This document shows positions 1 through 64,000 of a stretch of DNA of 64,000 nucleotides, piece by piece. The notes beneath the pieces are model-generated. The model did no database searches and was not told the origin of the DNA. It saw nothing but the letters and a program-made list of their open reading frames with translations. The number at the start of each line of letters is the position of its first letter. Within the stretch, counting starts at the first letter, position 1. The position numbers and the translations under genes are program-made. Source of the DNA: Candidatus Tectimicrobiota bacterium (GTDB lineage: Bacteria > JACPUC01); the NCBI GenBank assembly GCA_016192455.1, contig JACPUC010000002.1, positions 62,001-126,000 of the forward strand, read 5' to 3'.

Positions 1-69
1 CCGCAGGTGCGGGCGATTCTCTCCGGGGAGGCCGCGTCGGGCGGGCGCGAAGGCAACCGAAGGGAGTAG
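1..69 (+). CDS. 3' end of an upstream gene (partial)
   Basis: Frame 1 is open from the first base to a TAG at 67-69 and gives 22 residues rich in Gly, Arg and Glu. It ends about 50 bases before the flavoprotein gene, so it could be the tail of a preceding same-strand gene in the same operon. The piece is too short to recognise, and an open frame this short in GC-rich DNA can arise by chance. Confidence 0.3.
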   Translation, partial: PQVRAILSGEAASGGREGNRRE

Positions 70-120
70 GCCGGAGCCGCGGCCGGCCTTGCCAGGCAGG
101 AGCAGGTCAGGGGAGGGAGC

Positions 121-1893
121 ATGCTGCCGAAAGGTGTCGTCGATCAGGAGCTGCGCGTCGATCTCCTCGTCCTCGGCTCTGAGGGGGCCGGCGCCAAGGC
201 TGCCATTGAAGCGTATGACCTTGGCGTCACCAACAGTGTCATGGTGACGAAGGGGTTCTTCGGCAAGAGCGGCGTGACACTGATGGCGGGCCGTGCCGTG
301 CAGGCCGCCCTTGGCCATATGGACCCCCATGACAACCCCGAGGTGCACCTGAAAGACACCGTGGAGGTCGGAGGGTACCTGACCAACCAGAAGCTCTCCG
401 AGCGGCTCGTCACCCTGGCGCTCACCGAGATTCCGAAGCTGGAGACCTGGGGCGCCCGCTTCCAGAAAGAGGGAGACAAGTTCTTCCAGATCCAGTTGCC
501 CGGCGCCTCCTATCCGCGCTCCTGCACCTCCGCCGTGCAGCAGGGCGGCCTCGAGTGGCGGCGCGCTTACAAGGCGCAGGCGCGCAAACGGCGCCTGCGG
601 GTGCTGGAGAACGTCTTCGTCACCTCCCTGATGACGAAGGGGGGCCGCGTCTGCGGCGCCACCGCGGTCAACCTCGCCGACGGCCAGTTCTACCTCCTGC
701 GCGCCAAGGCCGTGGTGCTGGCCTGCGGCGGCGCGACGCAGCTCTTCCCCCATACCGACGCCGCGCTGGAGGCCACCGGCGACGGCATGGCGCTCGCCTA
801 CCGCGCCGGCTGCGACCTGGTGGACATGGAGTTCCACATGTTCTTCCCGTTCGGCGTGCTCTGGCCGACGGGCTTCCAGGGCCAAATCTGGCCGGCGGAC
901 TTCCGCTACCGGCTGCGCGCCAAGTTCTACAACAACCTCGGCGAGGAATTCCTCCTGCGCTACCAGCCGGAGTGGGGCAACTGGGGGCTGCGCGACCCGA
1001 CCTCGCAGGCGATCTACCTCGAGAACCTCTACGGGCGCGGCTCGCCGCACGGTGGCGCCTACCTGTCGATCAACCACCTGCCGCGGAACATGATCGACAA
1101 CTTCATCGCCAAGTTCCACCGCAACCGCAAGAAGTGGTACTGGACGAAGCTGCAGCAGCTTGGCGTGGACCTGCGCACTGATGCCATCGAGGTGGGGCCG
1201 GTCTCCCACTACACCATGGGCGGTGTGCGCGTGGATGAGTGCTGCCGCACCACGCTGCAAGGCCTCTTCGCTGCCGGCGAGGTGGCGGGAGGGATGGACG
1301 GTGCCGAGCGCCTCGACGGCGGCCCGGCGATCACCTGGACCCAGACCATGGGACTAATCTGCGCCCAGGAGAGTGCCGCCCACCTGCAAGGCGCCGAGCT
1401 GCCGGAGATTGATGCGCAGCAGGTGCGGGAGGCCCGCGAGCGGGCCTACCAGCCGCTGGCGCGCTCCGAAGGTCCGCGAGGTTACGAGGCGAAGCGGCTC
1501 GTCAAACAGCTCATGGGCGCCGCCTGCACCTTCGTGCGCGACGAGGCGCGCCTGCGGGAGGGCTTGGCGCGGCTGGCGCGCCTGCGGGAAGAGGTGCTGC
1601 CGCGGCTCTCCGCCAATCCGACGCGCCGCTACAACCGGGACTGGGTGCACGCCCTTGAGGCGCAGAACCTTGCCGATGTTGCCGAGCTGGTGCTGCATGC
1701 GGCGCTCACCCGGCGCGAGAGCCGCAAGGCGCATTTCCGCTCGGACTTCCCGAAGGAAGACCCGGCGTGGATCAAGAACGTCATCCTGCGGCGGGGGGGA
1801 GATGGGCGGCTGGAGGTCCAGATCGTCGATCCGGTGATGACGAAAGTGTTTCCCCCGGTGACCACTCCGTCCGGCCGCGATGGTTCAGCATGA
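121..1893 (+). CDS. FAD-binding fumarate reductase/succinate dehydrogenase-like flavoprotein subunit
   Basis: A 590-residue member of the FAD_binding_2 group (SdhA/FrdA/AprA-like). The dinucleotide-binding loop GSEGAG lies at residues 19-24. The motif HYTMGG near residue 365 matches the substrate-domain signature of fumarate reductases, and GLFAAGE followed by a Gly-rich stretch near 381-400 is the C-terminal FAD contact. The His that carries covalent FAD in true SdhA is not visible in the KSGVTLMAG region, so FAD is probably non-covalent. The ATG at 121 follows a GGGAGGG ribosome site. The next gene encodes a 2Fe-2S protein that is the natural electron partner, and an ABC binding protein follows. 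No membrane anchor subunit is nearby, so a soluble oxidoreductase acting on an imported substrate is more likely than a respiratory complex II. The substrate is unknown. Confidence 0.85.
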   Translation: MLPKGVVDQELRVDLLVLGSEGAGAKAAIEAYDLGVTNSVMVTKGFFGKSGVTLMAGRAVQAALGHMDPHDNPEVHLKDTVEVGGYLTNQKLSERLVTLALTEIPKLETWGARFQKEGDKFFQIQLPGASYPRSCTSAVQQGGLEWRRAYKAQARKRRLRVLENVFVTSLMTKGGRVCGATAVNLADGQFYLLRAKAVVLACGGATQLFPHTDAALEATGDGMALAYRAGCDLVDMEFHMFFPFGVLWPTGFQGQIWPADFRYRLRAKFYNNLGEEFLLRYQPEWGNWGLRDPTSQAIYLENLYGRGSPHGGAYLSINHLPRNMIDNFIAKFHRNRKKWYWTKLQQLGVDLRTDAIEVGPVSHYTMGGVRVDECCRTTLQGLFAAGEVAGGMDGAERLDGGPAITWTQTMGLICAQESAAHLQGAELPEIDAQQVREARERAYQPLARSEGPRGYEAKRLVKQLMGAACTFVRDEARLREGLARLARLREEVLPRLSANPTRRYNRDWVHALEAQNLADVAELVLHAALTRRESRKAHFRSDFPKEDPAWIKNVILRRGGDGRLEVQIVDPVMTKVFPPVTTPSGRDGSA

Positions 1894-1914
1894 GAACCGC
1901 CAGAGGGCGATGAG

Positions 1915-2298
1915 ATGATGGGGAAGATGGGGAAAGAATCAGCTCGCAGCTCCAGTTCTGAAGGCACGGTCGAAGTGTTTCGTTTCGATCCCAAGGTCGA
2001 TGCGGCGCCCCGCTACGAGACGTTTCGCGTCCCTTACCCGGAGTGGAAGGACAAGAAGGTGCTCGAGGTGCTGCACTACATCTTTGAGCGCTTCGATGGC
2101 TCGCTCGCCATGGGTGAGTCCTGCACGGTGCAGCATTGCGGCAGTTGCGGCATCCGCATGAACGGGCGCTCCATCCTGGCCTGCGATGTGCCGGCGGAGG
2201 GGGCAATGAAGCTGGAACCCCTCTCCGTCAAGCGCGTGCTGAAGGACCTGCTCGTCGACCAGTCGTTCAGCTCCGAGGAAGAGGAGGTCGCCGAGTAG
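1915..2298 (+). CDS. short 2Fe-2S ferredoxin-like protein (SdhB N-domain type)
   Basis: This 127-residue protein corresponds only to the N-terminal plant-ferredoxin-like domain of SdhB/FrdB. Cysteines 70, 75, 78 and 90 in the pattern C-x4-C-x2-C-x11-C, with CGSC and a closing LAC, supply the 2Fe-2S ligands. The C-terminal domain that carries the 4Fe-4S and 3Fe-4S clusters in SdhB is absent: the protein ends after an acidic tail rich in Ser and Glu. It starts 21 bases after the flavoprotein stop and is almost certainly cotranscribed with it, forming a two-component flavoprotein/2Fe-2S oxidoreductase. A second ATG directly follows the first, so the exact start may move by one codon. Confidence 0.8.
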   Translation: MMGKMGKESARSSSSEGTVEVFRFDPKVDAAPRYETFRVPYPEWKDKKVLEVLHYIFERFDGSLAMGESCTVQHCGSCGIRMNGRSILACDVPAEGAMKLEPLSVKRVLKDLLVDQSFSSEEEEVAE

Positions 2299-2550
2299 GA
2301 GGCGGCGTCGTCCGCAGAGAACTCCTTGAGACAGTGCGTCGGCAAGCGAGCCGGTTGTGCCGCCGCCACGCCGGGGATTGGCGGGAAGGGCCGGCGGAAG
2401 GTCGGCGGCGCGGGGACGAGGCCGGGGGGAGAAGCGCCGGGGAGCCTGGGCGCGGCGGCGGCCGGCGGCTGGTCCAGGAAGGAAGCGGTTGGCTCACGGC
2501 AGGATCGGCGCGAGCCGCCGAGAGGTGAACCTTGTAAGAGGAGCAGGGCT

Positions 2551-3546
2551 ATGCGAAACGTGGTGAGATTCCTGGGGCTTGGAATTCTTGCGCTCGTTCT
2601 TGCAGCGGGGGCGATGCCGTCCTCGACGGCGCGGGCGGCGGGCGAGGTGCTGGTCGGGCATGTGGCCGGCGGCACCGGCGCGCTCTCGCCGATCGTCATC
2701 AAGCAGCAAAAGATGGCGGAGAAGAACGGGGTGACCATCACCTGGCGCGGCTTCGCCGATCCCGCTCCGCTGCACCAGGCCTTGCAGCTCGCCCAGATTC
2801 CGGTCTCCAGCACCACCGGCATCGACGCCATCATCCGCTCGATCAACGCCGGGCGCGAGCTGCAGATGGTCTACCCGCACATCCGCAACCACATGTCCGT
2901 CCTGGTGCGCAAGGATGCGCCCTACAAGTCGCTGGCCGACCTGAAAGGGAAGCGCCTCGGCATCTACACCTGGAATACCGGCTCGACGGCGACGCTGGTG
3001 AGCATCTACAAGAACCTCTACGGCCTCGACATGCGGAAAGATCTGCAGGTCATCGTGGCGAAGGGGCCCGCCATGCCGGGGCTCCTTGAGAAGGAGCAGT
3101 TAGAGGCCATTCACCTCTTCGAGCCGTTGCCGCTGAAGCTCGTTCTCTCAGGGAAGTTTCGCGTTCTCGTGGCAACGCGCGACGAGTGGCTGAAGGTGAA
3201 AGGCGGCGGAGAGCAGCTCTTCGCGGGCATCGCCGTCGACGCGAAGTGGGCGCGCGAAAACAGCGACACCTTGAAGCGCTTGGTGAAGACCTTCAAGGAG
3301 AGCTTCGAGTACATCAGGAGCCATCCCGACGTCTATGTGGAGACGGGGTTCATTGAACTGATCGGTTTGAAAGCGACCCCGGAGATCGTGCGCCTGTTCC
3401 AGGAGCGCATCACCCCGATCTTCCAGACGCAGTTCGATGTAGCCTTCATCAAGGCGCAGGACAAGTTCCTGCAGGACATGGTGGAGAACGAGATCGTCAC
3501 CAAGATTCCGCCAAACTGGTACTCGCTGGAGTACGCGCCGAAGTAA
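2551..3546 (+). CDS. ABC transporter solute-binding protein, NMT1/TAXI/SsuA-like, secreted
   Basis: From the ATG at 2551 the 331-residue product begins with a clear Sec signal peptide: MRN, a hydrophobic run to about residue 22, then an Ala-rich cleavage site ending ARA-AGE near 30-32. The start is chosen over an upstream in-frame ATG because the signal peptide begins here and an AGAGGAG ribosome site sits 5-12 bases upstream. The body has the two-lobe pattern of NMT1/SsuA binding proteins, including a YKSLADLKGKRLG-type segment and LLEKEQLEAI in the hinge region. It lies downstream of the flavoprotein and 2Fe-2S genes on the same strand. The likely permease and ATPase for it lie just beyond on the opposite strand. 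The ligand is unknown, perhaps an aromatic or sulfonate-type anion. Confidence 0.8.
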   Translation: MRNVVRFLGLGILALVLAAGAMPSSTARAAGEVLVGHVAGGTGALSPIVIKQQKMAEKNGVTITWRGFADPAPLHQALQLAQIPVSSTTGIDAIIRSINAGRELQMVYPHIRNHMSVLVRKDAPYKSLADLKGKRLGIYTWNTGSTATLVSIYKNLYGLDMRKDLQVIVAKGPAMPGLLEKEQLEAIHLFEPLPLKLVLSGKFRVLVATRDEWLKVKGGGEQLFAGIAVDAKWARENSDTLKRLVKTFKESFEYIRSHPDVYVETGFIELIGLKATPEIVRLFQERITPIFQTQFDVAFIKAQDKFLQDMVENEIVTKIPPNWYSLEYAPK

Positions 3547-3747
3547 CGGCTTGGACTCGGCATCCTCATCGGGGCGCCGTGGCCGCGGGGTTGGACGCGG
3601 CGCCTCCCTCCCTTTGCCTGCCGCCGTATCGCCTGCCGGCGGCGCGAGGCGGACGCTCCGCGCCCGCGTGCAGCGCCGCCTTTGAGCGCCGGCGCAGGAC
3701 GCAGCCTTCCTCAGATCCCCGCGGTCTTGTTCTGTGGGCTTCTCTTC

Positions 3748-4518
3748 TCAATCCGGCAGGATTTCCTCGACCAGGATGCGGCCGATCTCGGCTTCCAACT
3801 CCGTCAGCTCGCGGCTGGTGGTCGAGCGGGGGCGGGGGAGGGTGACGCGGATTTCCCGGTAGATCGAGGTCGGGCGGTTCGTCATCAGGAAGATGCGGTC
3901 GGCGAAGTAGACGGCCTCGCCGATGTTGTGGGTGACGAAGAGGATCGTCGGACGCGCCGCCTCGAGGAGGCGCACAAACTCACCGCGAATACGCATGGCG
4001 GTGATGGCATCGACGCTGTTGAGAGGCTCATCCATGAGGATGATCTGCGGGCTGATGATCAGGGCGCGGATGAGAGAGATGCGGCTCTGCATGCCGCCGG
4101 AGAGGCGCTGGGGGTAGGTGTCCTTGAAGGCGTAGAGGCCCACCATGTCCAGGTAGCGGCGGATGAGGGCGGCGCGCTCGGCGGCGGGAAGGCCGAGCGG
4201 CTTCAGCGTCAAGAGGAGGTTCTTCTCGACGGACATCCAATCGAGCAGGCGCGGCTCCTGAAAGACGTAGCCGATGCCGCTGGGCAGCGCCCGCGCGCCC
4301 GCCGTGATCTCCACATCGCCGATGACCACGCTCCCCTCGGTGGGGCTGAGGAGCCCGGCCACCACATTGAGCAAGGTTGACTTGCCGCACCCTGAAGGGC
4401 CGAGCAGACAGATAAACTCCCCCTCCTCGACGCTGGCGGTGATCTTATCCAGCACCGGCAGGCTGCCGCCCTCGGCGATCGGAAACTGCAGGCTCAAGCT
4501 TTGGAACGCTAGTCGCAT
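3748..4518 (-). CDS. ABC transporter ATP-binding protein (SsuB/TauB-like)
   Basis: A 256-residue ABC ATPase with Walker A GPSGCGKST at residues 40-48, a Q-loop FQEP near 87, the signature LSGGMQ at 139-144, and Walker B ILMDEP near 160, followed by the H-loop VTHN. The length and the sequence around Walker A fit the nitrate/sulfonate/taurine (SsuB/TauB) class. It lies 273 bases downstream of an SsuC-type permease on the same strand and converges with the binding protein that ends at 3546. Together these three make a complete importer, although the subunits are on two strands. The ATG at 4518 has only a weak purine-rich ribosome site. Confidence 0.88.
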   Translation of the reverse strand: MRLAFQSLSLQFPIAEGGSLPVLDKITASVEEGEFICLLGPSGCGKSTLLNVVAGLLSPTEGSVVIGDVEITAGARALPSGIGYVFQEPRLLDWMSVEKNLLLTLKPLGLPAAERAALIRRYLDMVGLYAFKDTYPQRLSGGMQSRISLIRALIISPQIILMDEPLNSVDAITAMRIRGEFVRLLEAARPTILFVTHNIGEAVYFADRIFLMTNRPTSIYREIRVTLPRPRSTTSRELTELEAEIGRILVEEILPD

Positions 4519-4791
4519 TGGTGTACGCCCGCCTCGCCTCTTCCAGGGTTGTCGCTAACCCACATCCTGCTCACCTTCGCCGCAGGGGTGCGCCACGCCG
4601 CGCCAGGTCGGCATTCGTCGCGCTTCTCGGAGATGTCTCGTCGCGGCAGCGCGGCGCCTGCCTCCCAGGACCCAGGTCGTTGGTGTGCCTGCGGCGCTGC
4701 CTGATTCACCCCCCTCTCCGCGCGACGCCCTCTGGAGCGACTCGGGATCAAACCGCGCCTCCCCATGAGGAAAGAGGTTGCTGAGGTTCGC

Positions 4792-5625
4792 CTAGAAGTT
4801 GATCTCCGGTCGCCACGCCAGCACCCGCCGTTCCAGAACCCGGATGACGCCGAACTCCATGACCGTCATGATCACCACGAGGATGAACGTCCAGGCAAAG
4901 ACATGGCTCATGGAGAGCAAGCCGAACCAGTACGCGAACTGGTAGCCGACGCCGTTGCTGGAGCCGAGCATCTCGACGACCACGGCGATCTTCCAGCAAA
5001 TGCCGATGCCGTAGCGCGAGGACGAGAAGACGTAGGGGAGGATCTGCGGCAGGATGACCCGCAGGAGGATGTCGGCGCGGCTTAAGCGGAACACCTTGGC
5101 CATATCGAGCAGCTTCGTATTGATGCTCTTCACACCGCCCCAGATGTTCACGGTGATGACCGGGAAGGAGGTGATGGCGATGGCGACGATCACCCCCGCC
5201 TCCGAGAGGCCGAAGATCATCAGGGTGATGATAGCCCAGACGAGGCTGGGGATGGTCAAACCGATGACGACCCAGAGGCTGAAGGTGCGCTCGAAGTATT
5301 GGCGCAGGCCCATGAGCGTGCCGAGGATCAGCCCGAGGATCTCGGCGATGAAGAAGCCGATGAAGAGCCGCATCAAGGTGAGGACGATGTGCACGTAGGT
5401 GTCGGGCTTCTGCAGTAACCCACCCAGCACAGTGAATGTTTGCAGAGGGGTTGCCAGGATGAACTGCGAGGGCAACAGCGCGGCAAGCAGCCACCAGGCC
5501 AGCAGCGCCCCCAGCACCGAGTACAGGTAAGGGAGGTAAGAGCCGACGCGGCGCCGCACCGCGCGGCTTGCCCGCGGAGCTGAACTGGCGATGACCGGCA
5601 GTTGCTGAACCTTCTCACTCTGCAT
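4792..5625 (-). CDS. ABC transporter permease (SsuC-like)
   Basis: A 277-residue integral membrane protein with about six hydrophobic helices and the binding-protein-dependent inner-membrane-component loop (a Gly-rich EAA-type stretch near the C-terminal third, around RADILLRVILP). This is the SsuC/TauC class. I place the start at the ATG at 5625 with a GGGGA purine tract upstream; a GTG at 5646 would add seven residues. A near-consensus promoter with a flanking inverted repeat lies about 210 bases upstream. It pairs with the ATPase downstream. Confidence 0.85.
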   Translation of the reverse strand: MQSEKVQQLPVIASSAPRASRAVRRRVGSYLPYLYSVLGALLAWWLLAALLPSQFILATPLQTFTVLGGLLQKPDTYVHIVLTLMRLFIGFFIAEILGLILGTLMGLRQYFERTFSLWVVIGLTIPSLVWAIITLMIFGLSEAGVIVAIAITSFPVITVNIWGGVKSINTKLLDMAKVFRLSRADILLRVILPQILPYVFSSSRYGIGICWKIAVVVEMLGSSNGVGYQFAYWFGLLSMSHVFAWTFILVVIMTVMEFGVIRVLERRVLAWRPEINF

Positions 5626-5834
5626 GGAGACGTCCCCAGCGCGCACGCTGAGCCGGAGCGCCGCCGCGCGCTCCCTCCCCCAGCCTCAGCCGTCCCTTCT
5701 GACGCCACCGAGAGACCAAAACCCCCCGCCTGCCACCCCATCAGTCTGGCTGGGAGGCAGCCTGCCTTCAACGGCCATCATCTGCTTCCTGGGATCAAGA
5801 CGGCGGGGTGGCGCGGCGCGCAGACATGGGCGCG

Positions 5835-5872
5835 AACCCTTGTACTGAATTTCGTTCATTGTGTCAAGGGTT
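5835..5872. repeat. 8-bp inverted repeat overlapping the permease promoter (candidate operator)
   Basis: AACCCTTG at 5835-5842 is matched by its exact reverse complement CAAGGGTT at 5865-5872. The two arms are 30 bp centre to centre, close to three helical turns. They overlap the -10 and -35 hexamers of the leftward promoter, the usual place for a repressor site. The DNA between the arms is AT-rich, unlike its surroundings. Confidence 0.5.
5839..5867 (-). promoter_or_regulatory. sigma70-type promoter for the SsuC/SsuB-type transporter genes
   Basis: On the minus strand a perfect -35 TTGACA (5867-5862) is followed after 17 bases by TACAAG (5844-5839), which matches four of six positions of TATAAT. 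Transcription would start near 5832 and leave a leader of about 200 bases before the permease ATG at 5625. Confidence 0.55.
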
Positions 5873-5943
5873 AAGGAGTGCTGCCGCAGCGGCGAAGCCG
5901 GACGGCAACGCCGCGACGGACAAGCTGCCGGCCGCTGCGCTGC

Positions 5944-6867
5944 TCACAGTATCTTGCGCAAGGGGATGATGCCGCGCTGGCGCAGCAACCCGAGGACACC
6001 ATTGGGCATGAGGAGGACGATGGTGACGATGAGGAGACCGAAGATCGACTGGTGCAGGAAGGGAAAGCGCACCCACACCAGCTCGGCGAAGATGGAGAGG
6101 ACCACGGCGCCGAGCACCGGGCCAAGCACCGTACCCTTCCCGCCGAAGAGCGTCATGATGATCATCTGGATGGTGGTGAGCACCGCAAAGCTGCTCTCGG
6201 GATCAATGAAACTTTGGTAGCGGGCGAAGAGCGCCCCCGCCAGGCCGGGGAAGAAGGCGCTGAGGATGAAGGCATAGACTTTCAGGCGTGTCGTATCAAT
6301 GCCCATCACCTCGGCGGCCACCTCATCTTCCCGGATGGCCATGAGGCGTAAGCCGAATTTCGAGCGGTTCAGGGAGCGGGCCGTGAGGACGACCGCCGCC
6401 GCGACTACCGCCATGGCGTAGTACATGATGCGGTTGTTCTCGATGGGGCGCAGGTAGAGACCGGTGGCGCCCTTGGTGATCCCCTCGAAGGCGAGGACAA
6501 GGATGCGCACAAGCTCGTTCACGGCGAGCATCGCAATGGCGAAGTAAGCGCCCCGCAGGCGCAGGCAGGGGTAACCGATGACCACCGCCAGGAGCGCCGC
6601 CCCCAGGCCCGCGAAGAGAACGGCCAGCGGCCAAGCCGTGCCGTGCGCCATGGCGATGCCGCCGACATAGGCGCCCACCCCGAAGAAGACGACGTGCCCG
6701 AACGAGACGTAGCCGACGTAGCCTGAGATGAGGTTCCAGCTCGAGGCCAGGCAGATGTACATGAAGATGATGAGCTGCAGGGTGGTGAGGTAGGCGGAGC
6801 TTACCCACGGCGCCAGAACGAGCCAGACGCCGACGACGACGAAGGTGGCGCAGAGGAGCGATTTCAC
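5944..6867 (-). CDS. livM: branched-chain amino acid ABC transporter permease, LivM type
   Basis: A 307-residue membrane protein with eight or more hydrophobic segments. The stretch SGYVGYVSFGHVVFFGVGAY near residues 48-67 is the hallmark of LivM permeases, and a cytoplasmic loop with LNRSKFGLRLMAIREDE follows at about 167-184. It starts with GTG at 6867, 24 bases after the livH stop, so the two permeases are cotranscribed. The usual ATPase genes livG and livF do not follow; an SsuC-type permease does. Confidence 0.88.
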   Translation of the reverse strand: MKSLLCATFVVVGVWLVLAPWVSSAYLTTLQLIIFMYICLASSWNLISGYVGYVSFGHVVFFGVGAYVGGIAMAHGTAWPLAVLFAGLGAALLAVVIGYPCLRLRGAYFAIAMLAVNELVRILVLAFEGITKGATGLYLRPIENNRIMYYAMAVVAAAVVLTARSLNRSKFGLRLMAIREDEVAAEVMGIDTTRLKVYAFILSAFFPGLAGALFARYQSFIDPESSFAVLTTIQMIIMTLFGGKGTVLGPVLGAVVLSIFAELVWVRFPFLHQSIFGLLIVTIVLLMPNGVLGLLRQRGIIPLRKIL

Positions 6868-6891
6868 GAGCCTCGCATTCCTCGCAGCGGC

Positions 6892-7761
6892 TCAGTTGGC
6901 CTCGGCTCGACCGAAGATGCCGCTCGGGCGGACGAGCAGGATGAAGACGAGGAGGCCATAGGCGACGGCCTCGGAGATATTCGAGGCGAGGTAGAGGGCC
7001 GCGAGCCCTTCCACAAGGCCCAGGATCAGCCCGCCAAGGAAAGCGCCGGAGTAGCTCCCCAGCCCGCCCAGGACGACGACGCAGAACGCCTTCAGGTTGA
7101 GGATGGCCCCCATCTCCGGGTGCATGGAGAACATGATGCTCATGAGCGAGCCGCCGGCCCCGGCCAGGGCGCAGCCGAAGCCGAAGGCGTAGCGATACAC
7201 TCGGTGCACGTCGATGCCGCACACCATCGCCACCTCACGGTGCTGCGAGGTGGCCCGAATGGCCATGCCCAGGCGGCTGTACCGCAGGTAGGCGAAGGCC
7301 CCGACGGTGATGGCGAGCGCGATGACGAAGCTCACCACGCGGGGGATCGAGAAGGCGATGCTCCCTAGGTAGAACGAGCCGGTCAGGTAGGGAACGGAGC
7401 GGTAGTCCGAGGTGAAAACATAGCGGATGGCATTGGTGAGGAAGATCGCGATGCCGAACGTGAGGAGCAGGGAGGAGAGCTCTGGGGCGTCGACGACATG
7501 CCGCACGACGTAGCGCTGCAAGAGGTAGCCGAAGCCGAACATCACGGGCATCGAGACGAAGAGCGATAGGAGCGGGTTGAAGCCGAGGAGCGTGAACAGC
7601 CAGTAGGTGATGTAGCTCCCCAGCACCAACAGCTCGCCATGCGCGATGTTGATGACGCGCATGACGCCGAAGATCATCGTCAGGCCAAGGGCCACGAGCG
7701 AGTAAATGCCGCCCACCAGCACCCCGCCGACGAGCACTTGCGTGAGGAGATGGAGATCCAC
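6892..7761 (-). CDS. livH: branched-chain amino acid ABC transporter permease, LivH type
   Basis: A 289-residue permease with the N-terminal GLTMIFGVMRVINIAHGE segment (residues 27-44) that defines LivH proteins, then alternating hydrophobic helices. The GTG start at 7761 has a good ribosome site (GGAGGGAG six bases upstream on the coding strand). It forms a permease dimer with LivM downstream and probably works with the periplasmic binding protein encoded 343 bases upstream. The substrate could be amino acids, amides, urea or small aromatics, all known for this family. Confidence 0.88.
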   Translation of the reverse strand: MDLHLLTQVLVGGVLVGGIYSLVALGLTMIFGVMRVINIAHGELLVLGSYITYWLFTLLGFNPLLSLFVSMPVMFGFGYLLQRYVVRHVVDAPELSSLLLTFGIAIFLTNAIRYVFTSDYRSVPYLTGSFYLGSIAFSIPRVVSFVIALAITVGAFAYLRYSRLGMAIRATSQHREVAMVCGIDVHRVYRYAFGFGCALAGAGGSLMSIMFSMHPEMGAILNLKAFCVVVLGGLGSYSGAFLGGLILGLVEGLAALYLASNISEAVAYGLLVFILLVRPSGIFGRAEAN

Positions 7762-8104
7762 GCGGCGCTCCCTCCAGGGCGCTCGGGCGTTTCGTGCTAC
7801 GTCTCAAAACTCACTGGCAAATTTGCTGCGTTGCAGGCTCCATTTTTTGTGGGGGACCCTTGCTCCCCCACACCCCCAGTGAGAGAGGAGCGAAGAGAAA
7901 GGGGAAAGGAGAATTCCGGTTGCTCTCTTTTCTCCTTTCACCTATCTCGCCGCCGCGCGGCTCCCTCGCACAAAAACTGCCTCAGGTTGGCGACGAGGCT
8001 CCCAATTTAGGTAACGAACTTAGGAGCCACCACAGAAGCAGGCGCGGCCGACGGCAGGTGCCCGGGACGGTCGGCCGCGCCAGCGTCAGCGCTGCAACGC
8101 CTGC
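7762..8104. other. gene-free spacer with a hairpin, between the Liv-type binding protein and livH
   Basis: No coding frame is convincing here. GTGGGGGA at 7849-7856 pairs with TCCCCCAC at 7864-7871 across a 7-base loop. The T run lies on the 5' side in the plus orientation, so it does not make an intrinsic terminator on either strand. It may act as an RNA-processing or attenuation element that separates high expression of the binding protein from the permeases, as is common in such operons (inference). Confidence 0.45.
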
Positions 8105-9289
8105 TCAGCGCAGGGGAATCCGCACCTGGGCGCTGGCCAGCGGCGCCGGCCAGATGATCTCCTTCTTACCATTCTGCCACTGGATGAGGATGGACTCATG
8201 CTCCATCTGCAGGCCGTCCGCGTTCACCCCATACTTGCCGAAGGGGGTTTCCAGCTTCATGCTCACGAGCTGCTGGCGGATCTTCTCCTGGTCCAGCGAG
8301 CCGGCGCGCCGCACCGCCTCCTCCAGCACGATCGCCGCGGCCACCGCGGAGCCGGTGTGGTAGTCAGGCTCGCGCTTGAACATCTCGGTGTAGGTGCGCA
8401 CGAAGTCGGCGTTCCCCTTCGTCTTCAAGGTGGGTTCCCATTGGGAGGGGCCGATGACGTTCTCGGCGATCGGTCCCAGGTTCTTGTAGAACTCCGGGGT
8501 GGCCGGGCCGACCGTGGCGGCGAAGAGCTTCGGTCGGACGTCGAGCTCCTTCATCTGCCGGGTGATCTGCTGCGAGTCGGGGGCGTAGGTGCCAGCCAAC
8601 AGGAGATCGGGGTTGCGCGCCTTGATCTTGCTCAGCAGCGCCACGAAGTCGGTGAGACCCTTGGGGTACGCCTCGCTGTGCACCACCGCGAGGCCCGCCT
8701 TCTTGGCTTGCTGCGTGGCGCCCAGCACGACCGACTTGGGGAAGAACGCATCCTCGTACATGAACGCCACGCTCTTGAAGCCCTTCTGCTTGGCGATGTC
8801 GATGACGCCATCGAAGTAGTTCTCGGCCGGCGTGTAGACCATGAAGACATACTTGAAGCCGCGCTTCCAGATCTCCGTGGAGGCGGCGCCGCCGGCCACC
8901 ATCGGCATCTTGTACTTCTCGCTCACGGTGCTGGCGACCGCCGTGACGCCGCTCGAGTACGGCCCCAGGATGAGATCGACCTTCTCCTGCGTGATGAGGC
9001 GCTCGTAGAGCTTCTTCGCATCCTGGCTGCTGCTCTTGTCGTCCAGGATGCGCAGCTCCACCTTGCGGCCGAGCAGCCCGCCGCGTTCATTCACCTTCGC
9101 CGCCCACCAGCGGTAGCCCTCTTCTTGATACTTGCCGGCACGTTCGTACTCGCCCGAGGCGGCGACCGTGGCGCCGACGACAATCGGCTTCTGGGCGACG
9201 GCCTGGGCGAGAGAAGCGTCGGGTGCGGCAAGAAGAGCGGCGCACGCTAGGAGCAGGGAGACAAGAGTAACCGGGGAGAGTCGCTTCAT
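8105..9289 (-). CDS. ABC transporter solute-binding protein, LivJ/LivK type
   Basis: A 394-residue periplasmic binding protein of the Peripla_BP_6 class. The ATG at 9289 is chosen because it directly opens a signal peptide (MKRLS, a hydrophobic core, cleavage after the ASLAQA region near residue 29) and has GGGAGGT nine bases upstream. Diagnostic segments are VVGATVAASGEY, the NERGGLLGR-type motif near residue 72 and a LILGPYSSG segment near 114. It heads the livH-livM operon. A promoter is visible about 150 bases upstream. Confidence 0.88.
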   Translation of the reverse strand: MKRLSPVTLVSLLLACAALLAAPDASLAQAVAQKPIVVGATVAASGEYERAGKYQEEGYRWWAAKVNERGGLLGRKVELRILDDKSSSQDAKKLYERLITQEKVDLILGPYSSGVTAVASTVSEKYKMPMVAGGAASTEIWKRGFKYVFMVYTPAENYFDGVIDIAKQKGFKSVAFMYEDAFFPKSVVLGATQQAKKAGLAVVHSEAYPKGLTDFVALLSKIKARNPDLLLAGTYAPDSQQITRQMKELDVRPKLFAATVGPATPEFYKNLGPIAENVIGPSQWEPTLKTKGNADFVRTYTEMFKREPDYHTGSAVAAAIVLEEAVRRAGSLDQEKIRQQLVSMKLETPFGKYGVNADGLQMEHESILIQWQNGKKEIIWPAPLASAQVRIPLR

Positions 9290-9437
9290 GGTTGCCGTAC
9301 CTCCCAACACGGGGGACCGGGTGCGCAGCTTTACCGATCCGCGCCATGCCAAAACTCCGCGGAAGCGACGCCGTGCCAGCGCGCCAGCCCGGCGCGCCGG
9401 CCCTGCCGCCACCGCCTCCGATCCTCGCCTTGCTGCG

Positions 9438-9466
9438 AGTCTAACCGGGCCTCGTCAGGTGGTCAA
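9438..9466 (-). promoter_or_regulatory. promoter for the Liv-type binding protein operon
   Basis: On the minus strand TTGACC (9466-9461) and TAGACT (9443-9438) are separated by 17 bases. They match five and four positions of the sigma70 consensus. The predicted start near 9431 gives a leader of about 140 bases. Confidence 0.45.
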
Positions 9467-9493
9467 GTGCTGGGCAGCTCCTCCCGGCAACGC

Positions 9494-9522
9494 TTCTCAT
9501 CTGCCTGGCCAGCAGGTATACT
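9494..9522 (+). promoter_or_regulatory. promoter for the first ubiD-family gene
   Basis: TTCTCA (9494-9499) and TATACT (9517-9522) are 17 bases apart and face right. They match four and five positions of the consensus. The predicted start near 9529 lies 60 bases before the ATG at 9589. Together with the promoter at 9438-9466 it makes a divergent promoter region. Confidence 0.4.
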
Positions 9523-9588
9523 GAGCGCTCTCACGTGAGTCGCTCCGCTTGCCCGACAGCCACGAGTCCTCTCAGGAACGGAACTCCC

Positions 9589-10995
9589 ATGGCAAAAGAC
9601 CTGCGCTCGTTTCTTGACGAACTGGCGCGCGTGGCGTCAGGAGACCTGCTGCGCATCGCCCGGCCCGTCATGCCGCACCAGTTCGAGGTGACCGCCATCC
9701 TCCAGCAGCTCGAGGACGGCGAGCGCTTCCCGCTGCTGCTCTTCGAGGCGCCGCGCAGTGTCGAGGGGCATCCCTGCCCGTTCCGCTTGGTGAGCAACGT
9801 CTTCGCCACGCGGGAGCGCTGCGCCCTGGCGCTGGGCCGCGAGGCGAGCCAGAGCAAACTGCCGCTGAGCCTCGAGTATGCCCGCCGCGAGCGCCGGCCG
9901 CTCTCCCCGATCACCATCCCCCCAGCGGACGCCCCGGTGAAAGAGGTGGTGCAAGAGGGCGAGGAGGCCGACCTGTCGATTTTTCCCATCGTGCGCCACC
10001 ACGCCATGGACGCCGGGCCGTACTTCGACATGGCCGTCGTCAACCGCGAGCCGCGGGAGGGGTTCTACAACAGCGCCTTCCAGCGCACCATGTACAAGGG
10101 GCCGCGGCGGCTCGGCATCCATCAGTCTCCCCGCCACAACTGGCAGATCGTGCGCTCTCTCGCCCGCCAGGGGAAGCGCGCGCCGATCATCGTCGTCGTC
10201 GGCCACCATCCGGCCTTCTACCTAGGCTGCCTCAACGTCGCCGCCTACGGGGTGGATGACTACGAGCTCATCGGCGGCATCATCGGCGAGCCGCTGCGGC
10301 TCACCCCCTCCGCCACCTGGGGCGAGGAGTTCCTCATCCCCGCCGACGCCGAGCTCGTCATCGAAGGGGATCTCGATCCCCAGGACCTCGAGGTGGAGGC
10401 GCCCTTCGGCGAGTTCACCGGCTACTACGGCCCGCAGCGCCTGCGGCCGGTGATCCACGTGACGGCCGTGAACCACCGCGCCGACGCCATCCTGCAACAC
10501 AACTTCGTGGGTCACCCCGACTGCTGGGTGCTCGGCGGCATTCCGAAAGAGGGGGCGATCTACAACCTTATCAAAGGCGTCGTTCCCGGCGTCACCGCGG
10601 TGCACCTCCCCCTCTCCGGGAGCTGCCGCTTCAACTGCTACATCAGCGTCGATAAGCGCGTCGACGGCGAGACTAAGCAGGCGGCGCTCCTGGCCCTCGG
10701 CGCGGTGGATTTCGTGAAGAACGTCATCGTCGTGGACGCGGACATCGATGTCTTCAACGAGCGCCAGGTGATGTTCGCGGTGGCGACGCGCACCCAGGCC
10801 GATCAGGATGTCGAGATCATCAAGAACGCCAAAGGGAACACCCTCGATCCCTCGCAGACGCACGACATCATGGGGAGCAAGCTCATCATCGACGCCACCA
10901 TGCCGCTTGACCGTCCCTTCGCGGAGCGCGTCGCGGTGCCGAAATTCGCCCTTGAGAAATTCCCCTTGGAGGAGTACTTCCCCGAGGAGGCGTGA
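9589..10995 (+). CDS. UbiD-family (prenylated-flavin) decarboxylase
   Basis: A 468-residue UbiD-family protein; members use prenylated FMN to decarboxylate (or carboxylate) aromatic and alpha,beta-unsaturated acids. The core motif EAPFGEFTGYYG near residues 270-281 is the family fingerprint, and it contains the conserved acidic residues of the active site. The LGAVDFVKNVIVVDADIDVF region near 372-391 matches the C-terminal half. The ATG at 9589 is preferred over a GTG at 9535 because the latter adds a non-conserved leader and lacks a ribosome site. No UbiX flavin prenyltransferase is encoded in the window, so the cofactor must come from elsewhere. It appears to be monocistronic and divergent from the Liv binding protein gene. 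Confidence 0.88.
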   Translation: MAKDLRSFLDELARVASGDLLRIARPVMPHQFEVTAILQQLEDGERFPLLLFEAPRSVEGHPCPFRLVSNVFATRERCALALGREASQSKLPLSLEYARRERRPLSPITIPPADAPVKEVVQEGEEADLSIFPIVRHHAMDAGPYFDMAVVNREPREGFYNSAFQRTMYKGPRRLGIHQSPRHNWQIVRSLARQGKRAPIIVVVGHHPAFYLGCLNVAAYGVDDYELIGGIIGEPLRLTPSATWGEEFLIPADAELVIEGDLDPQDLEVEAPFGEFTGYYGPQRLRPVIHVTAVNHRADAILQHNFVGHPDCWVLGGIPKEGAIYNLIKGVVPGVTAVHLPLSGSCRFNCYISVDKRVDGETKQAALLALGAVDFVKNVIVVDADIDVFNERQVMFAVATRTQADQDVEIIKNAKGNTLDPSQTHDIMGSKLIIDATMPLDRPFAERVAVPKFALEKFPLEEYFPEEA

Positions 10996-11169
10996 GCGCC
11001 GCGCGCGAGCCTCTAACGTCGTTGCGTCGTGACGGCTTGGGTGGCTGCCAGAGAAGGAGAAGTGTTAGGGGAACGAAGTGCGGCGGGCAGGCTGCCGGGA
11101 GGCGCGGGGTCGGCACGATGCCGCCTCGGTGCCTCCCGGGAACGACGCGAGCTGCAGCGTGCTGCGCAG

Positions 11170-11766
11170 CTACGGCAGGATGCCGACGACGGCGTACTCC
11201 GCCGGCCCGTTCGCCGGCTTCATGCCGATCACGACGACTTCCTGGCCCACTTTCAAGTCTTCCTTTTTTGCCGACGTCAGGCGGGTGATGACGGCCTTTT
11301 CGGGAATCTCCACGGTCTCCGACTTGTCTTTGTACTTGACAACGATGTCGTGCCCCATCCCCTTCTTCATGATCGAGGCGACGGCGGCGTTGGTCATCAT
11401 GTTCCCGCCGTAGAAGGGGAATTGCCCTTCAGCCCGGCCGCGCATGTCCTCGGGGAAGACGTGCACCATGGAGGCCGACATCATGCCGCCGCCCATGCGC
11501 TTGCCGGTGATGCCGATGTAGTCGTTCGGCTTCAGGTCGTTGAAGCTGATCGGCGCGTAGCGTCTGACGCCCAGCTTGGCGAGCGGCACCGTCGTCAGCT
11601 CGCCGTCGGGGGTCTTCACCGTCACGCCTTTCTCCGCCACCGCCGTGATCATGCCGCGAGCGCTCAGGCGCTGCGCCCCGGGAGCCGCACCCTGTGCCGT
11701 GGCGACAGCGCTGCTCGCCAGCAGCACGAAGACGATGAGCAATCCTCTTGCAACGCGATGTTTCAT
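11170..11766 (-). CDS. secreted beta-rich protein of unknown function (DUF5666-like)
   Basis: A 198-residue protein with a signal peptide (MKHR, hydrophobic core to about residue 21, cleavage near TAQG at 23-26). The mature part has two similar beta-rich modules: one with GMITAVAEKGVTVKTPDG near 38-55, the other with KYKDKSETVEIPEKAVITRL near 144-163 followed by LKVGQEVVVIG. This pattern recalls DUF5666 or OB-like modules in exported proteins. Met-rich stretches (GGGMMSASMVHV, NMMTNAAVASIMKKGMG) could suggest metal contact, but that is inference. AAAGGGGGAA lies about five bases before the ATG. It converges with the ubiD-family gene. Confidence 0.7.
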   Translation of the reverse strand: MKHRVARGLLIVFVLLASSAVATAQGAAPGAQRLSARGMITAVAEKGVTVKTPDGELTTVPLAKLGVRRYAPISFNDLKPNDYIGITGKRMGGGMMSASMVHVFPEDMRGRAEGQFPFYGGNMMTNAAVASIMKKGMGHDIVVKYKDKSETVEIPEKAVITRLTSAKKEDLKVGQEVVVIGMKPANGPAEYAVVGILP

Positions 11767-12089
11767 CGGTGTTCCCCCTTTCGCAGGTTCTTCTGGTGAG
11801 TATTCCTCTCAGGGCGCGGCCTGGGCGGCGCCCTGCGTTCTTGCGAATGTCAGGCAATCATAGTCAATTCCGAAGCTGGGCGCTATGCTCTTGGGGGCAC
11901 GAGCGCGAGGCTTGACCTCCGTGCGGGGCGGATGATCGGGAGCAGGGCGAGGGCGGTGCGCTCGCGCCCTTCACCTGCCCTTTGCGCCGGCGGTTCGTCC
12001 TTGACTTCGCCGCGGGCGCGAACCACCATCAATGGCGGAGCGGGTGTGACAGGCGGAGGCGGTGCGACGCTACAGAGGAGCGACGGGGC
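11767..12089. other. divergent intergenic region upstream of the ETF-QO gene
   Basis: These 323 bases hold no gene I can support. An AT-richer patch lies near 11850-11885, with TTGACT on the minus strand, but no -10 at proper spacing, so I do not call a promoter. Confidence 0.4.
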
Positions 12090-13802
12090 GTGAGCGTGCC
12101 GGCAGACGCAGAGGAAGAACGGGAAAGCCTGGACCTTGATGTCCTGTTCGTTGGAGCCGGGCCGGCGACCCTCGCCGGAGCTCTCCATCTCAGCAACCTG
12201 ATCGCCCGTCACAACGACAGCGTCGGCGCCGGCGGCAGGCGGCTCGAGGCGCCGGCGATCGCGGTCATCGAGAAAGGCGCGGCGCTGGGGAACCACAGCC
12301 TCTCAGGCGCCGTCATGAACCCCGTGGCGCTGCGCGAGCTGATGCCCGATTTCCTCCAGCGCGGCGCCCCCCTCGACCACGAAGTCACCGAGGACGCCGT
12401 CTACTTCCTGACCGAGCGCCAGGCCCTGAAGCTGCCGATCACCCCTCCGCCGATGCGCAACCACGGCAACTACGTGGTCTCGCTCAACAGGCTGGTGAAG
12501 TGGCTGGGCGAGCAGGTGGAGGCCGCGGGGGCGGACGTGTTCCCCGGGTTTGCCGGCGTCCAGGTCCTTTACGAAGGCGAGCGCGTCGTCGGCGTGCGCA
12601 CCGGGGATAAGGGTATCGATGCCCAGGGGCGGCGCCGCAGCAACTTCGAGCCCGGCATCGACCTAAAAGCGAAGGTCACCGTCTTCGGCGAGGGGGCGCG
12701 GGGCTCGCTGACGAAAGAGCTGGTGAAACGGTTGGCGCTTGATTCAGGCAGCAGCCCGCAGCTTTACGCCACGGGAGTGAAGGAGGTGTGGGAGGTGCCG
12801 GCCGCCCGCACCAAGCCGGGGCGCGTCCTGCACACGCTCGGCTACCCGCTCCAGCGCGAAACCTTCGGTGGCGGCTTCCTTTACACGATGGCGCAGAACC
12901 TTGTGAGCGTGGGGTTCGTCGTCGGTCTCGACTATGCCGATCCCTTCCTCGATCCCCATGCCGAGCTGCAGCGGTTCAAGCTGCACCCCCTGGTCGCCAC
13001 CCTCCTGCGCGACGGCAAGATGCTCCACTACGGCGCCAAGACCATCCCCGAGGGGGGCTACTACTCGATCCCCCGGCTGACCTGTGCCGGCGGTCTCCTG
13101 GTAGGAGACTCGGCCGGCCTCGTCAACGTGCCGCGGCTGAAGGGCATCCACTACGCCATGAAGTCGGGCATGCTGGCGGCGGAGACGATCCTCGATGGGC
13201 TGCTGGCGGATGATTTCAGCGCCGCCGCGCTCGGCCGGTATGAGACGGCGCTGCGCGCCAGCTACGTGGGGCGGGACCTCTACGCCATGCGGCATTTCCG
13301 GCAGGCCTTCGAGGGCGGACTCTGGTCGGGGATGCTGAAGTCGGGACTCATCTTCGCCACGGCCGGCCGCTGGCCGTTCAAACGGCGGCAACCCCTGGAG
13401 GATCACCGCCATCTCCGCAAGCTTGCGGGGCGTGCCGCAGGCCGGCAGGCGCCGGCGGACGGCAAGGGGCTGCGCTTCGACGATCAGCTCACCTTCGCCA
13501 AGCTGACCGATGTCTACCACTCCGGCACCACGCACGAGGAGAACCAGCCGGCCCATCTCCTGGTGCCCGATCGCCGGCTCTGCAGCACCAAGTGCCGGGA
13601 GGAGTACGGCAATCCCTGCCAGTTCTTCTGCCCGGCGCAGGTCTACGAGATGGAAGCCGATGAGGCTGGGGGCGGCAACCACCTGAAGCTGAACCCCAGC
13701 AACTGCGTGCACTGCAAGACCTGCGACATCAAGGACCCCTACGGCAACATCACCTGGGTTCCACCCGAAGGCGGCGGCGGACCGGTGTATACGAATCTCT
13801 GA
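12090..13802 (+). CDS. electron transfer flavoprotein-ubiquinone oxidoreductase
   Basis: A 570-residue ETF-QO, which passes electrons from reduced ETF to the quinone pool. The GTG at 12090 is chosen because GAGGAG lies nine bases upstream and because it gives a normal family length. The FAD loop reads GAGPAT at residues 22-27, where most homologues have GAGPAG. The middle carries the GGYYSIPRL and GDSAGLVNVPRLKGIHYAMKSG segments typical of the family. The C-terminus has the ferredoxin-like 4Fe-4S motif (CPAQVYE, then CVHCKTC in the last 35 residues). No etfAB or acyl-CoA dehydrogenase gene is nearby, so its partner is encoded elsewhere. Confidence 0.92.
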   Translation: MSVPADAEEERESLDLDVLFVGAGPATLAGALHLSNLIARHNDSVGAGGRRLEAPAIAVIEKGAALGNHSLSGAVMNPVALRELMPDFLQRGAPLDHEVTEDAVYFLTERQALKLPITPPPMRNHGNYVVSLNRLVKWLGEQVEAAGADVFPGFAGVQVLYEGERVVGVRTGDKGIDAQGRRRSNFEPGIDLKAKVTVFGEGARGSLTKELVKRLALDSGSSPQLYATGVKEVWEVPAARTKPGRVLHTLGYPLQRETFGGGFLYTMAQNLVSVGFVVGLDYADPFLDPHAELQRFKLHPLVATLLRDGKMLHYGAKTIPEGGYYSIPRLTCAGGLLVGDSAGLVNVPRLKGIHYAMKSGMLAAETILDGLLADDFSAAALGRYETALRASYVGRDLYAMRHFRQAFEGGLWSGMLKSGLIFATAGRWPFKRRQPLEDHRHLRKLAGRAAGRQAPADGKGLRFDDQLTFAKLTDVYHSGTTHEENQPAHLLVPDRRLCSTKCREEYGNPCQFFCPAQVYEMEADEAGGGNHLKLNPSNCVHCKTCDIKDPYGNITWVPPEGGGGPVYTNL

Positions 13803-13973
13803 GGCTTGGCTCGCCGCCCTCGTCGCGTCGCTGCGGTGCGCGTCGCTCGCCCCCGCTGAACAGCGGAGACGCGTGGCTGCGACGGCTGTCCGGAGGCATC
13901 GAGGCAAGGGCTGTCGCCGAGAACAGCGAGGCTCCGCGGGACGAGGAGGGCGGCAGGGTGGAACCGGGCCGCG

Positions 13974-15443
13974 TTACGCCACCGCCGGGGGCCGGCGGCG
14001 GCGCAACAGCATGAGAGCGAGGATCACCAGGAGGAGGTTCTCCAGCGCCAAGATCGCCCAAGCGACCCAAGCGGGCGCCTGCCCGTCCCCGCCCCCAAGG
14101 CTGCCCAGGAACGAGGTGGAGCGCCTGCCGCCCGCGCGTTGGCTGTCCGCTTGCTGCCGCAGCACCGCCTGGCGAACGGCTTGCACCTCTTTGGCGATGG
14201 AGTTCGACGTCTCGGAGAGAGATGCCAAGTGCTGCAAGATGCGCTCGCCCTGTTCTCCCTGAAGAACTGCCGTGGCAGCCGTAGGAGCCGCCGCCGCCGC
14301 GGGGGCCTCGCGGCTGGCGCTCGAGGTGCCCTCCTGAGGCGCGCCTGGCGACGGTTGCGCGGCCGAGGCCATCTCAACCTGGCCCGGCGCCGCTGCTTCC
14401 CGAACCAGAGCGAGCAGCGCGGGCGCCCCATTCCCGGCGCCTCCAGCCCGCGACCGCGCGTCGCGACCCGGCGCGCCCTGCTGCTCATCGGGAGCGGTCA
14501 ACGTCGTTGCCTGCTGCTCGATGATCTTGCGGGCTTCGCGGTGGCTGATGCCGGCCATGCGCTCGCGCACCTGCCCCACGGCGAGGCGCTCCCCGGCCCG
14601 CAAGCGGTGGATATTCCCATCGACGAACTTTTCGCGGTTCATCCGCCAGAGCGCCACAGCGGCCTTCGAGAGATCAGCCTCCGGAATGCCGAGCCGGCGC
14701 CCCACGTTGAAGAGGGTCTCCCCCCCGGCGACAGGGCCAAAGTCATCCGCAGAAGCGGCGCCTGAGGCCCGGCCTGACTGGCTCGGGGAGCGCGGGTCCT
14801 GGGAGGCAGCGACAGGCGCGGCGCCTGAGCCGGCGGTCTCTCCGGCCTGAGCCATCGCCGCGGTTCCCGACCCTGAGGCCGTCATGCCATTGCCCGCCGT
14901 TGCCTCGCCGCTGCGCGGCTCTCCGGCCTCCGCGGGGCCAAGGGCGGCGAGCTTTGCCGCAGCATAGGCGGGATCATAGGGGCTGAGCTCCTGATAGGCT
15001 TCCCGCGCCAGGTGAAGCGACGCGGCGCGCTCCGCGAGAGGGGCGCCGGAGGCCACGCTGCGCTGGTACTCCCCAGCCAGGCGGTCGGCGGTGAAGCGCA
15101 GTGCCAGGCCCTGCATCTGCTTCACGGGGAAAACCCGGTTGACCAGGACGCCTGGGGCGCGGACCTCCAGCTCGACGTCCTTGATCTCCTTGATCGTGAA
15201 GCTGATCTGCGAGGGGGTGAAAGAGAGCCCCCTAGGTTCCGGCTGCACGACCCGCACCTCGAGGCTCGCGTCGCCGAGCTCCTCGGGGAGGGTCAGCGGC
15301 ACCTGGATGCGGTAGCCGCTCTGATCGACGGCGGTGATGCTCGGCTCACCCAGTCTCATCGGTGCGGCGCTGCGGCCCAACCACACCGGCGGTCCTGCGA
15401 CCAGCCCAACGACGAGCGCAGCAATGCCGAGGCGCTTTGCCAT
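13974..15443 (-). CDS. FimV/HubP-like single-pass membrane protein
   Basis: A 489-residue protein. After a short N-terminal hydrophobic segment (residues 5-25) a beta-rich domain begins with LGEPSITAVDQSGYRI, like the N-terminal FimV domain. Near residues 230-280 it has the FimV-type segment GGETLFNVGRRLG, ALWRMNREKFVDGNIHRL and LRAGERLAV, which resembles a LysM-like peptidoglycan-binding module. Long Ala/Gly/Pro/Ser-rich low-complexity linkers follow. A short helical stretch with SETSNSIAKEVQ leads to a transmembrane helix and a basic tail RRRRPP. FimV proteins organise cell poles and type IV pili, but no pilus or chemotaxis genes are near. The ATG at 15443 has AGGGGAA six bases upstream. 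A longer start exists but lacks support. Confidence 0.7.
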   Translation of the reverse strand: MAKRLGIAALVVGLVAGPPVWLGRSAAPMRLGEPSITAVDQSGYRIQVPLTLPEELGDASLEVRVVQPEPRGLSFTPSQISFTIKEIKDVELEVRAPGVLVNRVFPVKQMQGLALRFTADRLAGEYQRSVASGAPLAERAASLHLAREAYQELSPYDPAYAAAKLAALGPAEAGEPRSGEATAGNGMTASGSGTAAMAQAGETAGSGAAPVAASQDPRSPSQSGRASGAASADDFGPVAGGETLFNVGRRLGIPEADLSKAAVALWRMNREKFVDGNIHRLRAGERLAVGQVRERMAGISHREARKIIEQQATTLTAPDEQQGAPGRDARSRAGGAGNGAPALLALVREAAAPGQVEMASAAQPSPGAPQEGTSSASREAPAAAAAPTAATAVLQGEQGERILQHLASLSETSNSIAKEVQAVRQAVLRQQADSQRAGGRRSTSFLGSLGGGDGQAPAWVAWAILALENLLLVILALMLLRRRRPPAVA

Positions 15444-15990
15444 GACGGTTCCCCTTTTGGCTGCAAACCGAGTAGTGGCTCCCGCAGGACGTTGGCTCAT
15501 TCCCTTCCACCGCTTGGGGCAAATTCGAGCCTGCCGTGCTTCTCCATCGCGCCTGCGGCATGCCCCTTGTGACGCCACCCTCGTGCCTGCCCAGCAGCGA
15601 ACGTACAGTCTTCTCGCCTCTCCACGGCAGTCACCTGAGGCTAAGGATTATACGAATCTCAGCCAGTGTCAAGAGTCCAATTGACAAAGTCGGCCTCTCC
15701 GGCTGGTTCCCTTACTCCCATGCGCGTGACCTTCACGCCGCGTACTGGGCGCTGAGTGGTGCGCCCGCCCAGCGGCGCTCATCAAGACGCCGAGGCCACG
15801 CCGCGCCAACGGCGCGGCGCTGGAGCGCCTCGCCGCGCTCCTCTCGCGCCGAGGTTCCCCCCGGGAGGCGTGGCGCAGTCGCAGCGGCTGGACCTCTCAG
15901 GAGCATACCCTCCGACCGGCCGCACACGCAACCGATCCTGAGAGTCTCCGAGAATCCCGGCCTCGCCGGCCGCCCGTGAGAGGAATAGAG
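15444..15990. other. divergent intergenic region, no gene seen
   Basis: These 547 bases separate the FimV-like gene from the metalloprotease gene. An AT-richer patch at 15640-15690 contains the possible minus-strand promoter listed separately. The rest is GC-rich and I see no conserved coding frame or repeat. Confidence 0.45.
15647..15672 (-). promoter_or_regulatory. possible promoter for the FimV-like gene
   Basis: The minus strand has a perfect TATAAT (15652-15647) and a perfect TTGACA (15672-15667), but the spacer is only 14 bases, which is too short for a normal sigma70 promoter. It may act through the -10 alone or with an activator. The predicted leader would be about 200 bases. Confidence 0.3.
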
Positions 15991-17703
15991 ATGCGACGGA
16001 GGCGGTGGTGCGGCAAGCAGGCAGGGTGGGGTGTCAAGAGGTTGACACATCCATTCATCCAACTTGTCGCTCTCCTCGTTTGCGCCTGCCTGCTCAGCGG
16101 CGCGAGGGCCGCAGCCTTCGTGACCTCGCGCGCCCCGTCAGGCGCGGAGATTCTCTGGCCGCCCGATCGCCTCCCCACTCTCACCTACAGCCTCAGCTCG
16201 ATCCCACCGGTAAACACTTCTCAGCCTGGTGTGCAAGAAGCGATCCGCGCCAGCTTCCAGGCCTGGCAGGATGTGGAGACCAGCGTCCTCCGCTTCCAGG
16301 AGGGGGAGCCCGTAGCCGCCAATGAGCCCGGCCAGGACGGCGTGAACCTCGTGGCCTTCAACCCCTCCTCGGTCGACTTTCCGAGCAACTCGATTGCGGC
16401 GTTGACAAGCGTGGTCTTCGACTTCACGAGCGGCAAAATCCTCGATGCCGACATCATCCTCAATGATAACCTGACGTTCACCCTTGACGGCCCCGGGAAC
16501 CTTGACTTGCAAGCGATCGTCACGCATGAGGTCGGCCACTTCCTGGGTCTCGACCATGTGCTGCTCAATCAGGAGCTGCCGGCGTTCCCCGCGCGCACGC
16601 CGACGATGAACCCGGTCACCATCGGCCCGCCCGCCCGGACGCTGGAGCTCGACGACCGGGCGGGCGTCTCCTTCCTCTATCCGGTGGAGGGGTATGCGGA
16701 GCAGGTCGGCATCCTGAGAGGCCAGGCCTTTCCCATTGGCCAGCCGGCCCCGGTTTTCGGTGGGATGATCGTCGCCGTCGATGCGGAGACGGCGGCGGAG
16801 GTCCTGAGCGGCATCAGCGAGCGCTCCGGCGACTACCTCCTCTACGGCGTCCCCCCCGGGCGCTACACCCTGCACCTGCGCCAGGTGGACCCGGCGATCT
16901 TCCTGCGGGGCTACTTCGGGCAGGTTTCGCGCGGTGTCGCCCCGCAGACCTTGGGTGGCGAGGCGCAGCCGCTGATCCTGAACATCACCCCGGGCCTGAC
17001 GTTGGGCGGGCTGGACTTCGGCGGCGGCCCGCTCCCCACCCCGATCGGGCCGGGACAGATTGTGGATGGCGAGCTCCTCTTCCCGGACCAAACCGACCGC
17101 TACCGGCTTCAGGGCCAGGCAGGTCGATTCTTGACGATCGCCATGAATCGTGCCAGCGACGGACCCGATGCGCGCGGCAGCGTCCTGGACCCCCTCCTCG
17201 AACTCTACCTGCCCGATGGCCGGCGCGTTCTCGATGACGACAGCGGCGGCATGCCGGGTCAAGGCGCCAATGCGCTCATCGCCGACTTCCGCTTCCCTGT
17301 CACTGGCGAGTACCTCATCGTGGCGGCAGGCTTCCTGGGGCAAGGGAACGAGACCGGCCGCTACTCCCTCATCCTCGGCACGGAGTCCCGCAATCTTCTC
17401 CTCATCGACCCGCCAAGCGGGCCCGTGCCGTCGCCCTTCACCCTGCAGATGCACGTGGCCAATCCCCAGGGGCTGGAGGGCCTCGATCCCTCCCAAGTGA
17501 GCGTCGTGCTCAATGACCGCGTCATTGATCACCAGGGCCTTCTTGGCCTCATCGACGAAGGCGTCGTGACGGTGGAGAGCGTCGCCGGCACCACCCTCAT
17601 ACTCAAAGCCGAGCGGCTGCCGTTTCCCCTGCCGGAGATCAGCGTTCCCACCACGGTGCGCTTCCGCGTCGGCAGCGACGAGGCGGTGGTGGTGTATGAG
17701 TGA
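15991..17703 (+). CDS. secreted matrixin-type (M10/M12) zinc metalloprotease with pre-peptidase C-terminal domain
   Basis: A 570-residue exported protein. The ATG at 15991 follows GAGAGGA by about six bases; a hydrophobic signal segment (FIQLVALLVCACLLSGARA) ends near residue 41. The zinc site HEVGHFLGLDH at residues 179-189 is the extended metzincin motif HExxHxxGxxH, with a Met-turn candidate (TMNP) about 20 residues later. A carboxypeptidase-regulatory-like module follows near 250-300. A PPC-type beta domain then spans about 355-470 (the VDGELLFPDQTDRYRLQ and TGEYLIVAAGF segments). The last 100 residues look like another beta domain. The enzyme probably cleaves extracellular proteins. It stands alone on the plus strand just before the AT-rich island. 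Confidence 0.8.
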   Translation: MRRRRWCGKQAGWGVKRLTHPFIQLVALLVCACLLSGARAAAFVTSRAPSGAEILWPPDRLPTLTYSLSSIPPVNTSQPGVQEAIRASFQAWQDVETSVLRFQEGEPVAANEPGQDGVNLVAFNPSSVDFPSNSIAALTSVVFDFTSGKILDADIILNDNLTFTLDGPGNLDLQAIVTHEVGHFLGLDHVLLNQELPAFPARTPTMNPVTIGPPARTLELDDRAGVSFLYPVEGYAEQVGILRGQAFPIGQPAPVFGGMIVAVDAETAAEVLSGISERSGDYLLYGVPPGRYTLHLRQVDPAIFLRGYFGQVSRGVAPQTLGGEAQPLILNITPGLTLGGLDFGGGPLPTPIGPGQIVDGELLFPDQTDRYRLQGQAGRFLTIAMNRASDGPDARGSVLDPLLELYLPDGRRVLDDDSGGMPGQGANALIADFRFPVTGEYLIVAAGFLGQGNETGRYSLILGTESRNLLLIDPPSGPVPSPFTLQMHVANPQGLEGLDPSQVSVVLNDRVIDHQGLLGLIDEGVVTVESVAGTTLILKAERLPFPLPEISVPTTVRFRVGSDEAVVVYE

Positions 17704-17856
17704 CCTCGTCAAAGGCTGCAGAGAGCCGTGTTTATCCATGGATGGGACTTGAACCTGCTCCCAGTTCTGTTGTAAGCTTGAACGTAGGTTGGAGCATTTT
17801 GGCAGCCCTGCATGCTGGAGTGAGAGGAAGTTCTTCCCTCAACGTGACTGTCCAAT

Positions 17857-19064
17857 ATGGCCCAGTTTATTAAATCATTGAAACTTACCAATCTTCTCTC
17901 ATTTGGTCCAAAGGGCTGTTCCCTTGAGCTCAGACCTCTGACCGTGCTCATCGGTCCGAATGGGGCTGGAAAGTCGAACCTGATTGAAGCGATAAGCTTA
18001 CTTCAGGCAGCGCCGAGTGACTTACAACGCCATGTTCGAGAAGGTGGCGGAGTTCGGGAGTGGTTGTGGAAAGGGAATGAGGGGAATCCCGAAGCTTCCA
18101 TCGAAGCAGTCGTCGAGTACCCGTTTGGAACTATGCCGTTGCGCTATTGCCTGTCGTTTTCACACATGGCGAACCTGTTCTATATTTCAAACGAACGGCT
18201 TGAAAATGAACAATCATTGTCTGGCCAACCAGGACCTTACTTGTTTTTCGGATACGAGCGAGGAAGACCAATGCTTAGTGCCCGGGGGTCGTATATTGAG
18301 CCCCCTTATTATAAAGGCCGTGTGACGATAGAGCTGAACCAGGAGGACTATAGTCGTTTTCAATCTGTCCTCTCCCAGCGGAAAGACCCGACTCATTTTC
18401 CAGAGATCACATACCTGGGATATAAGTTTGGCCAGATACACTTTTATCGAGTATTGAACTTTGGACCATACACTCCTGGTTGTTTACCGCAAGCAGTGGA
18501 TGCGAGGGGGGGGCATTGGAGGAAAACTTTTCCAACCTGGCTATTGTTCTCAACGCCCTTAAGCTTAAAGGAGACGCCTTCCAACAAATTAAGGACAAGA
18601 TACGTGAGGTGTCTGATCAGTTCATTGACTTGGATACTATTGTCGATGGTGGACGTGTTCAGGTATATCTGAAAGAGAAAGGTCTTACATCACTTGTCCC
18701 AGCTACGCGCCTTTCAGATGGAACGATCCGGTACCTCTGCTTGTTGGCCATTCTCTGTCACCCCGAACCGCCACCGCTCATTTGCCTGGAAGAGCCGGAG
18801 CTAGGGCTGCATCCCGAAGTCATTGCGAGCGTGGCCAAGTTGCTGCGGGAAGCCGCGCAGCGCACGCAAATCATCGTTACGACGCACTCGGTTGAGCTGG
18901 TGGATGCGCTGACAGAGGAGCCGGAGGCCGTGGTGGTCTGCGAGCGTGAGGCTGAAGGGACTACCTTCCGGCGGCTCGAACGCTCATCGCTCTCTGAGTG
19001 GTTGGAAAAGTACACCCTCGGCGAGCTGTGGCAGAAAGGCGAAATTGGGGGTACGCGTTGGTAG
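17857..19064 (+). pseudogene. AAA ATPase (RecF/OLD-like), frameshifted
   Basis: The first part (17857-18513, frame 1) has an SMC/RecF-type N-terminus with Walker A GPNGAGKSN at residues 33-41. The second part, in frame 3 to 19064, holds an ABC-like signature region (RLSDGTIRYL), Walker B CLEEPELGLHPE and a switch TTHS. Both belong to one AAA_21/AAA_15 ATPase of about 400 residues. The frame changes at a run of eight G (18506-18513). One missing G explains it, so this is either a true inactivating deletion or a homopolymer error in the sequence. The gene is AT-rich compared with its neighbours, a sign of transfer. It overlaps the DUF4276 gene by a few bases, as in known two-gene operons. Confidence 0.75.
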
Positions 19065-19626
19065 GGAGCATCCGCATTTACTTTGAAGGCGATAGGCAGT
19101 TACGCCGAGGTTTTACTGCATTCTTTCGAGCTATTGAGCCAAAACCAAAAGTCGTCGCAGGCGGTTCACAAGCCTTGCAAGATTTCTTTCATGCACTTCG
19201 TATCCACCCTGGTAGCTTTATTATCTTGCTTGTTGACGCCGAAGGACCTATTCAAGAGGCCTGGAATCGGTTGGGGGTCGTAGCGATTGGAAAAAATCCG
19301 CTGCAAGTAAAGATCAGGTCTATTTCATGACGCAGTGTATGGAGGCATGGTTTGTTGCAGATATTGATGCACTGATGAAATACTATGGGCAGCAGTTCAA
19401 CCACAAGATCCTTCCACAGAATCCTGCCGTTGAATCGGTGCCAAAGAAAGACATTTTCAACGGCTTGGCTTCTGCGATTCGAACTACGAAAAAAGAAAAG
19501 TACCATAAGACACGCCACGCCCCCGATCTTCTTGAACTCCTCAACCCGGAGGTCGTGCGACAAAAGGCACCACAATGTAATCTACTCTTCCAGAAACTTG
19601 AAGAGTTAACCGCTGGCAATAGTTAA
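19058..19626 (+). pseudogene. DUF4276-family protein, frameshifted
   Basis: From a TTG at 19058 overlapping the ATPase stop, the product would start LVGSIRIYFEGD and continue through FIILLVDAEGPIQEAW, then in another frame YFMTQCMEAWFVADIDAL and KGKR-like basic segments to 19626. This is the DUF4276 pattern, which includes acidic EGD and DAE motifs reminiscent of TOPRIM-type nucleases (inference). The frame shifts by one base in or near a GGGGG run at 19272-19276, so the gene is broken in this sequence. DUF4276 proteins are often encoded directly after AAA_21 ATPases, and such pairs are suspected antiviral modules. Confidence 0.7.
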
Positions 19627-19711
19627 CTGCGTTAGGTATAGCAAAGTTGGCGGGCTTGATGGCTGACCCGCATCTTGCCTGGTGAAGAGCAACGTTTGCT
19701 CTCTTTCCCGG

Positions 19712-21952
19712 TTATGCTCCGCCCTTTCTACTCCGTACTCCCTCCCGCACGCGTTCCGGTGACAGCGGCAGCGACACCATCCGCAGCCCGGTGGCGTCGA
19801 AGAGGGCGTTGGCGATGGCGGCGGCGACGGGCACGACCGGCGGCTCGCCGATGCTCTTGGCGCCGTAGGGACCCGCGCCGGGGTAGCCCTCGACCAGCCG
19901 GGCCTCGATGCGCGGCAGGTCGAGGGCCATGGGGATCTTGTAGTCGAGGAAGTTGGGGTTCAGCACCCGGCCGTCGCGCAGGCACATCTCCTCGGCGAGG
20001 GCGAACCCGATCCCCTGGGCCACGCCGCCTTCAACTTGGCCGCCAGCGGTGGCGGGGTTGAGGGTGGTGCCCAGATCGTGGGCGGCGAGGTAGCGCAGCA
20101 CCGCGACCTGCCCGGTCTCCTCATCCACCTCGACCTCGGCGAAGTGGGCCGCGAAGACGGGGCCGGCCGGCGCCCCCGCCACGAACGAGCCGCGGCCGAG
20201 GATCGGCCCGCCGAGCTTGCGCAGCGCGGCAGCGGCAAGCTCCCTCACGCTGATGCCGCGATCCGGCGCCTCGGCCACGGAGACGCGGCCGTCGCTGAGC
20301 CGCAGGTCTTCCTCGGCGGCCTCGAGGAGCGGCGCGGCGAGGGCGAGGAGCTGCGCCCGCACGTCGCGCGCCGCGCGCAGAACGGCGTTGCCGGCGACAT
20401 ACGTCTCGCGGCTGCCGCCGCTGCCCGAGTCGTAGGGGGTATGGGCCGTATCGCGGCTGCTCACGGTCACGTCGGTGATCGCCAGCCCCAGCTCCTGGGC
20501 GACGATTTGCGCCAGGATCGTATCGGTGCCGGTGCCGACGTCCACGGCGCCGGTGAGAAGGTTCGCCGTGCCGTCGTGATTCAGCGTCACGAGCGCGCCG
20601 GCCGAGCCGGGGGCGGTGCTGCGCTCGCTGCACGCCATGCCGAGGCCCCGCAGCTTCTCCTGCCGCGGCTGGCGGGGACGTTTCCAGCCGAAGGCGGCGG
20701 CCCCCTCTTCCAAGAGTTTCCTGAAGCCGACCCCTTTCCAGATCACGCCGACGGCGTTCGCCTCGCCGTCGCGGGGGGCGTTGCGCAGGCGCAACTCGAG
20801 GGGGTCGAGGCGCAGGGCATGGGCGATGATGTCGAGCTGCGATTCGCTTGCGAAGGTGACCTGGGGATCGCCAGGAGCACGGCACTGCCCGCCCGGAATC
20901 TTGTTCGTGTAGACGCAGAACGCCTCGATGCGCGCGTGGGGGATGGCGTAGGGGCCAAGGGCGCGGCGCCAGCCGAGGGGGAGGGCGCTGGGTTTCTGCC
21001 CGGCGTTGGCGCCGGTATCGAAGATCACCGTGGCCTGGCGCGCCATGATGGCGCCGTCGTCGCGCACCCCGGTCTTCAGGACGATGCGGCTGGCGTTGCG
21101 CGGGCAGGCGGCCTCGAACTCCTCCTCGCGGCTCATCACCAGGCGCACCGGGCGGCCGCCGCTGCGCTGCGAGAGGAGGGCGCAGAGCGGCTCGTCCATG
21201 AGGTACCCTTTGGCGCCGAAGCCGCCGCCGCAGTACGTGCCGATCACCCGCAGGCGCGCGAGGGGCCAGCCCAGCACCTTCGCCAGGGCCTCGCGGATGA
21301 AGTGCGGGCTCTGGGTGCTTGTCCAGACGGTCAGCCAGCCGGTCGGGTCGAGCTGCGCCACCGAGGCGTGCGGCTCGACGTGCCCGTGATGCACCATGGG
21401 GGTGGTGAAGGTGTGCTCGAAGAGGTGCGCGGCCTGGGCGAACCCTGCCTCGGTGCTCCCCTTCGTCGCCAGCTCCTGCGAGCAGACGTTCGGCAGCGTG
21501 CTCGGGTGCAGGAGCCCCCCGTAGGTTGCCAGCTCCTCATGGAGGATCGGCGCCCCGGGCGACATGGCAGCGAGAGGATCGAAGACGGCGGGGATCTCCT
21601 CATACTCGACCTCGATGAGGGCCAGGGCTTCCGCCACGGCGTCGGCATCGGCGGCCGCCACCGCCGCCACGCGGTCGCCGCGGAAGAGCACTTTCCGGCG
21701 GGCCAGGGTCTCCATATCCTCGAGGAGCCGGCCATGGCGCGTCGCCGGGACATCCGCGGCGCTGAGCACGGCGTGCACGCCCGGCGCCTCGCGGGCCCTG
21801 CTGGTGTCCACGTGGAGGATGCGGGCATGCGCCAGCGGGCTGCGCAGAATGCCCCCCTGCAGCATGCCGGGGAGGCGGATATCGACGCCGAAGCGCGCCG
21901 AGCCCGACACCTGGGATCGCGCATCAATGCGTGGAAGTGCCGCTCCTATCAC
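19712..21952 (-). CDS. xanthine dehydrogenase-family molybdopterin-binding large subunit
   Basis: A 746-residue molybdenum hydroxylase large subunit (CoxL/XdhB/aldehyde oxidase superfamily). Start GTG at 21952 has GGAGGGG about eight bases upstream; longer versions add only Arg/Pro-rich sequence. The Ald_Xan_dh_C N-domain begins VSGSARFGVDI and LRSPLAHARI. The Moco domain has GGGFGAKGYL near residue 240, GTGTDTILAQI near 480 and a C-terminal GAKSIGEPP with the conserved Glu that acts as catalytic base. The usual partners, a small 2Fe-2S subunit and a medium FAD subunit, are not encoded nearby. The substrate is unknown. It lies on the edge of the AT-rich island, convergent with it. Confidence 0.88.
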   Translation of the reverse strand: MIGAALPRIDARSQVSGSARFGVDIRLPGMLQGGILRSPLAHARILHVDTSRAREAPGVHAVLSAADVPATRHGRLLEDMETLARRKVLFRGDRVAAVAAADADAVAEALALIEVEYEEIPAVFDPLAAMSPGAPILHEELATYGGLLHPSTLPNVCSQELATKGSTEAGFAQAAHLFEHTFTTPMVHHGHVEPHASVAQLDPTGWLTVWTSTQSPHFIREALAKVLGWPLARLRVIGTYCGGGFGAKGYLMDEPLCALLSQRSGGRPVRLVMSREEEFEAACPRNASRIVLKTGVRDDGAIMARQATVIFDTGANAGQKPSALPLGWRRALGPYAIPHARIEAFCVYTNKIPGGQCRAPGDPQVTFASESQLDIIAHALRLDPLELRLRNAPRDGEANAVGVIWKGVGFRKLLEEGAAAFGWKRPRQPRQEKLRGLGMACSERSTAPGSAGALVTLNHDGTANLLTGAVDVGTGTDTILAQIVAQELGLAITDVTVSSRDTAHTPYDSGSGGSRETYVAGNAVLRAARDVRAQLLALAAPLLEAAEEDLRLSDGRVSVAEAPDRGISVRELAAAALRKLGGPILGRGSFVAGAPAGPVFAAHFAEVEVDEETGQVAVLRYLAAHDLGTTLNPATAGGQVEGGVAQGIGFALAEEMCLRDGRVLNPNFLDYKIPMALDLPRIEARLVEGYPGAGPYGAKSIGEPPVVPVAAAIANALFDATGLRMVSLPLSPERVREGVRSRKGGA

Positions 21953-22269
21953 CGTTGTGCCCCCTCCAAGCGCTGCATGTGGTTCCTCCCCGGCAACGAC
22001 GGGAGAACGCCATCCTAGCGCACTCGGTCGCGGACCGGCAAGCGCGGCGGGCGCGGGGCGGCGGCGCGACTGTCGCGGCGCGGCGGGCCGCAGGGCGGGC
22101 ACGGGGTGCGGCGAGGAGGAGCCGGCGCGGCGCCTCAATGGTGATCAGGGGGGCCGGGGCGCTCTCGCGCGGCGCGCGAACCGCCGCGGCTGGCTGCGCC
22201 TTTACATCTCCACCTGCCTTTTCTATATTCACTGCACCGTTCCGGCCTTGGTTCCATGATGGAGTGGTG
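21953..22269. other. divergent intergenic region between the molybdopterin subunit and the DUF3090 gene
   Basis: No gene is seen in these 317 bases apart from a rightward promoter at 22201-22229. The left two thirds is very GC-rich. Confidence 0.5.
22201..22229 (+). promoter_or_regulatory. sigma70-type promoter for the DUF3090/SCO1664 operon
   Basis: TTTACA (22201-22206) and TATATT (22224-22229) are separated by exactly 17 bases, each matching five of six consensus positions. The predicted start near 22236 leaves a leader of about 34 bases before the ATG at 22270. It sits in the only AT-rich stretch of the spacer. Confidence 0.55.
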
Positions 22270-22794
22270 ATGGAAGCTCCGCGGTACAACATTGGCCAGA
22301 CGCTTGCGTTCACCCCCGAGGCGATCGGTGTGCCGGGTAAGCGCGCCTTTCGCTTGGTCGTGGAAGCATCGCACGGAGCGGCGGTGCTGTGGCTGGAGAA
22401 GGAGCAGCTCTACGGCCTGGCCCTGACGATTCAGCGCCTGGCGGCGGCCCGGCGCCTTCCCTCCAGCGCAACCTGGGAGATTGACGAGGGGGACCTGCCG
22501 GAGCCGGCCTACGACAAGCCTGAAGTCGAGTTCAAGATCGGCAAGCTGGTGCTGGGCTACCGCAAGGATGAAGACGCCTTCGTGTTCAGCGTCTTCGATG
22601 CCGAGGAGCTTGGCGAGGAGGAGGAGCGCCCGGTGGTGATGTTCGCCGCCAGCCGCGAGCAGCTTGCCGCTCTGGCGAAGGACTCCATTTCCGTCTGCTG
22701 GGCGGGTCGCCCCGTTTGCCCGCTCTGCCACACGGCGATCGAATCGCCCCAGCATATCTGCGCCCAGTTCAACGGCCACAACCTCAAGCAGTGA
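22270..22794 (+). CDS. DUF3090-family protein (YjjP-unrelated, actinobacterial-type conserved protein)
   Basis: A 174-residue protein that fits DUF3090. After the start come GQTLAFTPEAIGVPGKRAFRL-type N-terminal residues and a LEKEQLYGLA segment. Near 100-115 is FKIGKLVLGYRKDEDAFVF. The C-terminus has a CxxC pair, CPLCHTAIES, then HICAQFNG, giving a likely zinc knuckle with the last Cys and His. The ATG at 22270 has a GGAG ribosome site. In Actinobacteria this family is usually next to an SCO1664-type protein and a phosphoglycerate-mutase-like protein; here the SCO1664-type gene follows directly. The molecular role is not known. Confidence 0.75.
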   Translation: MEAPRYNIGQTLAFTPEAIGVPGKRAFRLVVEASHGAAVLWLEKEQLYGLALTIQRLAAARRLPSSATWEIDEGDLPEPAYDKPEVEFKIGKLVLGYRKDEDAFVFSVFDAEELGEEEERPVVMFAASREQLAALAKDSISVCWAGRPVCPLCHTAIESPQHICAQFNGHNLKQ

Positions 22795-22849
22795 GGAGGC
22801 TGGCTGCGCCGTTGCGGCGCGGCGCCTTGGGGCGGTGGTATGGAAGCCT

Positions 22850-23629
22850 ATGGTGTCGCGAGGTGATCGATTTCCCACCCTGCAGGGAGTGGCTGGCGCG
22901 CTGACGCCGGCGACGCTGAGCCGCGGGGACGTTCTGGCGCTGCTGCGCGACGGCACCGTGGAGGAGGGGCAGCTCCACCCCCAGGGCTCGAACTCCACCT
23001 TTGTGGTCAGGCTGCGGAAGGGGGAGTGCTGCTGCCTGGCCGTCTATAAGCCCCGCGAGGGCGAAACGCCGCTGTGGGATTTCCCCCAGGGTACGCTCTA
23101 TCGGCGTGAGGTTGCTTCCTACCTCCTGTGCGAGGCGCTCGGCTGGGGGTTCGTCCCCCCAACTATCGTGCGCGACGGCCCCGCCGGCGAGGGGTCGATG
23201 CAGCTCTACATTCATCACGATCCCGCCCGTCACTACTTCGTCACCCGTGAGACGCACCTCGACGCCTACCGGAGGATCGCCACCTTCGATTTCCTGGCGA
23301 ACAACGCCGACCGCAAGGGTGGCCATTGCCTGCACGGCCGCGACGGCAACATCTGGGGGATCGATCACGGCCTGACCTTCAATGTCAACCTCAAGCTCCG
23401 GACGGTGATCTGGGACTTCGCCGAGCAGCGCATCCCCGACCAGCTCATCGAGGATGTCAGGCGGGTGCTTGGGCAGCTTCAGGGCGGCAACGGCGCCACC
23501 GCGGGACTCGAAGGTCTCCTCCAGCCCGCGGAGATCGGCAGCCTGAGGAAGCGCCTGGAGCACCTCGTCGAGCACCCGTACTACCCGCCCCCGTTCACCT
23601 CCCGCAGCCTCCCCTGGCCGCGAATTTGA
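22850..23629 (+). CDS. SCO1664-family protein (PI3/PI4-kinase-like fold)
   Basis: A 259-residue protein of the SCO1664 family, distantly related to phosphatidylinositol 3/4-kinase catalytic domains. Visible kinase-like features are a Lys in AVYKPREGETPLWDF (about residues 66-80), the NNADRKGGHCL loop near 151-161 that resembles a catalytic loop with Asp and Asn, and WGIDHGLTFN near 169-178 that resembles the metal-binding Asp motif. The start is not certain: an ATG at 22850 or a GTG at 22835 could be used, both close to the DUF3090 stop at 22794. The two genes form a short operon. The substrate is unknown. Confidence 0.78.
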   Translation: MVSRGDRFPTLQGVAGALTPATLSRGDVLALLRDGTVEEGQLHPQGSNSTFVVRLRKGECCCLAVYKPREGETPLWDFPQGTLYRREVASYLLCEALGWGFVPPTIVRDGPAGEGSMQLYIHHDPARHYFVTRETHLDAYRRIATFDFLANNADRKGGHCLHGRDGNIWGIDHGLTFNVNLKLRTVIWDFAEQRIPDQLIEDVRRVLGQLQGGNGATAGLEGLLQPAEIGSLRKRLEHLVEHPYYPPPFTSRSLPWPRI

Positions 23630-23774
23630 CCCCGCCGCGACATCCTGAGCAGCGGGCAGGCGTGCTTCGCGTGCCGATCCGCAGAGGTCCACGGCCTGGT
23701 GGCGCGGCGCGCTCGCGAAGCTTTGCCAGCCGCGGCCGCCGCCCGGCCGCCCCTCCCTTGCGGCGCTGAGGCGA

Positions 23775-24671
23775 TCATGCCTGGCCGCCGGGCTTGCGCC
23801 GCGGCAGGCGTCTGAGGTTCTCCGCGATGAGGCGCGCCACGCCGGGCTGCCCGACGATGAGGGAGGCGCGCCAGTTGGAGAGCTGGGTGAGGTCGGCAGG
23901 CAGGGCGGCTGCCGTTGGACCGAAATGCTCCAGCGGCGTCCAGCGGTGGCTGCGCGGGCGCCGCGCATAGACAGCTCCGCCGGCTTCCTGGACGAGGAGG
24001 ACACCGGCGGCGACATCCCAGATTTTCGGCGTCCAGATGACGCAGTACGAGAAACTGCCGCTCGCCGTCAGCGCCATCTCGTAAGCGATGCTGCCGGACA
24101 TGCGCACCTCGCCCGAATGTTTGCGCAGGTGCCCGTTGAGGGTGAAGATGCGGTAGTGGTTGCCCGGCAGGCTGACCAGCTTCGTGCGGCCGATCTCTGC
24201 CTCGCGCTGCACCTGGATGCGGTGCCCGTCGCGATAGGCGCCGTTGCCCCGGCGGGCGTGGTAGATCGTCCCCTGCGAGCTCTTGGCGCTGGGGACAAAG
24301 ATCGCCCCCGCCGCCGGCTGACCGCGATAGAGCACGCCGATGGAGACGGCGAACACCGGCAGGCGATTCATGAAGTTCGCCGTGCCGTCGAGGGGATCGA
24401 GAACCCAGGTGAACTCCGGCTTGCCGGCACTGACGCGGGCCCCCTCCTCGCCGACGATCGCGTGGTCGGGGAACGCCGCGCCGATCTCCGCGGTGAGGTA
24501 CGCCTCGCTCTCACGGTCGGCGTTGGTGACGGGGTCGGCCTTCCCCTTCGACTTGTAGTTCACCTCGACATCGGCGCCGAAGTAGCCCAACACGATCCGC
24601 CCGGCGCCGCGGGCAAAACGGACCGCCATCGTTTCGATCTGCTCCAGCAGAGCATCGTTCGGGAGACCCAT
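23775..24671 (-). CDS. inositol monophosphatase-family phosphatase
   Basis: A 298-residue member of the IMPase/FBPase/CysQ superfamily, magnesium-dependent phosphatases. Motif 1 WVLDPLDGTANF at about 88-99 supplies the metal-binding Asp residues; GEEGAR at 74-79 supplies the Glu; motif 2 WDVAAG near 218 supplies the last Asp. It could dephosphorylate inositol phosphate, histidinol phosphate or PAP; the motifs do not separate these. It converges with the SCO1664-type gene, and its start lies 317 bases from the divergent MFS gene. The C-terminal tail is basic (RRLPRRKPGG). Confidence 0.88.
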   Translation of the reverse strand: MGLPNDALLEQIETMAVRFARGAGRIVLGYFGADVEVNYKSKGKADPVTNADRESEAYLTAEIGAAFPDHAIVGEEGARVSAGKPEFTWVLDPLDGTANFMNRLPVFAVSIGVLYRGQPAAGAIFVPSAKSSQGTIYHARRGNGAYRDGHRIQVQREAEIGRTKLVSLPGNHYRIFTLNGHLRKHSGEVRMSGSIAYEMALTASGSFSYCVIWTPKIWDVAAGVLLVQEAGGAVYARRPRSHRWTPLEHFGPTAAALPADLTQLSNWRASLIVGQPGVARLIAENLRRLPRRKPGGQA

Positions 24672-24988
24672 GGACCTTCTTCCTCACTTCCTCACTGGTG
24701 ATCAAGCCTGCGCAGTCTTCCGCCTATCCTAGCATCCCTGGGCGCGAGAGGCACCGGGAATGCGGGGCCGAGGCGATGCCCGCCGCCCCATCAGCCGCTT
24801 CCCTCGGCCACAGGCCTGGAAGAAGGCCGCCATGCACGTTCTCGCCCGCCGCGAAGCAACGGGGGACGGGAAGAATTCTCTTGTTTTCCCTGCCGCGCTA
24901 TGACAGACATGCAAGCAAGGAACGATTGCCACGCAACCATGATCCCAATACTGGAGCGTCTCGATCGGACGCCTGGATGAGGTTAGCC
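24672..24988. other. divergent intergenic region, no gene seen
   Basis: These 317 bases separate the phosphatase and the MFS transporter. I found no promoter with acceptable spacing on either strand. Longer starts of the MFS gene into this region are possible but lack a conserved leader. Confidence 0.4.
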
Positions 24989-26290
24989 ATGCAAGCGAGG
25001 GCTGACGACAACTCCCGCTTCTTCTACGGCTGGTACGTGTTGGGCGCCTCGGTCTCCGTGATGATGTTCACCATCGGCCTCTTGGTCGCCTTTGGCGTCT
25101 TTCTGAAGCCGATGGCCGAGGACCTCAACTGGTCGCGGACGAGCGTCGCCGCCGCGCCGACCTTTGCCTTCATGACGTTCGGCGTCTGCTCGTTCCTGGC
25201 CGGCGCGTTGGCCGACCGCTTCGGCACGCGCCTGATCCTGCTGGGGGGGGCCTTTCTCAGCGGCCTGGGTCTCTTCCTCTCGGCGCTCATCACGCGGCCG
25301 CTGGAGTTGTACCTGACCTTCGGGGTGCTCGTCGGCTTTGGCATCGGCACCTTCTACGTCCCCCTCAGCTCGCTGGCGACGCACTGGTTCACGAAGCGGC
25401 GCGGCGTGGCGGTTGGCGTGGTGAGCGCCGGCAGCGGCATCGGCATCATGCTCATGTCCCCCCTGGCGCGGGTGCTCATCACGGCTTACGGCTGGCGCCC
25501 GGCCTTCATGATCCTGGCGGGCATCACCTGGCTGGTGGTCTTCTCCGCCTCTCTCGTCATCCGCAACCGGCCCGGCGATGTCGGCCTCTCTCCTTACGGG
25601 CAGGCGTCGGACGGCGCTCCGCAAGCCTTTCAGTCGGCAAGGACCGCGGGGGGAGCCGCGCCGGCGCCCCGCGCGAGCTCCGAGGCGATCATCAAACACC
25701 CGATGTTCTGGGCCATCGGCGGCACCCACTTCTTCTGTTGCCTCAGCCACTCCGGGGTCCTCTTCCACATGGTCGCCATGGCGACGGACATCGGCATCAG
25801 CAAAATGGTGGCGGCCAGCTTCATCCTCGTCACCGGCCTCACCAGCATCTTCTCCCGCATCGGCACGGGAGCCATCACCGATCGCTACGGTTTGCGGCAC
25901 ACCATGCTCCTCGGCTTGGTCGCCCAGACCATCGTGATCATCCTCTTTCGATTCGTCTCCACCGCCGGCGGCTTCTTCGGCCTGACGATCTTCTTCGGCC
26001 TTGCTTTTGGCGGCATCATGCCGCTCTACGTGCTGCTCTCGCGGGAGTTCTTTGGGAACCAGGTGGTCGGCACCGTCTATGGCTTCGTCTTCATGCTCTC
26101 CTCCTTCGGGATGAGCCTTGGGCCGGTCCTGGGCGGCGCAATCTACGATTATTTCGGGAATTACGCGTGGCTCTTCTTCGTGAGCGGCGTCTTCGGGGTG
26201 ATGGCGGTGATCCTCGCCAGCATCCTCCGTCCCCCCGCCGTTGCCGAGGGCGTGCCGAGCAAGGTTGCGGAGGTCACCGTCGCGGTCTGA
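24989..26290 (+). CDS. MFS transporter (oxalate/formate antiporter-like)
   Basis: A 433-residue major facilitator protein with about twelve hydrophobic helices. It begins with FFYGWYVLGASVSVMMF, the first helix typical of the oxalate/formate antiporter and monocarboxylate-porter (MCT-like) group. The signature between helices 2 and 3 reads LADRFGTR (motif A), and GVVSAGSGIG lies near 140-150. The central loop is at about 195-230 and is Ala/Pro-rich. The ATG at 24989 is supported by an upstream GAGG; an in-frame ATG at 24977 is also possible. It probably moves a small carboxylate across the inner membrane. Confidence 0.85.
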   Translation: MQARADDNSRFFYGWYVLGASVSVMMFTIGLLVAFGVFLKPMAEDLNWSRTSVAAAPTFAFMTFGVCSFLAGALADRFGTRLILLGGAFLSGLGLFLSALITRPLELYLTFGVLVGFGIGTFYVPLSSLATHWFTKRRGVAVGVVSAGSGIGIMLMSPLARVLITAYGWRPAFMILAGITWLVVFSASLVIRNRPGDVGLSPYGQASDGAPQAFQSARTAGGAAPAPRASSEAIIKHPMFWAIGGTHFFCCLSHSGVLFHMVAMATDIGISKMVAASFILVTGLTSIFSRIGTGAITDRYGLRHTMLLGLVAQTIVIILFRFVSTAGGFFGLTIFFGLAFGGIMPLYVLLSREFFGNQVVGTVYGFVFMLSSFGMSLGPVLGGAIYDYFGNYAWLFFVSGVFGVMAVILASILRPPAVAEGVPSKVAEVTVAV

Positions 26291-26947
26291 GTTTCCCCCG
26301 GCGCGGAGCCCGCGCGGCGCCGTGATCTCCTGCGGCTCCTTGGCGGGGAAGCGTGATGACCGCGCCTCCCGCCTCCTCCTGCCGCGGAGCACCGTGCTTG
26401 CCGGCGCTGGCGAGCGGCCGCCCACCAACAGCGGAGGCGCGGCTCCCTGGTGCGGGAGTCGCTCCCTTTCGCTCAGCCCACCCGCCGCTGACCTCACTGT
26501 CTGTCTCCCCTCGTCATACCGCCGCCGCTTCAGCCCCATGCGTAGGTGGCGGCCGAGAGTGTCTCCGCGACCCCCTCTCGCCTACCTCGGGCGCTGGCCC
26601 GCCACTACTGCCCCGCATTACTGCCCCGCATTGGCTGCCATGGCTGCGCCTCCCCCCAGGCTCTTGCGGGATCGCTGTTCGTTTCCCCTCAATTGCAGCA
26701 CAGCCGCGTTTGAGATACTAGATGTTGGCATGATCTTGAAAATAGCTACTACAGGTTGTATTTTTTTCTTGACAGACTGACGATACCTTGATTTACTGCT
26801 ATCACGCAGCTCAAAGAAAGGAAGCAGAGTGCAAGGGAGCAGCGTCGAGGGCGCACACGGTTTCAGGTTGCTGACCGCCGGTGCGTCCGGCAGAACACCC
26901 GATCCCTGGTGGGCTATTCCTCACGGTGTTGCTGAGGAGGGGTAGGT
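26291..26947. other. gene-free region upstream of the Ig-like protein gene
   Basis: This 657-base spacer is GC-rich in its left part with no supported gene. The right part, 26700-26800, is strikingly AT-rich with an eight-base T run (26760-26767) and holds the promoter listed at 26769-26797. Confidence 0.5.
26769..26797 (+). promoter_or_regulatory. sigma70-type promoter for the Ig-like protein gene
   Basis: A perfect -35 TTGACA (26769-26774) is followed after 17 bases by TTTACT (26792-26797), which matches four of six positions. The T run just upstream could act as an UP element. The predicted start near 26804 gives a leader of about 140 bases. Confidence 0.5.
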
Positions 26948-28417
26948 GTGCGCCATGTAGATGAGAGGCTGGGAGGCTTGCGTCGTTCCCGCTGCGGGCT
27001 TCCCCTCGGCGAGGGGCAACCTGGGGTGGTGGGGAGGGCTGCCTGGCACTGGCTGGGCGTGGCGTGGCTGGGGCTCGTCCTCGCCTCGCCACTGCAGCCG
27101 GCTGCGGTGGCGCAGCCTGTTGCCGATGCCCCCATCATCACCCGGGCCGGGTATGGGCTCTCCTCCCTGACGGTCTCCTCCCTGGAGGGTGGCACGTTCA
27201 CCGTCCAGGCGGAGGTCGTTGGCGGCATCCCGCCCTTGCGGGTGGAGGGGATTCTCGACTTCTCGCGACGTGACGGAACGCCCGACTCGGTGCTCTTCGG
27301 CACGCTGACGGATGCGGACGGCGACGACGTCTACGAACTGCACGTGACGATTACGCCGCGCTCGGTTCCGTCCGGCAGGTTCACGGGTGTGCGGGTGCGG
27401 GTGCAGGATGCAGCCGGGCGCGAGGCCGTTTGGCCGGAGTTCGAGGTGCCGCTCTCACTCCATTCCCTGCGCACCCTGCGCGTTGAGCCGCTTGTCAGCA
27501 ACCTGGCAGTCGGCCAACAGGGGCAGATCACGGTGACGGCCCTCTTCGATAACGGGCAGACGAGCAACGTCTCCGGCAGTGAGTTCGGTACCCGCTACGA
27601 GGTCCATGATCCCAGTATTGCGCGCGTGGATGCCGCCGGCATGCTGACGGCCATCAGCCCTGGGACCACGATCATCACGGTGAGCAACAACAACACCGAC
27701 ATGGTTGCGGCGGTGGTCGTGGAGCGGGACGCCCTCGATCTCGTCGGCCTCACCGTCACTCCCAGCGCGACGGTGACCTTGAACCCCGGCGAGGAGGTGC
27801 AGCTCGTGGTGACCGGGCGCCTGCGCGGGGGCGAGGAACGTAGTCTGGCGGCGGTGGAGAGCACCTCGTATCGCAGCAGCAATGCCGCGGTGGCGCAGGT
27901 GAGCCGCACCGGCTTGGTGCGCGCCATCGCCGGCGGCACCGCCATTATCACGGTCAGCAACGGAGGGTTTGACGATGTCGCCGTGATCGAGGTGTCCGGG
28001 CCTCCGCCAGGCGCCTCGCCCACGGCTCCACCCACGGCTCCGCCCACGGCTCCACCCACGGCTCCACCCACGGCGCCGTCCGCCGACGCCAGCCCGCCGG
28101 CCCCGGAGGCGCCGCCGGCGCCGCCGGCGCCAGACTCCTCGAGCCGTCTCGTTGGGTTCATGGTCACGGCCAGCCAGGGGCTGATCCTGGAGGGCGTGGG
28201 GTTCGAGACCCAGCTCCGCGTTGAGGGGGTCTTTTCGGATAGTTCCGTCGTCGATCTTACCGCAGCGCAAACAGGCACGACCTACCGCGTCTCCGACCCC
28301 GGTGTTGTTGAGGTCACGGCAGACGGTTTACTCCGTTCACGGAATCAGGGCGCGACAGCCGTGACCGTTGAGAACGATGGCGTGGAAACCTCCGTCCCCG
28401 TCGTCGTCCGCTTCTAG
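26948..28417 (+). CDS. secreted protein with bacterial Ig-like (BIG2) domains and a Pro/Thr repeat linker
   Basis: A 489-residue protein. GTG start at 26948 with GAGGAGGGG upstream. A signal peptide seems to run to about residue 56 (hydrophobic WLGVAWLGLVLASPL, then AVAQPVADA). An N-terminal beta domain is followed by three BIG2-like repeats, seen by the recurring pattern of a value-introducing RVDAAGMLTAISPGTTIITVSN, then QVSRTGLVRAIAGGTAIITVSN, and VEVTADGLLRSRNQGATAVTV. The second and third are joined by a linker with five PTAP units encoded by a 12-bp repeat (28022-28081). Such proteins are usually adhesins or cell-surface proteins. No sorting signal is visible at the C-terminus. Confidence 0.75.
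   Translation: MRHVDERLGGLRRSRCGLPLGEGQPGVVGRAAWHWLGVAWLGLVLASPLQPAAVAQPVADAPIITRAGYGLSSLTVSSLEGGTFTVQAEVVGGIPPLRVEGILDFSRRDGTPDSVLFGTLTDADGDDVYELHVTITPRSVPSGRFTGVRVRVQDAAGREAVWPEFEVPLSLHSLRTLRVEPLVSNLAVGQQGQITVTALFDNGQTSNVSGSEFGTRYEVHDPSIARVDAAGMLTAISPGTTIITVSNNNTDMVAAVVVERDALDLVGLTVTPSATVTLNPGEEVQLVVTGRLRGGEERSLAAVESTSYRSSNAAVAQVSRTGLVRAIAGGTAIITVSNGGFDDVAVIEVSGPPPGASPTAPPTAPPTAPPTAPPTAPSADASPPAPEAPPAPPAPDSSSRLVGFMVTASQGLILEGVGFETQLRVEGVFSDSSVVDLTAAQTGTTYRVSDPGVVEVTADGLLRSRNQGATAVTVENDGVETSVPVVVRF
28022..28081 (+). repeat. 12-bp tandem repeat in the Ig-like protein gene
   Basis: The unit ACGGCTCCACCC occurs four times from 28022 to 28069 with a single A-to-G change in the second copy, followed by a degenerate fifth copy. 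It encodes PTAP units of an interdomain linker. It is in frame, so copy-number change would alter linker length without breaking the gene. Confidence 0.8.
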
Positions 28418-28919
28418 CCTGTTTTGGTTCACAACCCCGCCCCAAGGGAGGGCGCCTGTAGGGCCCTCCCTCCCACCTCCCCGCAGAGCCTCGGCTGCGA
28501 GTGGCTCCAAGACCATCCGTGGCGTTGTCCGCTCCTGCGCCGAGGCGTCCCGGCGCCGGGCCTAGCTGCTCAGCCTTCCTACCGCCGCGCGGCGTCTGCC
28601 GCCTGATGCCCGCCAGATTGAGCCGCCGGGCCGAGCTCATCCCCGCATCGCCGGAAACTCCCCAGCCGCGTCGATTGCATTCGAGCCGAGCGCCTTGGTA
28701 GAATGCGCCTGCTTCACAGTCCGTCGCTGTGTAAAGGGGGGAGAGTCGGCGTCTGGCGCCCCCTGAATGCCGGGCGCGGTTGCTGCGCGCGCCCGCGGTC
28801 GGCATCGGGCGGCTGTCGGCAGGCCACCGCCGATGTTCCCGGAGAGCCGCGCTCCTCCTGACGAGCCACGGGGAGGCGCGCGCAAGCGCCGCGGGCGCGG
28901 ACGCGGAGGTATCAAGCTG
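28418..28919. other. gene-free region upstream of the catabolic operon
   Basis: About 500 bases without a supported gene. The only AT-richer patch, 28670-28740, holds a possible promoter (28675-28704). The rest is GC-rich and featureless to my reading. Confidence 0.45.
28675..28704 (+). promoter_or_regulatory. possible promoter for the Fe-alcohol dehydrogenase operon
   Basis: TTGCAT (28675-28680) and TAGAAT (28699-28704) are 18 bases apart. The -10 matches five positions but the -35 only three. It would leave a leader of about 210 bases before 28920. Confidence 0.3.
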
Positions 28920-30083
28920 ATGACGGCGATTCCCTTTCTGTACTCCATGCCGACGCGGATCATTCACGGTCCCGGCTCCCTCGGCCGCCTTGGTGAGGAG
29001 GCAGGTCTTCTCGGGCTGCGCCGGGTGCTGTTGGTGAGCGACCCCGGCGTGCGCAAGGCCGGCCTCGTCGAGCGGGCGCAGGAACCCCTCCAGAAGGCGG
29101 GGATCGCCGCCTCCCTGTTCACCGAGGTGGAAGAGAACCCCTGCATGGCGACGGTGCGGCGAGGCTACGATCTGCTGCGTGCCGAGCGCCTCGAAGGGGT
29201 GATTGTCATCGGCGGCGGCAGCGCCATGTGCGCCGCCAAGGCCATCGCGCTGCTGGGGAGCAACGGCGGAGAGATCAGCGACTACGAAGGGGTGGGAAAG
29301 TTCGCGCTGGCGCCGCTCCCTGTCATCGCGATCCCGACGACGGCGGGGTCCGGCAGCGAGGTGTCGCAATCGTTCATCCTCACCAATGAGGTGCGCAACG
29401 ACAAGTTCACCGTCTCCGGTCCGACGAACTTCCCGAGCATGGCGATCCTCGACGCCGAGTTGCTGATGAGCGTGCCGCCGCGGGTGGCCGTCTTCGCCGG
29501 TCTCGATGCCCTGTCGCATGCCGTGGAGGCCCTGTGGGCGAAGGGCGCCACGCCGATCACCGAGGCGCTCGCCCTGGCGGCGATTCGGAGCATCTTCGCC
29601 AACCTGAGGAGGGCCAGCTTCAGCCCTGATCTGGCTGCGAAGGACGCCATGATCGTCGCCAGCAGCATGGCGAACATGGCCTGCGGCAACTCCGGGCTGG
29701 CGATCGTGCACGCCATCGGGCGCTTCATCGAGTCGCGCTACCACTACCCGCACGGGCAGGTGAACGGCGTCCTCCTCCCCATCGGCATGGACTTCAACCG
29801 CCCCGTTTGCGCGCGCCAGTTCAGCGCCATGGCGCGCGGCCTCTCCACTCGCGCGGGCGACGGCGCGGAGACCGAGGAGCGCCTCGCCGACCGTGCCGCC
29901 GGCCTGGTGCGCGATCTCATGCGCGCGAACGATTTTGCCCTGACGTTCGACCTCCGGCCCCCCGCCGCCGAGCTGCGGCAGATGGCCGAGGCCACCGAGC
30001 GCTACCCGATGACCGCCCGCAATGCCAGGGCGGTGACCGCCGCAGATGCCGAGGCGATGCTGCGGGCAGCCTTCGGCATGTAG
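28920..30083 (+). CDS. iron-containing alcohol dehydrogenase
   Basis: A 387-residue group III (Fe-dependent) alcohol dehydrogenase. The nucleotide-binding region has IVIGGGSAMCAAKAIA near 97-112, and IPTTAGSGSEVSQ near 137-149. The metal site is built from DALSHAVEAL (Asp and His near 197-201) and the IVHAIGRFIE...HYPHGQVN stretch (His near 262 and 276), as in FucO and lactaldehyde/1,3-propanediol dehydrogenases. ATG at 28920 has GGAGGT nine bases upstream. It is the first of seven closely spaced same-strand genes and probably interconverts an alcohol and an aldehyde or ketone with NAD(P). Confidence 0.9.
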   Translation: MTAIPFLYSMPTRIIHGPGSLGRLGEEAGLLGLRRVLLVSDPGVRKAGLVERAQEPLQKAGIAASLFTEVEENPCMATVRRGYDLLRAERLEGVIVIGGGSAMCAAKAIALLGSNGGEISDYEGVGKFALAPLPVIAIPTTAGSGSEVSQSFILTNEVRNDKFTVSGPTNFPSMAILDAELLMSVPPRVAVFAGLDALSHAVEALWAKGATPITEALALAAIRSIFANLRRASFSPDLAAKDAMIVASSMANMACGNSGLAIVHAIGRFIESRYHYPHGQVNGVLLPIGMDFNRPVCARQFSAMARGLSTRAGDGAETEERLADRAAGLVRDLMRANDFALTFDLRPPAAELRQMAEATERYPMTARNARAVTAADAEAMLRAAFGM

Positions 30084-30205
30084 GGCCGGTCGGCGGGAAT
30101 CGCTCCCGGTCGCGCCGTGGTCGCCGACCTCGCGTGGCCCTCTTCGAGGGATGAATGGCCGCGCCGTTCCTCCCAGGCGACGTGGCACCCACAACCGAGG
30201 CAGCC

Positions 30206-30835
30206 ATGAAGATCCACGACATCACCGTACCGATAACGACCGGCATGCTCCACTACCCCGGCAGCCCGGCGGTGGAGGTGGCGATCGGCAAGAGCATGGC
30301 GAAAGGTGATCCCGGCAACACCTCGCGGCTCACCTGCAGCGTGCATACCGGCACGCACGTCGACGCGCCGTACCATTACGTCCAGGACGGCGCCCGCATC
30401 GACGAGCTCGACCTCGCCACGCTCATCGGCCCGGCGCGTGTCTTCGAGCTGGACATCGACGGCGAGATCACCCCGGCGCACCTGGCGCGACTCGATCTTG
30501 GCGGGGTCGAGCGAGCCCTCTTCAAGACGAAGAACTCCCACCTCATGTACGAGGCGGAGTTCACCAAGGACTATACCCACTTCGGCGTGGCGGGCTCCGA
30601 GGTGCTTGTGCGCCACGGGCTGCGGTTGCTGGGCATCGACTACATCTCCGTGGAGGGCTATGGGAACCCGAACTCGCCGGCCCATAAGGTCCTGCTCGGC
30701 AGCGGCATGATCGTCCTCGAGGGGATCGACCTGCGGACCATCGCCCCGGGGGACTACCAGCTCATCTGTCTGCCGCTGAAGATCGCCCGCGGCGACGGCG
30801 CCCCGGCGCGCGTCGTGCTCGTCGACGAGAACTGA
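30206..30835 (+). CDS. cyclase-family hydrolase (kynurenine formamidase-like)
   Basis: A 209-residue member of the metal-dependent 'cyclase' family (PF04199), which includes bacterial kynurenine formamidase and isatin hydrolase. The hallmark HTGTHVDAPYHY at residues 47-58 supplies the zinc/manganese ligands. Other conserved parts are RVFELDID and VEGYGNPNSPAHKVLL near 151-166, which carry the C-terminal His. The ATG at 30206 opens with the typical KIHDITVPIT strand. Family members open cyclic amides or hydrolyse formamides; in this operon it might open a ring or hydrolyse an amide intermediate (inference). Confidence 0.88.
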   Translation: MKIHDITVPITTGMLHYPGSPAVEVAIGKSMAKGDPGNTSRLTCSVHTGTHVDAPYHYVQDGARIDELDLATLIGPARVFELDIDGEITPAHLARLDLGGVERALFKTKNSHLMYEAEFTKDYTHFGVAGSEVLVRHGLRLLGIDYISVEGYGNPNSPAHKVLLGSGMIVLEGIDLRTIAPGDYQLICLPLKIARGDGAPARVVLVDEN

Positions 30836-30870
30836 GCCGTCCCGGGCTTTGCATACAGGGCGGAGAAGTC

Positions 30871-32472
30871 ATGAACCTTCAAGAGGTCGAGGACCTGACG
30901 CTGGCGCAGGTGGTGGAGCGCAACGCGGCGCGCCGGCCGGAGAAGGTGGCGCTTCTCGCCGGAGCGCGCCGCGTTACCTATCGCGACCTCGTCGCCATGG
31001 CGCACGCCGTGGCCGCTGGGCTGGCGGCGCGCGGCGTCCGCAAGGGGGACCGCGTCGCCATCGCCCTCCTCAACACGCCGGAGATGGTGGCAGCCTACCT
31101 GGGGTGCGCGCAGCTCGGCGCCGTCATTGTCTGGGCCAACCCCGCCTATCGCCACGACGACCTGCGCTTCGTTCTCAGCAACACCCGCGCCAACGCCATC
31201 CTGGCGCCGCGCCAGGCGGGCGACTTCAACTTCCTCGGCATGGTGCAGGAGCTGCGGCGGGAGCTGCCGGACCTGAGCCTCATCGTGGCCGAGAGCGGCG
31301 AGACCGCCGCTGACCTCAGCCTCGAGGCGCTCATCACGTCGCACCTGGGGGAGCCGGCGCCGGCCGTCGAGATTGATGTGCATGCCGACATCCTGTACCT
31401 CCAGCACACCTCCGGCACCACCGGCGTGCCGAAGGCGGCGGTGCACACGAACGCGCAGCAGGTGCGCAACGTCGTGGCGGTGATGAACTCGTACCGCGGC
31501 ACCGAGGAGGATGTCTACCTCGGCCACCTGCCCTTCTACCACACCTTCGGGCGCACCTGCATCCTTGACGTGGCGCTCATGTCGGGCGCCGCCTGCGTCC
31601 TCCAGGAGGCCTTCCAGCCGGCGGAATCCCTGCGCCTCATGGCGGAGCACCGCGTCACCATCCAGCACTGCGCGCCGACGCACCTCATCCTGGAGCTGAA
31701 CGTGCCGGACTTCCCGCGCTACGACCTGAGCGCCCTGCGCACCGGCTACGTCGCCGGCTTCGTCTGCCCGGTCGAGACGTTCAAGCGCGCTTGCGCGGCG
31801 ATGGGTTGCCATTACCTCGGCGCCTGGGGGTCTTCGGAGTCCATCGTCGGCTTCGCCAGCGACTACGAGCGCGACACCCTCGAGCAGCGCGCCACCACCG
31901 TCGGCCAGCCTCTCGAGGGCTTCGAGTTCAAGATCATCGACGAGGCCGGCGCCAGCCTACCGCCGGGGCGCGACGGGGAGCTCTGCGTGCGCTCCTACTC
32001 CGTTCTCCCCTTCTATTGGGAGAACCCCGCGGAGACCGCCCGCCAGCTTGATGCCGACGGCTGGCTGCGCATGGGTGACCTGGCGGTGGTGGGCGAGGCG
32101 CAGCGCCTGCGCATCCTGGGGCGCCTCAAGGAGGTCGTCAACCGCGGCGGCATGAAAATCTACCCGAGCGAACTGGAGACGCTCCTCGACAAGCACCCGA
32201 AGGTACGGGAGGTGTGCATCATCGCCACGCCGAACCCGGTGCTCGGCGAGAACGTTTGCGCCTGCATCGTCCCCGGCGGCGGCGACAAACCGAAGCTTGC
32301 GGAGCTGCGGGCCTACCTTGCCGAGCATGTCGCCCGCTACAAGCTGCCCGACGAGCTCTGTCTCTTCGAGGAGTTCCCGCGCCTCTCCGGCGGCGTCAAG
32401 CTGCGCAAGTTCGGCGCCGGCGGCATCCAGGAGATGGCGATGAAGAACGAAAAGCGCGAGCGCTGGCGCTAG
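30871..32472 (+). CDS. AMP-dependent acyl-CoA synthetase/ligase
   Basis: A 533-residue ANL-superfamily enzyme that activates a carboxylic acid to acyl-AMP and then acyl-CoA. Motif A3 reads QHTSGTTGVPKAA at about residues 174-186; GAWGSSESIVG near 317-327 is the A5-like motif; MGDLAVVGE near 401 holds the ATP-binding Asp; GRLKEVVNRGGMKIYPSE near 417-434 is the hinge motif A8, which includes the expected Arg-Gly-Gly and Lys. It begins 35 bases after the cyclase gene with GGAGAAG before the ATG. The substrate is unknown, probably an aromatic or medium-chain acid. Confidence 0.9.
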   Translation: MNLQEVEDLTLAQVVERNAARRPEKVALLAGARRVTYRDLVAMAHAVAAGLAARGVRKGDRVAIALLNTPEMVAAYLGCAQLGAVIVWANPAYRHDDLRFVLSNTRANAILAPRQAGDFNFLGMVQELRRELPDLSLIVAESGETAADLSLEALITSHLGEPAPAVEIDVHADILYLQHTSGTTGVPKAAVHTNAQQVRNVVAVMNSYRGTEEDVYLGHLPFYHTFGRTCILDVALMSGAACVLQEAFQPAESLRLMAEHRVTIQHCAPTHLILELNVPDFPRYDLSALRTGYVAGFVCPVETFKRACAAMGCHYLGAWGSSESIVGFASDYERDTLEQRATTVGQPLEGFEFKIIDEAGASLPPGRDGELCVRSYSVLPFYWENPAETARQLDADGWLRMGDLAVVGEAQRLRILGRLKEVVNRGGMKIYPSELETLLDKHPKVREVCIIATPNPVLGENVCACIVPGGGDKPKLAELRAYLAEHVARYKLPDELCLFEEFPRLSGGVKLRKFGAGGIQEMAMKNEKRERWR

Positions 32473-32650
32473 GCTGCCGTTGCAGGACGGCGATTCCTCC
32501 GTGTTTTCAGATCGAGAGGGTGCGAGGGAACCGTGTCCCCTCGCGCACCCCGCTTACGCGGGCTGCTGCGCAGCTCGCGGCAATCGCGTGCGCCCATTCC
32601 CTGAAGAATGCGAGCGGGGTTTGCCGGCTTCTCCCTGGGCGCAGACCGCC

Positions 32651-33424
32651 ATGCAGCTTCACCGCCGCTCCGTCGAGGTTGAGCCTGGGGAGAGCGTGAG
32701 CCTGTCCGTGGCGCTGCCGGCGGCGTGGCCCGCGCCCCGGACGCTCGTCGTCCTGGCTCATGGCGCCGGGAACGACATGCGGCAGCCGCTCCTCGTCTTT
32801 CTCCAGGAGCGCCTGCCGGCGCACCGTGTGGCCGTGGCCACCTTCAACTTCCTCTACACTGAGCAGGGACGCCGCGCGCCGGATCGTGGGCCGCGCTTGG
32901 AGGCGTGTTACCGCGCCGTGCTGGCGGCCCTCCGGGGCGATGCCGCGCTGCGTCCCGAGCGGCTGATCATCGGCGGCAAGTCGATGGGAGGACGCATCGC
33001 CTCCCACCTCGCGGCAGAGGGCGAGGCCGCGGCGCCAGCGGGCGCGAGCGCCGCGATCGTGGCGCGAGGTGAGGCGGGCTGGCTCCACGGCCTCCTCTTC
33101 CTCGGCTATCCGCTCCACCCCGCCGGCAAGCCGGAGCGCCTGCGCACCGCGCACCTGCCCCTGATCGAGCAGCCGATGCTCTTCCTCAGCGGCAGCCGCG
33201 ACCGTCTCTGCGAGATGGAGCTGTTGCGCCGCACCCTGGAGAGCCTGCAGGCGCCCCGTCGTCTCCACCTCATCGACGAGGGAGACCACTCGTTCAGGGT
33301 TCCAAAGAGCACCGGCAGGGATCAAGCGCAAGTGTTCGAGGAGATTCTCCAGGTCGTCGTGAGCTGGCTTGCGGGTCTCTCTCCTGCGTCCAGCCGGCGG
33401 CGCAGCAAAGGTCGCGGCCGCTAA
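32651..33424 (+). CDS. alpha/beta hydrolase (TEX30/KANL3-like)
   Basis: A 257-residue alpha/beta hydrolase. The oxyanion loop is in LAHGAGNDM (residues 34-42). The nucleophile elbow GGKSMGGR near 110-117 holds the Ser; SGSRDRLC near 184-191 holds the acidic residue; and EGDHSF near 211-216 holds the His. The arrangement fits the TEX30/KANL3-like subgroup (Abhydrolase_11). The ATG at 32651 is chosen because homology begins a few residues after; upstream sequence is not conserved in character. It may cleave an ester or CoA thioester made in the same pathway. Confidence 0.78.
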   Translation: MQLHRRSVEVEPGESVSLSVALPAAWPAPRTLVVLAHGAGNDMRQPLLVFLQERLPAHRVAVATFNFLYTEQGRRAPDRGPRLEACYRAVLAALRGDAALRPERLIIGGKSMGGRIASHLAAEGEAAAPAGASAAIVARGEAGWLHGLLFLGYPLHPAGKPERLRTAHLPLIEQPMLFLSGSRDRLCEMELLRRTLESLQAPRRLHLIDEGDHSFRVPKSTGRDQAQVFEEILQVVVSWLAGLSPASSRRRSKGRGR

Positions 33425-33459
33425 CCCGGCAGCTTCGGTCCGATGAGGAGCCGCAGCGG

Positions 33460-35007
33460 ATGTCTGGGACTGGAGGGGGTGAGAGGGGCGGCCATCGAGG
33501 AGCGAGTCGGGGCCGCGGGGAGCAGCCGCGGAGGTCCGTCGGGGGCGCCTGGCTGGGGCAAGCCCTGGTCCTTGGAGGCCCAGGGTCGCGGGGGAGCGTT
33601 GCTCGTTCGCTCGTCCTCCTCGGCCTGGCGCTGGGGCTCTGCCTCTTGATCGTCCTGCTGCCGCAGCCCAATGGGCTTTCCCTGCCGGCTCAACGGGCGT
33701 TCGCCGGGGCGACCTTCATCCTCGTCCTCTGGATCACCCGGGCGATTCCCGTGCCGGCAAGCGTCCTCCTGCTGGGGCTCCTCCTGCGGGGCCTGGGGGC
33801 GGTGCCGTCGCTCGGCGCTGGGTTCGGCGGCTTTGCCTCACCCGTCGTTGCCTTCCTGCTTGGCATCTTTGGCATCGCCCATGCCGTGGTGAGCACGGGG
33901 CTGGCGCGGCGCTTCTCCCGCCTTCTGCTTCGCCGGGCGCGAGGCGGCGTCGTCCGCCTCTATGTCCAGCAACTGTTCCTCTTTTGCGGCGGCGCCTACG
34001 TGGTGCCCTCGGCGATCACCCGCAGCAGCATCATGATCCCCGTCTACCGCGATGTGTTGCGGCGGCTCCGGTCGGGCTCCGGCGGGGAGCCGGGGAGCCG
34101 CCTGGGGCGCCTGGTGATGCTGCCGCATGCGGTGCTCAATGCCGCCGCGTCGTCGGCGCTGCTGACGGGCGGGCTGGCGTCGATCACGGCGGCGTCGCTC
34201 CTGGGCGGCGTGAGCTGGCTGCGCTGGTTCGCTGCCATGGCCCTGCCGTACTACCTCTTCATCGCCGCCGCTGGCGGGCTTCTCCTGATGTGCTTCGGCG
34301 GCGCCTCGGGGGACGCCGCGCCGGCAGCCGGCGTGGCTGACGGACCCGAGCCGCGCCGGGCGCCATGGAGCCGCGGCGAGGCGCAGGCGCTGGTGACCCT
34401 GACTGCGGTGAGCCTCCTGTGGGTGACGGATTTCCTGCACGGCTTCCATCCCGCCTTTCCCGCCCTGCTGGCTGCGGCAGCGTTGCTGGCGCCCCGGCTC
34501 GGGGTGGCCGAGTGGCGCGATTTTCTCCGCCAGGTCTCATGGTCACAGCTCTTCCTCGTGGCGGGGTCGTTGACCCTGGCGCGGGTTCTCGTCGAGACGG
34601 GCGCAGCCGCATGGCTGGCGGCGCGGCTGTTCAGCAGCCTGGGGGCCGGCAGCTACCCGGTCTGGGCGATGGCGCTCGTCATCCTCCTCCTCAGCGCCCT
34701 GGTGCATGCCATCGTGCCCAACGTTCCAGGATCGCTGGCCGTGCTCATCCCGGTCCTCACACCGCTCGCCGCGCGGCTGGGGCTGCCTCCCCTGGTTGCC
34801 GGGTTCATCATGACGATGGCGGTGGATACCCTCGTCTTCTACCCCTACCAGTCGGTGTTGGCGCTCATGGTCTACGAGACCGGCTACGTGCGCACGATCG
34901 ACTTGGCGCTCAGCGGTATGCTCTTCATGGTGCTGCTGATGGCCCTCGTGCTGCTCCTCTTCCTGCCCTTCTGGGGGCTGGTGCTGGAGCGTTGGGGGGC
35001 GGCGTGA
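33460..35007 (+). CDS. DASS/SLC13-family anion:sodium symporter-like transporter
   Basis: A 515-residue polytopic membrane protein with 11-13 hydrophobic segments, starting with ATG at 33460 nine bases after GAGGAG. The first 45 residues are hydrophilic, Gly/Arg-rich and atypical. The helices ARSLVLLGLALGL, WITRAIPVP and FASPVVAFLLGIFGIA, and the C-terminal ALVHAIVPNVPGSLAVLIPVLTP segment fit the DASS/CitT/ArsB superfamily, with SNT-like motifs partly degenerate. It likely imports the dicarboxylate or aromatic acid used by the cluster. It follows the hydrolase gene by 36 bases. Confidence 0.8.
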   Translation: MSGTGGGERGGHRGASRGRGEQPRRSVGGAWLGQALVLGGPGSRGSVARSLVLLGLALGLCLLIVLLPQPNGLSLPAQRAFAGATFILVLWITRAIPVPASVLLLGLLLRGLGAVPSLGAGFGGFASPVVAFLLGIFGIAHAVVSTGLARRFSRLLLRRARGGVVRLYVQQLFLFCGGAYVVPSAITRSSIMIPVYRDVLRRLRSGSGGEPGSRLGRLVMLPHAVLNAAASSALLTGGLASITAASLLGGVSWLRWFAAMALPYYLFIAAAGGLLLMCFGGASGDAAPAAGVADGPEPRRAPWSRGEAQALVTLTAVSLLWVTDFLHGFHPAFPALLAAAALLAPRLGVAEWRDFLRQVSWSQLFLVAGSLTLARVLVETGAAAWLAARLFSSLGAGSYPVWAMALVILLLSALVHAIVPNVPGSLAVLIPVLTPLAARLGLPPLVAGFIMTMAVDTLVFYPYQSVLALMVYETGYVRTIDLALSGMLFMVLLMALVLLLFLPFWGLVLERWGAA

Positions 35008-35085
35008 GCGTGAAAACGGGGCGAGCGGGGCGCCGGACGCTGGCCGCGGCATCGGCTTGCGGCCACCACCGCGAAAGGGAGATCG

Positions 35086-36537
35086 ATGTACAACGATCTG
35101 CGCCATTTCCTCAAGGTCCTTACAGGGCAGGGCGAGATCGTGCAAGTGTCGCGGCAGGTGTCCATCGTCCAGGAGATCGGCGATATCTGCCGCCGCGTCA
35201 GCGACATGGAGGGTCCGGCTCTGCTGTTCACGAATCTGGCTGGCTACCCCGGCTGGAGCCTCTGCGCCAATGCGGTTGGGACGCTGCGGCGCACCGCCCT
35301 GGCCATTGAGTCGACGGTCGAGGCGATGGTGGCGGAGTACGCGCGACGCATCGAGGGGGGCAAGCTCCTGCCGTCCGTGACCGTTCCGGCCCACGCCGCT
35401 CCCTGCAAGGAGGTCATCCTGCGCGACGTTGACCTGACGAAGCTCCCCATCCCCACCTGGCACCTGAAGGATGGCGGCCCCTACATCTCGTTCGGCGTGC
35501 AGATCAGCAAAGACCCCGACAGCGGCGTACCGAACGCTTCGATTGTGCGGCAGATGGTGCTGGGCCCGAAGCGTCTCGGCATCCTGCTGCTGCCGGGCAA
35601 GCACACGATGATCCACTTCGAGAAGCAGCGGCAGCGCGGACGCGACCTGGAACTGGCGGCGGCGATCGGGGTGGAGCCGACCGTCACAGCGGCGGCCCTG
35701 CACAGCGGCTCCCTCGATGAGGACGAGTTCGCGGTCTGCGGGGCCTTGCGCGGCCAGCCGCTGGAGATGGTGCGCTGCGAGACCATCGACGTGGAGGTGC
35801 CGGCGCATGCCGAGCTGGTGATCGAGGGCCGCCTCCTGCACAATGAGACCGCCGCGGAGGGGCCGTTCGGCGAGTTCACCGGCTACTACACGAAACGCAC
35901 CGACACCAATCCGGCCATGGAAGTGACCTGCATCACGCACCGCCGCAACCCCATCTTCCAAGGGACCTACGAGGGAAAACCGCCGAACGAGGACAACATC
36001 TTCCACATCCTGCCGTACTCTGCGTCGGTCTACGCCGAGGCGTCGCGGCTCTGTCCGAACCTCGTCTCCTTCGCCTTCGACCCCTACGGGTCCGGCTTCA
36101 TCTACGCGGTGGCGGCCATCGACAAGCTCTACCCCGGCCATGCGCACCACGCCATGCACGCCGTCTGGGCGACGCAGAGCGGCAAGTACATCAAGGTCCT
36201 CATCGTGGTCGATAAGGACATCAACATCTTCGATCACCGCGCCGTAACGTGGGCCATCGCCACGCGCTTCCAGCCGGGGCGCGACCTGGTGCTTGATCCG
36301 CGCGGCATCGGCTCGCAGCTCGACCCGGCCGCCTGGCCGAAGTCGGGCATCGGCGGCTCCATGGGGATTGATGCCACGCAGAAGTGGGAGCAAGAGGGCG
36401 GCCCGCCGAAAGGGAGCGAGCAGGAGCTCATCAGCCACGCCGCAAGCCCCTTCTGGCGGGAGATCGAGCGCCTGGGGTTGGGCTCCTACCTCGGCGTGGA
36501 CCTCAGCCGCTGGCAGGGGCGACGGGTGGGCATGTGA
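35086..36537 (+). CDS. UbiD-family (prenylated-flavin) decarboxylase
   Basis: A 483-residue UbiD-family protein. The fingerprint EGPFGEFTGYYTKRTD at about 263-278, the FQGTYEGKPPNED stretch near 294-306, and VDKDINIFDHRAVTWAIATRF near 377-397 mark the conserved core. The last motif has the Asp of the E-R-E type network close to the flavin. It shares low identity with the other UbiD in the window (9589-10995) and belongs to a separate branch. The operon context with an acyl-CoA ligase and an anion transporter argues for decarboxylation of an imported aromatic or enoic acid rather than ubiquinone synthesis. It lacks a local UbiX. Confidence 0.9.
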   Translation: MYNDLRHFLKVLTGQGEIVQVSRQVSIVQEIGDICRRVSDMEGPALLFTNLAGYPGWSLCANAVGTLRRTALAIESTVEAMVAEYARRIEGGKLLPSVTVPAHAAPCKEVILRDVDLTKLPIPTWHLKDGGPYISFGVQISKDPDSGVPNASIVRQMVLGPKRLGILLLPGKHTMIHFEKQRQRGRDLELAAAIGVEPTVTAAALHSGSLDEDEFAVCGALRGQPLEMVRCETIDVEVPAHAELVIEGRLLHNETAAEGPFGEFTGYYTKRTDTNPAMEVTCITHRRNPIFQGTYEGKPPNEDNIFHILPYSASVYAEASRLCPNLVSFAFDPYGSGFIYAVAAIDKLYPGHAHHAMHAVWATQSGKYIKVLIVVDKDINIFDHRAVTWAIATRFQPGRDLVLDPRGIGSQLDPAAWPKSGIGGSMGIDATQKWEQEGGPPKGSEQELISHAASPFWREIERLGLGSYLGVDLSRWQGRRVGM

Positions 36538-36578
36538 GCGCCTCCCTGCGAACGCTGCCGACAGGCAGTGAAGGAGCC

Positions 36579-37709
36579 ATGGCCGACAGCGGCAGCCCGC
36601 TGGAATTGGCCAGGGAGAGCGCAACGGAGGAGGAGATCAGGGTGGCTCGGCGATCATTCCCCCGAGGGGTTACCCTTCTGAATCGGGCGGCGGTGTATGA
36701 GGGCTACACCCTCTACGCCACCCTCGGCGGCTCGGGCACGGTCTACCTGGTCGATGTCGAGGGGAAGGCGGCGCACCAGTGGAAGATGCCCTACCCGCCG
36801 GGCAACTATGGCCGACTCCTCGACAACGGCAATCTCCTCTACGCCTGCCGGGTGCCGGGGGCGCTGATGGAGTTCGGCGGCAAGGGGGGGCTGCTGCTGG
36901 AGGTGGATTGGCAGGGGCGGGAGGTCTGGCGCTACGAGGACCCGGCCATGCACCATGACTTCAGCCGCATGCCGAACGGCAACACCGTGACGCTCTGCCG
37001 GGAGAAAGTGCCGGCCGAGAAGGCGGCGTTGATCCGCGGCGGCCGGCCCGGGACGGAGGACGGCGGCGGCGCCATCTGGGCGGATGTCTTCCGCGAGGTC
37101 ACGCCGGCCGGCGAGGTGGCGTGGGAGTGGCACGCCCACGAGCGCTTGAGCTTCGAGGAGGACGTCCTCTGCCCCCTCTGCCCGCGCCATGAGTGGGGGC
37201 ACGCCAACGCCGTCCTGGCCCTGCCGGATGGCAACCTCATGACCTGCTTCCGCCTGCTGAACTTCGTCGGCATCATCGACCATGGCAGCGGTGCCTGGAG
37301 CTGGCGTTGGGGCAAGGAGGAGCTTGGCCATCCGCACGATCCCAGCCGGCTCGAGAACGGCAACGTGCTGATCTTCGATAACGGCCTGCACAACAGCGAT
37401 TGGCCGCGGTCACGAGTTGTGGAGGTGAATCCACAGAACAACGAAATAGTCTGGCACTACGAGGACGAGCCTCCCTTCAACTTCTGGAGCAACTTCATCA
37501 GCGGCGCCCAGCGCCTGCCGAACGGCAACACGCTGATCTGCGAGGGGATGTGGGGGCGGCTCTTCGAGGTGACGCGCGCCGGCGAGGTAGTGTGGGAGTT
37601 CTACAACCCGGAGTACGCCCCCTATCGCAACTTCGGCCCCTGCAATATGGTGTTTCGCGCCTACCGCTACGGTCCGGAGCACCCGGCCCTGCGGGGGCGG
37701 CTGGGGTAA
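36579..37709 (+). CDS. arylsulfotransferase (ASST)-like beta-propeller protein
   Basis: A 376-residue protein with repeated beta-propeller blades that end in an Asn-Gly-Asn turn, e.g. RLLDNGNLLY, RMPNGNTVTL, ALPDGNLMTC, RLENGNVLIF and RLPNGNTLIC. His-rich starts such as MHHDF, HANAV and GHPHDP precede the blades. This is the pattern of the Arylsulfotran_2/ASST families. There is no signal peptide, so it seems cytoplasmic, unlike the periplasmic AssT of Enterobacteria. The ATG at 36579 follows AAGGAG by only two bases; a GTG at 36534 overlapping the previous stop may be the real coupled start. Function could be sulfate transfer to or from a phenol (inference). Confidence 0.78.
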   Translation: MADSGSPLELARESATEEEIRVARRSFPRGVTLLNRAAVYEGYTLYATLGGSGTVYLVDVEGKAAHQWKMPYPPGNYGRLLDNGNLLYACRVPGALMEFGGKGGLLLEVDWQGREVWRYEDPAMHHDFSRMPNGNTVTLCREKVPAEKAALIRGGRPGTEDGGGAIWADVFREVTPAGEVAWEWHAHERLSFEEDVLCPLCPRHEWGHANAVLALPDGNLMTCFRLLNFVGIIDHGSGAWSWRWGKEELGHPHDPSRLENGNVLIFDNGLHNSDWPRSRVVEVNPQNNEIVWHYEDEPPFNFWSNFISGAQRLPNGNTLICEGMWGRLFEVTRAGEVVWEFYNPEYAPYRNFGPCNMVFRAYRYGPEHPALRGRLG

Positions 37710-38101
37710 GCGCGTGAGGTATGCCGCGGGGGACCGCCTCCAACGCTCCTCCTGGGGCACCCGCAATACCAGCGCACGCTTTCACAGAGTGCTCCACCGT
37801 CTTACCACCATCGCCTCCAGCAAGACGATCACCTCCTGCTGCACCTCTTCGTCCTACCAATCCAGTGTCCAAGTCATGAGGGTCGGCAGAGAAGAACTGA
37901 GGGTAAGCACGACGGAACGGGGTCTCCGACGGCATCGGCACCTCGGAGCGGATCAAAGGGCGCGGCTTGCGGCGGCAAGCGATTCGTGCCATGCTCGACC
38001 ACCACCCGGGAGATGGAAAGTTTGTCTGCTGCCGGGATGAACGGCGGGGAGGTTATGGAATGGTGCGCCAGCGTGTGGCTGGAAGCAAGGAGGCGTCCAC
38101 C
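37710..38101. other. gene-poor junction between the catabolic operon and an AT-rich insertion
   Basis: About 390 bases with no supported gene. Base composition drops from GC-rich to AT-rich near 38100-38170. An AAGGAGG ribosome-site-like sequence at 38087-38093 precedes an ATG at 38102; see the methyltransferase entry. Confidence 0.45.
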
Positions 38102-38244
38102 ATGACTGGTCATGTGAGGTCCAACAAATCCTCCTCGATCCATTCGACAATGCCGATCGTGAGGTAAGCCCTTTCCAAAATATCTTCTATCGAGTCTTCA
38201 ATATTTGCAATAATCTCTTCCCCAATCTTCGAGTTGATACGAGG

Positions 38245-39033
38245 TTGCTGAGGGCTCACTTTGTAGTCGAAGACGTGCTGCAACATGGTATGGAATTAGA
38301 CCACCAGAGTTCGCCAAGCAGGTTGTTGTCAAATCTCTTCTGGAAAATGCTTTCTTGGCAAAAGATCCTTGCGGAACTCAATGAAATAAGGATCCTTGAT
38401 ATCGGTTGTTGGAGTGGAACATATGCAGAAACGTTAGAGCAATTTATTGGACCTCCTCTTAGCGGATATACTGGTCTTGACGTTGCACCCTCTGAGAATT
38501 GGCAGTCGCTGATGCGTGGCCGGGCGCATTTCTCGTTTGCTACGTATGATGGCAGGAGTCTGCTGCATGCGATACCGCGGGGAACAACCTTTATTATGAG
38601 CCAGTCGGCTCTTGAGCATATCGAAGAGGATGTGGGGATATTCACGGAGATCAATGAGTACATTGAATCCTTCGGGCGGCCCGTTCTCCAGGTTCATTTG
38701 TTCCCGAGCCAAGTCTGCCACAGTTTGTATCCCTGGCATGGCATACGACAGTATACCCCCCGCACCGCATCAAAACTTCTTCACGCGCTTGCTGGTGAGT
38801 TTTACGCCATCCTCTTTACCTTAGGCGGCAAGGCGTGCAACACGCTGCATTACAACTACATTACAAAACCATTCTTCCGCGAACAGCGTGATGATTTGCG
38901 ATACGTAAAGCCGGATGAATATGCCAGGGAATTAGAGGCTGCGGTCCTCGAAGATATGCAGGCGCCGAGCGGCGATCCATCTTTTTATGCCCTGGTGATC
39001 CATCATAACTTCACGGCAAGCATCGTCACTTGA
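38245..39033 (+). CDS. class I SAM-dependent methyltransferase, AT-rich, possibly 5'-frameshifted
   Basis: The 262 residues from a TTG at 38245 hold a Rossmann methyltransferase core: motif I ILDIGCWSGTYAETL at about residues 49-63, a GLDV acidic end of strand 2 near 77, and a post-motif region MSQSALEHIEEDV near 117-129, where ALEHI matches the motif 4 pattern. The same frame is open back to 38041 and reads like real protein (QQILLDPFDNADREVSPF) but has no start codon there. A good AAGGAGG-ATG lies at 38087-38104 in another frame, so a one-base loss near 38105-38125 may have split the gene. The composition is far more AT-rich than the flanks, a sign of transfer. The C-terminal part does not help to fix the substrate. 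Confidence 0.6.
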   Translation: MLRAHFVVEDVLQHGMELDHQSSPSRLLSNLFWKMLSWQKILAELNEIRILDIGCWSGTYAETLEQFIGPPLSGYTGLDVAPSENWQSLMRGRAHFSFATYDGRSLLHAIPRGTTFIMSQSALEHIEEDVGIFTEINEYIESFGRPVLQVHLFPSQVCHSLYPWHGIRQYTPRTASKLLHALAGEFYAILFTLGGKACNTLHYNYITKPFFREQRDDLRYVKPDEYARELEAAVLEDMQAPSGDPSFYALVIHHNFTASIVT

Positions 39034-39196
39034 CGGCGCTGACGTGCTGGGACTACGCATTTTGCAGCCGCCAGAGTTGCTGCGGCACCGTTGTGGAGCT
39101 GACGCCAGCCGCGCGGCCGGGTGCCGGAGTGGTGTGGAATGGGAGGGCCGCGGCGCGAACGGGGTGTCGCCGAGACAGCTTGGTGGGAGGAATGCG

Positions 39197-40624
39197 CTAC
39201 GGCGCCCGCAGCTCGCGCTCCTGGTGGGCGCTGTGCAGATCGGTGAGGTAGCGGTTGCGCCACACCTGGGAGGTGGAGGTGGTGACGACCTTGTAGAGCG
39301 CCTCCCAACGTTTACGCCGCTGCCGCAGCGGCATCTCGAGGGCCTCTTTCAAGGCTCGGGCCGTGCCGTCGATGTCGTACGGGTTGACGATGAGCGCCTC
39401 TGTGAGCTCTTCGGCGGCGCCGCAGAAGCGCGACAGGACGAGAACGCCCGGCTCCCTGGTCTGCGAGGCGATGTACTCCTTCGCCACCAGGTTCATGCCG
39501 TCGCGCAAAGGCGTGACGAGGCAGACGTCCGCCACCCGGTAGATGGCGGCCAGCTCTTCCTGGCGAAAGGTCCGGTAGAGGTAGCGCACGGGAATCCAGT
39601 CGTGGTCGGAGAAACGCCCGTTGATATTACCGACAAGGCGGTCGACCTGTTCCTTCTGCTGCACGTACTCCGGCACATCGGTCCGCGAGGGGGCGGAGAT
39701 TTGCACCAGGCAGACCTTGCCGCGCCATGAGGGGAAACGCTCCAGGAGCCGCTGAAAGGCCTGCAGGCGTACGGGGATGCCCTTCGTGTAGTCGAGGCGG
39801 TCCACGCCGATGACGATGTGCCGGTCATTGACGCTCTTGCGCAAGGTGATGCCGCGCTGGATTCCCTCCGAGGTGCTTGCCCAGGTCCAGAAACGCTCCG
39901 GCTCGATGCCGATGGGGTAGACGCCGACGCGCGCCACGCCCTGGCTCGTGCGGAGGTAGGTGCCATCGAAGCCGCCGCCGAGCTCGAGCAGCGCGGTCTC
40001 CAGGAAGTTCTTCTGGTAGAGCTTGGTGTGAAAGCCGATGAGGTCGTACGACAGGAGGGCTTCGAGGAACTGCCGCGCCCAGGGGAGGGTGGCGTAGATT
40101 TCGGGAGCCGGAAAGGGGATGTGCAGGAAGAAGCCCATGCACCCTTCCCAGCCAAGATTATGGAGCTCGACGCCGAGCTGCAGGAGGTGGTAGTCGTGCA
40201 CCCACACGTCATCATCCGGTCGAAGCTCGGAGATGAGCGCCTCGGCGAAGCGCCGATTCACGCGCCGGTAAGCGCGATACTCCTCCTCCCGCAGCACCAT
40301 GAGGGCGGGGAAGCCGTGGAAGAGAGGCCAGATGGCGCGGTTCGAAAAGCCGAAGTAGTAGCGCTTCACCTCCTCGACCGAGAGATCGAGCATGCAGAGC
40401 TCGATGCTGGAGTCGGTCCAGCGGCGCAGTTCCGTCCTCGATCGCTGCGGCGTGGTCTGGCCGCTCCAGCCAAACCACAAGCCGCCGGTCTCCTCCAGCG
40501 CCGGCACCAGGGCGCTCACCAGGCCCCCCGCCTGCCGCGCGCCGGCGCCCTGCCCTGCCTCCTGCTCCATGAAGTTGGGCACCCGGTTGGAGACGACGAC
40601 GAGCCGACGACGCGGAGCCTCCAT
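39197..40624 (-). CDS. otsA: alpha,alpha-trehalose-phosphate synthase (UDP-forming)
   Basis: A 475-residue GT20 glycosyltransferase that makes trehalose 6-phosphate from UDP-glucose and glucose 6-phosphate. Key parts are the N-terminal VVVSNRVP (residues 8-15), RxxGGL-like QAGGLVSAL near 32, WVHDYHLLQL near 139-148, HIPFPAPE near 165-172, VDRLDYTKGIP near 275-285, and the C-terminal DGMNLVAKEY near 379-388, whose Asp and Glu bind the donor. The ATG at 40624 has GAGAGGAG ten bases upstream; a longer start adds unlike sequence. No otsB phosphatase gene is adjacent. Trehalose would serve as osmolyte or stress protectant. Confidence 0.93.
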   Translation of the reverse strand: MEAPRRRLVVVSNRVPNFMEQEAGQGAGARQAGGLVSALVPALEETGGLWFGWSGQTTPQRSRTELRRWTDSSIELCMLDLSVEEVKRYYFGFSNRAIWPLFHGFPALMVLREEEYRAYRRVNRRFAEALISELRPDDDVWVHDYHLLQLGVELHNLGWEGCMGFFLHIPFPAPEIYATLPWARQFLEALLSYDLIGFHTKLYQKNFLETALLELGGGFDGTYLRTSQGVARVGVYPIGIEPERFWTWASTSEGIQRGITLRKSVNDRHIVIGVDRLDYTKGIPVRLQAFQRLLERFPSWRGKVCLVQISAPSRTDVPEYVQQKEQVDRLVGNINGRFSDHDWIPVRYLYRTFRQEELAAIYRVADVCLVTPLRDGMNLVAKEYIASQTREPGVLVLSRFCGAAEELTEALIVNPYDIDGTARALKEALEMPLRQRRKRWEALYKVVTTSTSQVWRNRYLTDLHSAHQERELRAP

Positions 40625-41381
40625 GGGGATGCCGCTCCTCTCTCGCACCTGCGCGTTGGTCAGTGCTGGGCTGGTCCGGCGGATGATCTGAGGACCCTCG
40701 CACAAGCCGCTGCGTTGGGCATGCCGGATCACGCTCCGGCATCCTCACTCGCCTGCGCCGCGTCCCGCGGCGAACCAAGGACGTCGGCAGGACCGGCGCG
40801 CCCGCGTGCCGCCCTGGGACGACGCCCCCGCGCACGGGGAGCATTCCGTGACGCAGGGAGATCGCCGGCCATTGAACGGGGGCGCCTCTCCCGTCCGCAT
40901 GCGCCCCACACAGATCGGAACGAAGCGGGGGGGTCTCGGTGAGAGCTGGCCGCCCTTAATGTATCCTTTCAGGCGCCTCGTTAGCAACTCCCGGCGTCCA
41001 ATAGGTCATTCCGCTCATCCTTGCGCCGCGAAGGTGGCGAGGAGCGTCGCGGCTCGGCGTGGCGCGAGCTGCTCCGTGAGGCTTCGGCAGCGCGGCGCGG
41101 GGTGCGGACGTCCAGGCGCAACCATGCTGCTTGCCGCGGCGTCGGCGATTGGGTGTACCAAGGCGGCGGGGAGGAGCAGGAGCTTTCTCCGCGACGCGCC
41201 ATGAACGGCCGCGAACACCGGCGCCGCTCCAGCCCAGCCCGGGGCTCGTCGCCGGTATCGCCTGCGCTTCTTGACGATACCTCCATGTGCGTGCTATCAG
41301 AAAGCTGCGGTGGGTGCGCGCCGTTCCCGAATGGCCTGCCGAGGTCGATGCCGGTGGCGAGGAAGCCCGAGGGGAGGCAGC
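40625..41381. other. gene-free region between otsA and the MBL-fold gene
   Basis: No gene could be supported in these 757 bases, although several long chance frames cross them. One weak minus-strand promoter is listed at 40958-40987. I see no repeat or RNA gene. Confidence 0.45.
40958..40987 (-). promoter_or_regulatory. possible distal promoter for otsA
   Basis: On the minus strand TTGCTA (40987-40982) and TACATT (40963-40958) are 18 bases apart, each matching four consensus positions, in a small AT-rich patch. The leader would be unusually long, about 330 bases. Confidence 0.25.
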
Positions 41382-42272
41382 ATGCGGGTCATCATCCTCG
41401 GTTCAGGCGGTCCGCTGCCGGACCCCGAGCGCGGCGGGTCGGCGATCCTAATCTCCGTGGCGGGTCGGCACTACCTTTTCGACTGCGGTCAGGGGGCAAC
41501 TCGGCAGACGGTGCGGGCGAACGTCGATCCCGCGGAGGTGCACACCCTCTTCTTCTCCCACCTCCACTTCGACCATATCGCCGATTTCCCTTTCTTCATC
41601 CTGTCGAGCTGGATTTGCAATCGCGGCGAGCGCCCGACCGTCATCGGTCCTCGCGGCACCGACGCCTTTGTGAAGCACCTCTTCGCCGGGGGCGCCTACG
41701 CGGCCGATATCGAAGCGCGGCTGCAGTTCCGGCGCCGGCAGACGAACCGGTACGCTATCGAGCCGAACGTCGTGGAGTGCGAGCCCGGGGTAATCTTTGC
41801 GGATGGCGTCGTGACGGTGACGGCGGTGTACGTCGAGCACATCCCGCGAGAGATCTCCCCCTGCTTCGCTCTGCGCCTGGAGGCGGAAGGGCGCGCGCTG
41901 GTGTTCAGCGGCGACACCGCGCCCTGCGAGGCGGTGATCAAGCTGGCCGCGAACGCCGACTTGCTGCTGCACGAGTGCACCTTCCCCGAGCAAGCCATCG
42001 AGTTCCGCAAGAGCGCCGCGATCGGCACCTGGAGCCACACCAGCCCCATCGAGCTGGGCAAGATCGCCGCCAAGGCCGGGGTGAAGAGCCTGGTGGCAAC
42101 CCACTTCGCTCCCTGGGAGACGACTCACCCGCTGGTCAAGCGTCACCTGGCGCCCCACATGCCCGTGGACATCGTGGGACCGCACCTCGTCGATGAAGTG
42201 GTGGCGGATATCCGGCAGAACTACGCCGGCGAGCTCCGTCTGGCGGAAGATCTGATGCGCATCGATCTGTAG
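41382..42272 (+). CDS. MBL-fold metallo-hydrolase (RNase Z/arylsulfatase-like)
   Basis: A 296-residue metallo-beta-lactamase-fold protein. The di-zinc motif HLHFDH lies at residues 60-65, an earlier LFDCGQGATRQ near 31-41 is typical of RNase Z-like proteins, FSGDTAPC near 176-183 gives the bridging Asp, HECTF lies near 201-205, and a final ATHFAP His follows near 239. GGGGAGG lies just upstream of the ATG at 41382. It may be an RNase Z homologue or a lactonase/sulfatase-type enzyme; the absence of the exosite arm argues against a true tRNase Z. It is followed by an ABC binding-protein gene on the same strand. Confidence 0.85.
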   Translation: MRVIILGSGGPLPDPERGGSAILISVAGRHYLFDCGQGATRQTVRANVDPAEVHTLFFSHLHFDHIADFPFFILSSWICNRGERPTVIGPRGTDAFVKHLFAGGAYAADIEARLQFRRRQTNRYAIEPNVVECEPGVIFADGVVTVTAVYVEHIPREISPCFALRLEAEGRALVFSGDTAPCEAVIKLAANADLLLHECTFPEQAIEFRKSAAIGTWSHTSPIELGKIAAKAGVKSLVATHFAPWETTHPLVKRHLAPHMPVDIVGPHLVDEVVADIRQNYAGELRLAEDLMRIDL

Positions 42273-42435
42273 GTTCGACCGCGACGGGGGACGGCTCGCC
42301 CTTCGCGGGACGAGGATGCCCAGAATAAGAGTGCGCCCACCCTTATCAGCATGAGGAACGGTGGGGCAGCGGCAGATCGAGGGGCCTGCGCACCCCCCCT
42401 CGCGCGCCAGCGGAGAGCCCGGCAAAGGAGAGACC

Positions 42436-43464
42436 ATGCGGCACCTCCAAAGGTCCAGGAGACGGAGGGTCATCGGCGGCATTGCAACGTGGCTGGTGCT
42501 GCTGGCATGCGTGGCGGTTGCCCCTGCCACCGCGACGCCGCTCGTCGTGCGCCTCGGCTGGATCACCGCGCCGGCGGAGATCATGCCGATGGTCTACATG
42601 CACCCGACGATGCTCAAGCACTACGGCAAGTCCTATACCGTCGAGCTGACGCGCTTCCGCGGCTCGGGGCCGCCGGTGGCCGCCCTGGCGGCCAAGGAGG
42701 TCGACCTCGCCGCGCTCTCCTATGCCAGCTTTGCCAACGCCATCCTCAACGCCAAGCTGGACCTGCGCGTTGTGGCCGATGACCTGCAACTGCGCAAGGA
42801 GAACTTCAGCGGCGCGTTCGTCGTCAAGCCGGATTCCGCTATCACGTCGGTGGCGCAGATTCGGGGCAAGACCGTCGGCGTGCAGTCGTTCGGCTCCGGG
42901 GCCGATCTCTCCCTGCGCATGATGATGCGGCGTCACGGCCTGGAGGCGTTTCGCGACTACAACATCATCGAGGTGGGTATCCCCAACCAGCTTGCCTATC
43001 TTCAGGAGGGGAAGCTGGACGTCGCCAACCTCACCCAGCCGTTCTACTCACGGGCCCTGGCCCAGAAGAAGGGGCGACCGCTCTTCTTCAACGCCGATTC
43101 CCTCGGCAATACGCAGTTCGTCTTCTACGTGGCTCGGCGGGAGTTCCTCGACCGCCATCGCGCTGTGCTGGGGGACTTCTTCGAGGACTTCCTGCGCGGC
43201 TGGCGCTGGGTGCTCGCGCCGGCGAACCGTGATGCGGTGCTGGACCTGGCGGCCAGGGTCACAAAGCAACCGCGCGCCATCTACGAGTCGTGGATGCTGA
43301 CGAAGCTCGACTACTTCAGGGACGCCGATGCTCTCCCAGACATCGCGGCTCTCAATACCAGCCTGGCGCAGCTCAAGGAGATGGGCTTCACCAAGGAGAG
43401 CTTCGACGCTACGCCATACCTCGACCTCTCGTTCATCAAGCAAGCGGCCGAGCGGTTGCGCTGA
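42436..43464 (+). CDS. ABC transporter solute-binding protein, NMT1/SsuA-like, secreted
   Basis: A 342-residue binding protein with a basic N-terminus and a signal peptide (hydrophobic segment residues 13-29, cleavage near TATA). AAAGGAGAG precedes the ATG at 42436. The body has LDLRVVADD, VAQIRGKTVGVQSFGSGADLSLR near 135-155 and LAYLQEGKLDVA near 180, typical of the nitrate/sulfonate/riboflavin-precursor binding class. No permease or ATPase gene is next to it, so it is either an orphan or shares the transporter encoded at 3748-5625. The downstream racemase and hydantoinase genes make a cyclic amide or related compound a plausible ligand (inference). Confidence 0.82.
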   Translation: MRHLQRSRRRRVIGGIATWLVLLACVAVAPATATPLVVRLGWITAPAEIMPMVYMHPTMLKHYGKSYTVELTRFRGSGPPVAALAAKEVDLAALSYASFANAILNAKLDLRVVADDLQLRKENFSGAFVVKPDSAITSVAQIRGKTVGVQSFGSGADLSLRMMMRRHGLEAFRDYNIIEVGIPNQLAYLQEGKLDVANLTQPFYSRALAQKKGRPLFFNADSLGNTQFVFYVARREFLDRHRAVLGDFFEDFLRGWRWVLAPANRDAVLDLAARVTKQPRAIYESWMLTKLDYFRDADALPDIAALNTSLAQLKEMGFTKESFDATPYLDLSFIKQAAERLR

Positions 43465-43584
43465 GGCCCGCCACGGCTGCTGGCGTCGCAAGGCATGGCA
43501 GCGGCCCGGCAGGAGCGCTGCCAGCGCCCAGGCAGTGGTTTCGCGCACGAACGGTTCACGCCCTGGACAGGAGGCACCTCGAGC

Positions 43585-44073
43585 ATGAGTGCGGCGTCTA
43601 GCGGTCCCGCGCCCTTGTCGCGACGCGGCGGGTGGTGGCGGCGGCTCGTCGATGGTGAAGATGGTGGAGGCCGCTCGGTCCCCCACGAGCTCAACCGCGT
43701 GCTGCGTGAGAAGCGCTGCATGGTCGCCCTCGGCGAGGAGTTCCTCGGCGGCCCGGGCTATGTCTGGGCGCGCCCGACGGTGCGGGCGTACATTGCCGCG
43801 GAAGAGGCGATGATCGCCCTGGTCGAGGAGGTGATCCGCGACGCCGGCGGCTTCCCCACCGTGGATGCCGCTCCGGTTCCTGCCGCGCGCACGCAGCGGG
43901 ACGCACTCAGCGCCGCCTGGGAGAAGCTGCGCGGGGAGATCGACCGCTGCCACGCGCTCATGCAGTGGGCCGAGGACGAGGGGGAGGAGCAGGTGCGCCG
44001 GCTCCTCCACAACCTCCTGGCGGAGGCGAGGCGCTGGGATACGGAGCTGCGCCGTATGCTCATGAAAATGTAG
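43585..44073 (+). CDS. hypothetical helical protein
   Basis: A 162-residue protein that I do not recognise. CAGGAGG lies ten bases before the ATG at 43585. The first 25 residues are Ser/Gly/Pro/Arg-rich. The rest is predicted helical and charged: a RVLREKRCMVALGEEFL segment near 40-56, then a heptad-like stretch from about 90 to 162 ending RRLLHNLLAEARRWDTEL. It lies between a binding-protein gene and a racemase-family gene, with 60 bases to the latter, so it is probably in their operon. It has no transmembrane segment. Confidence 0.6.
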   Translation: MSAASSGPAPLSRRGGWWRRLVDGEDGGGRSVPHELNRVLREKRCMVALGEEFLGGPGYVWARPTVRAYIAAEEAMIALVEEVIRDAGGFPTVDAAPVPAARTQRDALSAAWEKLRGEIDRCHALMQWAEDEGEEQVRRLLHNLLAEARRWDTELRRMLMKM

Positions 44074-44133
44074 CGCCGGCGGCTGCTATGCCTTGGCGGG
44101 GCGCGCGCCGTGCCCGGGGAAGGGAGGAGGGCC

Positions 44134-44868
44134 ATGTACGGCTGGCGGGGCCGCATCGGCCTCATGACGGTCGCCAACAACATCACCTGCGAGCAGGAGA
44201 TGGCGCGCCTCTGCCCCGAAGGCGTGGCCACGATCGTGACGCGCATCGACTTCACGCCGACCCTCGAGGGCCTCCATGCCCTGCATGACGGCGTTGAAAC
44301 CGCCGCGCGGCTCCTCGCCTCCGAGCAGCTCAGCGACCTCATTCTCTTCGGCTGCACCATCGGCAGCATGGTGAAGGGGCCGGACTACGACCTCGAGATC
44401 GCGGCCCTCATCGAGCGCGCCGCCAAGACCCCGGCCATCACCGTCACCACCGCGGTGAAGGAGGCCCTGCGGGAGCTGGGTCTGCGCCGCCTCGCCGTGG
44501 CCACACCCTACACCGCGGACATCTGCCGCCTCGAGCGCGACGTGATGACGCGGATGGGATTCGAGATCGTCGATCTGCGAAGCTGCCACGAACACTTCGA
44601 CCCCGCCGCCCTGCGCAACGAGATGATCGGTCGGCTGAGCCCCGGCGACACCTACCGCTTGGTGCGCTCCCTGAACCTCGAGCACGCCGACGGTGTCTTC
44701 ATAAGCTGCACGAACTTCCGCAGCATCGAAGTGATCCAGGCCCTCGAGGACGACCTGGGCCTGCCGGTGATCTCGAGCAACCTCGCCGGCATGTGGCTCG
44801 CCCTGCGGCGCCTCGGCGTGCGGGAGCCAATCCCAGGCTATGGACGGCTGCTGCGGGAGCACTGCTGA
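44134..44868 (+). CDS. Asp/Glu/hydantoin racemase-family protein (maleate isomerase/arylmalonate decarboxylase-like)
   Basis: A 244-residue protein of the Asp/Glu racemase superfamily. Two catalytic-type cysteines are seen: FGCTIGS near residue 72 and ISCTNFRS near 191, the pattern of maleate cis-trans isomerases and arylmalonate decarboxylases. A LAVATPY segment near 121-127 matches the family's central strand. GGGAGGAGGG precedes the ATG at 44134. Family members racemise hydantoins or amino acids, isomerise maleate, or decarboxylate malonates. HyuA and HyuB are encoded 570 bases downstream on the same strand, so hydantoin or cyclic-imide use is possible (inference). Confidence 0.82.
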   Translation: MYGWRGRIGLMTVANNITCEQEMARLCPEGVATIVTRIDFTPTLEGLHALHDGVETAARLLASEQLSDLILFGCTIGSMVKGPDYDLEIAALIERAAKTPAITVTTAVKEALRELGLRRLAVATPYTADICRLERDVMTRMGFEIVDLRSCHEHFDPAALRNEMIGRLSPGDTYRLVRSLNLEHADGVFISCTNFRSIEVIQALEDDLGLPVISSNLAGMWLALRRLGVREPIPGYGRLLREHC

Positions 44869-44900
44869 GCAGCGTCCAGGGCGCACCCAGGCTGACTGCG

Positions 44901-44956
44901 GCGTCCTCCGCGTCTCCGCGGTTGGAATTCACCGCCGAGACGCAGAGGGCGCGGAG
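44901..44956. repeat. inverted-repeat element, copy 1
   Basis: A GCG-TCCTCCGCGTCTCCGCGGT arm faces an ACCGCCGAGACGCAGAGGGCGCGGAG arm, with a short TGGAATTC loop between. The same arms recur at 45095-45174. Elements of this look are common as dispersed intergenic repeats in large genomes of uncultured bacteria (general knowledge, not checked). Confidence 0.7.
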
Positions 44957-45037
44957 GAAGGGTGAACCAAAGATGGACACGAATGCCCACGGATCGGTGT
45001 CCATTGGTGGTCATCCGTGGTTCCTTGCTTTCCGATG

Positions 45038-45065
45038 GTAGGGGCGGTTCGCGAACCGCCCCTAC
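45038..45065. repeat. 28-bp perfect palindrome
   Basis: GTAGGGGCGGTTCG at 45038-45051 is followed immediately by its exact reverse complement to 45065. A perfect 14+14 palindrome with no loop is typical of dispersed GC-rich intergenic repeats. It sits between the two copies of the other inverted-repeat element. Confidence 0.8.
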
Positions 45066-45094
45066 GGTTGCCGTGGTGGAAGCCGGTTCTCCCA

Positions 45095-45174
45095 TCTCTG
45101 CGTTCTCTGCGTCTCCGCGGTTAAATCCTCTGCGGTTCCATGGAGTGCACCGCGGAGACGCAGAGGGCGCGGAG
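45095..45174. repeat. inverted-repeat element, copy 2
   Basis: The left arm (45095-45121) ends CTGCGTCTCCGCGGT; the right arm (45149-45174) is ACCGCGGAGACGCAGAGGGCGCGGAG. The right arm differs from copy 1 at 44931-44956 by only one or two bases. The 27-base centre is different from copy 1. Confidence 0.7.
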
Positions 45175-45442
45175 CTTTTGTCAAACGGGTTGCCTGTCCC
45201 GCGACGAGATGGGGCAGGCAGGGAGATCAGCCCACCACCCAGCTCGCCACGCCGCCGTGCCCTCCCTTCGTCTCCCCGCCGCGTTCTCATAACCGCTCAA
45301 TAGTCAACTTCTTTACTTTTTTCTGGCCTTTCTCCTTCGCCTCGGGTATAGTCAAGCCTTCGCGCCGGGTGCAGGCTGTTGAGGAGCTGGCCGGGGACGA
45401 CGCCGGCAGGTGCTCCACCTCGACGACGCGGGAGAGGCAATG

Positions 45443-47422
45443 ATGCTGGTGGTGGGAATAGATATCGGCGGCACGTTCACGGACTTCATCACCTTTGATG
45501 GCAAGGAGATGCGCACCCACAAGGTGCTGAGCACGCCGTCGAACCAGTCCATGGCGGTGCTGCAAGGGCTGCGCGAGCTCGGTGTGCTGGGCGAGCCCGA
45601 CCTCGAAATCGTGCACGGCTCCACGGTGGCGACGAATGCCCTGCTGGAGCGCAAAGGCGGCAAGGTCGCCCTGATCACCACGCAGGGATTCGAGGACGTG
45701 CTGGAGATCGGGCGCCAGAACCGCCCCAGCCTCTACGACCTCAACGTGCAGCGCCTGCCGCCGTTGGTCCCCTCGGAGCGCCGACTCGGGGTGCCGGAAC
45801 GCACGATTTACACCGGCGAGGTCATCCAGCCGCTCGACGAGGCGGCGGCCCGCCGGGTGGCGCGACAGGTGAAGGACCTCGGCGTCGACTCCCTGGCCAT
45901 CTGCTTGCTCTTCTCTTACGCCAACCCCTCCCACGAGCAGCGCCTGGTGGAGCTGTGCAAGGAGGCCGGCATCAAGGGCTTCATCAGCGCCTCGCACCAA
46001 ATCCTGCCGGAGTACCGCGAGTATGAGCGCACCAGCACCACGGTGGTGAACGCCTACGTGGTGCCGGTGATGGACCGCTACCTCTCGCGCCTCTCCGCCG
46101 AGCTGGGCGCCACGCCGCTGCGCATCATGCAATCGAACGGCGGCGCCATCTCCGCCGAGACGGCGAAGACCGAGTCGATCCGCACGGTCCTCTCCGGTCC
46201 CGCCGGCGGCGTGGTGGGAGCCCTCTTCCTGGCGCGGCTCTCCGGCTACGACCACATCATCAGCTTCGATATGGGCGGCACCTCGACCGACGTCTCCCTT
46301 TGCGAAGGCGGCATCAACACCACCACCGAGTCGGTGGTCGCCGGCAATGCCGTGCGCGTGCCGATGATCGAGCTGCACACCGTCGGCGCCGGCGGCGGCT
46401 CCATCGCCCGCCTCGATGAAGGTGGCGCCCTGCGCGTCGGACCGGAGAGCGCCGGCGCCGACCCCGGCCCCATCTGTTACGGCAAGGGGACGGAGATCGC
46501 CGTCACCGACGCGAACGTCGTCCTCGGCCGCATCAGCCCCGATCACTTCCTGGGCGGCCGCATGAAGCTGCACGACGAGGCGGCGCGCCGCGCCGTGGAC
46601 GAGCTGGCGCGCGCCATGCGCATGAGCCGCGAGGCGGTCGCCGAGGGCATCGTGCGGGTGGCCAACGCCACCATGCAGCGCGCCATCCAGGTCATGTCCG
46701 TGGAGCGCGGCCACGACCCGCGCGATTTCGCCCTCCTCTCCTTCGGCGGCGCCGGCGGGCTGCATTGCTGCGAGCTGGCCGAGAACCTCTCCATCCCGCG
46801 CCTCATCATCCCGAACCACGCCGGCCTCCTCTCCGCCTTCGGCATGATCACCTCCGACGTGGTGAAGGACTACTCGCAGACCGTTCTCATCAACACCGCC
46901 GCAACAAGCCAGGCCGACCTCGCGAAGCTCTTCGAGCCGCTCGATCAGCGCGGCCTCGACGAGATGCTGGCCGAGGGGCTGCCGCGCCAGCGCCTACGCT
47001 TCGCGCGCAGCCTCGACATGCGCTACATCGGCCAGAGCTTCGAGATCAGCGTGCCGTGGATGGACGACTACATCGCCGAGTTCCACCGGCTGCACGGGGT
47101 GCGCTACGGCTACAGCAACCCGAAACGACCCACCGAGATCGTCAACCTGCGGCTGCGCACGAGCGGCGAGGTGACGCCGCCGGAGTTCCCGCGGCTGCCG
47201 GCGGGATCCGCCGATCCCGGCGCCGCGCGCCTCGGCGCCAGCCCCGTCTACTACCGCGGCGCCTGGCACGACACGCCGCTCTACGAGCGCGAGCGCCTGC
47301 AGGCCGGCAACACCATCGACGGCCTCGCCGTGGTCTACGAGAAGACCGCCACGACCCTCATCACCCCCGGCTTCCAGGGCGTCGTCGACGAAGTGGGCAA
47401 CATCATCCTGACGCGGAAGTGA
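45443..47422 (+). CDS. hyuA: hydantoinase/oxoprolinase family protein, A subunit
   Basis: A 659-residue HyuA-type subunit of ATP-dependent amidohydrolases (N-methylhydantoinase, 5-oxoprolinase, acetophenone carboxylase). It has the ASKHA-type N-terminal phosphate loop GIDIGGTFTDF at residues 5-15, GSTVATNALLERKG near 57-70, the central FDMGGTSTDVSL near 274-285, and GAGGGSIA near 316-323. I take the second of two adjacent ATGs because it leaves five bases after GGAGAGG. It is cotranscribed with hyuB, 53 bases downstream. The substrate is a cyclic amide, imide or ketone; the pair cannot be narrowed by sequence alone. Confidence 0.9.
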   Translation: MLVVGIDIGGTFTDFITFDGKEMRTHKVLSTPSNQSMAVLQGLRELGVLGEPDLEIVHGSTVATNALLERKGGKVALITTQGFEDVLEIGRQNRPSLYDLNVQRLPPLVPSERRLGVPERTIYTGEVIQPLDEAAARRVARQVKDLGVDSLAICLLFSYANPSHEQRLVELCKEAGIKGFISASHQILPEYREYERTSTTVVNAYVVPVMDRYLSRLSAELGATPLRIMQSNGGAISAETAKTESIRTVLSGPAGGVVGALFLARLSGYDHIISFDMGGTSTDVSLCEGGINTTTESVVAGNAVRVPMIELHTVGAGGGSIARLDEGGALRVGPESAGADPGPICYGKGTEIAVTDANVVLGRISPDHFLGGRMKLHDEAARRAVDELARAMRMSREAVAEGIVRVANATMQRAIQVMSVERGHDPRDFALLSFGGAGGLHCCELAENLSIPRLIIPNHAGLLSAFGMITSDVVKDYSQTVLINTAATSQADLAKLFEPLDQRGLDEMLAEGLPRQRLRFARSLDMRYIGQSFEISVPWMDDYIAEFHRLHGVRYGYSNPKRPTEIVNLRLRTSGEVTPPEFPRLPAGSADPGAARLGASPVYYRGAWHDTPLYERERLQAGNTIDGLAVVYEKTATTLITPGFQGVVDEVGNIILTRK

Positions 47423-47475
47423 AGCAACCGGGAGCTGGGGGAAGGCGCACCGGCTCCCGGTCGAAGGAAACCTCG

Positions 47476-49041
47476 ATGTACGATCCCATCCGCCTGGAGA
47501 TTTTCAAGAATCTCTTTGTGGCCGCGGCCGAGGAGATGGGGGTGACGCTGGGTCGCACCAGCTTCTCGCCGAACATCAAGGAGCGGCGCGACTACTCCTG
47601 CGCCGTCTTCGACGGCCGCGGCGACATGGTGGCGCAGGCGGCGCACATCCCGGTGCACCTCGGCTCGCAGCCGCTCTCGGTCCTCAGCGTCATCGAGCAC
47701 CTGGCGCTCGAGCGCGGCGACGTTGCGATCCTCAACGATCCCTTCCGCGGCGGCACGCACCTGCCGGACATCACCCTCGTCTCCCCCGTCTTCGTCCCCG
47801 GCGACGACAAGCCGATGTTCTTCGTGGCGAACCGCGCCCACCACGCCGACGTGGGGGGCATGACCGCCGGCTCGCTGCCGATGGCGACGGAAATCTACCA
47901 GGAAGGGATCATCATCCCGCCGGTGAAGATCGTCGAGAAGGGACGGCTGAGCGAGGGGATCATGAACCTGATCCTGGCCAACGTGCGCACGCCCCAGGAG
48001 CGCGAGGGAGACCTCTCGGCGCAGATGGCGGCCAACAACACCGGCGAGCGGCGCCTCCTGGAGATCGTCGAGCGCAACGGCAAGGAGGTGACGGCGCAGT
48101 ACATGAAGGAACTGCAGAACTACGCCGAGCGCATGACGCGCGAGGCCATCCGCCAACTCCCCGACGGCGTCTACGAGTTCGAAGACTACATGGATAACGA
48201 CGGCATCACCGATGAGCCGATCCGCATCAAGGTGGCGATCACCATCAAGGGGGATGAGGCGGTCATCGACTTCACCGGCAGCCAGCCGCAGGTGGCCGGC
48301 GGGGTGAACGCCGTCTACGCCGTCACCCTGTCGGCGGCGTTCTACGTCTTCCGCTGCAGCGTCGGCTACGACATTCCCTCGAACAGCGGCTGCATGGCGC
48401 CGATCAAGGTGATCGCGCCGGAAGGGACGGTGGTGAATGCGCGTCCCCCGGCGGCGGTGGTCGGCGGCAACGTGGAAACCTCGCAGCGCATGGTGGATGT
48501 GCTGCTGGGAGCCATGGCGAAGGCGGCGCCGGAGAAATACCCGGCGGCGAGCTGCGGCAGCATGAACAACATCACCATCGGCGGCATCGACCCGCGCAGC
48601 GGCAAGCCGTTTGCCTACTACGAGACCATCGCCGGCGGCATGGGGGCGCGCCCGACCAGCAACGGCCTCGACGGCGTCCACACCCACATGACGAACACCC
48701 TCAACACGCCGGTGGAGGCCATCGAGGTGGCCTACCCGTTCCGCGTCACCTGCTACGCGCTGCGGCGGGGCTCCGGCGGCAAGGGGAAGTTTCGCGGCGG
48801 CGACGGCGTCATCCGGGAGCTGGAGCTGCGCTGCGACGCGCAGGTGACCATCCTCTCCGAACGCCGCAAGTTCGCCCCCTACGGCGTCTTGGGAGGGGAA
48901 TCCGGCAAGCCGGGGGAGAACCTGCACATCCGCAACGGCGAGCGCCGGGTGTTGCCGTCGAAGATCAATTTCGTCGCCAAGGTTGGCGATAGCGTCAGCA
49001 TCGCAACGCCGGGCGGCGGCGGTTACGGGAGTCCCGGTTGA
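47476..49041 (+). CDS. hyuB: hydantoinase/oxoprolinase family protein, B subunit
   Basis: A 521-residue HyuB-type subunit. Hallmarks are TSFSPNIKERRDYSCAVFD near 27-45, the AAHIPVHLGS segment near 56-65, NDPFRGGTHLPDITL near 86-100, ANRAHHADVGG near 115-125, and the Gly-rich C-terminus ending ATPGGGGYG. The His-rich motifs are thought to bind a metal in this family. GAAGGAAA precedes the ATG at 47476. It pairs with HyuA upstream in a standard hyuAB order. Confidence 0.92.
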   Translation: MYDPIRLEIFKNLFVAAAEEMGVTLGRTSFSPNIKERRDYSCAVFDGRGDMVAQAAHIPVHLGSQPLSVLSVIEHLALERGDVAILNDPFRGGTHLPDITLVSPVFVPGDDKPMFFVANRAHHADVGGMTAGSLPMATEIYQEGIIIPPVKIVEKGRLSEGIMNLILANVRTPQEREGDLSAQMAANNTGERRLLEIVERNGKEVTAQYMKELQNYAERMTREAIRQLPDGVYEFEDYMDNDGITDEPIRIKVAITIKGDEAVIDFTGSQPQVAGGVNAVYAVTLSAAFYVFRCSVGYDIPSNSGCMAPIKVIAPEGTVVNARPPAAVVGGNVETSQRMVDVLLGAMAKAAPEKYPAASCGSMNNITIGGIDPRSGKPFAYYETIAGGMGARPTSNGLDGVHTHMTNTLNTPVEAIEVAYPFRVTCYALRRGSGGKGKFRGGDGVIRELELRCDAQVTILSERRKFAPYGVLGGESGKPGENLHIRNGERRVLPSKINFVAKVGDSVSIATPGGGGYGSPG

Positions 49042-49448
49042 GCAGGTGGAGACTCCAGGGTGCTGCGTCGGAACCCCCGGGCGATCTCTCGCAGGGTCAA
49101 AGGATAGTGCCGTGCCGGCGGTGGATCCGGGTGTGATGCCCTTACGAGTCTGCTCTTTGTCAACAGAAGGGAGCGCGTTTCGGAGTGTGTCCGTGGAGAT
49201 CGAGGCCGCTGGGACATGGAGGGCAGTGCTCAGCAGCGGCAGGTGTGGCATGAGGGCGGGATCGGTTCCTCGGAACCCTCCCTCCCATCCTCGAGGTCTT
49301 CGCGGAACTCCTTGCCGAATACGCCGTTAGCCTATCAGACTCGCCACGCCGAGGCAGAGTGCAAGGCTGCGCTCCAGGTAGGTGGAGCTCGCTTCCCGGG
49401 AGTGCTGAGGAGGGGATGGGGCGGTGACAAAAAGTGCCGGGAGTGAAA

Positions 49449-49478
49449 AAAATGTGGTAAAATTTTGAAAATGTGGTA
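49449..49478 (+). repeat. 11-bp direct repeat upstream of a small AT-rich gene (candidate operator)
   Basis: AAAATGTGGTA occurs at 49449-49459 and again at 49468-49478, 19 bp apart, just under two helical turns. Such spacing suits a dimeric regulator on one DNA face. The repeats include the -10-like elements. Confidence 0.5.
49455..49463 (+). promoter_or_regulatory. extended -10 promoter candidate
   Basis: TGGTAAAAT is a TGn extended -10 with five of six matches to TATAAT and no visible -35. Transcription would start near 49470, about 70 bases before the ATG at 49540. The second repeat copy carries a weaker version (TGGTACCAT). Confidence 0.35.
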
Positions 49479-49539
49479 CCATTGAAAAGCTATGGCTGTT
49501 CACATTAACCGACTACGGTCTACGAACTATGGAGCTGGG

Positions 49540-49812
49540 ATGAGCAAGAAGGGCCGTATACAGAACATCGTCATTGACCGAAGTTACGTTGAGCAAGCGA
49601 ATGTGAAGCACGTGCTCATTGACTTTGGCATCTCTGAGGAGAAGTCTGCGCCGCCGTTCACGCTGGAGCTGGCTCTGGAGTCCGATGCGTTGTACCTCTG
49701 CCTCTTCAACGAACGTGGGGGCGTCAGGTTCCGGGTCGGGGACAATGACAGCGAGCTCGGCCAGGCCATTGAAGCGCTCTCCTCGATGTTCTCCTCAAGT
49801 GTCATTGAGTGA
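49540..49812 (+). CDS. small hypothetical protein
   Basis: A 90-residue protein of unknown function. ATG at 49540 has GGAG five bases upstream; an in-frame ATG at 49492 would add 16 residues. The sequence alternates beta and charged segments (IQNIVIDRSYVEQANVKHVLIDFG) and contains SDALYLCLFNERGGVRFRVGD near 50-70, then a helical end. It has no signal peptide or transmembrane part. It stands alone between hyuB and the convergent copper operon. Its AT-rich, repeat-bearing promoter suggests regulation. I cannot assign a family. Confidence 0.6.
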   Translation: MSKKGRIQNIVIDRSYVEQANVKHVLIDFGISEEKSAPPFTLELALESDALYLCLFNERGGVRFRVGDNDSELGQAIEALSSMFSSSVIE

Positions 49813-49913
49813 CAGCCCGCCCGGGTTCTTCCTCCATTGCCGCTGTGGCTGGTTGCGTTCACGGCAGCATAGCTGGCCGGCAGGGGAACGCCGGCTCTCG
49901 GGGGCGCCGGCCT

Positions 49914-50726
49914 TCAGCGCGCGCAGCGAAAGCCGACGTTGAACCAGCCCCGGTCGGAACGGAAGAAGCTCCGCTTCGCCGAGCGCACGATATCGGCTGC
50001 ATCGGTCTGTCCCTGGTAGTTGAAGAACGACCCCCCCTTCAGAATCACCGCCGAGCCCGACGCCAGGGTATCGGCGGTCCATTCCCAGACGTTCCCCGCC
50101 ATATCGAGCACGCCGTAGACACTCGCCCCGCCGGGGTAGGCGCCGACCGGCGTGGTGCCCAGGTGCGGGCCTGCCGGCGTATTGGCTCGGCCGGCGTCGA
50201 AGACCTCCCCCCAGGGGTAGCGGCGGCCGTCGGTTCCCCGCGCCGCCTTCTCCCACTCCGCCTCGCTGGGAAGGCGCTTGCCCTGGGCCCGGCAATAGGC
50301 TCGAGCCTCCTCCCAGGTGACATTTACCACCGGGTGCTCGGCCTTCCCGGGTGGGATGGGGTGCGAGGGCTTCCAGGCCGCATAGGCGGCCTCGGTGACA
50401 GGGGTGCGGTCGATGGCGAAGGCGGCCAGCTCCACGCGGCGCAGGGGCGCCTCACCGGGGTCGCCGTCGTTTGCGCCCATGAGAAACGCGCCGGCAGGGA
50501 TGTCGACCATGGCGCCGGCAGCGTTCGGCTTCTCAGCGGGGGCGGCGATGGGGGCGGGACTGGGTTCGCTCGTGCAGGCAATTAGGGTGAGGAGCAGGGC
50601 TGCGGGAAGGAGCGGCCGCAGCCGCGCCGTCAGGCACCCCAGCGACGAGGTTCGCCGGCCGCGACGGCGGCGATTCCGACCTGCGGCCGAGGAGAGCGCT
50701 GCCACCTCTTCTTCCGCGCCCTGCAT
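49914..50726 (-). CDS. SUMF1/formylglycine-generating-enzyme-like lipoprotein
   Basis: A 270-residue protein. A basic leader of about 35 residues precedes a hydrophobic segment and a lipobox LIAC (Cys at about residue 51), so it is likely an outer- or inner-membrane lipoprotein. The mature part is a C-type-lectin-like FGE-sulfatase domain: MVDIPAGAFLMGAN at 73-86, LPSEAEWEKAARG near 153-165, YPWGEVFD, MAGNVWEWTAD near 209-219, and a C-terminal NVGFRCAR. The catalytic cysteines of true formylglycine-generating enzyme are not present, so a structural or binding role is likely. It is the last gene of the leftward copper operon, 78 bases after csoR. Confidence 0.82.
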   Translation of the reverse strand: MQGAEEEVAALSSAAGRNRRRRGRRTSSLGCLTARLRPLLPAALLLTLIACTSEPSPAPIAAPAEKPNAAGAMVDIPAGAFLMGANDGDPGEAPLRRVELAAFAIDRTPVTEAAYAAWKPSHPIPPGKAEHPVVNVTWEEARAYCRAQGKRLPSEAEWEKAARGTDGRRYPWGEVFDAGRANTPAGPHLGTTPVGAYPGGASVYGVLDMAGNVWEWTADTLASGSAVILKGGSFFNYQGQTDAADIVRSAKRSFFRSDRGWFNVGFRCAR

Positions 50727-50804
50727 GGTGGTCTTCCAAGAGGCGGGGACGAGCGAAACTCGCGCGCCTGGGGGGTGGGGCGAGATGCCGCGGCGGCGAT
50801 CGGC

Positions 50805-51083
50805 TCAGCGGCGGAAGCGCGACAGGATCATCATCACCTCATCGATCTTGCCGTTCTGCTCAGCGCTGTCGCCGGAGCGCATCGCCGTGGCCACACAGGT
50901 CTGCAGGTGGGTCCGCATGACGATCTCCTCGATGCGCTCCATGGCAGCCACCGCGGAGCGGAGCTGGGTGAGGATGTCGATGCAGTAGCGGTCATCCTCG
51001 ACCATCTGCTGGATGCCGCGCACCTGCCCTTCCACTCGCCGCAACCGTGCAATGAGACGCTGCTTCGCATCCTCGTGTGGCAT
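50805..51083 (-). CDS. csoR: copper-sensing transcriptional repressor, CsoR family
   Basis: A 92-residue all-helical CsoR/RcnR-family repressor. The Cu(I) ligands Cys34, His59 and Cys63 have exactly the spacing of Cys36-His61-Cys65 in Mycobacterium CsoR (25 and 4 residues). RVEGQVRGIQQMVEDDRYC near 16-34 is the family core. The ATG at 51083 is preferred over longer frames since homology starts there, and GAGGAGAGGG lies upstream. It is encoded downstream of copA and ftsH on the same strand, so it probably represses the copA promoter and its own operon until copper binds. Confidence 0.9.
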   Translation of the reverse strand: MPHEDAKQRLIARLRRVEGQVRGIQQMVEDDRYCIDILTQLRSAVAAMERIEEIVMRTHLQTCVATAMRSGDSAEQNGKIDEVMMILSRFRR

Positions 51084-51264
51084 GGCAACTTCGTCCCTCT
51101 CCTCGCCTCCGTGGATGAATGGGCGCCAGGCGTCCGGACGCGACGCCGTCGCCTCTCCTGCCCGCTCGCCCCGAGTCCCGCAGCGGCAGCGCCGGGCGAA
51201 GCCCATGCCGTGAGGCCCGCGCCTGAGGCAGCCGCCGCGCCGCTGGGCCGGTGACGCGGGCCTC

Positions 51265-53160
51265 TCACGCGGCGGGCTCGTGCCCGTCCCCCTCGCCCAG
51301 GGCGCGCGATTTCTTCAGGATCGCCTGCAGCTCGGCGCCGCTGATGTCTTCATACTGGAGGAGATGCTCGGCCATCGTGTCCAGAAGCTCGCGCCGCTTG
51401 CGCAGCAGATCAAGCACGCGCAGGTGCGCCGTGTCGAGGAGCTCCCGCACCTCGGCGTCGATGGCGCGCGCCGTCTCCTCGCTGTACTCCTGCCGCGTCG
51501 TGCCCCAGCCGTCAACGGGCAGGAAGGGGGAGCGCTGGCGCTCATAGGTGACGATCCCCAGGTGCTCGCTCATGCCGTACTCCGCCACCATGCTGCGGGC
51601 CAGGTCGGTCGCCCGCTGCAGATCGTTCTGGGCGCCGGTCGAAATCTCGTTGAAGACGATCTCCTCGGCGCAGCGGCCGCCCAGCAGCACCGCCAGCTTG
51701 TCGAGGAGCTCGCTCTTCGACATCAGGAAGCGGTCCTCCGTGGGCCGCTGCAGGGTGTAGCCCAACGCCGCGATGCCGCGGGGGATGATCGACACCTTCT
51801 GCACCGGGTCGGCGTGCCGCACGGCGCTCGCCGCCAGCGCGTGCCCCGACTCGTGGTAGGCGACGGTGCGCTTCTCCTGCTCGTTGAGGCGGCGCGATTT
51901 CTTCTCCAGGCCGGCCACGATGCGCTCGATGGCCTCCTCGAAATCGGCCATCGCCACCGCCGGTTTCTCCTTCCGCGCCGCCAGGAGGGCGGCCTCGTTC
52001 ACCACATTCGCTAGGTCGGCCCCCACGAAGCCAGGCGTGATGCCCGCCAGGGCGCGGAAATCGACGTCGGGGCCGAGGGTGATGGGTTGCGCGTGCACCT
52101 CGAGAATCTGCTGCCGCCCCAGGAGGTCGGGCCGATCGACGAGGACGTGGCGGTCGAAGCGGCCCGGGCGCAACAGGGCGGGGTCGAGGATCTCCGGCCG
52201 GTTCGTGGCCGCCAGGATGATCACCCCGGCCTCGGTGGAGAAGCCGTCCATCTCGACGAGGAGCTGGTTCAACGTCTGGTCGCGTTCGTCGTGGCCCCCC
52301 ATGGGATTGAGTGCCCGCACCTTGCCGAGGGCGTCGAGCTCGTCGATGAAGATGATGCAAGGCGCCTTCGTCTGCGCCTGCTGGAAGAGGTCGCGCACGC
52401 GCGCCGCGCCGACGCCCACGAACATCTCGACGAACTCCGAGCCGCTGAGGCTGAAGAAGGGCACGCTCGCCTCGCCGGCGACCGCCTTGGCGAGCAGCGT
52501 CTTGCCGGTGCCCGGCGGGCCGACCAGCAGCACCCCCTTGGGGATCTTGCCACCCAGGCGCCGGAAGCGCTCAGGGCTGCGCAGGAACAGCACTACCTCC
52601 TCGAGTTCGGCCTTGGCCTCCTCGATGCCGGCCACGTCCTTGAAGGTCACGCCGGTCGATTTCTCGACGTAGACCTTCGCTTTGCTGCGGCCGATGCTCA
52701 TCAGGCCGCCGGCCCCCGCCGTGATGCGTTTCAACAGGAAGCTCCAGATGAGGAGGAAGAGGATGATCGGCACCACCCAGCCCAGGACCGACTTCAGCCA
52801 GGTGTTCTCGTAGCGCCCGGCAAAGCGCACCCCGGCTGCCTCCAGCTCGGCGGCGAGGTTGGGATCATCCACCCGCACCGTGGCGAACCGCCGCAGACCG
52901 TCCTTGTCCCGCTCCAGGCGCGCTGCCTTCTCGGCAGGCAGGAGCGTGGCGAGCGCCTGCGAGCGCACCTTGCCGCTGAGGATCGCCGTGCCGATCTCCA
53001 CCTCGACGACGCCGTGCTCCTTGACGAGCTTCTTGAAGTCGCTGTAGTCGAGGGTCTCGATCTGCGGGGCGGAGACGAGGGCATGGGCCGCGAAGAGCGC
53101 CGCCAGCGCCAGCACGAAGTACCAGAGTGAGAACTGATGGTGCTTCTCCAACCTCTCCAC
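51265..53160 (-). CDS. ftsH: ATP-dependent zinc metalloprotease FtsH
   Basis: A 631-residue membrane AAA protease. Two transmembrane helices (about residues 11-29 and 127-145) flank a short periplasmic domain. Walker A GPPGTGKT lies near 214-221, Walker B FIDELDA near 272, the second region of homology near 320 ([21 protein letters not shown]), and the zinc site HESGH near 432. Start is a GTG at 53160 just after AGAGGA; the exact start is uncertain by a few codons. FtsH degrades damaged or unassembled membrane proteins. Its place between copA and csoR is unusual and suggests quality control during copper stress. It may be a second, specialised FtsH copy. Confidence 0.93.
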
Positions 53161-53265
53161 TCCTCTCGATTCGCGGCAGGTGGCTCAGGCGGTGCCTGGG
53201 CTGCCGCAGAGGGTAGGCGAGACCCCGGCGCTCCGCGCGAGACGTCCGTGCCGGGCCTGCCGCTG

Positions 53266-55950
53266 CTACTCCGCTCCTGGCATGCGGAAGCGTCGCAGGC
53301 GCAGCGAATTGCTCACCACCGACACGGAGCTGAAGGCCATGGCGAGCGAGGCGAACATCGGGTTCAACAGGACGCCGAAGAACGGGTAGAGCACACCGGC
53401 GGCGATGGGAATGCCGGCGCTGTTGTAAGCGAAGGCCCAGAAGAGGTTCTGCTTGATGGTGCGCAGGGTGGCGCGGCTGAGCGTGATGGCCGCGGCCACG
53501 CCGCCGAGGTCGTCGCGGATGAGGGTGATGTCGGAGGCCTCCATGGCGATATCGGTGCCGGTGCCGATGGCGATCCCCACGTCAGCCTGCGCCAGGGCCG
53601 GCGCATCATTGATGCCGTCGCCGACCATCGCCACCTTGCGCCCCTCCGCCTGCAGCTTCTGGATGGCCGCGGCCTTGCCGTCGGGGAGGACTTCCGCGAG
53701 GACCTCATCGATTCCCGCCTGGCGGGCGATGGCTTCTGCGGTGGAGCGCGCATCGCCGGTGAGCATGACGACGCGCAGCCTGGCGCGCCGCAGGGCGCGC
53801 ACCGCCGCCACCGACGTCTCGCGCAGCGTGTCGGCTACCGCGATGAGACCCGCCGGCGCGCCGCCTACCACCACGTACATGCTCGTCTTCCCCTCCTGGG
53901 CCAGCTTCAGGGCCTGGGTGCTGGAGGTGGCGACGTCGATGCCGAGATCCTCCATCATCGCGCGGTTGCCGAGCGCCACGCTCTTCCCGGCGATGGTGGC
54001 GGTGATGCCGCGGCCGGGCCACGCCGCGAACTCCTCCGGGGCCGGCAGATCCAGCTCGCGCTCGCGGGCCCGCGCCACGATAGCCGCGCCCAGGGGGTGC
54101 TCGGAGCCCTGCTCGGCGGCGGCGGCGAGGCGCAGCACCTCGTCCTCATCATAGCCCTGGAACGAGATGATATCGGTGACTTCCGGCTTGCCCTTTGTCA
54201 GCGTGCCGGTCTTGTCCAGGACGATGGTGTCGAGTTTGCACGCTGTCTCCAGGCTCTCGGCGCTCTTGAAGAGGATGCCGTTCTCCGCCCCCTTGCCGCT
54301 GCCCACCATGATCGCCGTCGGCGTGGCCAGCCCCAGGGCGCACGGGCAGGCGATGATGAGCACCGCGATGAAGTTCAAGAGGGCGAACGTGAAGGCCGGA
54401 TCGGGCCCGGCGAGCCACCAGACGCCGAGGGTCACGAGGGCGAGTGCGATGACGATGGGGACGAAGACCGCCGCGATCGTATCCGCCAGCCGCTGGATCG
54501 GCGCCTTCGAACCCTGCGCCTGCTCGACGAGTTTGATGATCTGCGCCAGGGCGGTCTCGGCGCCGACGCGCGTGGCGCGGAAGGTGAGGCGTCCCGTTTG
54601 GTTCACGGTGGCGCCGATGACCTCATCGCCGGCATGCTTCTCCACCGGGATGCTCTCGCCGGTGAGCATCGACTCATCAATGGCGGAGGCGCCGTCCAGG
54701 ACGATGCCATCGACGGGCACCTTCTCGCCCGGCCGCACCACGACCACGTCGCCCACCTGCACCGTCTCGATGGGCACGTCCTCCTCGCGGCCGTCGCGCA
54801 GGATGCGGGCGGTCTTCGCCCGCAGGCCCATGAGCTTCTTGATGGCCTCCGAGGTCTGCCCCTTGGCGCGCGCCTCGAGCAGCCGGCCCACGAGGATGAG
54901 GGTGATGATCACCGCGGCGGTGTCGTAGTAGACGTGCACCTCGCGGCCGGCGGTGACGAGCCGCGGCCAGAACGTCGCCACGGCGCTGTAGACGAAGGCC
55001 GCCGAGGTGCCGACGGCGATGAGGGTGTTCATGTCGGCGCTGCCGTGGCGGAGCTGCTTGAAGAAGCCGGCATAGAACTGCCAGCCGCACCAGAACTGCA
55101 CCGGCAGGGTGAGGAGGAAGTAGGCGAGGAAGAGCTGCGCCTCCGGCACGGCGGCAAGGCCAGGAATCCTGCCGCGGAACGTTTCGACGAGGAGGAGGGC
55201 GGAGAGCACCGCGCCGACGGCGACCTTGCGCTTCAGGGTGGCGATCTCGCGCTGCCGCGCCTGGCGTTCGTGATCGACCAGGGCGGCCTCGTCGAGGACC
55301 TCGCGGGCGCCGTAACCGGCCGCCTCGACGGCGCGCACCAGCTCCGCCGCCGTCACGCTCCCCGGCAGCAGGCGCACGGCGGCGCGCTGCGTGGCGAGGT
55401 TGACGGTCGCCGAGGTCACCCCATCGAGGCGACGCAGAGCGCGCTCCACCGCGTTCACGCAGCTCGCGCAGGTCATCCCCTGGATGCTCAGGCTCACCTC
55501 GGCTTGCGGCACCTCATAGCCTAGCCCTACAATGGTCTCGGCGAGGCGCTGGGGGTTCGTCTGCCGCGGATCATAGACGAGGCTCGCCTTCTCCGCCGCG
55601 AAATTGACGTTCGCCCGGCTCACCCCAGCGGCTTTGCCCAGGCCGCGCTCGATGGTCGCCGCGCAGCTCGCGCAGCTCATCCCCTTCACGGAGAGGTCGA
55701 GCTGCCGCAACGCGGCGGGGGTGGGGGGGAGAGCGGCGGCTGCCTCGGCCCCGTCGCCGCCGGCATGCGCCGTTGCCGCGGCGTCGGACGCTCCAGCGGC
55801 GCCCTCGCCGTTGAGGTACTGGACGGGGTCGCGCGCGAAGGCGTCACGGCACCCGGGGTTGCAGAAGTAATAGGTCGCGCCGTCGTACTCCATCCTGGCT
55901 GCTGCGGCATGCTCAGCCACGGTCATGCCGCAGACGGGATCACGTGCCAT
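53266..55950 (-). CDS. copA: copper-translocating P1B-type ATPase with YHS and two HMA domains
   Basis: An 894-residue Cu(I)-exporting ATPase. The N-terminus is a YHS domain (DPVCGMTV at 4-11, YYFCNPGC at 27-34), followed by an Ala-rich linker and two heavy-metal-associated domains with GMSCASC at 90-96 and GMTCASC at 158-164. The membrane part has the CPC motif (ACPCALG near 535), DKTGTLTKG near 577 with the phosphorylated Asp, an HP motif (EHPLGAA), and the hinge [10 protein letters not shown] near 770. ATG at 55950 has AGGAGGG upstream. It is the first gene of the copA-ftsH-csoR-SUMF1 operon and probably exports Cu(I) from the cytoplasm. Confidence 0.95.
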
Positions 55951-56283
55951 GGGCGAACCCTCCTGGGGAAGAGCCAAGCAAGGAAAAACCACCGGCGGCC
56001 GCTCCCCCCAATATAGGATACCCCCCCACCCCATGTCAATGGGGCGGAGGCGGGGGAGGAACCCAAGGGGCCGGAGGAGGTCATGCCCTGTCCGGCAAGG
56101 AGGCCCCCCTCTTGAGTATCGCGCCTCAGGGGAGGCGCCGCAAGCCTCCCCCGGCTGTTCCCCCGCCGCGTCGGCCTGAACCAGGAGGTCGACGGCCGGA
56201 GGGCGTCGCGGCGGCGGGACAACGGCGGCAGAATCGATGGGACGAGGCACGGGACCGTGTCGTTCCGTGCAGGGAGAGCAAGG
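55951..56283. other. divergent region between copA and the orphan hyuB-like gene
   Basis: These 333 bases hold the copA promoter at 56010-56039. No promoter is clear for the rightward gene, and no gene is seen. Confidence 0.5.
56010..56039 (-). promoter_or_regulatory. copA operon promoter with G-rich spacer (candidate CsoR site)
   Basis: On the minus strand a perfect TTGACA (56039-56034) is followed after 18 bases by TATATT (56015-56010), five of six matches to TATAAT. The spacer is a G tract (GGGGTGGGGGGGTAT) that resembles a CsoR half-site (consensus TACCC...GGGTA type), although the second half of the pseudo-palindrome is not clear. Leader length to the ATG would be about 53 bases. Confidence 0.6.
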
Positions 56284-57954
56284 ATGGAACTCGATCCCCT
56301 AACCCTTGCGGTGATCAAGGGCGGCCTCGAGCAGGTGGCCGAAGAGATGGACCTGACGCTGCGGCGCTGCGCCTTTTCGCCGGTGATCTCCGAGTCGTGC
56401 GATATGGCCAACGGCATCTACACCGCCCACGATGGCGAGGTGATCGTCCAGGGCCCGAAAGGGTTGCCGGTCTTCGTGGCGATCATGCAGTTCGCGGTGA
56501 AGGTGGTCATGGAGGAGGCCGGCGCCGGCGGTCTGGCGCCGGGTGACATCTTCATCCTCAACGATCCGGCCTCCGGTGGCAGCCACCTCAACGACATGAA
56601 ACTGGTGCGGCCGGTCTTCCATGACGGCAAGCTCTTCGCCATGCTCGCCAACACCGCGCACTGGATCGACCTGGGGGGCAATGTGCCGGGGAACTTCGGC
56701 GTGCGCGCCAGCGAGATTTTCCAGGAGGGGTTCCGCCTGACGCCGGTGAAGATTTACGCTGCCGGCGTGCTCAACGAGGCGCTGCTCGAGACGATCCTGG
56801 CGAACACGCGCGTGCCGCAGTGGTGCTACGGCGATCTGCAGGCACAGGTGAACGCCCTGCTCGTCGGCGAGCGCCGCCTTGGGGTGCTCATCGAGCGCTA
56901 CGGGGCCGACCTCCTGCAGGCGGCGATCGCCGAGCTGCGCCGCCGCGCCGAGCAGCAGATGCGGGCCGCCATCGCCGACATTCCCGACGGCACCTACCGA
57001 TTCAGCGATGGCCTCGATAACGACGGCGTGGAGGACCGCCCGCTCACCATCGTCCTGGCCCTGGAGGTACGCGGCAACGAGATGAGCCTCGACTTCACCG
57101 GCACCTCGCCGCAGGCGCAGGGAACCGTCAATGTGTCGCTGAGTACGGCGATCTCGAGCGCCTACGTGGCCATCAAGCACGTCTTCCCGCACGTCCCCCT
57201 GAACGGCGGCTGTTTCGCACCCATCACGTTCACCATTCCTCCCGGCAGCCTCCTGCATCCGGGGGAGGCGAGCGCGGCGGGGGGGTACAACGAGACGGCC
57301 ATGCGCATCATCGACGTGGTGCTGGGGGCGCTGGGGCAGGCGGTGCCGAAGCAGGTGCCCGCCGCCTGCTTCTCGACGCTCAACGCCATCCTGATCAGCG
57401 GCCGGCATGCGCGGCGCGGCCGCTACGTGATGTTCAGCTTCACCGGCGGCGGCAACGGCGCGGCGGCGACCCTCGACGGTCTGACGCACTGCAACGCCGC
57501 TGTCGGCATGGCGCGCAGCCAACCCTGGGAAATCATCGAGCACCTCTACCCCGTGCTCTACCACCAGGTGGCGCTGCGGGTCGACTCGGCCGGCGCCGGC
57601 CGCCAGCGGGGCGGCTTCGGGGCGATCTACCGCTACGAGCTGCGTGACGGCCCGGCGGTCGCCTCCATCCTGGGGGATCGCAGCCGGCGCGGGCCGTTCG
57701 GCGTGCACGGCGGCCAGCCGGGAGCCACGAGCCGGGTGCGCTTCCTGCGGCGCGGCGGCGTCTACGAGCCGCCGCTCGGCACGAAGGACGAGCACATCGC
57801 GCTGCAGGCGGGCGATATCATCGAGCTGCAGACGCCGGGTGGCGGCGGCTATGGCGATCCACGCCAGCGCAGCCGCGCGGCGATCACGCGCGACCTGGCC
57901 CGCGGCTACCTGACGCTCGAGGCGGCGCGGCGAGAGTATGGGTACAAAGGATAA
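56284..57954 (+). CDS. hydantoinase B/oxoprolinase family protein, orphan
   Basis: A 556-residue HyuB-type protein, distinct from the one at 47476-49041. It has [16 protein letters not shown] near 27-42, [13 protein letters not shown] near 93-105, [11 protein letters not shown] near 122-132, [15 protein letters not shown] near 260-274, and the terminal Gly-rich [10 protein letters not shown] followed by an extra 30-residue helical tail. The His-His of ANRAHHAD is replaced by AHW here. ATG at 56284 follows an AGGGAGAGCAAGG purine tract. No HyuA gene adjoins it; the only one in the window is 9 kb away, so the partner is unclear. Confidence 0.88.
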
Positions 57955-58226
57955 GAGCCGAAGGGAAGGGTGAAGCGGGGTGACAGAAGTTGAAGGGAAG
58001 CTGTGGGAGTAGGAGCGCGGGCGCTCCGTGGGTTGATGAAGCGCGACGAAGTGGCAATGGGTTTCACGGCGGCAGGGAGCGGGGTGGCGCGGGCGTGCGA
58101 GGCGGCGCAAGCGTGCCACGCTGCGCCTCGCCGCCCGCAAAAGCGGGCATGCGGCGTGCGGGCGTCCCGCCCGTACTGCGCCGCCGCTGGGGGTCGCTGC
58201 GGGCAAGATGCCCGCGCTCCGAATCA
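57955..58226. repeat. intergenic region with short GC-rich hairpins
   Basis: Two small perfect hairpins lie here: GCGGG-CGT-CCCGC at 58158-58170 and GCGGGC-AAGAT-GCCCGC at 58199-58215. The surrounding text (AGGAGCGCGGGCGCTCC near 58010 and GCCCGCGCTCC near 58211) repeats similar words. This is the look of dispersed intergenic repeats rather than of a terminator, since no T tract follows. Confidence 0.5.
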
Positions 58227-58577
58227 TCACCTCCACGCTCGCGACGAAGGCGGACGACGCCCCGGCCGGGGCGGGGGGGACGGCGGCAGCTCAGTCTCGA
58301 TCTCTTTGATGGTGAGCTTCAGCTCGCCGAATGCTTCCCGGTTCTCCTCGATAAGCTGGCGCATGGCTTGGCTGAGGGTCTGGAGCTGGGAGAGGCAGAA
58401 AGCCTTCACGCTGGCATCGGTGCTGTCCATGTATTGATCGAGGAGGAGGCGGTAGTCGTGGCCCAGGCGGGTGATGCGCTCCGCGACGGAGCGCGGCACG
58501 AAGATGCTCCGCAGAGAGCGGTAGAGATGCCGCCAGCTCTCGAGGTTGGCGATGAGGTCATCATTGCGGGAGTGCAT
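58227..58577 (-). CDS. small coiled-coil protein of unknown function
   Basis: A 116-residue, highly helical and charged protein with heptad-like repeats in the middle (LIANLESWRHLYRSLRSIF, then LSQLQTLSQAMRQLIEENREA) and a Pro/Arg-rich tail. The ATG at 58577 is chosen because the frame upstream is low-complexity Pro/Arg/Ala sequence. There is no ribosome site, but a promoter with its -10 ends six bases before the ATG, which would make a leaderless mRNA. I do not recognise a family. The next gene on the same strand encodes a ferritin-like protein upstream of it. Confidence 0.6.
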   Translation of the reverse strand: MHSRNDDLIANLESWRHLYRSLRSIFVPRSVAERITRLGHDYRLLLDQYMDSTDASVKAFCLSQLQTLSQAMRQLIEENREAFGELKLTIKEIETELPPSPPPRPGRRPPSSRAWR

Positions 58578-58583
58578 AGGGGC

Positions 58584-58612
58584 AAGGTAAGCGAATAAAA
58601 AGCAAAAGTCAA
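58584..58612 (-). promoter_or_regulatory. promoter giving a possible leaderless transcript
   Basis: On the minus strand TTGACT (58612-58607) and TACCTT (58589-58584) are 17 bases apart. The ATG at 58577 begins seven bases after the end of the -10, exactly where transcription should start. The spacer is AT-rich in a GC-rich region. Confidence 0.45.
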
Positions 58613-58825
58613 CCTCGCATACCTCTCCCCTGCACCTGACTCGCCGCAACGGCGCGTGATGGGGCGACGGAGGGGGTGCGGCGATGGGCGTGGCGTCTGC
58701 CCCTGGGCGAGCCGCCGAACAACTCGCGGCGTGAGGGGAGGGGGGCAGCGATTCCCTAGGAAGGACCTTGCACCACTTCCGCGTCCAACGCCTCGAATTG
58801 GTGGCGGAATTTCTCCGCGACAACT

Positions 58826-59668
58826 TTAAAGCGCCGCGGCGCGGAAGACCGTCGCGGGCGCGATGCGCTCGCCGTAAAAGTCGGCCTCCAGGGCGCGCAT
58901 TGCCTCGTCGCTCAGCGGCTTCAGGTACTGCTCGTTGCGCTGCCAGATCTCGAGGATGCGCACGCGCTTGATGCGCTCGCGCAGCGCGTCGAACTCCTCG
59001 CGTGAGGGCAGGTCGCGCATAAGGGCGTGGATGGTCTCCGGGCCGTGGTGCAGCTCGTCCGCGGCGATGCGGCGCTCGATCTCGACCAGCCGCCGGCTGA
59101 ACTCGTCGCTGACGGGAATTCTGCTCTGTGCCCAGTGCCAGCTCACCGCGCCCCCTTCGCCGCAGGCGCGGATGAGTGCGGCGCCCCAGGCGGAGCTGGC
59201 CTCGCAGAGCGCGGCGCGCTCGGTGAAGCAGGCATAGTTATGCGGCCAGCGCTCGTGCGTCCGGCGGTAGTCGCCGTATCCCAGCAGCGCATAGGCTTTC
59301 GGCGGGCAGTACTCGTACATGTCAGCGATCGGGCAGGGTTTCCCCTCGAGGCGCCAGGTGAGGAGTTCCAGGTAGGCTTCGTAGTGCTCCGCCTCTTCCA
59401 GGGCGTCCTGGAGCGACTTGCGCAGCTCGGCGGAGGAGCCGTGCGGTGTGGCGCCGAGGCAGCGCCGCGCATGCATGACGACGGCGCCATACTCCTTGCC
59501 CGCCTGCAAGGCCAGCCAACTCACGTCGCGCTGCCAGGTGCGCGCCGCGGCATACGCCAGCACCACCTGCCGCATGGTCGCGGCGCCGCGATCGAGGATG
59601 AGCAGAAGCTCCTCCTTGACCTGCTGCTGCTCAGCGCTCAAGCTCTGCTCGCTCGGGCTCTTCACCAT
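58826..59668 (-). CDS. ferritin-like diiron-type protein of unknown function
   Basis: A 280-residue helical protein. Two ExxH motifs, E92-A-E-H95 (in EEAEHYEAY) and E206-L-H-H209 (in ADELHHGPE), lie about 110 residues apart, with other helix-borne Glu residues (E59, E200) that could complete a diiron site in a four-helix bundle. AGGGAGGTGG lies a few bases before the ATG at 59668. A Cys/Tyr-rich stretch (KPCPIADMYEYCPPKAY) sits in the middle. It could be an oxygenase or a metal-storage protein; the family is not certain. No partner gene is obvious. Confidence 0.65.
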   Translation of the reverse strand: MVKSPSEQSLSAEQQQVKEELLLILDRGAATMRQVVLAYAAARTWQRDVSWLALQAGKEYGAVVMHARRCLGATPHGSSAELRKSLQDALEEAEHYEAYLELLTWRLEGKPCPIADMYEYCPPKAYALLGYGDYRRTHERWPHNYACFTERAALCEASSAWGAALIRACGEGGAVSWHWAQSRIPVSDEFSRRLVEIERRIAADELHHGPETIHALMRDLPSREEFDALRERIKRVRILEIWQRNEQYLKPLSDEAMRALEADFYGERIAPATVFRAAAL

Positions 59669-59912
59669 TCCACCTCCCTGTCTACCTTTGCGTGGTGCGT
59701 GGTGCGCCTACCAGCGACGCTCCATACCCGAGGATCGCCCGACGATGCAGGGTAGCAAGGGGAGGACGAGGCGGCAACGCTGCGGTGGGGTGGAACGAGG
59801 CGATCCAATCGAGCGGGAACGGCAGCCGCGCCCGCGAGCGGGAAGCAAACGCTTCCGCGAAGCACGCAGCGGCTGCATTTCGGCTGCGGTGGGGCAGCGC
59901 CGCAGCGGTGAG

Positions 59913-60740
59913 CTAATTGGACCCTGGGGCCTTGCTCTCCGTGTCCGGGAAGGTTCGGATGACGCGTTCAGTCCCCAACCGCGCCAGCGTGTCACTGCGT
60001 TGCCAGACCGCGCCGCCGCGCAGGAAGCGCCCCATCTTCAAGACGTTATCGAAGAGAGCCTCCTGCGTCTCGGCGTAGTGAGCCTGCCAGAGCACCATGC
60101 CGTCGCGCAGGCTGATGAGGAGCGCCCCGTAGCTCACCGCGGCCGGGCTGTCGACCGCCAGGGGGCCACCCTCGCGGTCACGATACAGGTAGACGATGCC
60201 GGTCAGGACGGCGTCGATCGTTCCCAGCGCTTCCGGCACAAGCTCCTCGCCCTGCTTGTCCGTCGGGCGTGCGGCCCCGGCGGCGGCCTCGGCATTCCCC
60301 TGGGCCTTCAGCGCCCGGCTTAGGCGCCGCTGCACGACTTTCTTGATGGCTTCAAGGCGTTCCGGCGGCAGCGCAATCCCGACCTCAGCCCGGCGGAGCT
60401 CCGGCAGGGTCTCGCCGGTGCCGCTCTCCGGCGGCAAGAGGTGGAGGGAGCGGTTGTTCCGCAGCTCGTTGTAGATGAACTGCGCCACCTTCTCGCCGGC
60501 GACGGGGTCGTCGCTCTCGTTGGCGAAGGGGAGCACGGCGATGCGCTGGAAGGCATAGTCGTGAATGCGCGTCACCCAGGCGGCCCGCACATTGGAAAGC
60601 TCCTTGGTGCGCAGGTGACGCTCAGCAAGCGCCATCCCCGAGACGCTCACCACGGCGAGCAGCGCGGCAAGGAGACTCAGCACCTGGAGCCGCGGACCGG
60701 TCGCAGGGAAGGGCTGGGAGACGAGGTGCGGCGTTCTCAA
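59913..60740 (-). CDS. membrane-anchored protein resembling FlgO/GNA1162-type envelope proteins
   Basis: A 275-residue protein. A TTG start at 60740 is supported by AAAGGA nine bases upstream; a TTG at 60833 would add a basic leader. A hydrophobic segment near residues 20-39 (LQVLSLLAALLAVVSVSGM) anchors or exports it; there is no lipobox Cys. The mature part begins RIAVLPFANESDDPVAGEKVAQFIYNEL, the classic start of the FlgO/LpoB/CsgG-like or GNA1162 family (the VLPF-N-S pattern), and later has DAVLTGIVYLYRDREGG and DGMVLWQAHY, the usual central beta strands. Such proteins assemble in the periplasm or outer membrane. Its function here is unknown. Confidence 0.7.
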   Translation of the reverse strand: MRTPHLVSQPFPATGPRLQVLSLLAALLAVVSVSGMALAERHLRTKELSNVRAAWVTRIHDYAFQRIAVLPFANESDDPVAGEKVAQFIYNELRNNRSLHLLPPESGTGETLPELRRAEVGIALPPERLEAIKKVVQRRLSRALKAQGNAEAAAGAARPTDKQGEELVPEALGTIDAVLTGIVYLYRDREGGPLAVDSPAAVSYGALLISLRDGMVLWQAHYAETQEALFDNVLKMGRFLRGGAVWQRSDTLARLGTERVIRTFPDTESKAPGSN

Positions 60741-61118
60741 AGGGGCATGTCCTTTCTTCACCTTCCGGCTGAAGGCTCGGCGGAGAGGTCGCAAAACCCT
60801 AGCGTACGGGGACCGAGGCACGAAATCAAGCAATTCTCCCGAAAATACCGCCCTGCCGATGCCGCAATAACTCCTGTTTCCACGCGCGCGGCGACCTCAC
60901 TCCGGCCGCCACGGCTCGGCGTGGGGGAGAAGCGCAGCGGCGCGCCGATTTCCTAGCTCGGCAGAGATGGTTCCTTAACGTATAGTATGCGCATCCGCCC
61001 CTCAGGAGTCCATAAGGTTGGTCCCTCGGAGAGCATTCGGGCCGCGGCGCGCAAGGATGCGCCGGCCACTCTCAGGATGCCGCCGTAGGGAGGGGCAGGG
61101 AGGAGAGGTTCCCCAGGC
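60741..61118. other. divergent intergenic region, no gene seen
   Basis: This 378-base spacer lies between the FlgO-like gene and the FkbM gene. A TATAGT at 60981-60986 could be a rightward -10 for the FkbM gene, but no -35 with proper spacing is visible. Confidence 0.4.
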
Positions 61119-61955
61119 ATGTTCCACTTACTCTTGAGGCTCTACCAGCGTCTTTCCAGAACCCAGCGCCGGAGGATCCAGGCCTTGCTGGGGCCCTACC
61201 GGGGCGAGCCCATCAAGGTGGTCAAGACGCATCACCGCGCGGGGTTCAGGATGCTCATGCCGCAGGAGGCGCTGCTCGGCAACCTCTTCCTCGTCGGCGG
61301 CACCTTCCGCTGGGAGGAGGAGGAGACGGAGATCGTCCTGCAGCATCTCTCGCCCACCGACGTGTTCGTTGATATCGGGGCGAACACCGGCTACTACACG
61401 CTCCTCGCCCAGGCGCGCTGCCGCCGCGTTTATGCGTTCGAGCCCGGCAAGCAGTTCTTCCGCGAGCTCCTGGCGAACCTGAGCCTGAATGATGGAGCCA
61501 ACGTCACGGCGCTGAACTACGGGCTCTTCAGCGGCGCCCATGAAGCCTACCTGAAGGTGAGCCGGGGCAAGCTGATCTTCCCGGCGGCGGCTTCGGTGAA
61601 GCAGAGCGACCTCGAGGCGATCAACAGGCGCGATGCGAACTTCGAGAAGATCGACCTGCGCGTCTTCGATGAGGTGCGCGAGGAGCTCGGGATTCCGAAG
61701 GTGGATTTCTTGAAGGTGGACGTGGAGGGCGCGGAGATCGATGTGCTGCTGGGAATGCGCCGCACGCTCAGCGAGGAGCATCCGAGCATCCTTCTCAGCG
61801 TGCATCCCTCGAAGCTGACGACATTTGGACGGCGGAATGACGACCTCTTCGATCTCCTGCGGAAATTCGGCTACGAGTTCCGCGCTATCAGCGGCATCGA
61901 GGAGGAGGTCGTCCAGCCTTCCTACACGTTGAACTCTACGTTGTTCTGTTGGTAG
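61119..61955 (+). CDS. FkbM-family SAM-dependent methyltransferase
   Basis: A 278-residue methyltransferase. Motif I VFVDIGANTGYYTLLAQ lies at about 86-102, the end of strand 2 is YAFEPG near 107-112, and the FkbM signature DFLKVDVEGAEIDVLLG near 203-219 is complete. FkbM enzymes methylate sugar or polyketide hydroxyls. The N-terminal 80 residues are basic and may be a substrate-binding extension. A zinc-ribbon gene follows on the same strand 97 bases later. No glycan or polyketide cluster is visible nearby. Confidence 0.88.
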   Translation: MFHLLLRLYQRLSRTQRRRIQALLGPYRGEPIKVVKTHHRAGFRMLMPQEALLGNLFLVGGTFRWEEEETEIVLQHLSPTDVFVDIGANTGYYTLLAQARCRRVYAFEPGKQFFRELLANLSLNDGANVTALNYGLFSGAHEAYLKVSRGKLIFPAAASVKQSDLEAINRRDANFEKIDLRVFDEVREELGIPKVDFLKVDVEGAEIDVLLGMRRTLSEEHPSILLSVHPSKLTTFGRRNDDLFDLLRKFGYEFRAISGIEEEVVQPSYTLNSTLFCW

Positions 61956-62052
61956 GCGCCGCTGCCGGCGAGGAGCCGGGCGAGGTCCGCGTGGCCCCAT
62001 GGCGCGGGCGCGGCGCAACGCCCCCTCCCGGCTCCACGGTGGAGGTTCGGCG

Positions 62053-62355
62053 GTGGAGTGCGACTGCTGCGGGCGGAAATCCGCCGGGGACGAACCCTAC
62101 GCAGGCTGGCTGCGGGAGTACTTCGCGGCGTACTACGAGACGATCTGCTCGCAATGTGGGCAGATGTTGGAAGCGGAAGCGCACGACCTCCTCGAGGAGT
62201 TCGCCAAGCGCATGTACCTCGGTCAGAAAACCGCCGACCTCCTCAGGGACTGCACCTGCGCGGCGTGCGGGCAGAGCTTCGCCAGCACGGAGCGCCTCGG
62301 CGCCTGCTGCCCGCGCTGTGGGACATGGAAGGAGGTGAGGCGGGGCGGCTCGTGA
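62053..62355 (+). CDS. small zinc-ribbon protein
   Basis: A 100-residue protein starting with GTG at 62053, seven bases after GGAGG; earlier in-frame starts lack a ribosome site. It has four Cys pairs: CDCC (residues 3-6), CSQC (31-34), CTCAAC (65-70) and CCPRC (83-87), enough for two zinc ribbons. The two ribbons are joined by an acidic helix (EAEAHDLLEEFAKRMYL). It may bind nucleic acid or a protein partner, but no family is recognised. Confidence 0.68.
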   Translation: MECDCCGRKSAGDEPYAGWLREYFAAYYETICSQCGQMLEAEAHDLLEEFAKRMYLGQKTADLLRDCTCAACGQSFASTERLGACCPRCGTWKEVRRGGS

Positions 62356-62501
62356 CATGCCCTGAACCGCCACGATGCCGCTTGTGGGGCGGCGCACGAA
62401 GCCGGTGAGGAGGCGGCGGCGCGGGGAAACAGCCGATCCCTCGCAGCCGCTGGCGGCGCCGCGCCTGGGTCAGGGCAGGTGGAGCCGGGCACCCTCCGCC
62501 C

Positions 62502-64000
62502 TCACGACCGCCGCATCCACCAGGGCTTGATGCCGAAGTCCTGCGCCATGACGCCGGCCGCGTTGTACCCCGGCGCGGCGGTGATGCCCCCCTGGGGATG
62601 ACAGGAACCGCCGCAGAGGTAGAGGCCCTCGATCGGCATGCGGTAGTGCGACCAGCCGGGGAAGGGCCGGAAAAAGCCCATCTGATCCGGCCCCACGGAG
62701 CCGTGCAGCTTCGCCCCCCGGAACATGCTGGGGGTGGTGCGCTCGATGTCCAGCGGCGAGTAGACGTAGCGGGCCAGGATGTTGTCCCACGTCATGTTCG
62801 GCGCGTAGCGGCGCCAGAGCGCCTCTATCTGGTCGGCGTAGTCCTCCTTCACCTCGTCCCACTTCTCCGGGCCGTCCTTCAACTGGTAGGTGGCGAACTG
62901 CCAGGCAAAAGCGGTGTGTTTGCCGGGCGGAGCCTGGGTGGGATCGTGGATGGTGGGACAGATCGAGTAGCCGCTGAGGTGCGGCGAGGGGACGCCGGCC
63001 TTGATGTCGTTGAAAAGGAGCTGCAAGTCGAGCAGCGACTCCATGCCCCAAGCGACGAAGGCCGAGCTGTGGATGGCCGGGTTGTTCTCGGCCGCCACGT
63101 AGCGCGGCGGCTCGTTCAGGGCGTAGTGCGTCGTAAAGAGCGTCATCAGGTCGGGCTGGTAGTGCTCCACGTCGTGGGCGAAGCGCTCGCCGGCGATCTC
63201 CTCGATGGTCTCCCTGCCGATGAGATCGAAGAAGGTGGGGAGGGGCGTGGTATTGGAGGCGATCCCCTTGCGGGCCGCAATCTCGTTCCCATCCTCGAGC
63301 CGCACGGCCACGGCCCGGCGGTTGCGCACGAGGATCTTCTGCACGCCGGCGTTGCGCAGCACCGTGCCGCCGTGGGCCTCGACGCAGCGGGCGAGCGCCT
63401 CGGCCAGGCTGCGCGAGCCGCCCTCGGCGATGCCCACGGGGGCGTGCAGGCCGTAAAGGAGCACCAGCGTCATGATGCCGGTGCCGTAGAGGTCCCCGGG
63501 GTTCGAGCCCTGCGTCCCCATCATCAGCAGCCAGAGCTTCACCCTCTCGTTCTCGAAGTTCTCGTTGCAGAAGACGAAGGGCGAGGCCTGCATGTACTTC
63601 AACACGCGCCGGCCGTTCTCCGTCTGCTCCAGGGGGGCGGAGACCTTCGACGGCGGCAACGGCGGGTTGTACCAGGCCGCCTGCACCAGCGCCGTCACCC
63701 CCTTGAAGGTGGCGTAGATGTCCTGGTAGCTCTTGGCGTCCTTCTTGGAGAACTTCTCGATATCGGCGAGGGTGCGGCGGTAATCGCGGTAGAGGCCGAT
63801 GCTGGAGCCATCCTCGAAGACCATGCAGTAGACGGGATCGGGATAGACGTAGCGCAGGCCGTACTTGTCGAGCTCGAGCGGCTGGAAGATGCGCTCGCGG
63901 TTGAGCCACGTGTGCGCCATGGAGTGGAGGTTATGCTTGAACCCCGGCAGGGTCATCTCCTCCGTCGAGCACCCCCCGCCGATGTTGTGGCGCTTCTCCA
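62502..64000 (-). CDS. CrtI-type NAD(P)/FAD-dependent oxidoreductase (partial, N-terminus beyond the window)
   Basis: About 499 residues are present, from mid-domain to the stop at 62502; the GxGxxG FAD loop lies beyond 64000. The visible N-terminal part (GGGCSTEEMTLPGFKHNLH) is the usual second segment of CrtI/phytoene-desaturase-like enzymes. The middle has IAEGGSRSLAEALARCVEAHGG near 178-199 counting from an in-frame ATG at 63956, and the C-terminal GLYLCGGSCHPQGGITAAPGYNAAGVMA is the conserved FAD-binding end. Such enzymes act on carotenoids or other polyenes and as amine or phenol oxidases; the distinct branch here does not allow a choice. It converges with the zinc-ribbon gene. Confidence 0.85.
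   Translation of the reverse strand, partial: EKRHNIGGGCSTEEMTLPGFKHNLHSMAHTWLNRERIFQPLELDKYGLRYVYPDPVYCMVFEDGSSIGLYRDYRRTLADIEKFSKKDAKSYQDIYATFKGVTALVQAAWYNPPLPPSKVSAPLEQTENGRRVLKYMQASPFVFCNENFENERVKLWLLMMGTQGSNPGDLYGTGIMTLVLLYGLHAPVGIAEGGSRSLAEALARCVEAHGGTVLRNAGVQKILVRNRRAVAVRLEDGNEIAARKGIASNTTPLPTFFDLIGRETIEEIAGERFAHDVEHYQPDLMTLFTTHYALNEPPRYVAAENNPAIHSSAFVAWGMESLLDLQLLFNDIKAGVPSPHLSGYSICPTIHDPTQAPPGKHTAFAWQFATYQLKDGPEKWDEVKEDYADQIEALWRRYAPNMTWDNILARYVYSPLDIERTTPSMFRGAKLHGSVGPDQMGFFRPFPGWSHYRMPIEGLYLCGGSCHPQGGITAAPGYNAAGVMAQDFGIKPWWMRRS

Follow-up and report, generated by a model that had tools for sequence, protein, structure and literature searches.

A 64-kb stretch of DNA from a Candidatus Tectimicrobiota bacterium (contig JACPUC010000002.1; hereafter 'the window') contains an AT-rich island with two overlapping genes whose sequences place them in HEC-01, a catalogued candidate defence system, of which they form a broken, stand-alone copy. 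We estimate a probability of roughly 0.7 that this pair is a PARIS-like cassette, in which an ATPase sensor and a TOPRIM nuclease would bring about abortive infection, and that the cassette was acquired horizontally and is now inactive in this genome.

An overlapping ATPase–DUF4276 pair in an AT-rich island

The island occupies positions 17704–19711 of the window, between a matrixin-like gene and a gene for a molybdopterin-binding dehydrogenase, with a GC content of 50% versus 67%. The gene pair within it lies at 17857–19626, as a preliminary description of this DNA had correctly reported, and has 50.1% GC compared with 67.4% for the window outside the island, which bears out the earlier remark that its base composition is unlike that of its flanks. 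Among non-overlapping stretches of 1770 bp, none elsewhere in the window has so little GC. This low GC content fits horizontal acquisition. No flanking direct repeats or tRNA that might mark integration were found around the island, and a scan of it for promoters and terminators gave no more signals than chance. A xanthine-dehydrogenase-like gene adjoins both the window pair (window positions 19712–22138) and the pair at a homologous locus, L002 (5897–11144), where it is followed by a gene for AllH (oxamate carbamoyltransferase), although this could be coincidence. The window has a second GC dip (~50% GC) at 38245–39033 (+), an isolated 262-amino-acid ORF whose start resembles a SAM-dependent methyltransferase (LDIGCWSGTY) and which has no Pfam match at 1e-5.

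The upstream gene (17857–19064, + strand) encodes an ABC-type, SMC/RecF/OLD-like ATPase (Pfam AAA_21) and is broken, with its N-terminal half in an ORF at 17857–18672 (+) and its C-terminal half in another at 18480–19064 (+). The downstream gene (19058–19626, +), also broken, encodes a DUF4276 protein, a putative TOPRIM-fold nuclease. Its TTG start codon is at 19058 and the TAG stop codon of the ATPase gene at 19062–19064, so that the two genes overlap by 7 nt on the same strand, an overlap also found in the intact pair at locus L003.

When we searched the PADLOC profiles, the two halves of the ATPase matched positions 1–213 (6.7e-67) and 211–393 (6.1e-86) of the HEC-01A model (PDLC04177), and the DUF4276 gene, read in two frames, matched positions 3–82 (8.9e-12) and 87–199 (3.3e-33) of the HEC-01B model (PDLC04201) as well as Pfam PF14103 (2.7e-13). 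Both HEC-01 models were matched over nearly their whole length, and the genes are adjacent and co-directional, with the order, strand and short overlap of the intact pair at L003. The window copy differs in being broken in both genes and in standing alone rather than inside another system. The overlapping pair noticed earlier is therefore confirmed, but the suggestion that it might belong to an undescribed system is not, because PADLOC-DB v2 (2023) contains a model made for each of the two proteins.

The name HEC abbreviates 'Hma-embedded candidate' (PMC12988326, PMC10855318). These candidates were identified through 'guilt-by-embedding' in a screen by Payne et al. (preprint 10.1101/2024.01.29.577857, as cited in PMC12255303), and activity is attributed to HEC-06 and to others among them (PMC12988326). 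Our literature search for experiments on HEC-01 or DUF4276/PF14103 found no report, and an earlier TOPRIM assignment of DUF4276 may exist. An intact homologue, at L044, is 57% identical to the C-terminal half of the window ATPase. The window's own genome has another, more distant HEC-01A-like ATPase with one in-frame TGA (L145; G000 C7:110226–111416); no second copy of HEC-01B was found in that genome, only distant ATPases. A DNA search of 98 genomes returned, besides the window itself, only two short, distant matches.

Lesions in both genes

The matches to the two ATPase halves meet at ~18510–18516, on a run of eight G residues (18506–18513, +) that is one of only two G/C runs of at least 8 in the 64-kb window. 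Because the HEC-01A profile positions run across this break without loss between the halves, the break amounts to a clean change of frame, and the Walker A, signature (LSDGT), Walker B and H-loop motifs are all still encoded, across two frames. In the DUF4276 gene the HEC-01B matches meet at ~19270–19273, placing a second frame change at ~19270–19284 (+), at or beside a G5 run (19273–19277); thus neither HEC-01 protein has an open frame. This gene has in addition an incomplete version of the putative metal-site loop (19085–19096, +), which reads E-G-x-x-(E/D) in homologues and is gap-free in the other DUF4276 members compared: in the window, YFEG is followed by DRQLRRGF, with ~7 residues after E-G gone. 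Both genes are broken, as first proposed, and calling them decayed is fair if mild decay is meant, since the damage comes to a frame change in each gene plus one short in-frame loss, and the ATPase motifs are intact. Among 57 ATPase columns that are 95% conserved, the window copy deviates at 5 (including W to L and R to P in REWSFGR), compared with 0–4 in 19 homologues; its DUF4276 protein deviates at 5 of 40 conserved columns, with 3 gaps, and one divergent homologue does so at 8 of 30. We take these departures as a mild sign of relaxed constraint.

The location of the two frame changes, in or next to G runs, and the absence of any loss of profile positions over the ATPase break would also suit assembly errors in those runs, with both genes whole in the organism. 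We consider this improbable. We applied codon-model segmentation to 44 other coding segments (48 kb) around the island, which hold 127 G/C runs of at least 5, 8 of at least 7 and one other of 8, and no frame break emerged, making random sequencing error an unlikely cause; moreover, such errors would leave aside the residues missing from the metal-site loop and an ATPase that departs from conserved columns more often than each of the 19 homologues. It is far less probable still, and in our judgment very improbable, that slippage in the G8 tract switches a phase-variable defence system on and off. The tract is a plausible site of slippage in an ATPase frame that is undamaged elsewhere, but it is not conserved, as aligned homologues carry different residues there (LPNEH, LPNNF or LPTDR), and turning only the ATPase back on could not revive a system whose DUF4276 gene is separately broken and has lost a motif. 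We prefer the reading that the lesions are genuine and that the window copy has probably lost its function. Other broken copies of the pair are not rare, and include one with stops (L083), one with a transposase between the genes (L106) and one that is truncated (L004). The transposase-like ORFs between the HEC-01A and HEC-01B genes of L106 (6721–9630) are repeated elsewhere in that locus.

A predicted TOPRIM-like fold for DUF4276 and an ABC-type ATPase

We predicted the structure of DUF4276 from four intact homologues (pLDDT 82.9). The best match of the model was the C-terminal domain of an OLD nuclease (6nk8; Z 9.5 over 166 residues, 4.0 Å), followed by other OLD structures (6njv, 6njw and 6njx; Z 8.5–8.7) and by the PARIS protein AriB (8ux9, Z 8.3; 8v46, Z 7.3), with lower matches to 2p62 (Z 6.5) and retron Eco2 (Z 5.2) and an unrelated background of at most 5.0. 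Foldseek ranked the same OLD domain at the top, albeit with an E value of only 0.0099, and a PDB sequence search with DUF4276 gave nothing significant. We regard the structural match as good, although not overwhelming. Judged by these models, DUF4276 has a TOPRIM-like fold that is closest to the OLD nucleases and to AriB, in keeping with the TOPRIM-like effector proposed in the preliminary description.

The alignments begin with residue 1 of the model opposite residues 392 of OLD and 18 of AriB, and if they are ungapped through the first strand, E9 of DUF4276 would fall on OLD E400 and AriB E26. OLD E400 is an active-site residue for metal A (PMC7049728), and AriB E26 is an active-site residue whose mutation abolishes tRNA cleavage (PMC12409363). 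Across 36 DUF4276 members, E9 is present in 35/35, an acid at position 13 in 30/35, D72 and E112 each in 36/36 and K168 in 34/36. The TOPRIM signature of a first-strand Glu and a downstream Asp is thereby conserved in the family, from which metal binding is predicted. The effector had also been described as acidic, yet the DUF4276 proteins of the window's subfamily are basic, with a pI of 8.2–9.4.

The predicted model of the ATPase has a low overall confidence (pLDDT 60.2) but a clear SMC/Rad50/PtuA-type head (Z 16–19.5). The earlier assignment to an OLD/RecF-type ATPase is thus right as to the SMC/RecF/OLD-like ABC head and wrong as to AAA+: the protein is an ABC-type (RecF/SMC) ATPase, and 'AAA' is only a database label.

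The resemblance to PARIS that had been pointed out is likewise partial. The pair shares with PARIS (AriA and AriB) its two-gene layout of an ABC ATPase and a TOPRIM-fold protein, as well as the alignment of the DUF4276 model with AriB. AriA models match the window's ATPase at 4.1e-24 for the C-terminal half, far more weakly than HEC-01A does. DUF4276 proteins are, however, only ~200 amino acids long, as opposed to ~305 residues for AriB. By sequence the pair is not PARIS, because no AriB model matches it: HEC-01B models alone match the DUF4276 pieces of the window and the intact proteins of L003, L002 and L044. OLD family nucleases (class 1 and class 2) similarly combine an SMC/RecF-type ABC ATPase with a TOPRIM domain carrying ExxxE/D and D motifs, but do so in one chain, whereas HEC-01 has separate genes and a shorter ATPase. 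In WonAB of Vibrio cholerae, too, a small nuclease is paired with an OLD-like ABC ATPase. There the ATPase controls the nuclease, and infection is aborted by translation inhibition (PMC12137116); WonB, unlike DUF4276, has a PD-(D/E)xK motif rather than a TOPRIM domain.

HEC-01 pairs within and outside defence operons

The cassette is widespread in bacteria. Of 386 diverse genomes, 57 have DUF4276 above the curated cut-off, and a search of 398 genomes from one phylum found HEC-01B in 26. The ATPase gene is directly upstream of the DUF4276 gene in nearly all of 40 loci, the exceptions being contig edges, broken copies and L106. Pairs on plasmids were found through the ATPase; tblastn of phages and plasmids with DUF4276 gave no match.

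Several intact pairs are nested in other defence systems. Two lie in BREX, one flanked by BrxC and PglX and accompanied by an Abi_C gene (L003) and one between BrxC and a PglX/methyltransferase gene, followed by HEC-02A (L044). Others lie between the mod and res genes of type III systems (L041, L108 and L150) or inside type I restriction-modification (RM) systems (L104, L115 and L155), and the last of these, on a Meiothermus taiwanensis plasmid, unites DUF4433 and macro-domain (DarTG-like) genes with the HEC-01 pair in one type I RM operon (1380–13237). Pairs are also found beside AbiE (L107) and beside helicase, methyltransferase or Mrr genes (L151 and L152). On a Nostoc plasmid (L154, 53–10217), a HEC-01 pair is near an operon encoding a Piwi-domain protein and a PD-(D/E)XK nuclease. 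Altogether, restriction, methyltransferase or nuclease genes neighbour six of the eight annotated plasmid pairs (L041, L042, L043, L150, L151, L152, L154 and L155) and are missing around the other two.

Most sampled chromosomal pairs are solitary among housekeeping genes. Among 20 diverse loci, RM- or Abi-type neighbours occur within about three genes in 4 (5 if a HEC-05-like gene in L112 is included), and at 20 random control loci, mostly from the same genomes, none of the 25 listed families (out of 47) was of RM, BREX or Abi type. The resulting excess (one-sided Fisher test, calculated by hand: p ~0.05 for 4/20 to ~0.02 for 5/20) is only suggestive. At 20 loci of the window's subfamily RM was found in none, and the neighbours matched SoFic, HEC-05, HEC-09 and a few others just once each. 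Enrichment near defence genes, the check proposed for this candidate, is accordingly borne out by intact pairs nested in BREX and RM operons but not by the mostly solitary chromosomal copies or by the subfamily, and we consider the defence-island enrichment of HEC-01 pairs only moderate.

Proposed function of the pair

In the mechanism that we propose, the window's genome would have acquired a HEC-01 cassette horizontally, and the cassette would now be inactive. In intact relatives, the upstream SMC/RecF/OLD-type ABC ATPase most likely senses infection or keeps its partner inactive, and DUF4276 would be a TOPRIM-fold, metal-dependent nuclease that is released or activated. Once active, it would stop phage growth by cutting nucleic acid, be it host tRNA, other RNA or DNA, as PARIS and split OLD systems do.

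The same architecture could serve a toxin–antitoxin or general mobile-element stability module that is not directed against phages, with the ATPase restraining a toxic nuclease. Such restraint has a counterpart in PARIS itself, whose ATPase likewise restrains its nuclease (PMC12409363), and it would suit the many pairs that lie outside defence islands and the common solitary ones, including some on plasmids (L042 and L043). Repeated nesting in RM and BREX operons, sometimes together with DarT/macro genes (L155), Abi_C (L003) or AbiE (L107), is instead the behaviour of defence genes, and we judge a pure stability role to have a small chance of being correct, well below that of the abortive-infection mechanism.

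The copy in the AT-rich island is a dead and unremarkable example of a type of system that has been catalogued but little studied, and the value of this otherwise ordinary locus is as a lead to the TOPRIM assignment of DUF4276. We tentatively suggest, as an idea with somewhat less than even odds, that DUF4276, formally a domain of 'unknown function', is a large branch of TOPRIM nucleases, and that HEC-01 is a PARIS-like abortive-infection family, mostly solitary outside defence islands, that RM and BREX operons have repeatedly taken up as a back-up acting upon their inhibition. Intact copies on named plasmids of Aeromonas veronii (pHX3), Meiothermus taiwanensis and Ideonella make these ideas directly testable, and a TOPRIM-like DUF4276 protein encoded beside an ABC ATPase predicts that the family may work by a PARIS-like nuclease mechanism.

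Follow-up and report, generated by a model that had tools for sequence, protein, structure and literature searches.

A run of seven genes on one strand of a 64,000-nucleotide window (the whole stretch of DNA analyzed here, positions 62001-126000 of contig C5) joins known enzyme families in a combination found in no other genome and no paper that we searched, and it probably represents a real, coherent catabolic operon. The genome that carries it (G000; 4.46 Mb, 88% complete, 31 contigs) is further distinguished by an expansion of UbiD genes, described below. The reading that we favor, with about an even chance of being right, is that the run is transcribed as one unit for the catabolism of a (hetero)aromatic carboxylate, following the logic of the hmf (furan) pathway but in a different variant. 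UbiD enzymes are sought after for (de)carboxylation chemistry, but few of them have been characterized; this operon links one to a CoA ligase, a pair of hydrolases and a short arylsulfate sulfotransferase (ASST)-like protein that is apparently cytosolic and in which the active site is kept. If this reading is true, it is a sign of a large route of aromatic-acid breakdown in uncultured bacteria that has been little explored. The seven genes, with domains named by Pfam and NCBIfam, are as follows.

28920-30083, + strand: iron-containing alcohol dehydrogenase (Fe-ADH), 387 aa; PF00465 (1.9e-46) and PF25137; ATG start with GGAGG upstream
30206-30835 (alternative ATG at 30155), + strand: cyclase-family metal hydrolase, kynurenine-formamidase-like, 209 aa; PF04199 (5.3e-19)
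30871-32472, + strand: acyl-/aryl-CoA ligase, 533 aa; PF00501 (6e-82)
32651-33424 (TTG at 32480 possible), + strand: alpha/beta-hydrolase, Abhydrolase_11 / DLH-like, 257 aa; PF20408 (3.8e-50)
33460-35007, + strand: divergent DASS/SLC13-type anion carrier, 515 aa; PF00939 (1.8e-36) and PF03600 (1.9e-26)
35086-36537, + strand: UbiD-family prFMN-dependent decarboxylase, 483 aa; PF01977, PF20695 and PF20696; TIGR00148 at 364 bits, above its cut-off
36579-37709, + strand: short ASST-like protein (putative propeller), 376 aa; PF05935 (9.2e-14)

The open reading frames span positions 28920-37709 of the window, and all seven are supported as coding by codon usage, with a gene caller trained on the genome itself. 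With the starts chosen here the intergenic gaps are 122, 35, 178, 35, 78 and 41 bases, two of which become shorter with the alternative starts at 30155 (cyclase) and 32480 (alpha/beta-hydrolase), and on both sides the run is flanked by about 500 bases in which no gene is called (28418-28919 and 37710-38244). An earlier note on this DNA had described seven co-directional genes, tightly spaced (35 to 180 bases) on a single strand; that layout and the identities given to the genes are confirmed. Its title omitted the seventh gene, the alpha/beta-hydrolase. The same note had placed a possible promoter at the front only, but no plus-strand sigma-70-type promoter was found in a scan of 28000-39300, and terminator-like sites across that interval did not rise above the level of shuffled sequence. 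Spacing and strand suggest that the seven genes are co-transcribed. The gene directly upstream of the run (27059-28417) encodes a protein in which bacterial Ig-like (Big_2) domains are combined with a PTAP-type repeat linker.

The operon UbiD possesses the three domains of the family and an intact R155-E258-E263 triad, of the R-E-(D)E form. Its closest solved structure is PtHmfF (6h6x/6h6v, 281 bits), followed by E. coli UbiD, whose TYTGRPPDE loop is resembled by TYEGKPPNE in the operon protein. With the canonical UbiD and VdcC hydroxyarylic acid decarboxylases it thus shares domains, triad and a TYxGxPPxE loop of the E. coli UbiD type, yet it scores well under the cut-offs of both models (301 bits vs 650 for VdcC, 256 vs 788 for E. 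coli-type UbiD). Phthaloyl-CoA decarboxylase was considered as an identity and rejected at 68 bits. In the alignment with PtHmfF, whose numbering here is our own, H296 and R304 correspond to D303 and Y311 of the operon enzyme. We take R304 to be the second of two residues that set furan-dicarboxylate use. The HmfF histidine (H297 in the numbering of the HudA paper) is key to furan specificity (PMC7976604). Both positions being replaced, the operon UbiD lacks the HmfF residues for furan-dicarboxylate, which argues against an hmf operon.

Comparison with the hmf cluster itself leads in the same direction. The cluster for HMF, furfural and furoate in Cupriavidus basilensis HMF14 and Pseudomonas umsongensis GO16 has in common with the operon a UbiD decarboxylase, an aryl-CoA ligase, a transporter and an alcohol-oxidizing enzyme (PMC12064950), and the core of its furoate part consists of UbiD, the aryl-CoA ligase and the molybdenum (Mo) hydroxylase HmfABC (PMC12064950). 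The operon, however, has neither HmfABC nor HmfE, carries an Fe-ADH instead of HmfH/PsfG, and adds the cyclase-type hydrolase, the alpha/beta-hydrolase and the ASST-like protein. We therefore regard as very improbable a true hmf-type operon, which would convert furan-2,5-dicarboxylate to furoate and then furoyl-CoA: the match to PtHmfF, the pairing of UbiD with a ligase and the HmfABC-like Mo hydroxylase beside the ligase paralogue would all suit it, but the missing subunits and the D303/Y311 replacements speak against it, as do two UbiD paralogues elsewhere in the genome (C28:42120-43373, L036, and C9:80534-81787, L063) that keep both H296 and R304 and, judged by these residues, are better candidate furan-dicarboxylate (FDCA) decarboxylases.

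A pathway that uses both UbiD and a CoA ligase must involve either two carboxylates, as in hmf logic, or carboxylation before activation, as in phenol/benzene logic. In the anaerobic degradation of phenol, benzene and naphthalene the known order is UbiD and then CoA ligase, and a similar reading of the operon would have UbiD carboxylate a phenol or (hetero)arene and the ligase then form the aryl-CoA, an arrangement in which a substrate with a single carboxylate would need both enzymes. The phenylphosphate carboxylase models do match the operon UbiD, at 181-184 bits, but these scores are far under the equivalog cut-offs (469-565), and HmfF and canonical UbiD are closer. Carboxylation-type systems, moreover, usually possess extra subunits or a phosphorylating enzyme, which are absent from the operon, and the anion carrier speaks for a substrate that enters the cell as an acid. 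We consider carboxylation improbable and prefer the two-carboxylate reading, given the distance of the operon UbiD from the phenylphosphate carboxylases.

The remaining catabolic enzymes are recognizable as to family. For the Fe-ADH, the best NCBIfam model is ErcA (254 bits, cut-off 550) and the best PDB match an NAD-dependent methanol dehydrogenase (8zrl); maleylacetate reductase, a weaker match than the methanol dehydrogenase and ErcA types, was rejected. The cyclase-type hydrolase carries the motif HTGTHVDAPYHY and shares with the kynurenine formamidase (KynB)/cyclase family both the HTGTHVDAP metal site, an ordinary active-site motif, and a match to TIGR03035, with 1r61 and KynB structures as PDB matches; the TIGR03035 score (155 bits), however, is below the equivalog cut-off of 223, and no kynurenine genes surround the operon cyclase. 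The CoA ligase finds its best PDB matches among salicylate/DHB-AMP ligases and 4-coumarate-CoA ligase, and the alpha/beta-hydrolase has a GKSMG nucleophile elbow, likewise an ordinary active-site motif. The DASS carrier reaches 153 bits with TIGR00785 against a cut-off of 198.6, whereas PF00939 exceeds its own. Since the cyclase, ligase, ADH and DASS carrier all fall under the cut-offs of the specific NCBIfam equivalog or subfamily models, no precise substrate can be assigned from them.

The ASST-like protein (376 residues, with no signal peptide evident by eye) differs from E. coli ASST (AssT) in chain length, the latter having 571 residues, and in that the E. coli enzyme is periplasmic and has its own Dsb pair. 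A profile built from an alignment of 15 ASST relatives (A2) nevertheless matches E. coli ASST (3elq) in the PDB, and operon residues H126, H208, N210, R225 and H253 align with E. coli His252, His356, Asn358, Arg374 and His436. The mapping is good for H253, whose block aligns at 27 bits, and suggestive for the rest, the two other blocks reaching only about 4 bits each. In E. coli ASST the active site comprises these five residues and Thr501, and His436 is transiently sulfated (PMC13426309, a 2026 review). Five of the six reported residues are thus kept in the operon protein by alignment, T501 being replaced (I307/S308). H126, N210, R225 and H253 stand in columns that do not vary among the 15 aligned members; H208 is kept in the operon protein, in the second ASST-like protein of this genome, in the L079-L083-type proteins of the phylum of genome G084 and in a haloarchaeal plasmid member (L096), whereas the other aligned members have Gln, Leu or Met at this position. 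Most of the aligned plasmid proteins are without a His356 equivalent. A single-sequence structure model had a pLDDT of 39 and was unusable for the fold. The suggestion in the earlier note of a sulfated phenol as substrate gains support from the kept active-site residues.

On these grounds we can outline how a (hetero)aromatic carboxylate might be processed. The DASS-type carrier would import the anionic aromatic acid; with a sulfated substrate, the ASST-like enzyme, which is apparently cytosolic, would then move sulfuryl off, or between, phenolic hydroxyls by way of a sulfo-histidine. UbiD, with prFMN from the probable single UbiX of the genome, would remove one ring carboxylate, and the ligase would activate the remaining or a side-chain carboxylate, after which the two hydrolases, one a cyclase-type metal enzyme and the other of the alpha/beta type, could open a lactone, amide or thioester arising downstream; the Fe-ADH may oxidize or reduce an alcohol or aldehyde substituent. 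Both the substrate and this order of reactions are inferred. The pathway for an aromatic or cyclic carboxylate that the earlier note had proposed is still the best reading in light of family knowledge and the hmf comparison, but the completeness that it suggested is not borne out: the seven genes include no aldehyde dehydrogenase and no ring-cleaving, ring-reducing or ring-hydroxylating enzyme. Enzymes for ring hydroxylation or cleavage would have to be encoded at other loci of the genome, its 32 Mo hydroxylases being an example.

Paralogous loci in the same genome share single genes with the operon (ligase-UbiD or ASST-UbiD) and never the full set. The operon ligase has a single close paralogue (69%; G000:C1:152386-153993), which adjoins a UbiD gene in a same-strand block ordered SDR - ligase - UbiD - Mo-hydroxylase M/S/L - hydantoinase A. 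The Mo hydroxylase consists of FAD, 2Fe-2S and large subunits and has 4-hydroxybenzoyl-CoA reductase alpha as its best model (618 bits, below the cut-off); the last gene encodes a hydantoinase A / caprolactamase-alpha-like protein, and a convergent UbiD with an ABC transporter lies alongside (G000:C1 ~142.7-154.9 kb; L009:282-10908, L034:14711-16129). In its combination of UbiD, ligase and Mo hydroxylase of the matching type, this block resembles the central part of the hmf cluster for furoate, and it is a candidate pathway for an N- or O-heteroaromatic acid. Genes for hydantoinase/caprolactamase-like alpha and beta subunits also occur in the window, at 45410-49041 and 56284-57954. The genome has only two ASST-like genes, the second being C2:35797-36969 (52% identical to the operon copy), and both are near UbiD genes, at 1.3 kb in the operon and 6.9 kb on C2. 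The C2 UbiD (31% identical) is part of the same-strand run, which also includes NMT1-type substrate-binding proteins, a fumarate-reductase-like flavoprotein and a ferredoxin. An NMT1-type binding protein is encoded in the window as well (42496-43464).

The earlier note had looked to conservation of the gene set beyond its own genome, and none was found in 84,980 GTDB species, in 386 genomes sampled across the domain (this one included) or in the G084 phylum; nor did the open-access literature searched describe a cluster of UbiD and arylsulfotransferase. This absence is weak evidence, because the lineage is without relatives among the genomes searched, G000 being the sole one of its phylum. Individually, the operon UbiD had no relative, and the ligase a single 22% relative, in scans of the GTDB species that need exact short-peptide matches and so may miss near genomes; a ligase profile returned nothing at E <= 1e-110 in the 385 other genomes, and no relative of the operon UbiD was found in the G084 phylum at 1e-95. 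That phylum, which is probably Rokubacteria-like, does contain ASST relatives (43-50%): at E <= 1e-20 they occur in 12 of 94 genomes, in two cases as fragments, with MFS, FAH-like or amidohydrolase-like genes as neighbors and no UbiD beside them. On plasmids, short ASST-like proteins of ~370 aa (L090-L096 and others; 35-39%) often adjoin NrtA/SsuA-type ABC transporters or uracil-xanthine permease, and in some cases sulfatases, but not UbiD. The relatives of ligase and UbiD on plasmids (32-36%) lie, in the few neighborhoods inspected, in settings unrelated to the operon, and those of the cyclase reach 29-36%. As the ASST relatives elsewhere are not beside UbiD, the ASST-like protein may be unrelated to the UbiD step.

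These distributions bear on whether the seven genes form a unit at all. They could instead belong to two or three short units that have nothing to do with each other (ADH-cyclase-ligase, hydrolase-DASS and UbiD-ASST) and share an orientation by chance, a reading consistent with the gaps of 122 and 178 bases, with a set conserved nowhere else searched, with paralogous loci that share one pairing or the other and with the various transporters that accompany ASST relatives. Against this, every gap is below 180 bases, the genes occupy one strand with about 500 bases free at both ends, and all of the enzymes suit small-molecule catabolism. We judge such a mixed neighborhood unlikely, though worth keeping in view, and retain the single catabolic unit as our preferred reading.

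The expansion of UbiD across the genome is more interesting than the operon taken alone, and no report of a UbiD-rich genome was found in the open-access literature searched. At least 41 UbiD loci are present (38 matches with one model and three loci from a second), and 40 of the 42 UbiD reading frames in the regions examined have the triad. Of two flavoprotein matches, we take from length and family knowledge that at C28:55401 to be UbiX-type and the other, in a 447-codon frame, to be CoaBC-like, which leaves the genome with apparently one UbiX. Most of 192 sampled genomes have no UbiD_N domain or one, and four have at least 10: G000 (27), G031 (14), G084 (11) and G086 (10). G031, like G000, is the sole genome of its phylum among those searched. 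Nine of the 32 Mo-hydroxylase large subunits lie within 6 kb of a UbiD gene, as against 3.2 expected under random placement (p ~0.003; of the three distances tried, 4 kb and 8 kb gave p values of 0.02 and 0.014), and eight of these nine are on the strand of the UbiD. The UbiDs of this genome therefore tend toward clusters of the (hetero)aromatic-degradation type, the operon being one among many, and with its numerous UbiD loci, one probable UbiX and 32 Mo hydroxylases the genome offers a catalogue for reading UbiD substrates from context. A long shot, in our estimation, is that the operon would handle a sulfated aromatic carboxylate, a cytosolic PAPS-independent sulfotransferase stripping the sulfate and the acid passing to the prFMN decarboxylase and CoA ligase, as one of dozens of parallel UbiD modules in an organism specialized on decarboxylating aromatic acids. 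Among the other UbiD genes, one within the window (9589-10995) has an R-E-E triad by alignment and a VdcC score of 270 bits (cut-off 650), with branched-chain-type ABC transporter genes and an ETF-quinone oxidoreductase gene as neighbors. Finally, at G000:C9 ~109-112 kb (L064 ~6842-10200) two UbiD genes stand in tandem, the triad being degenerate in the first (R-H-A by alignment) and intact in the second, and they possibly encode a two-subunit (de)carboxylase.
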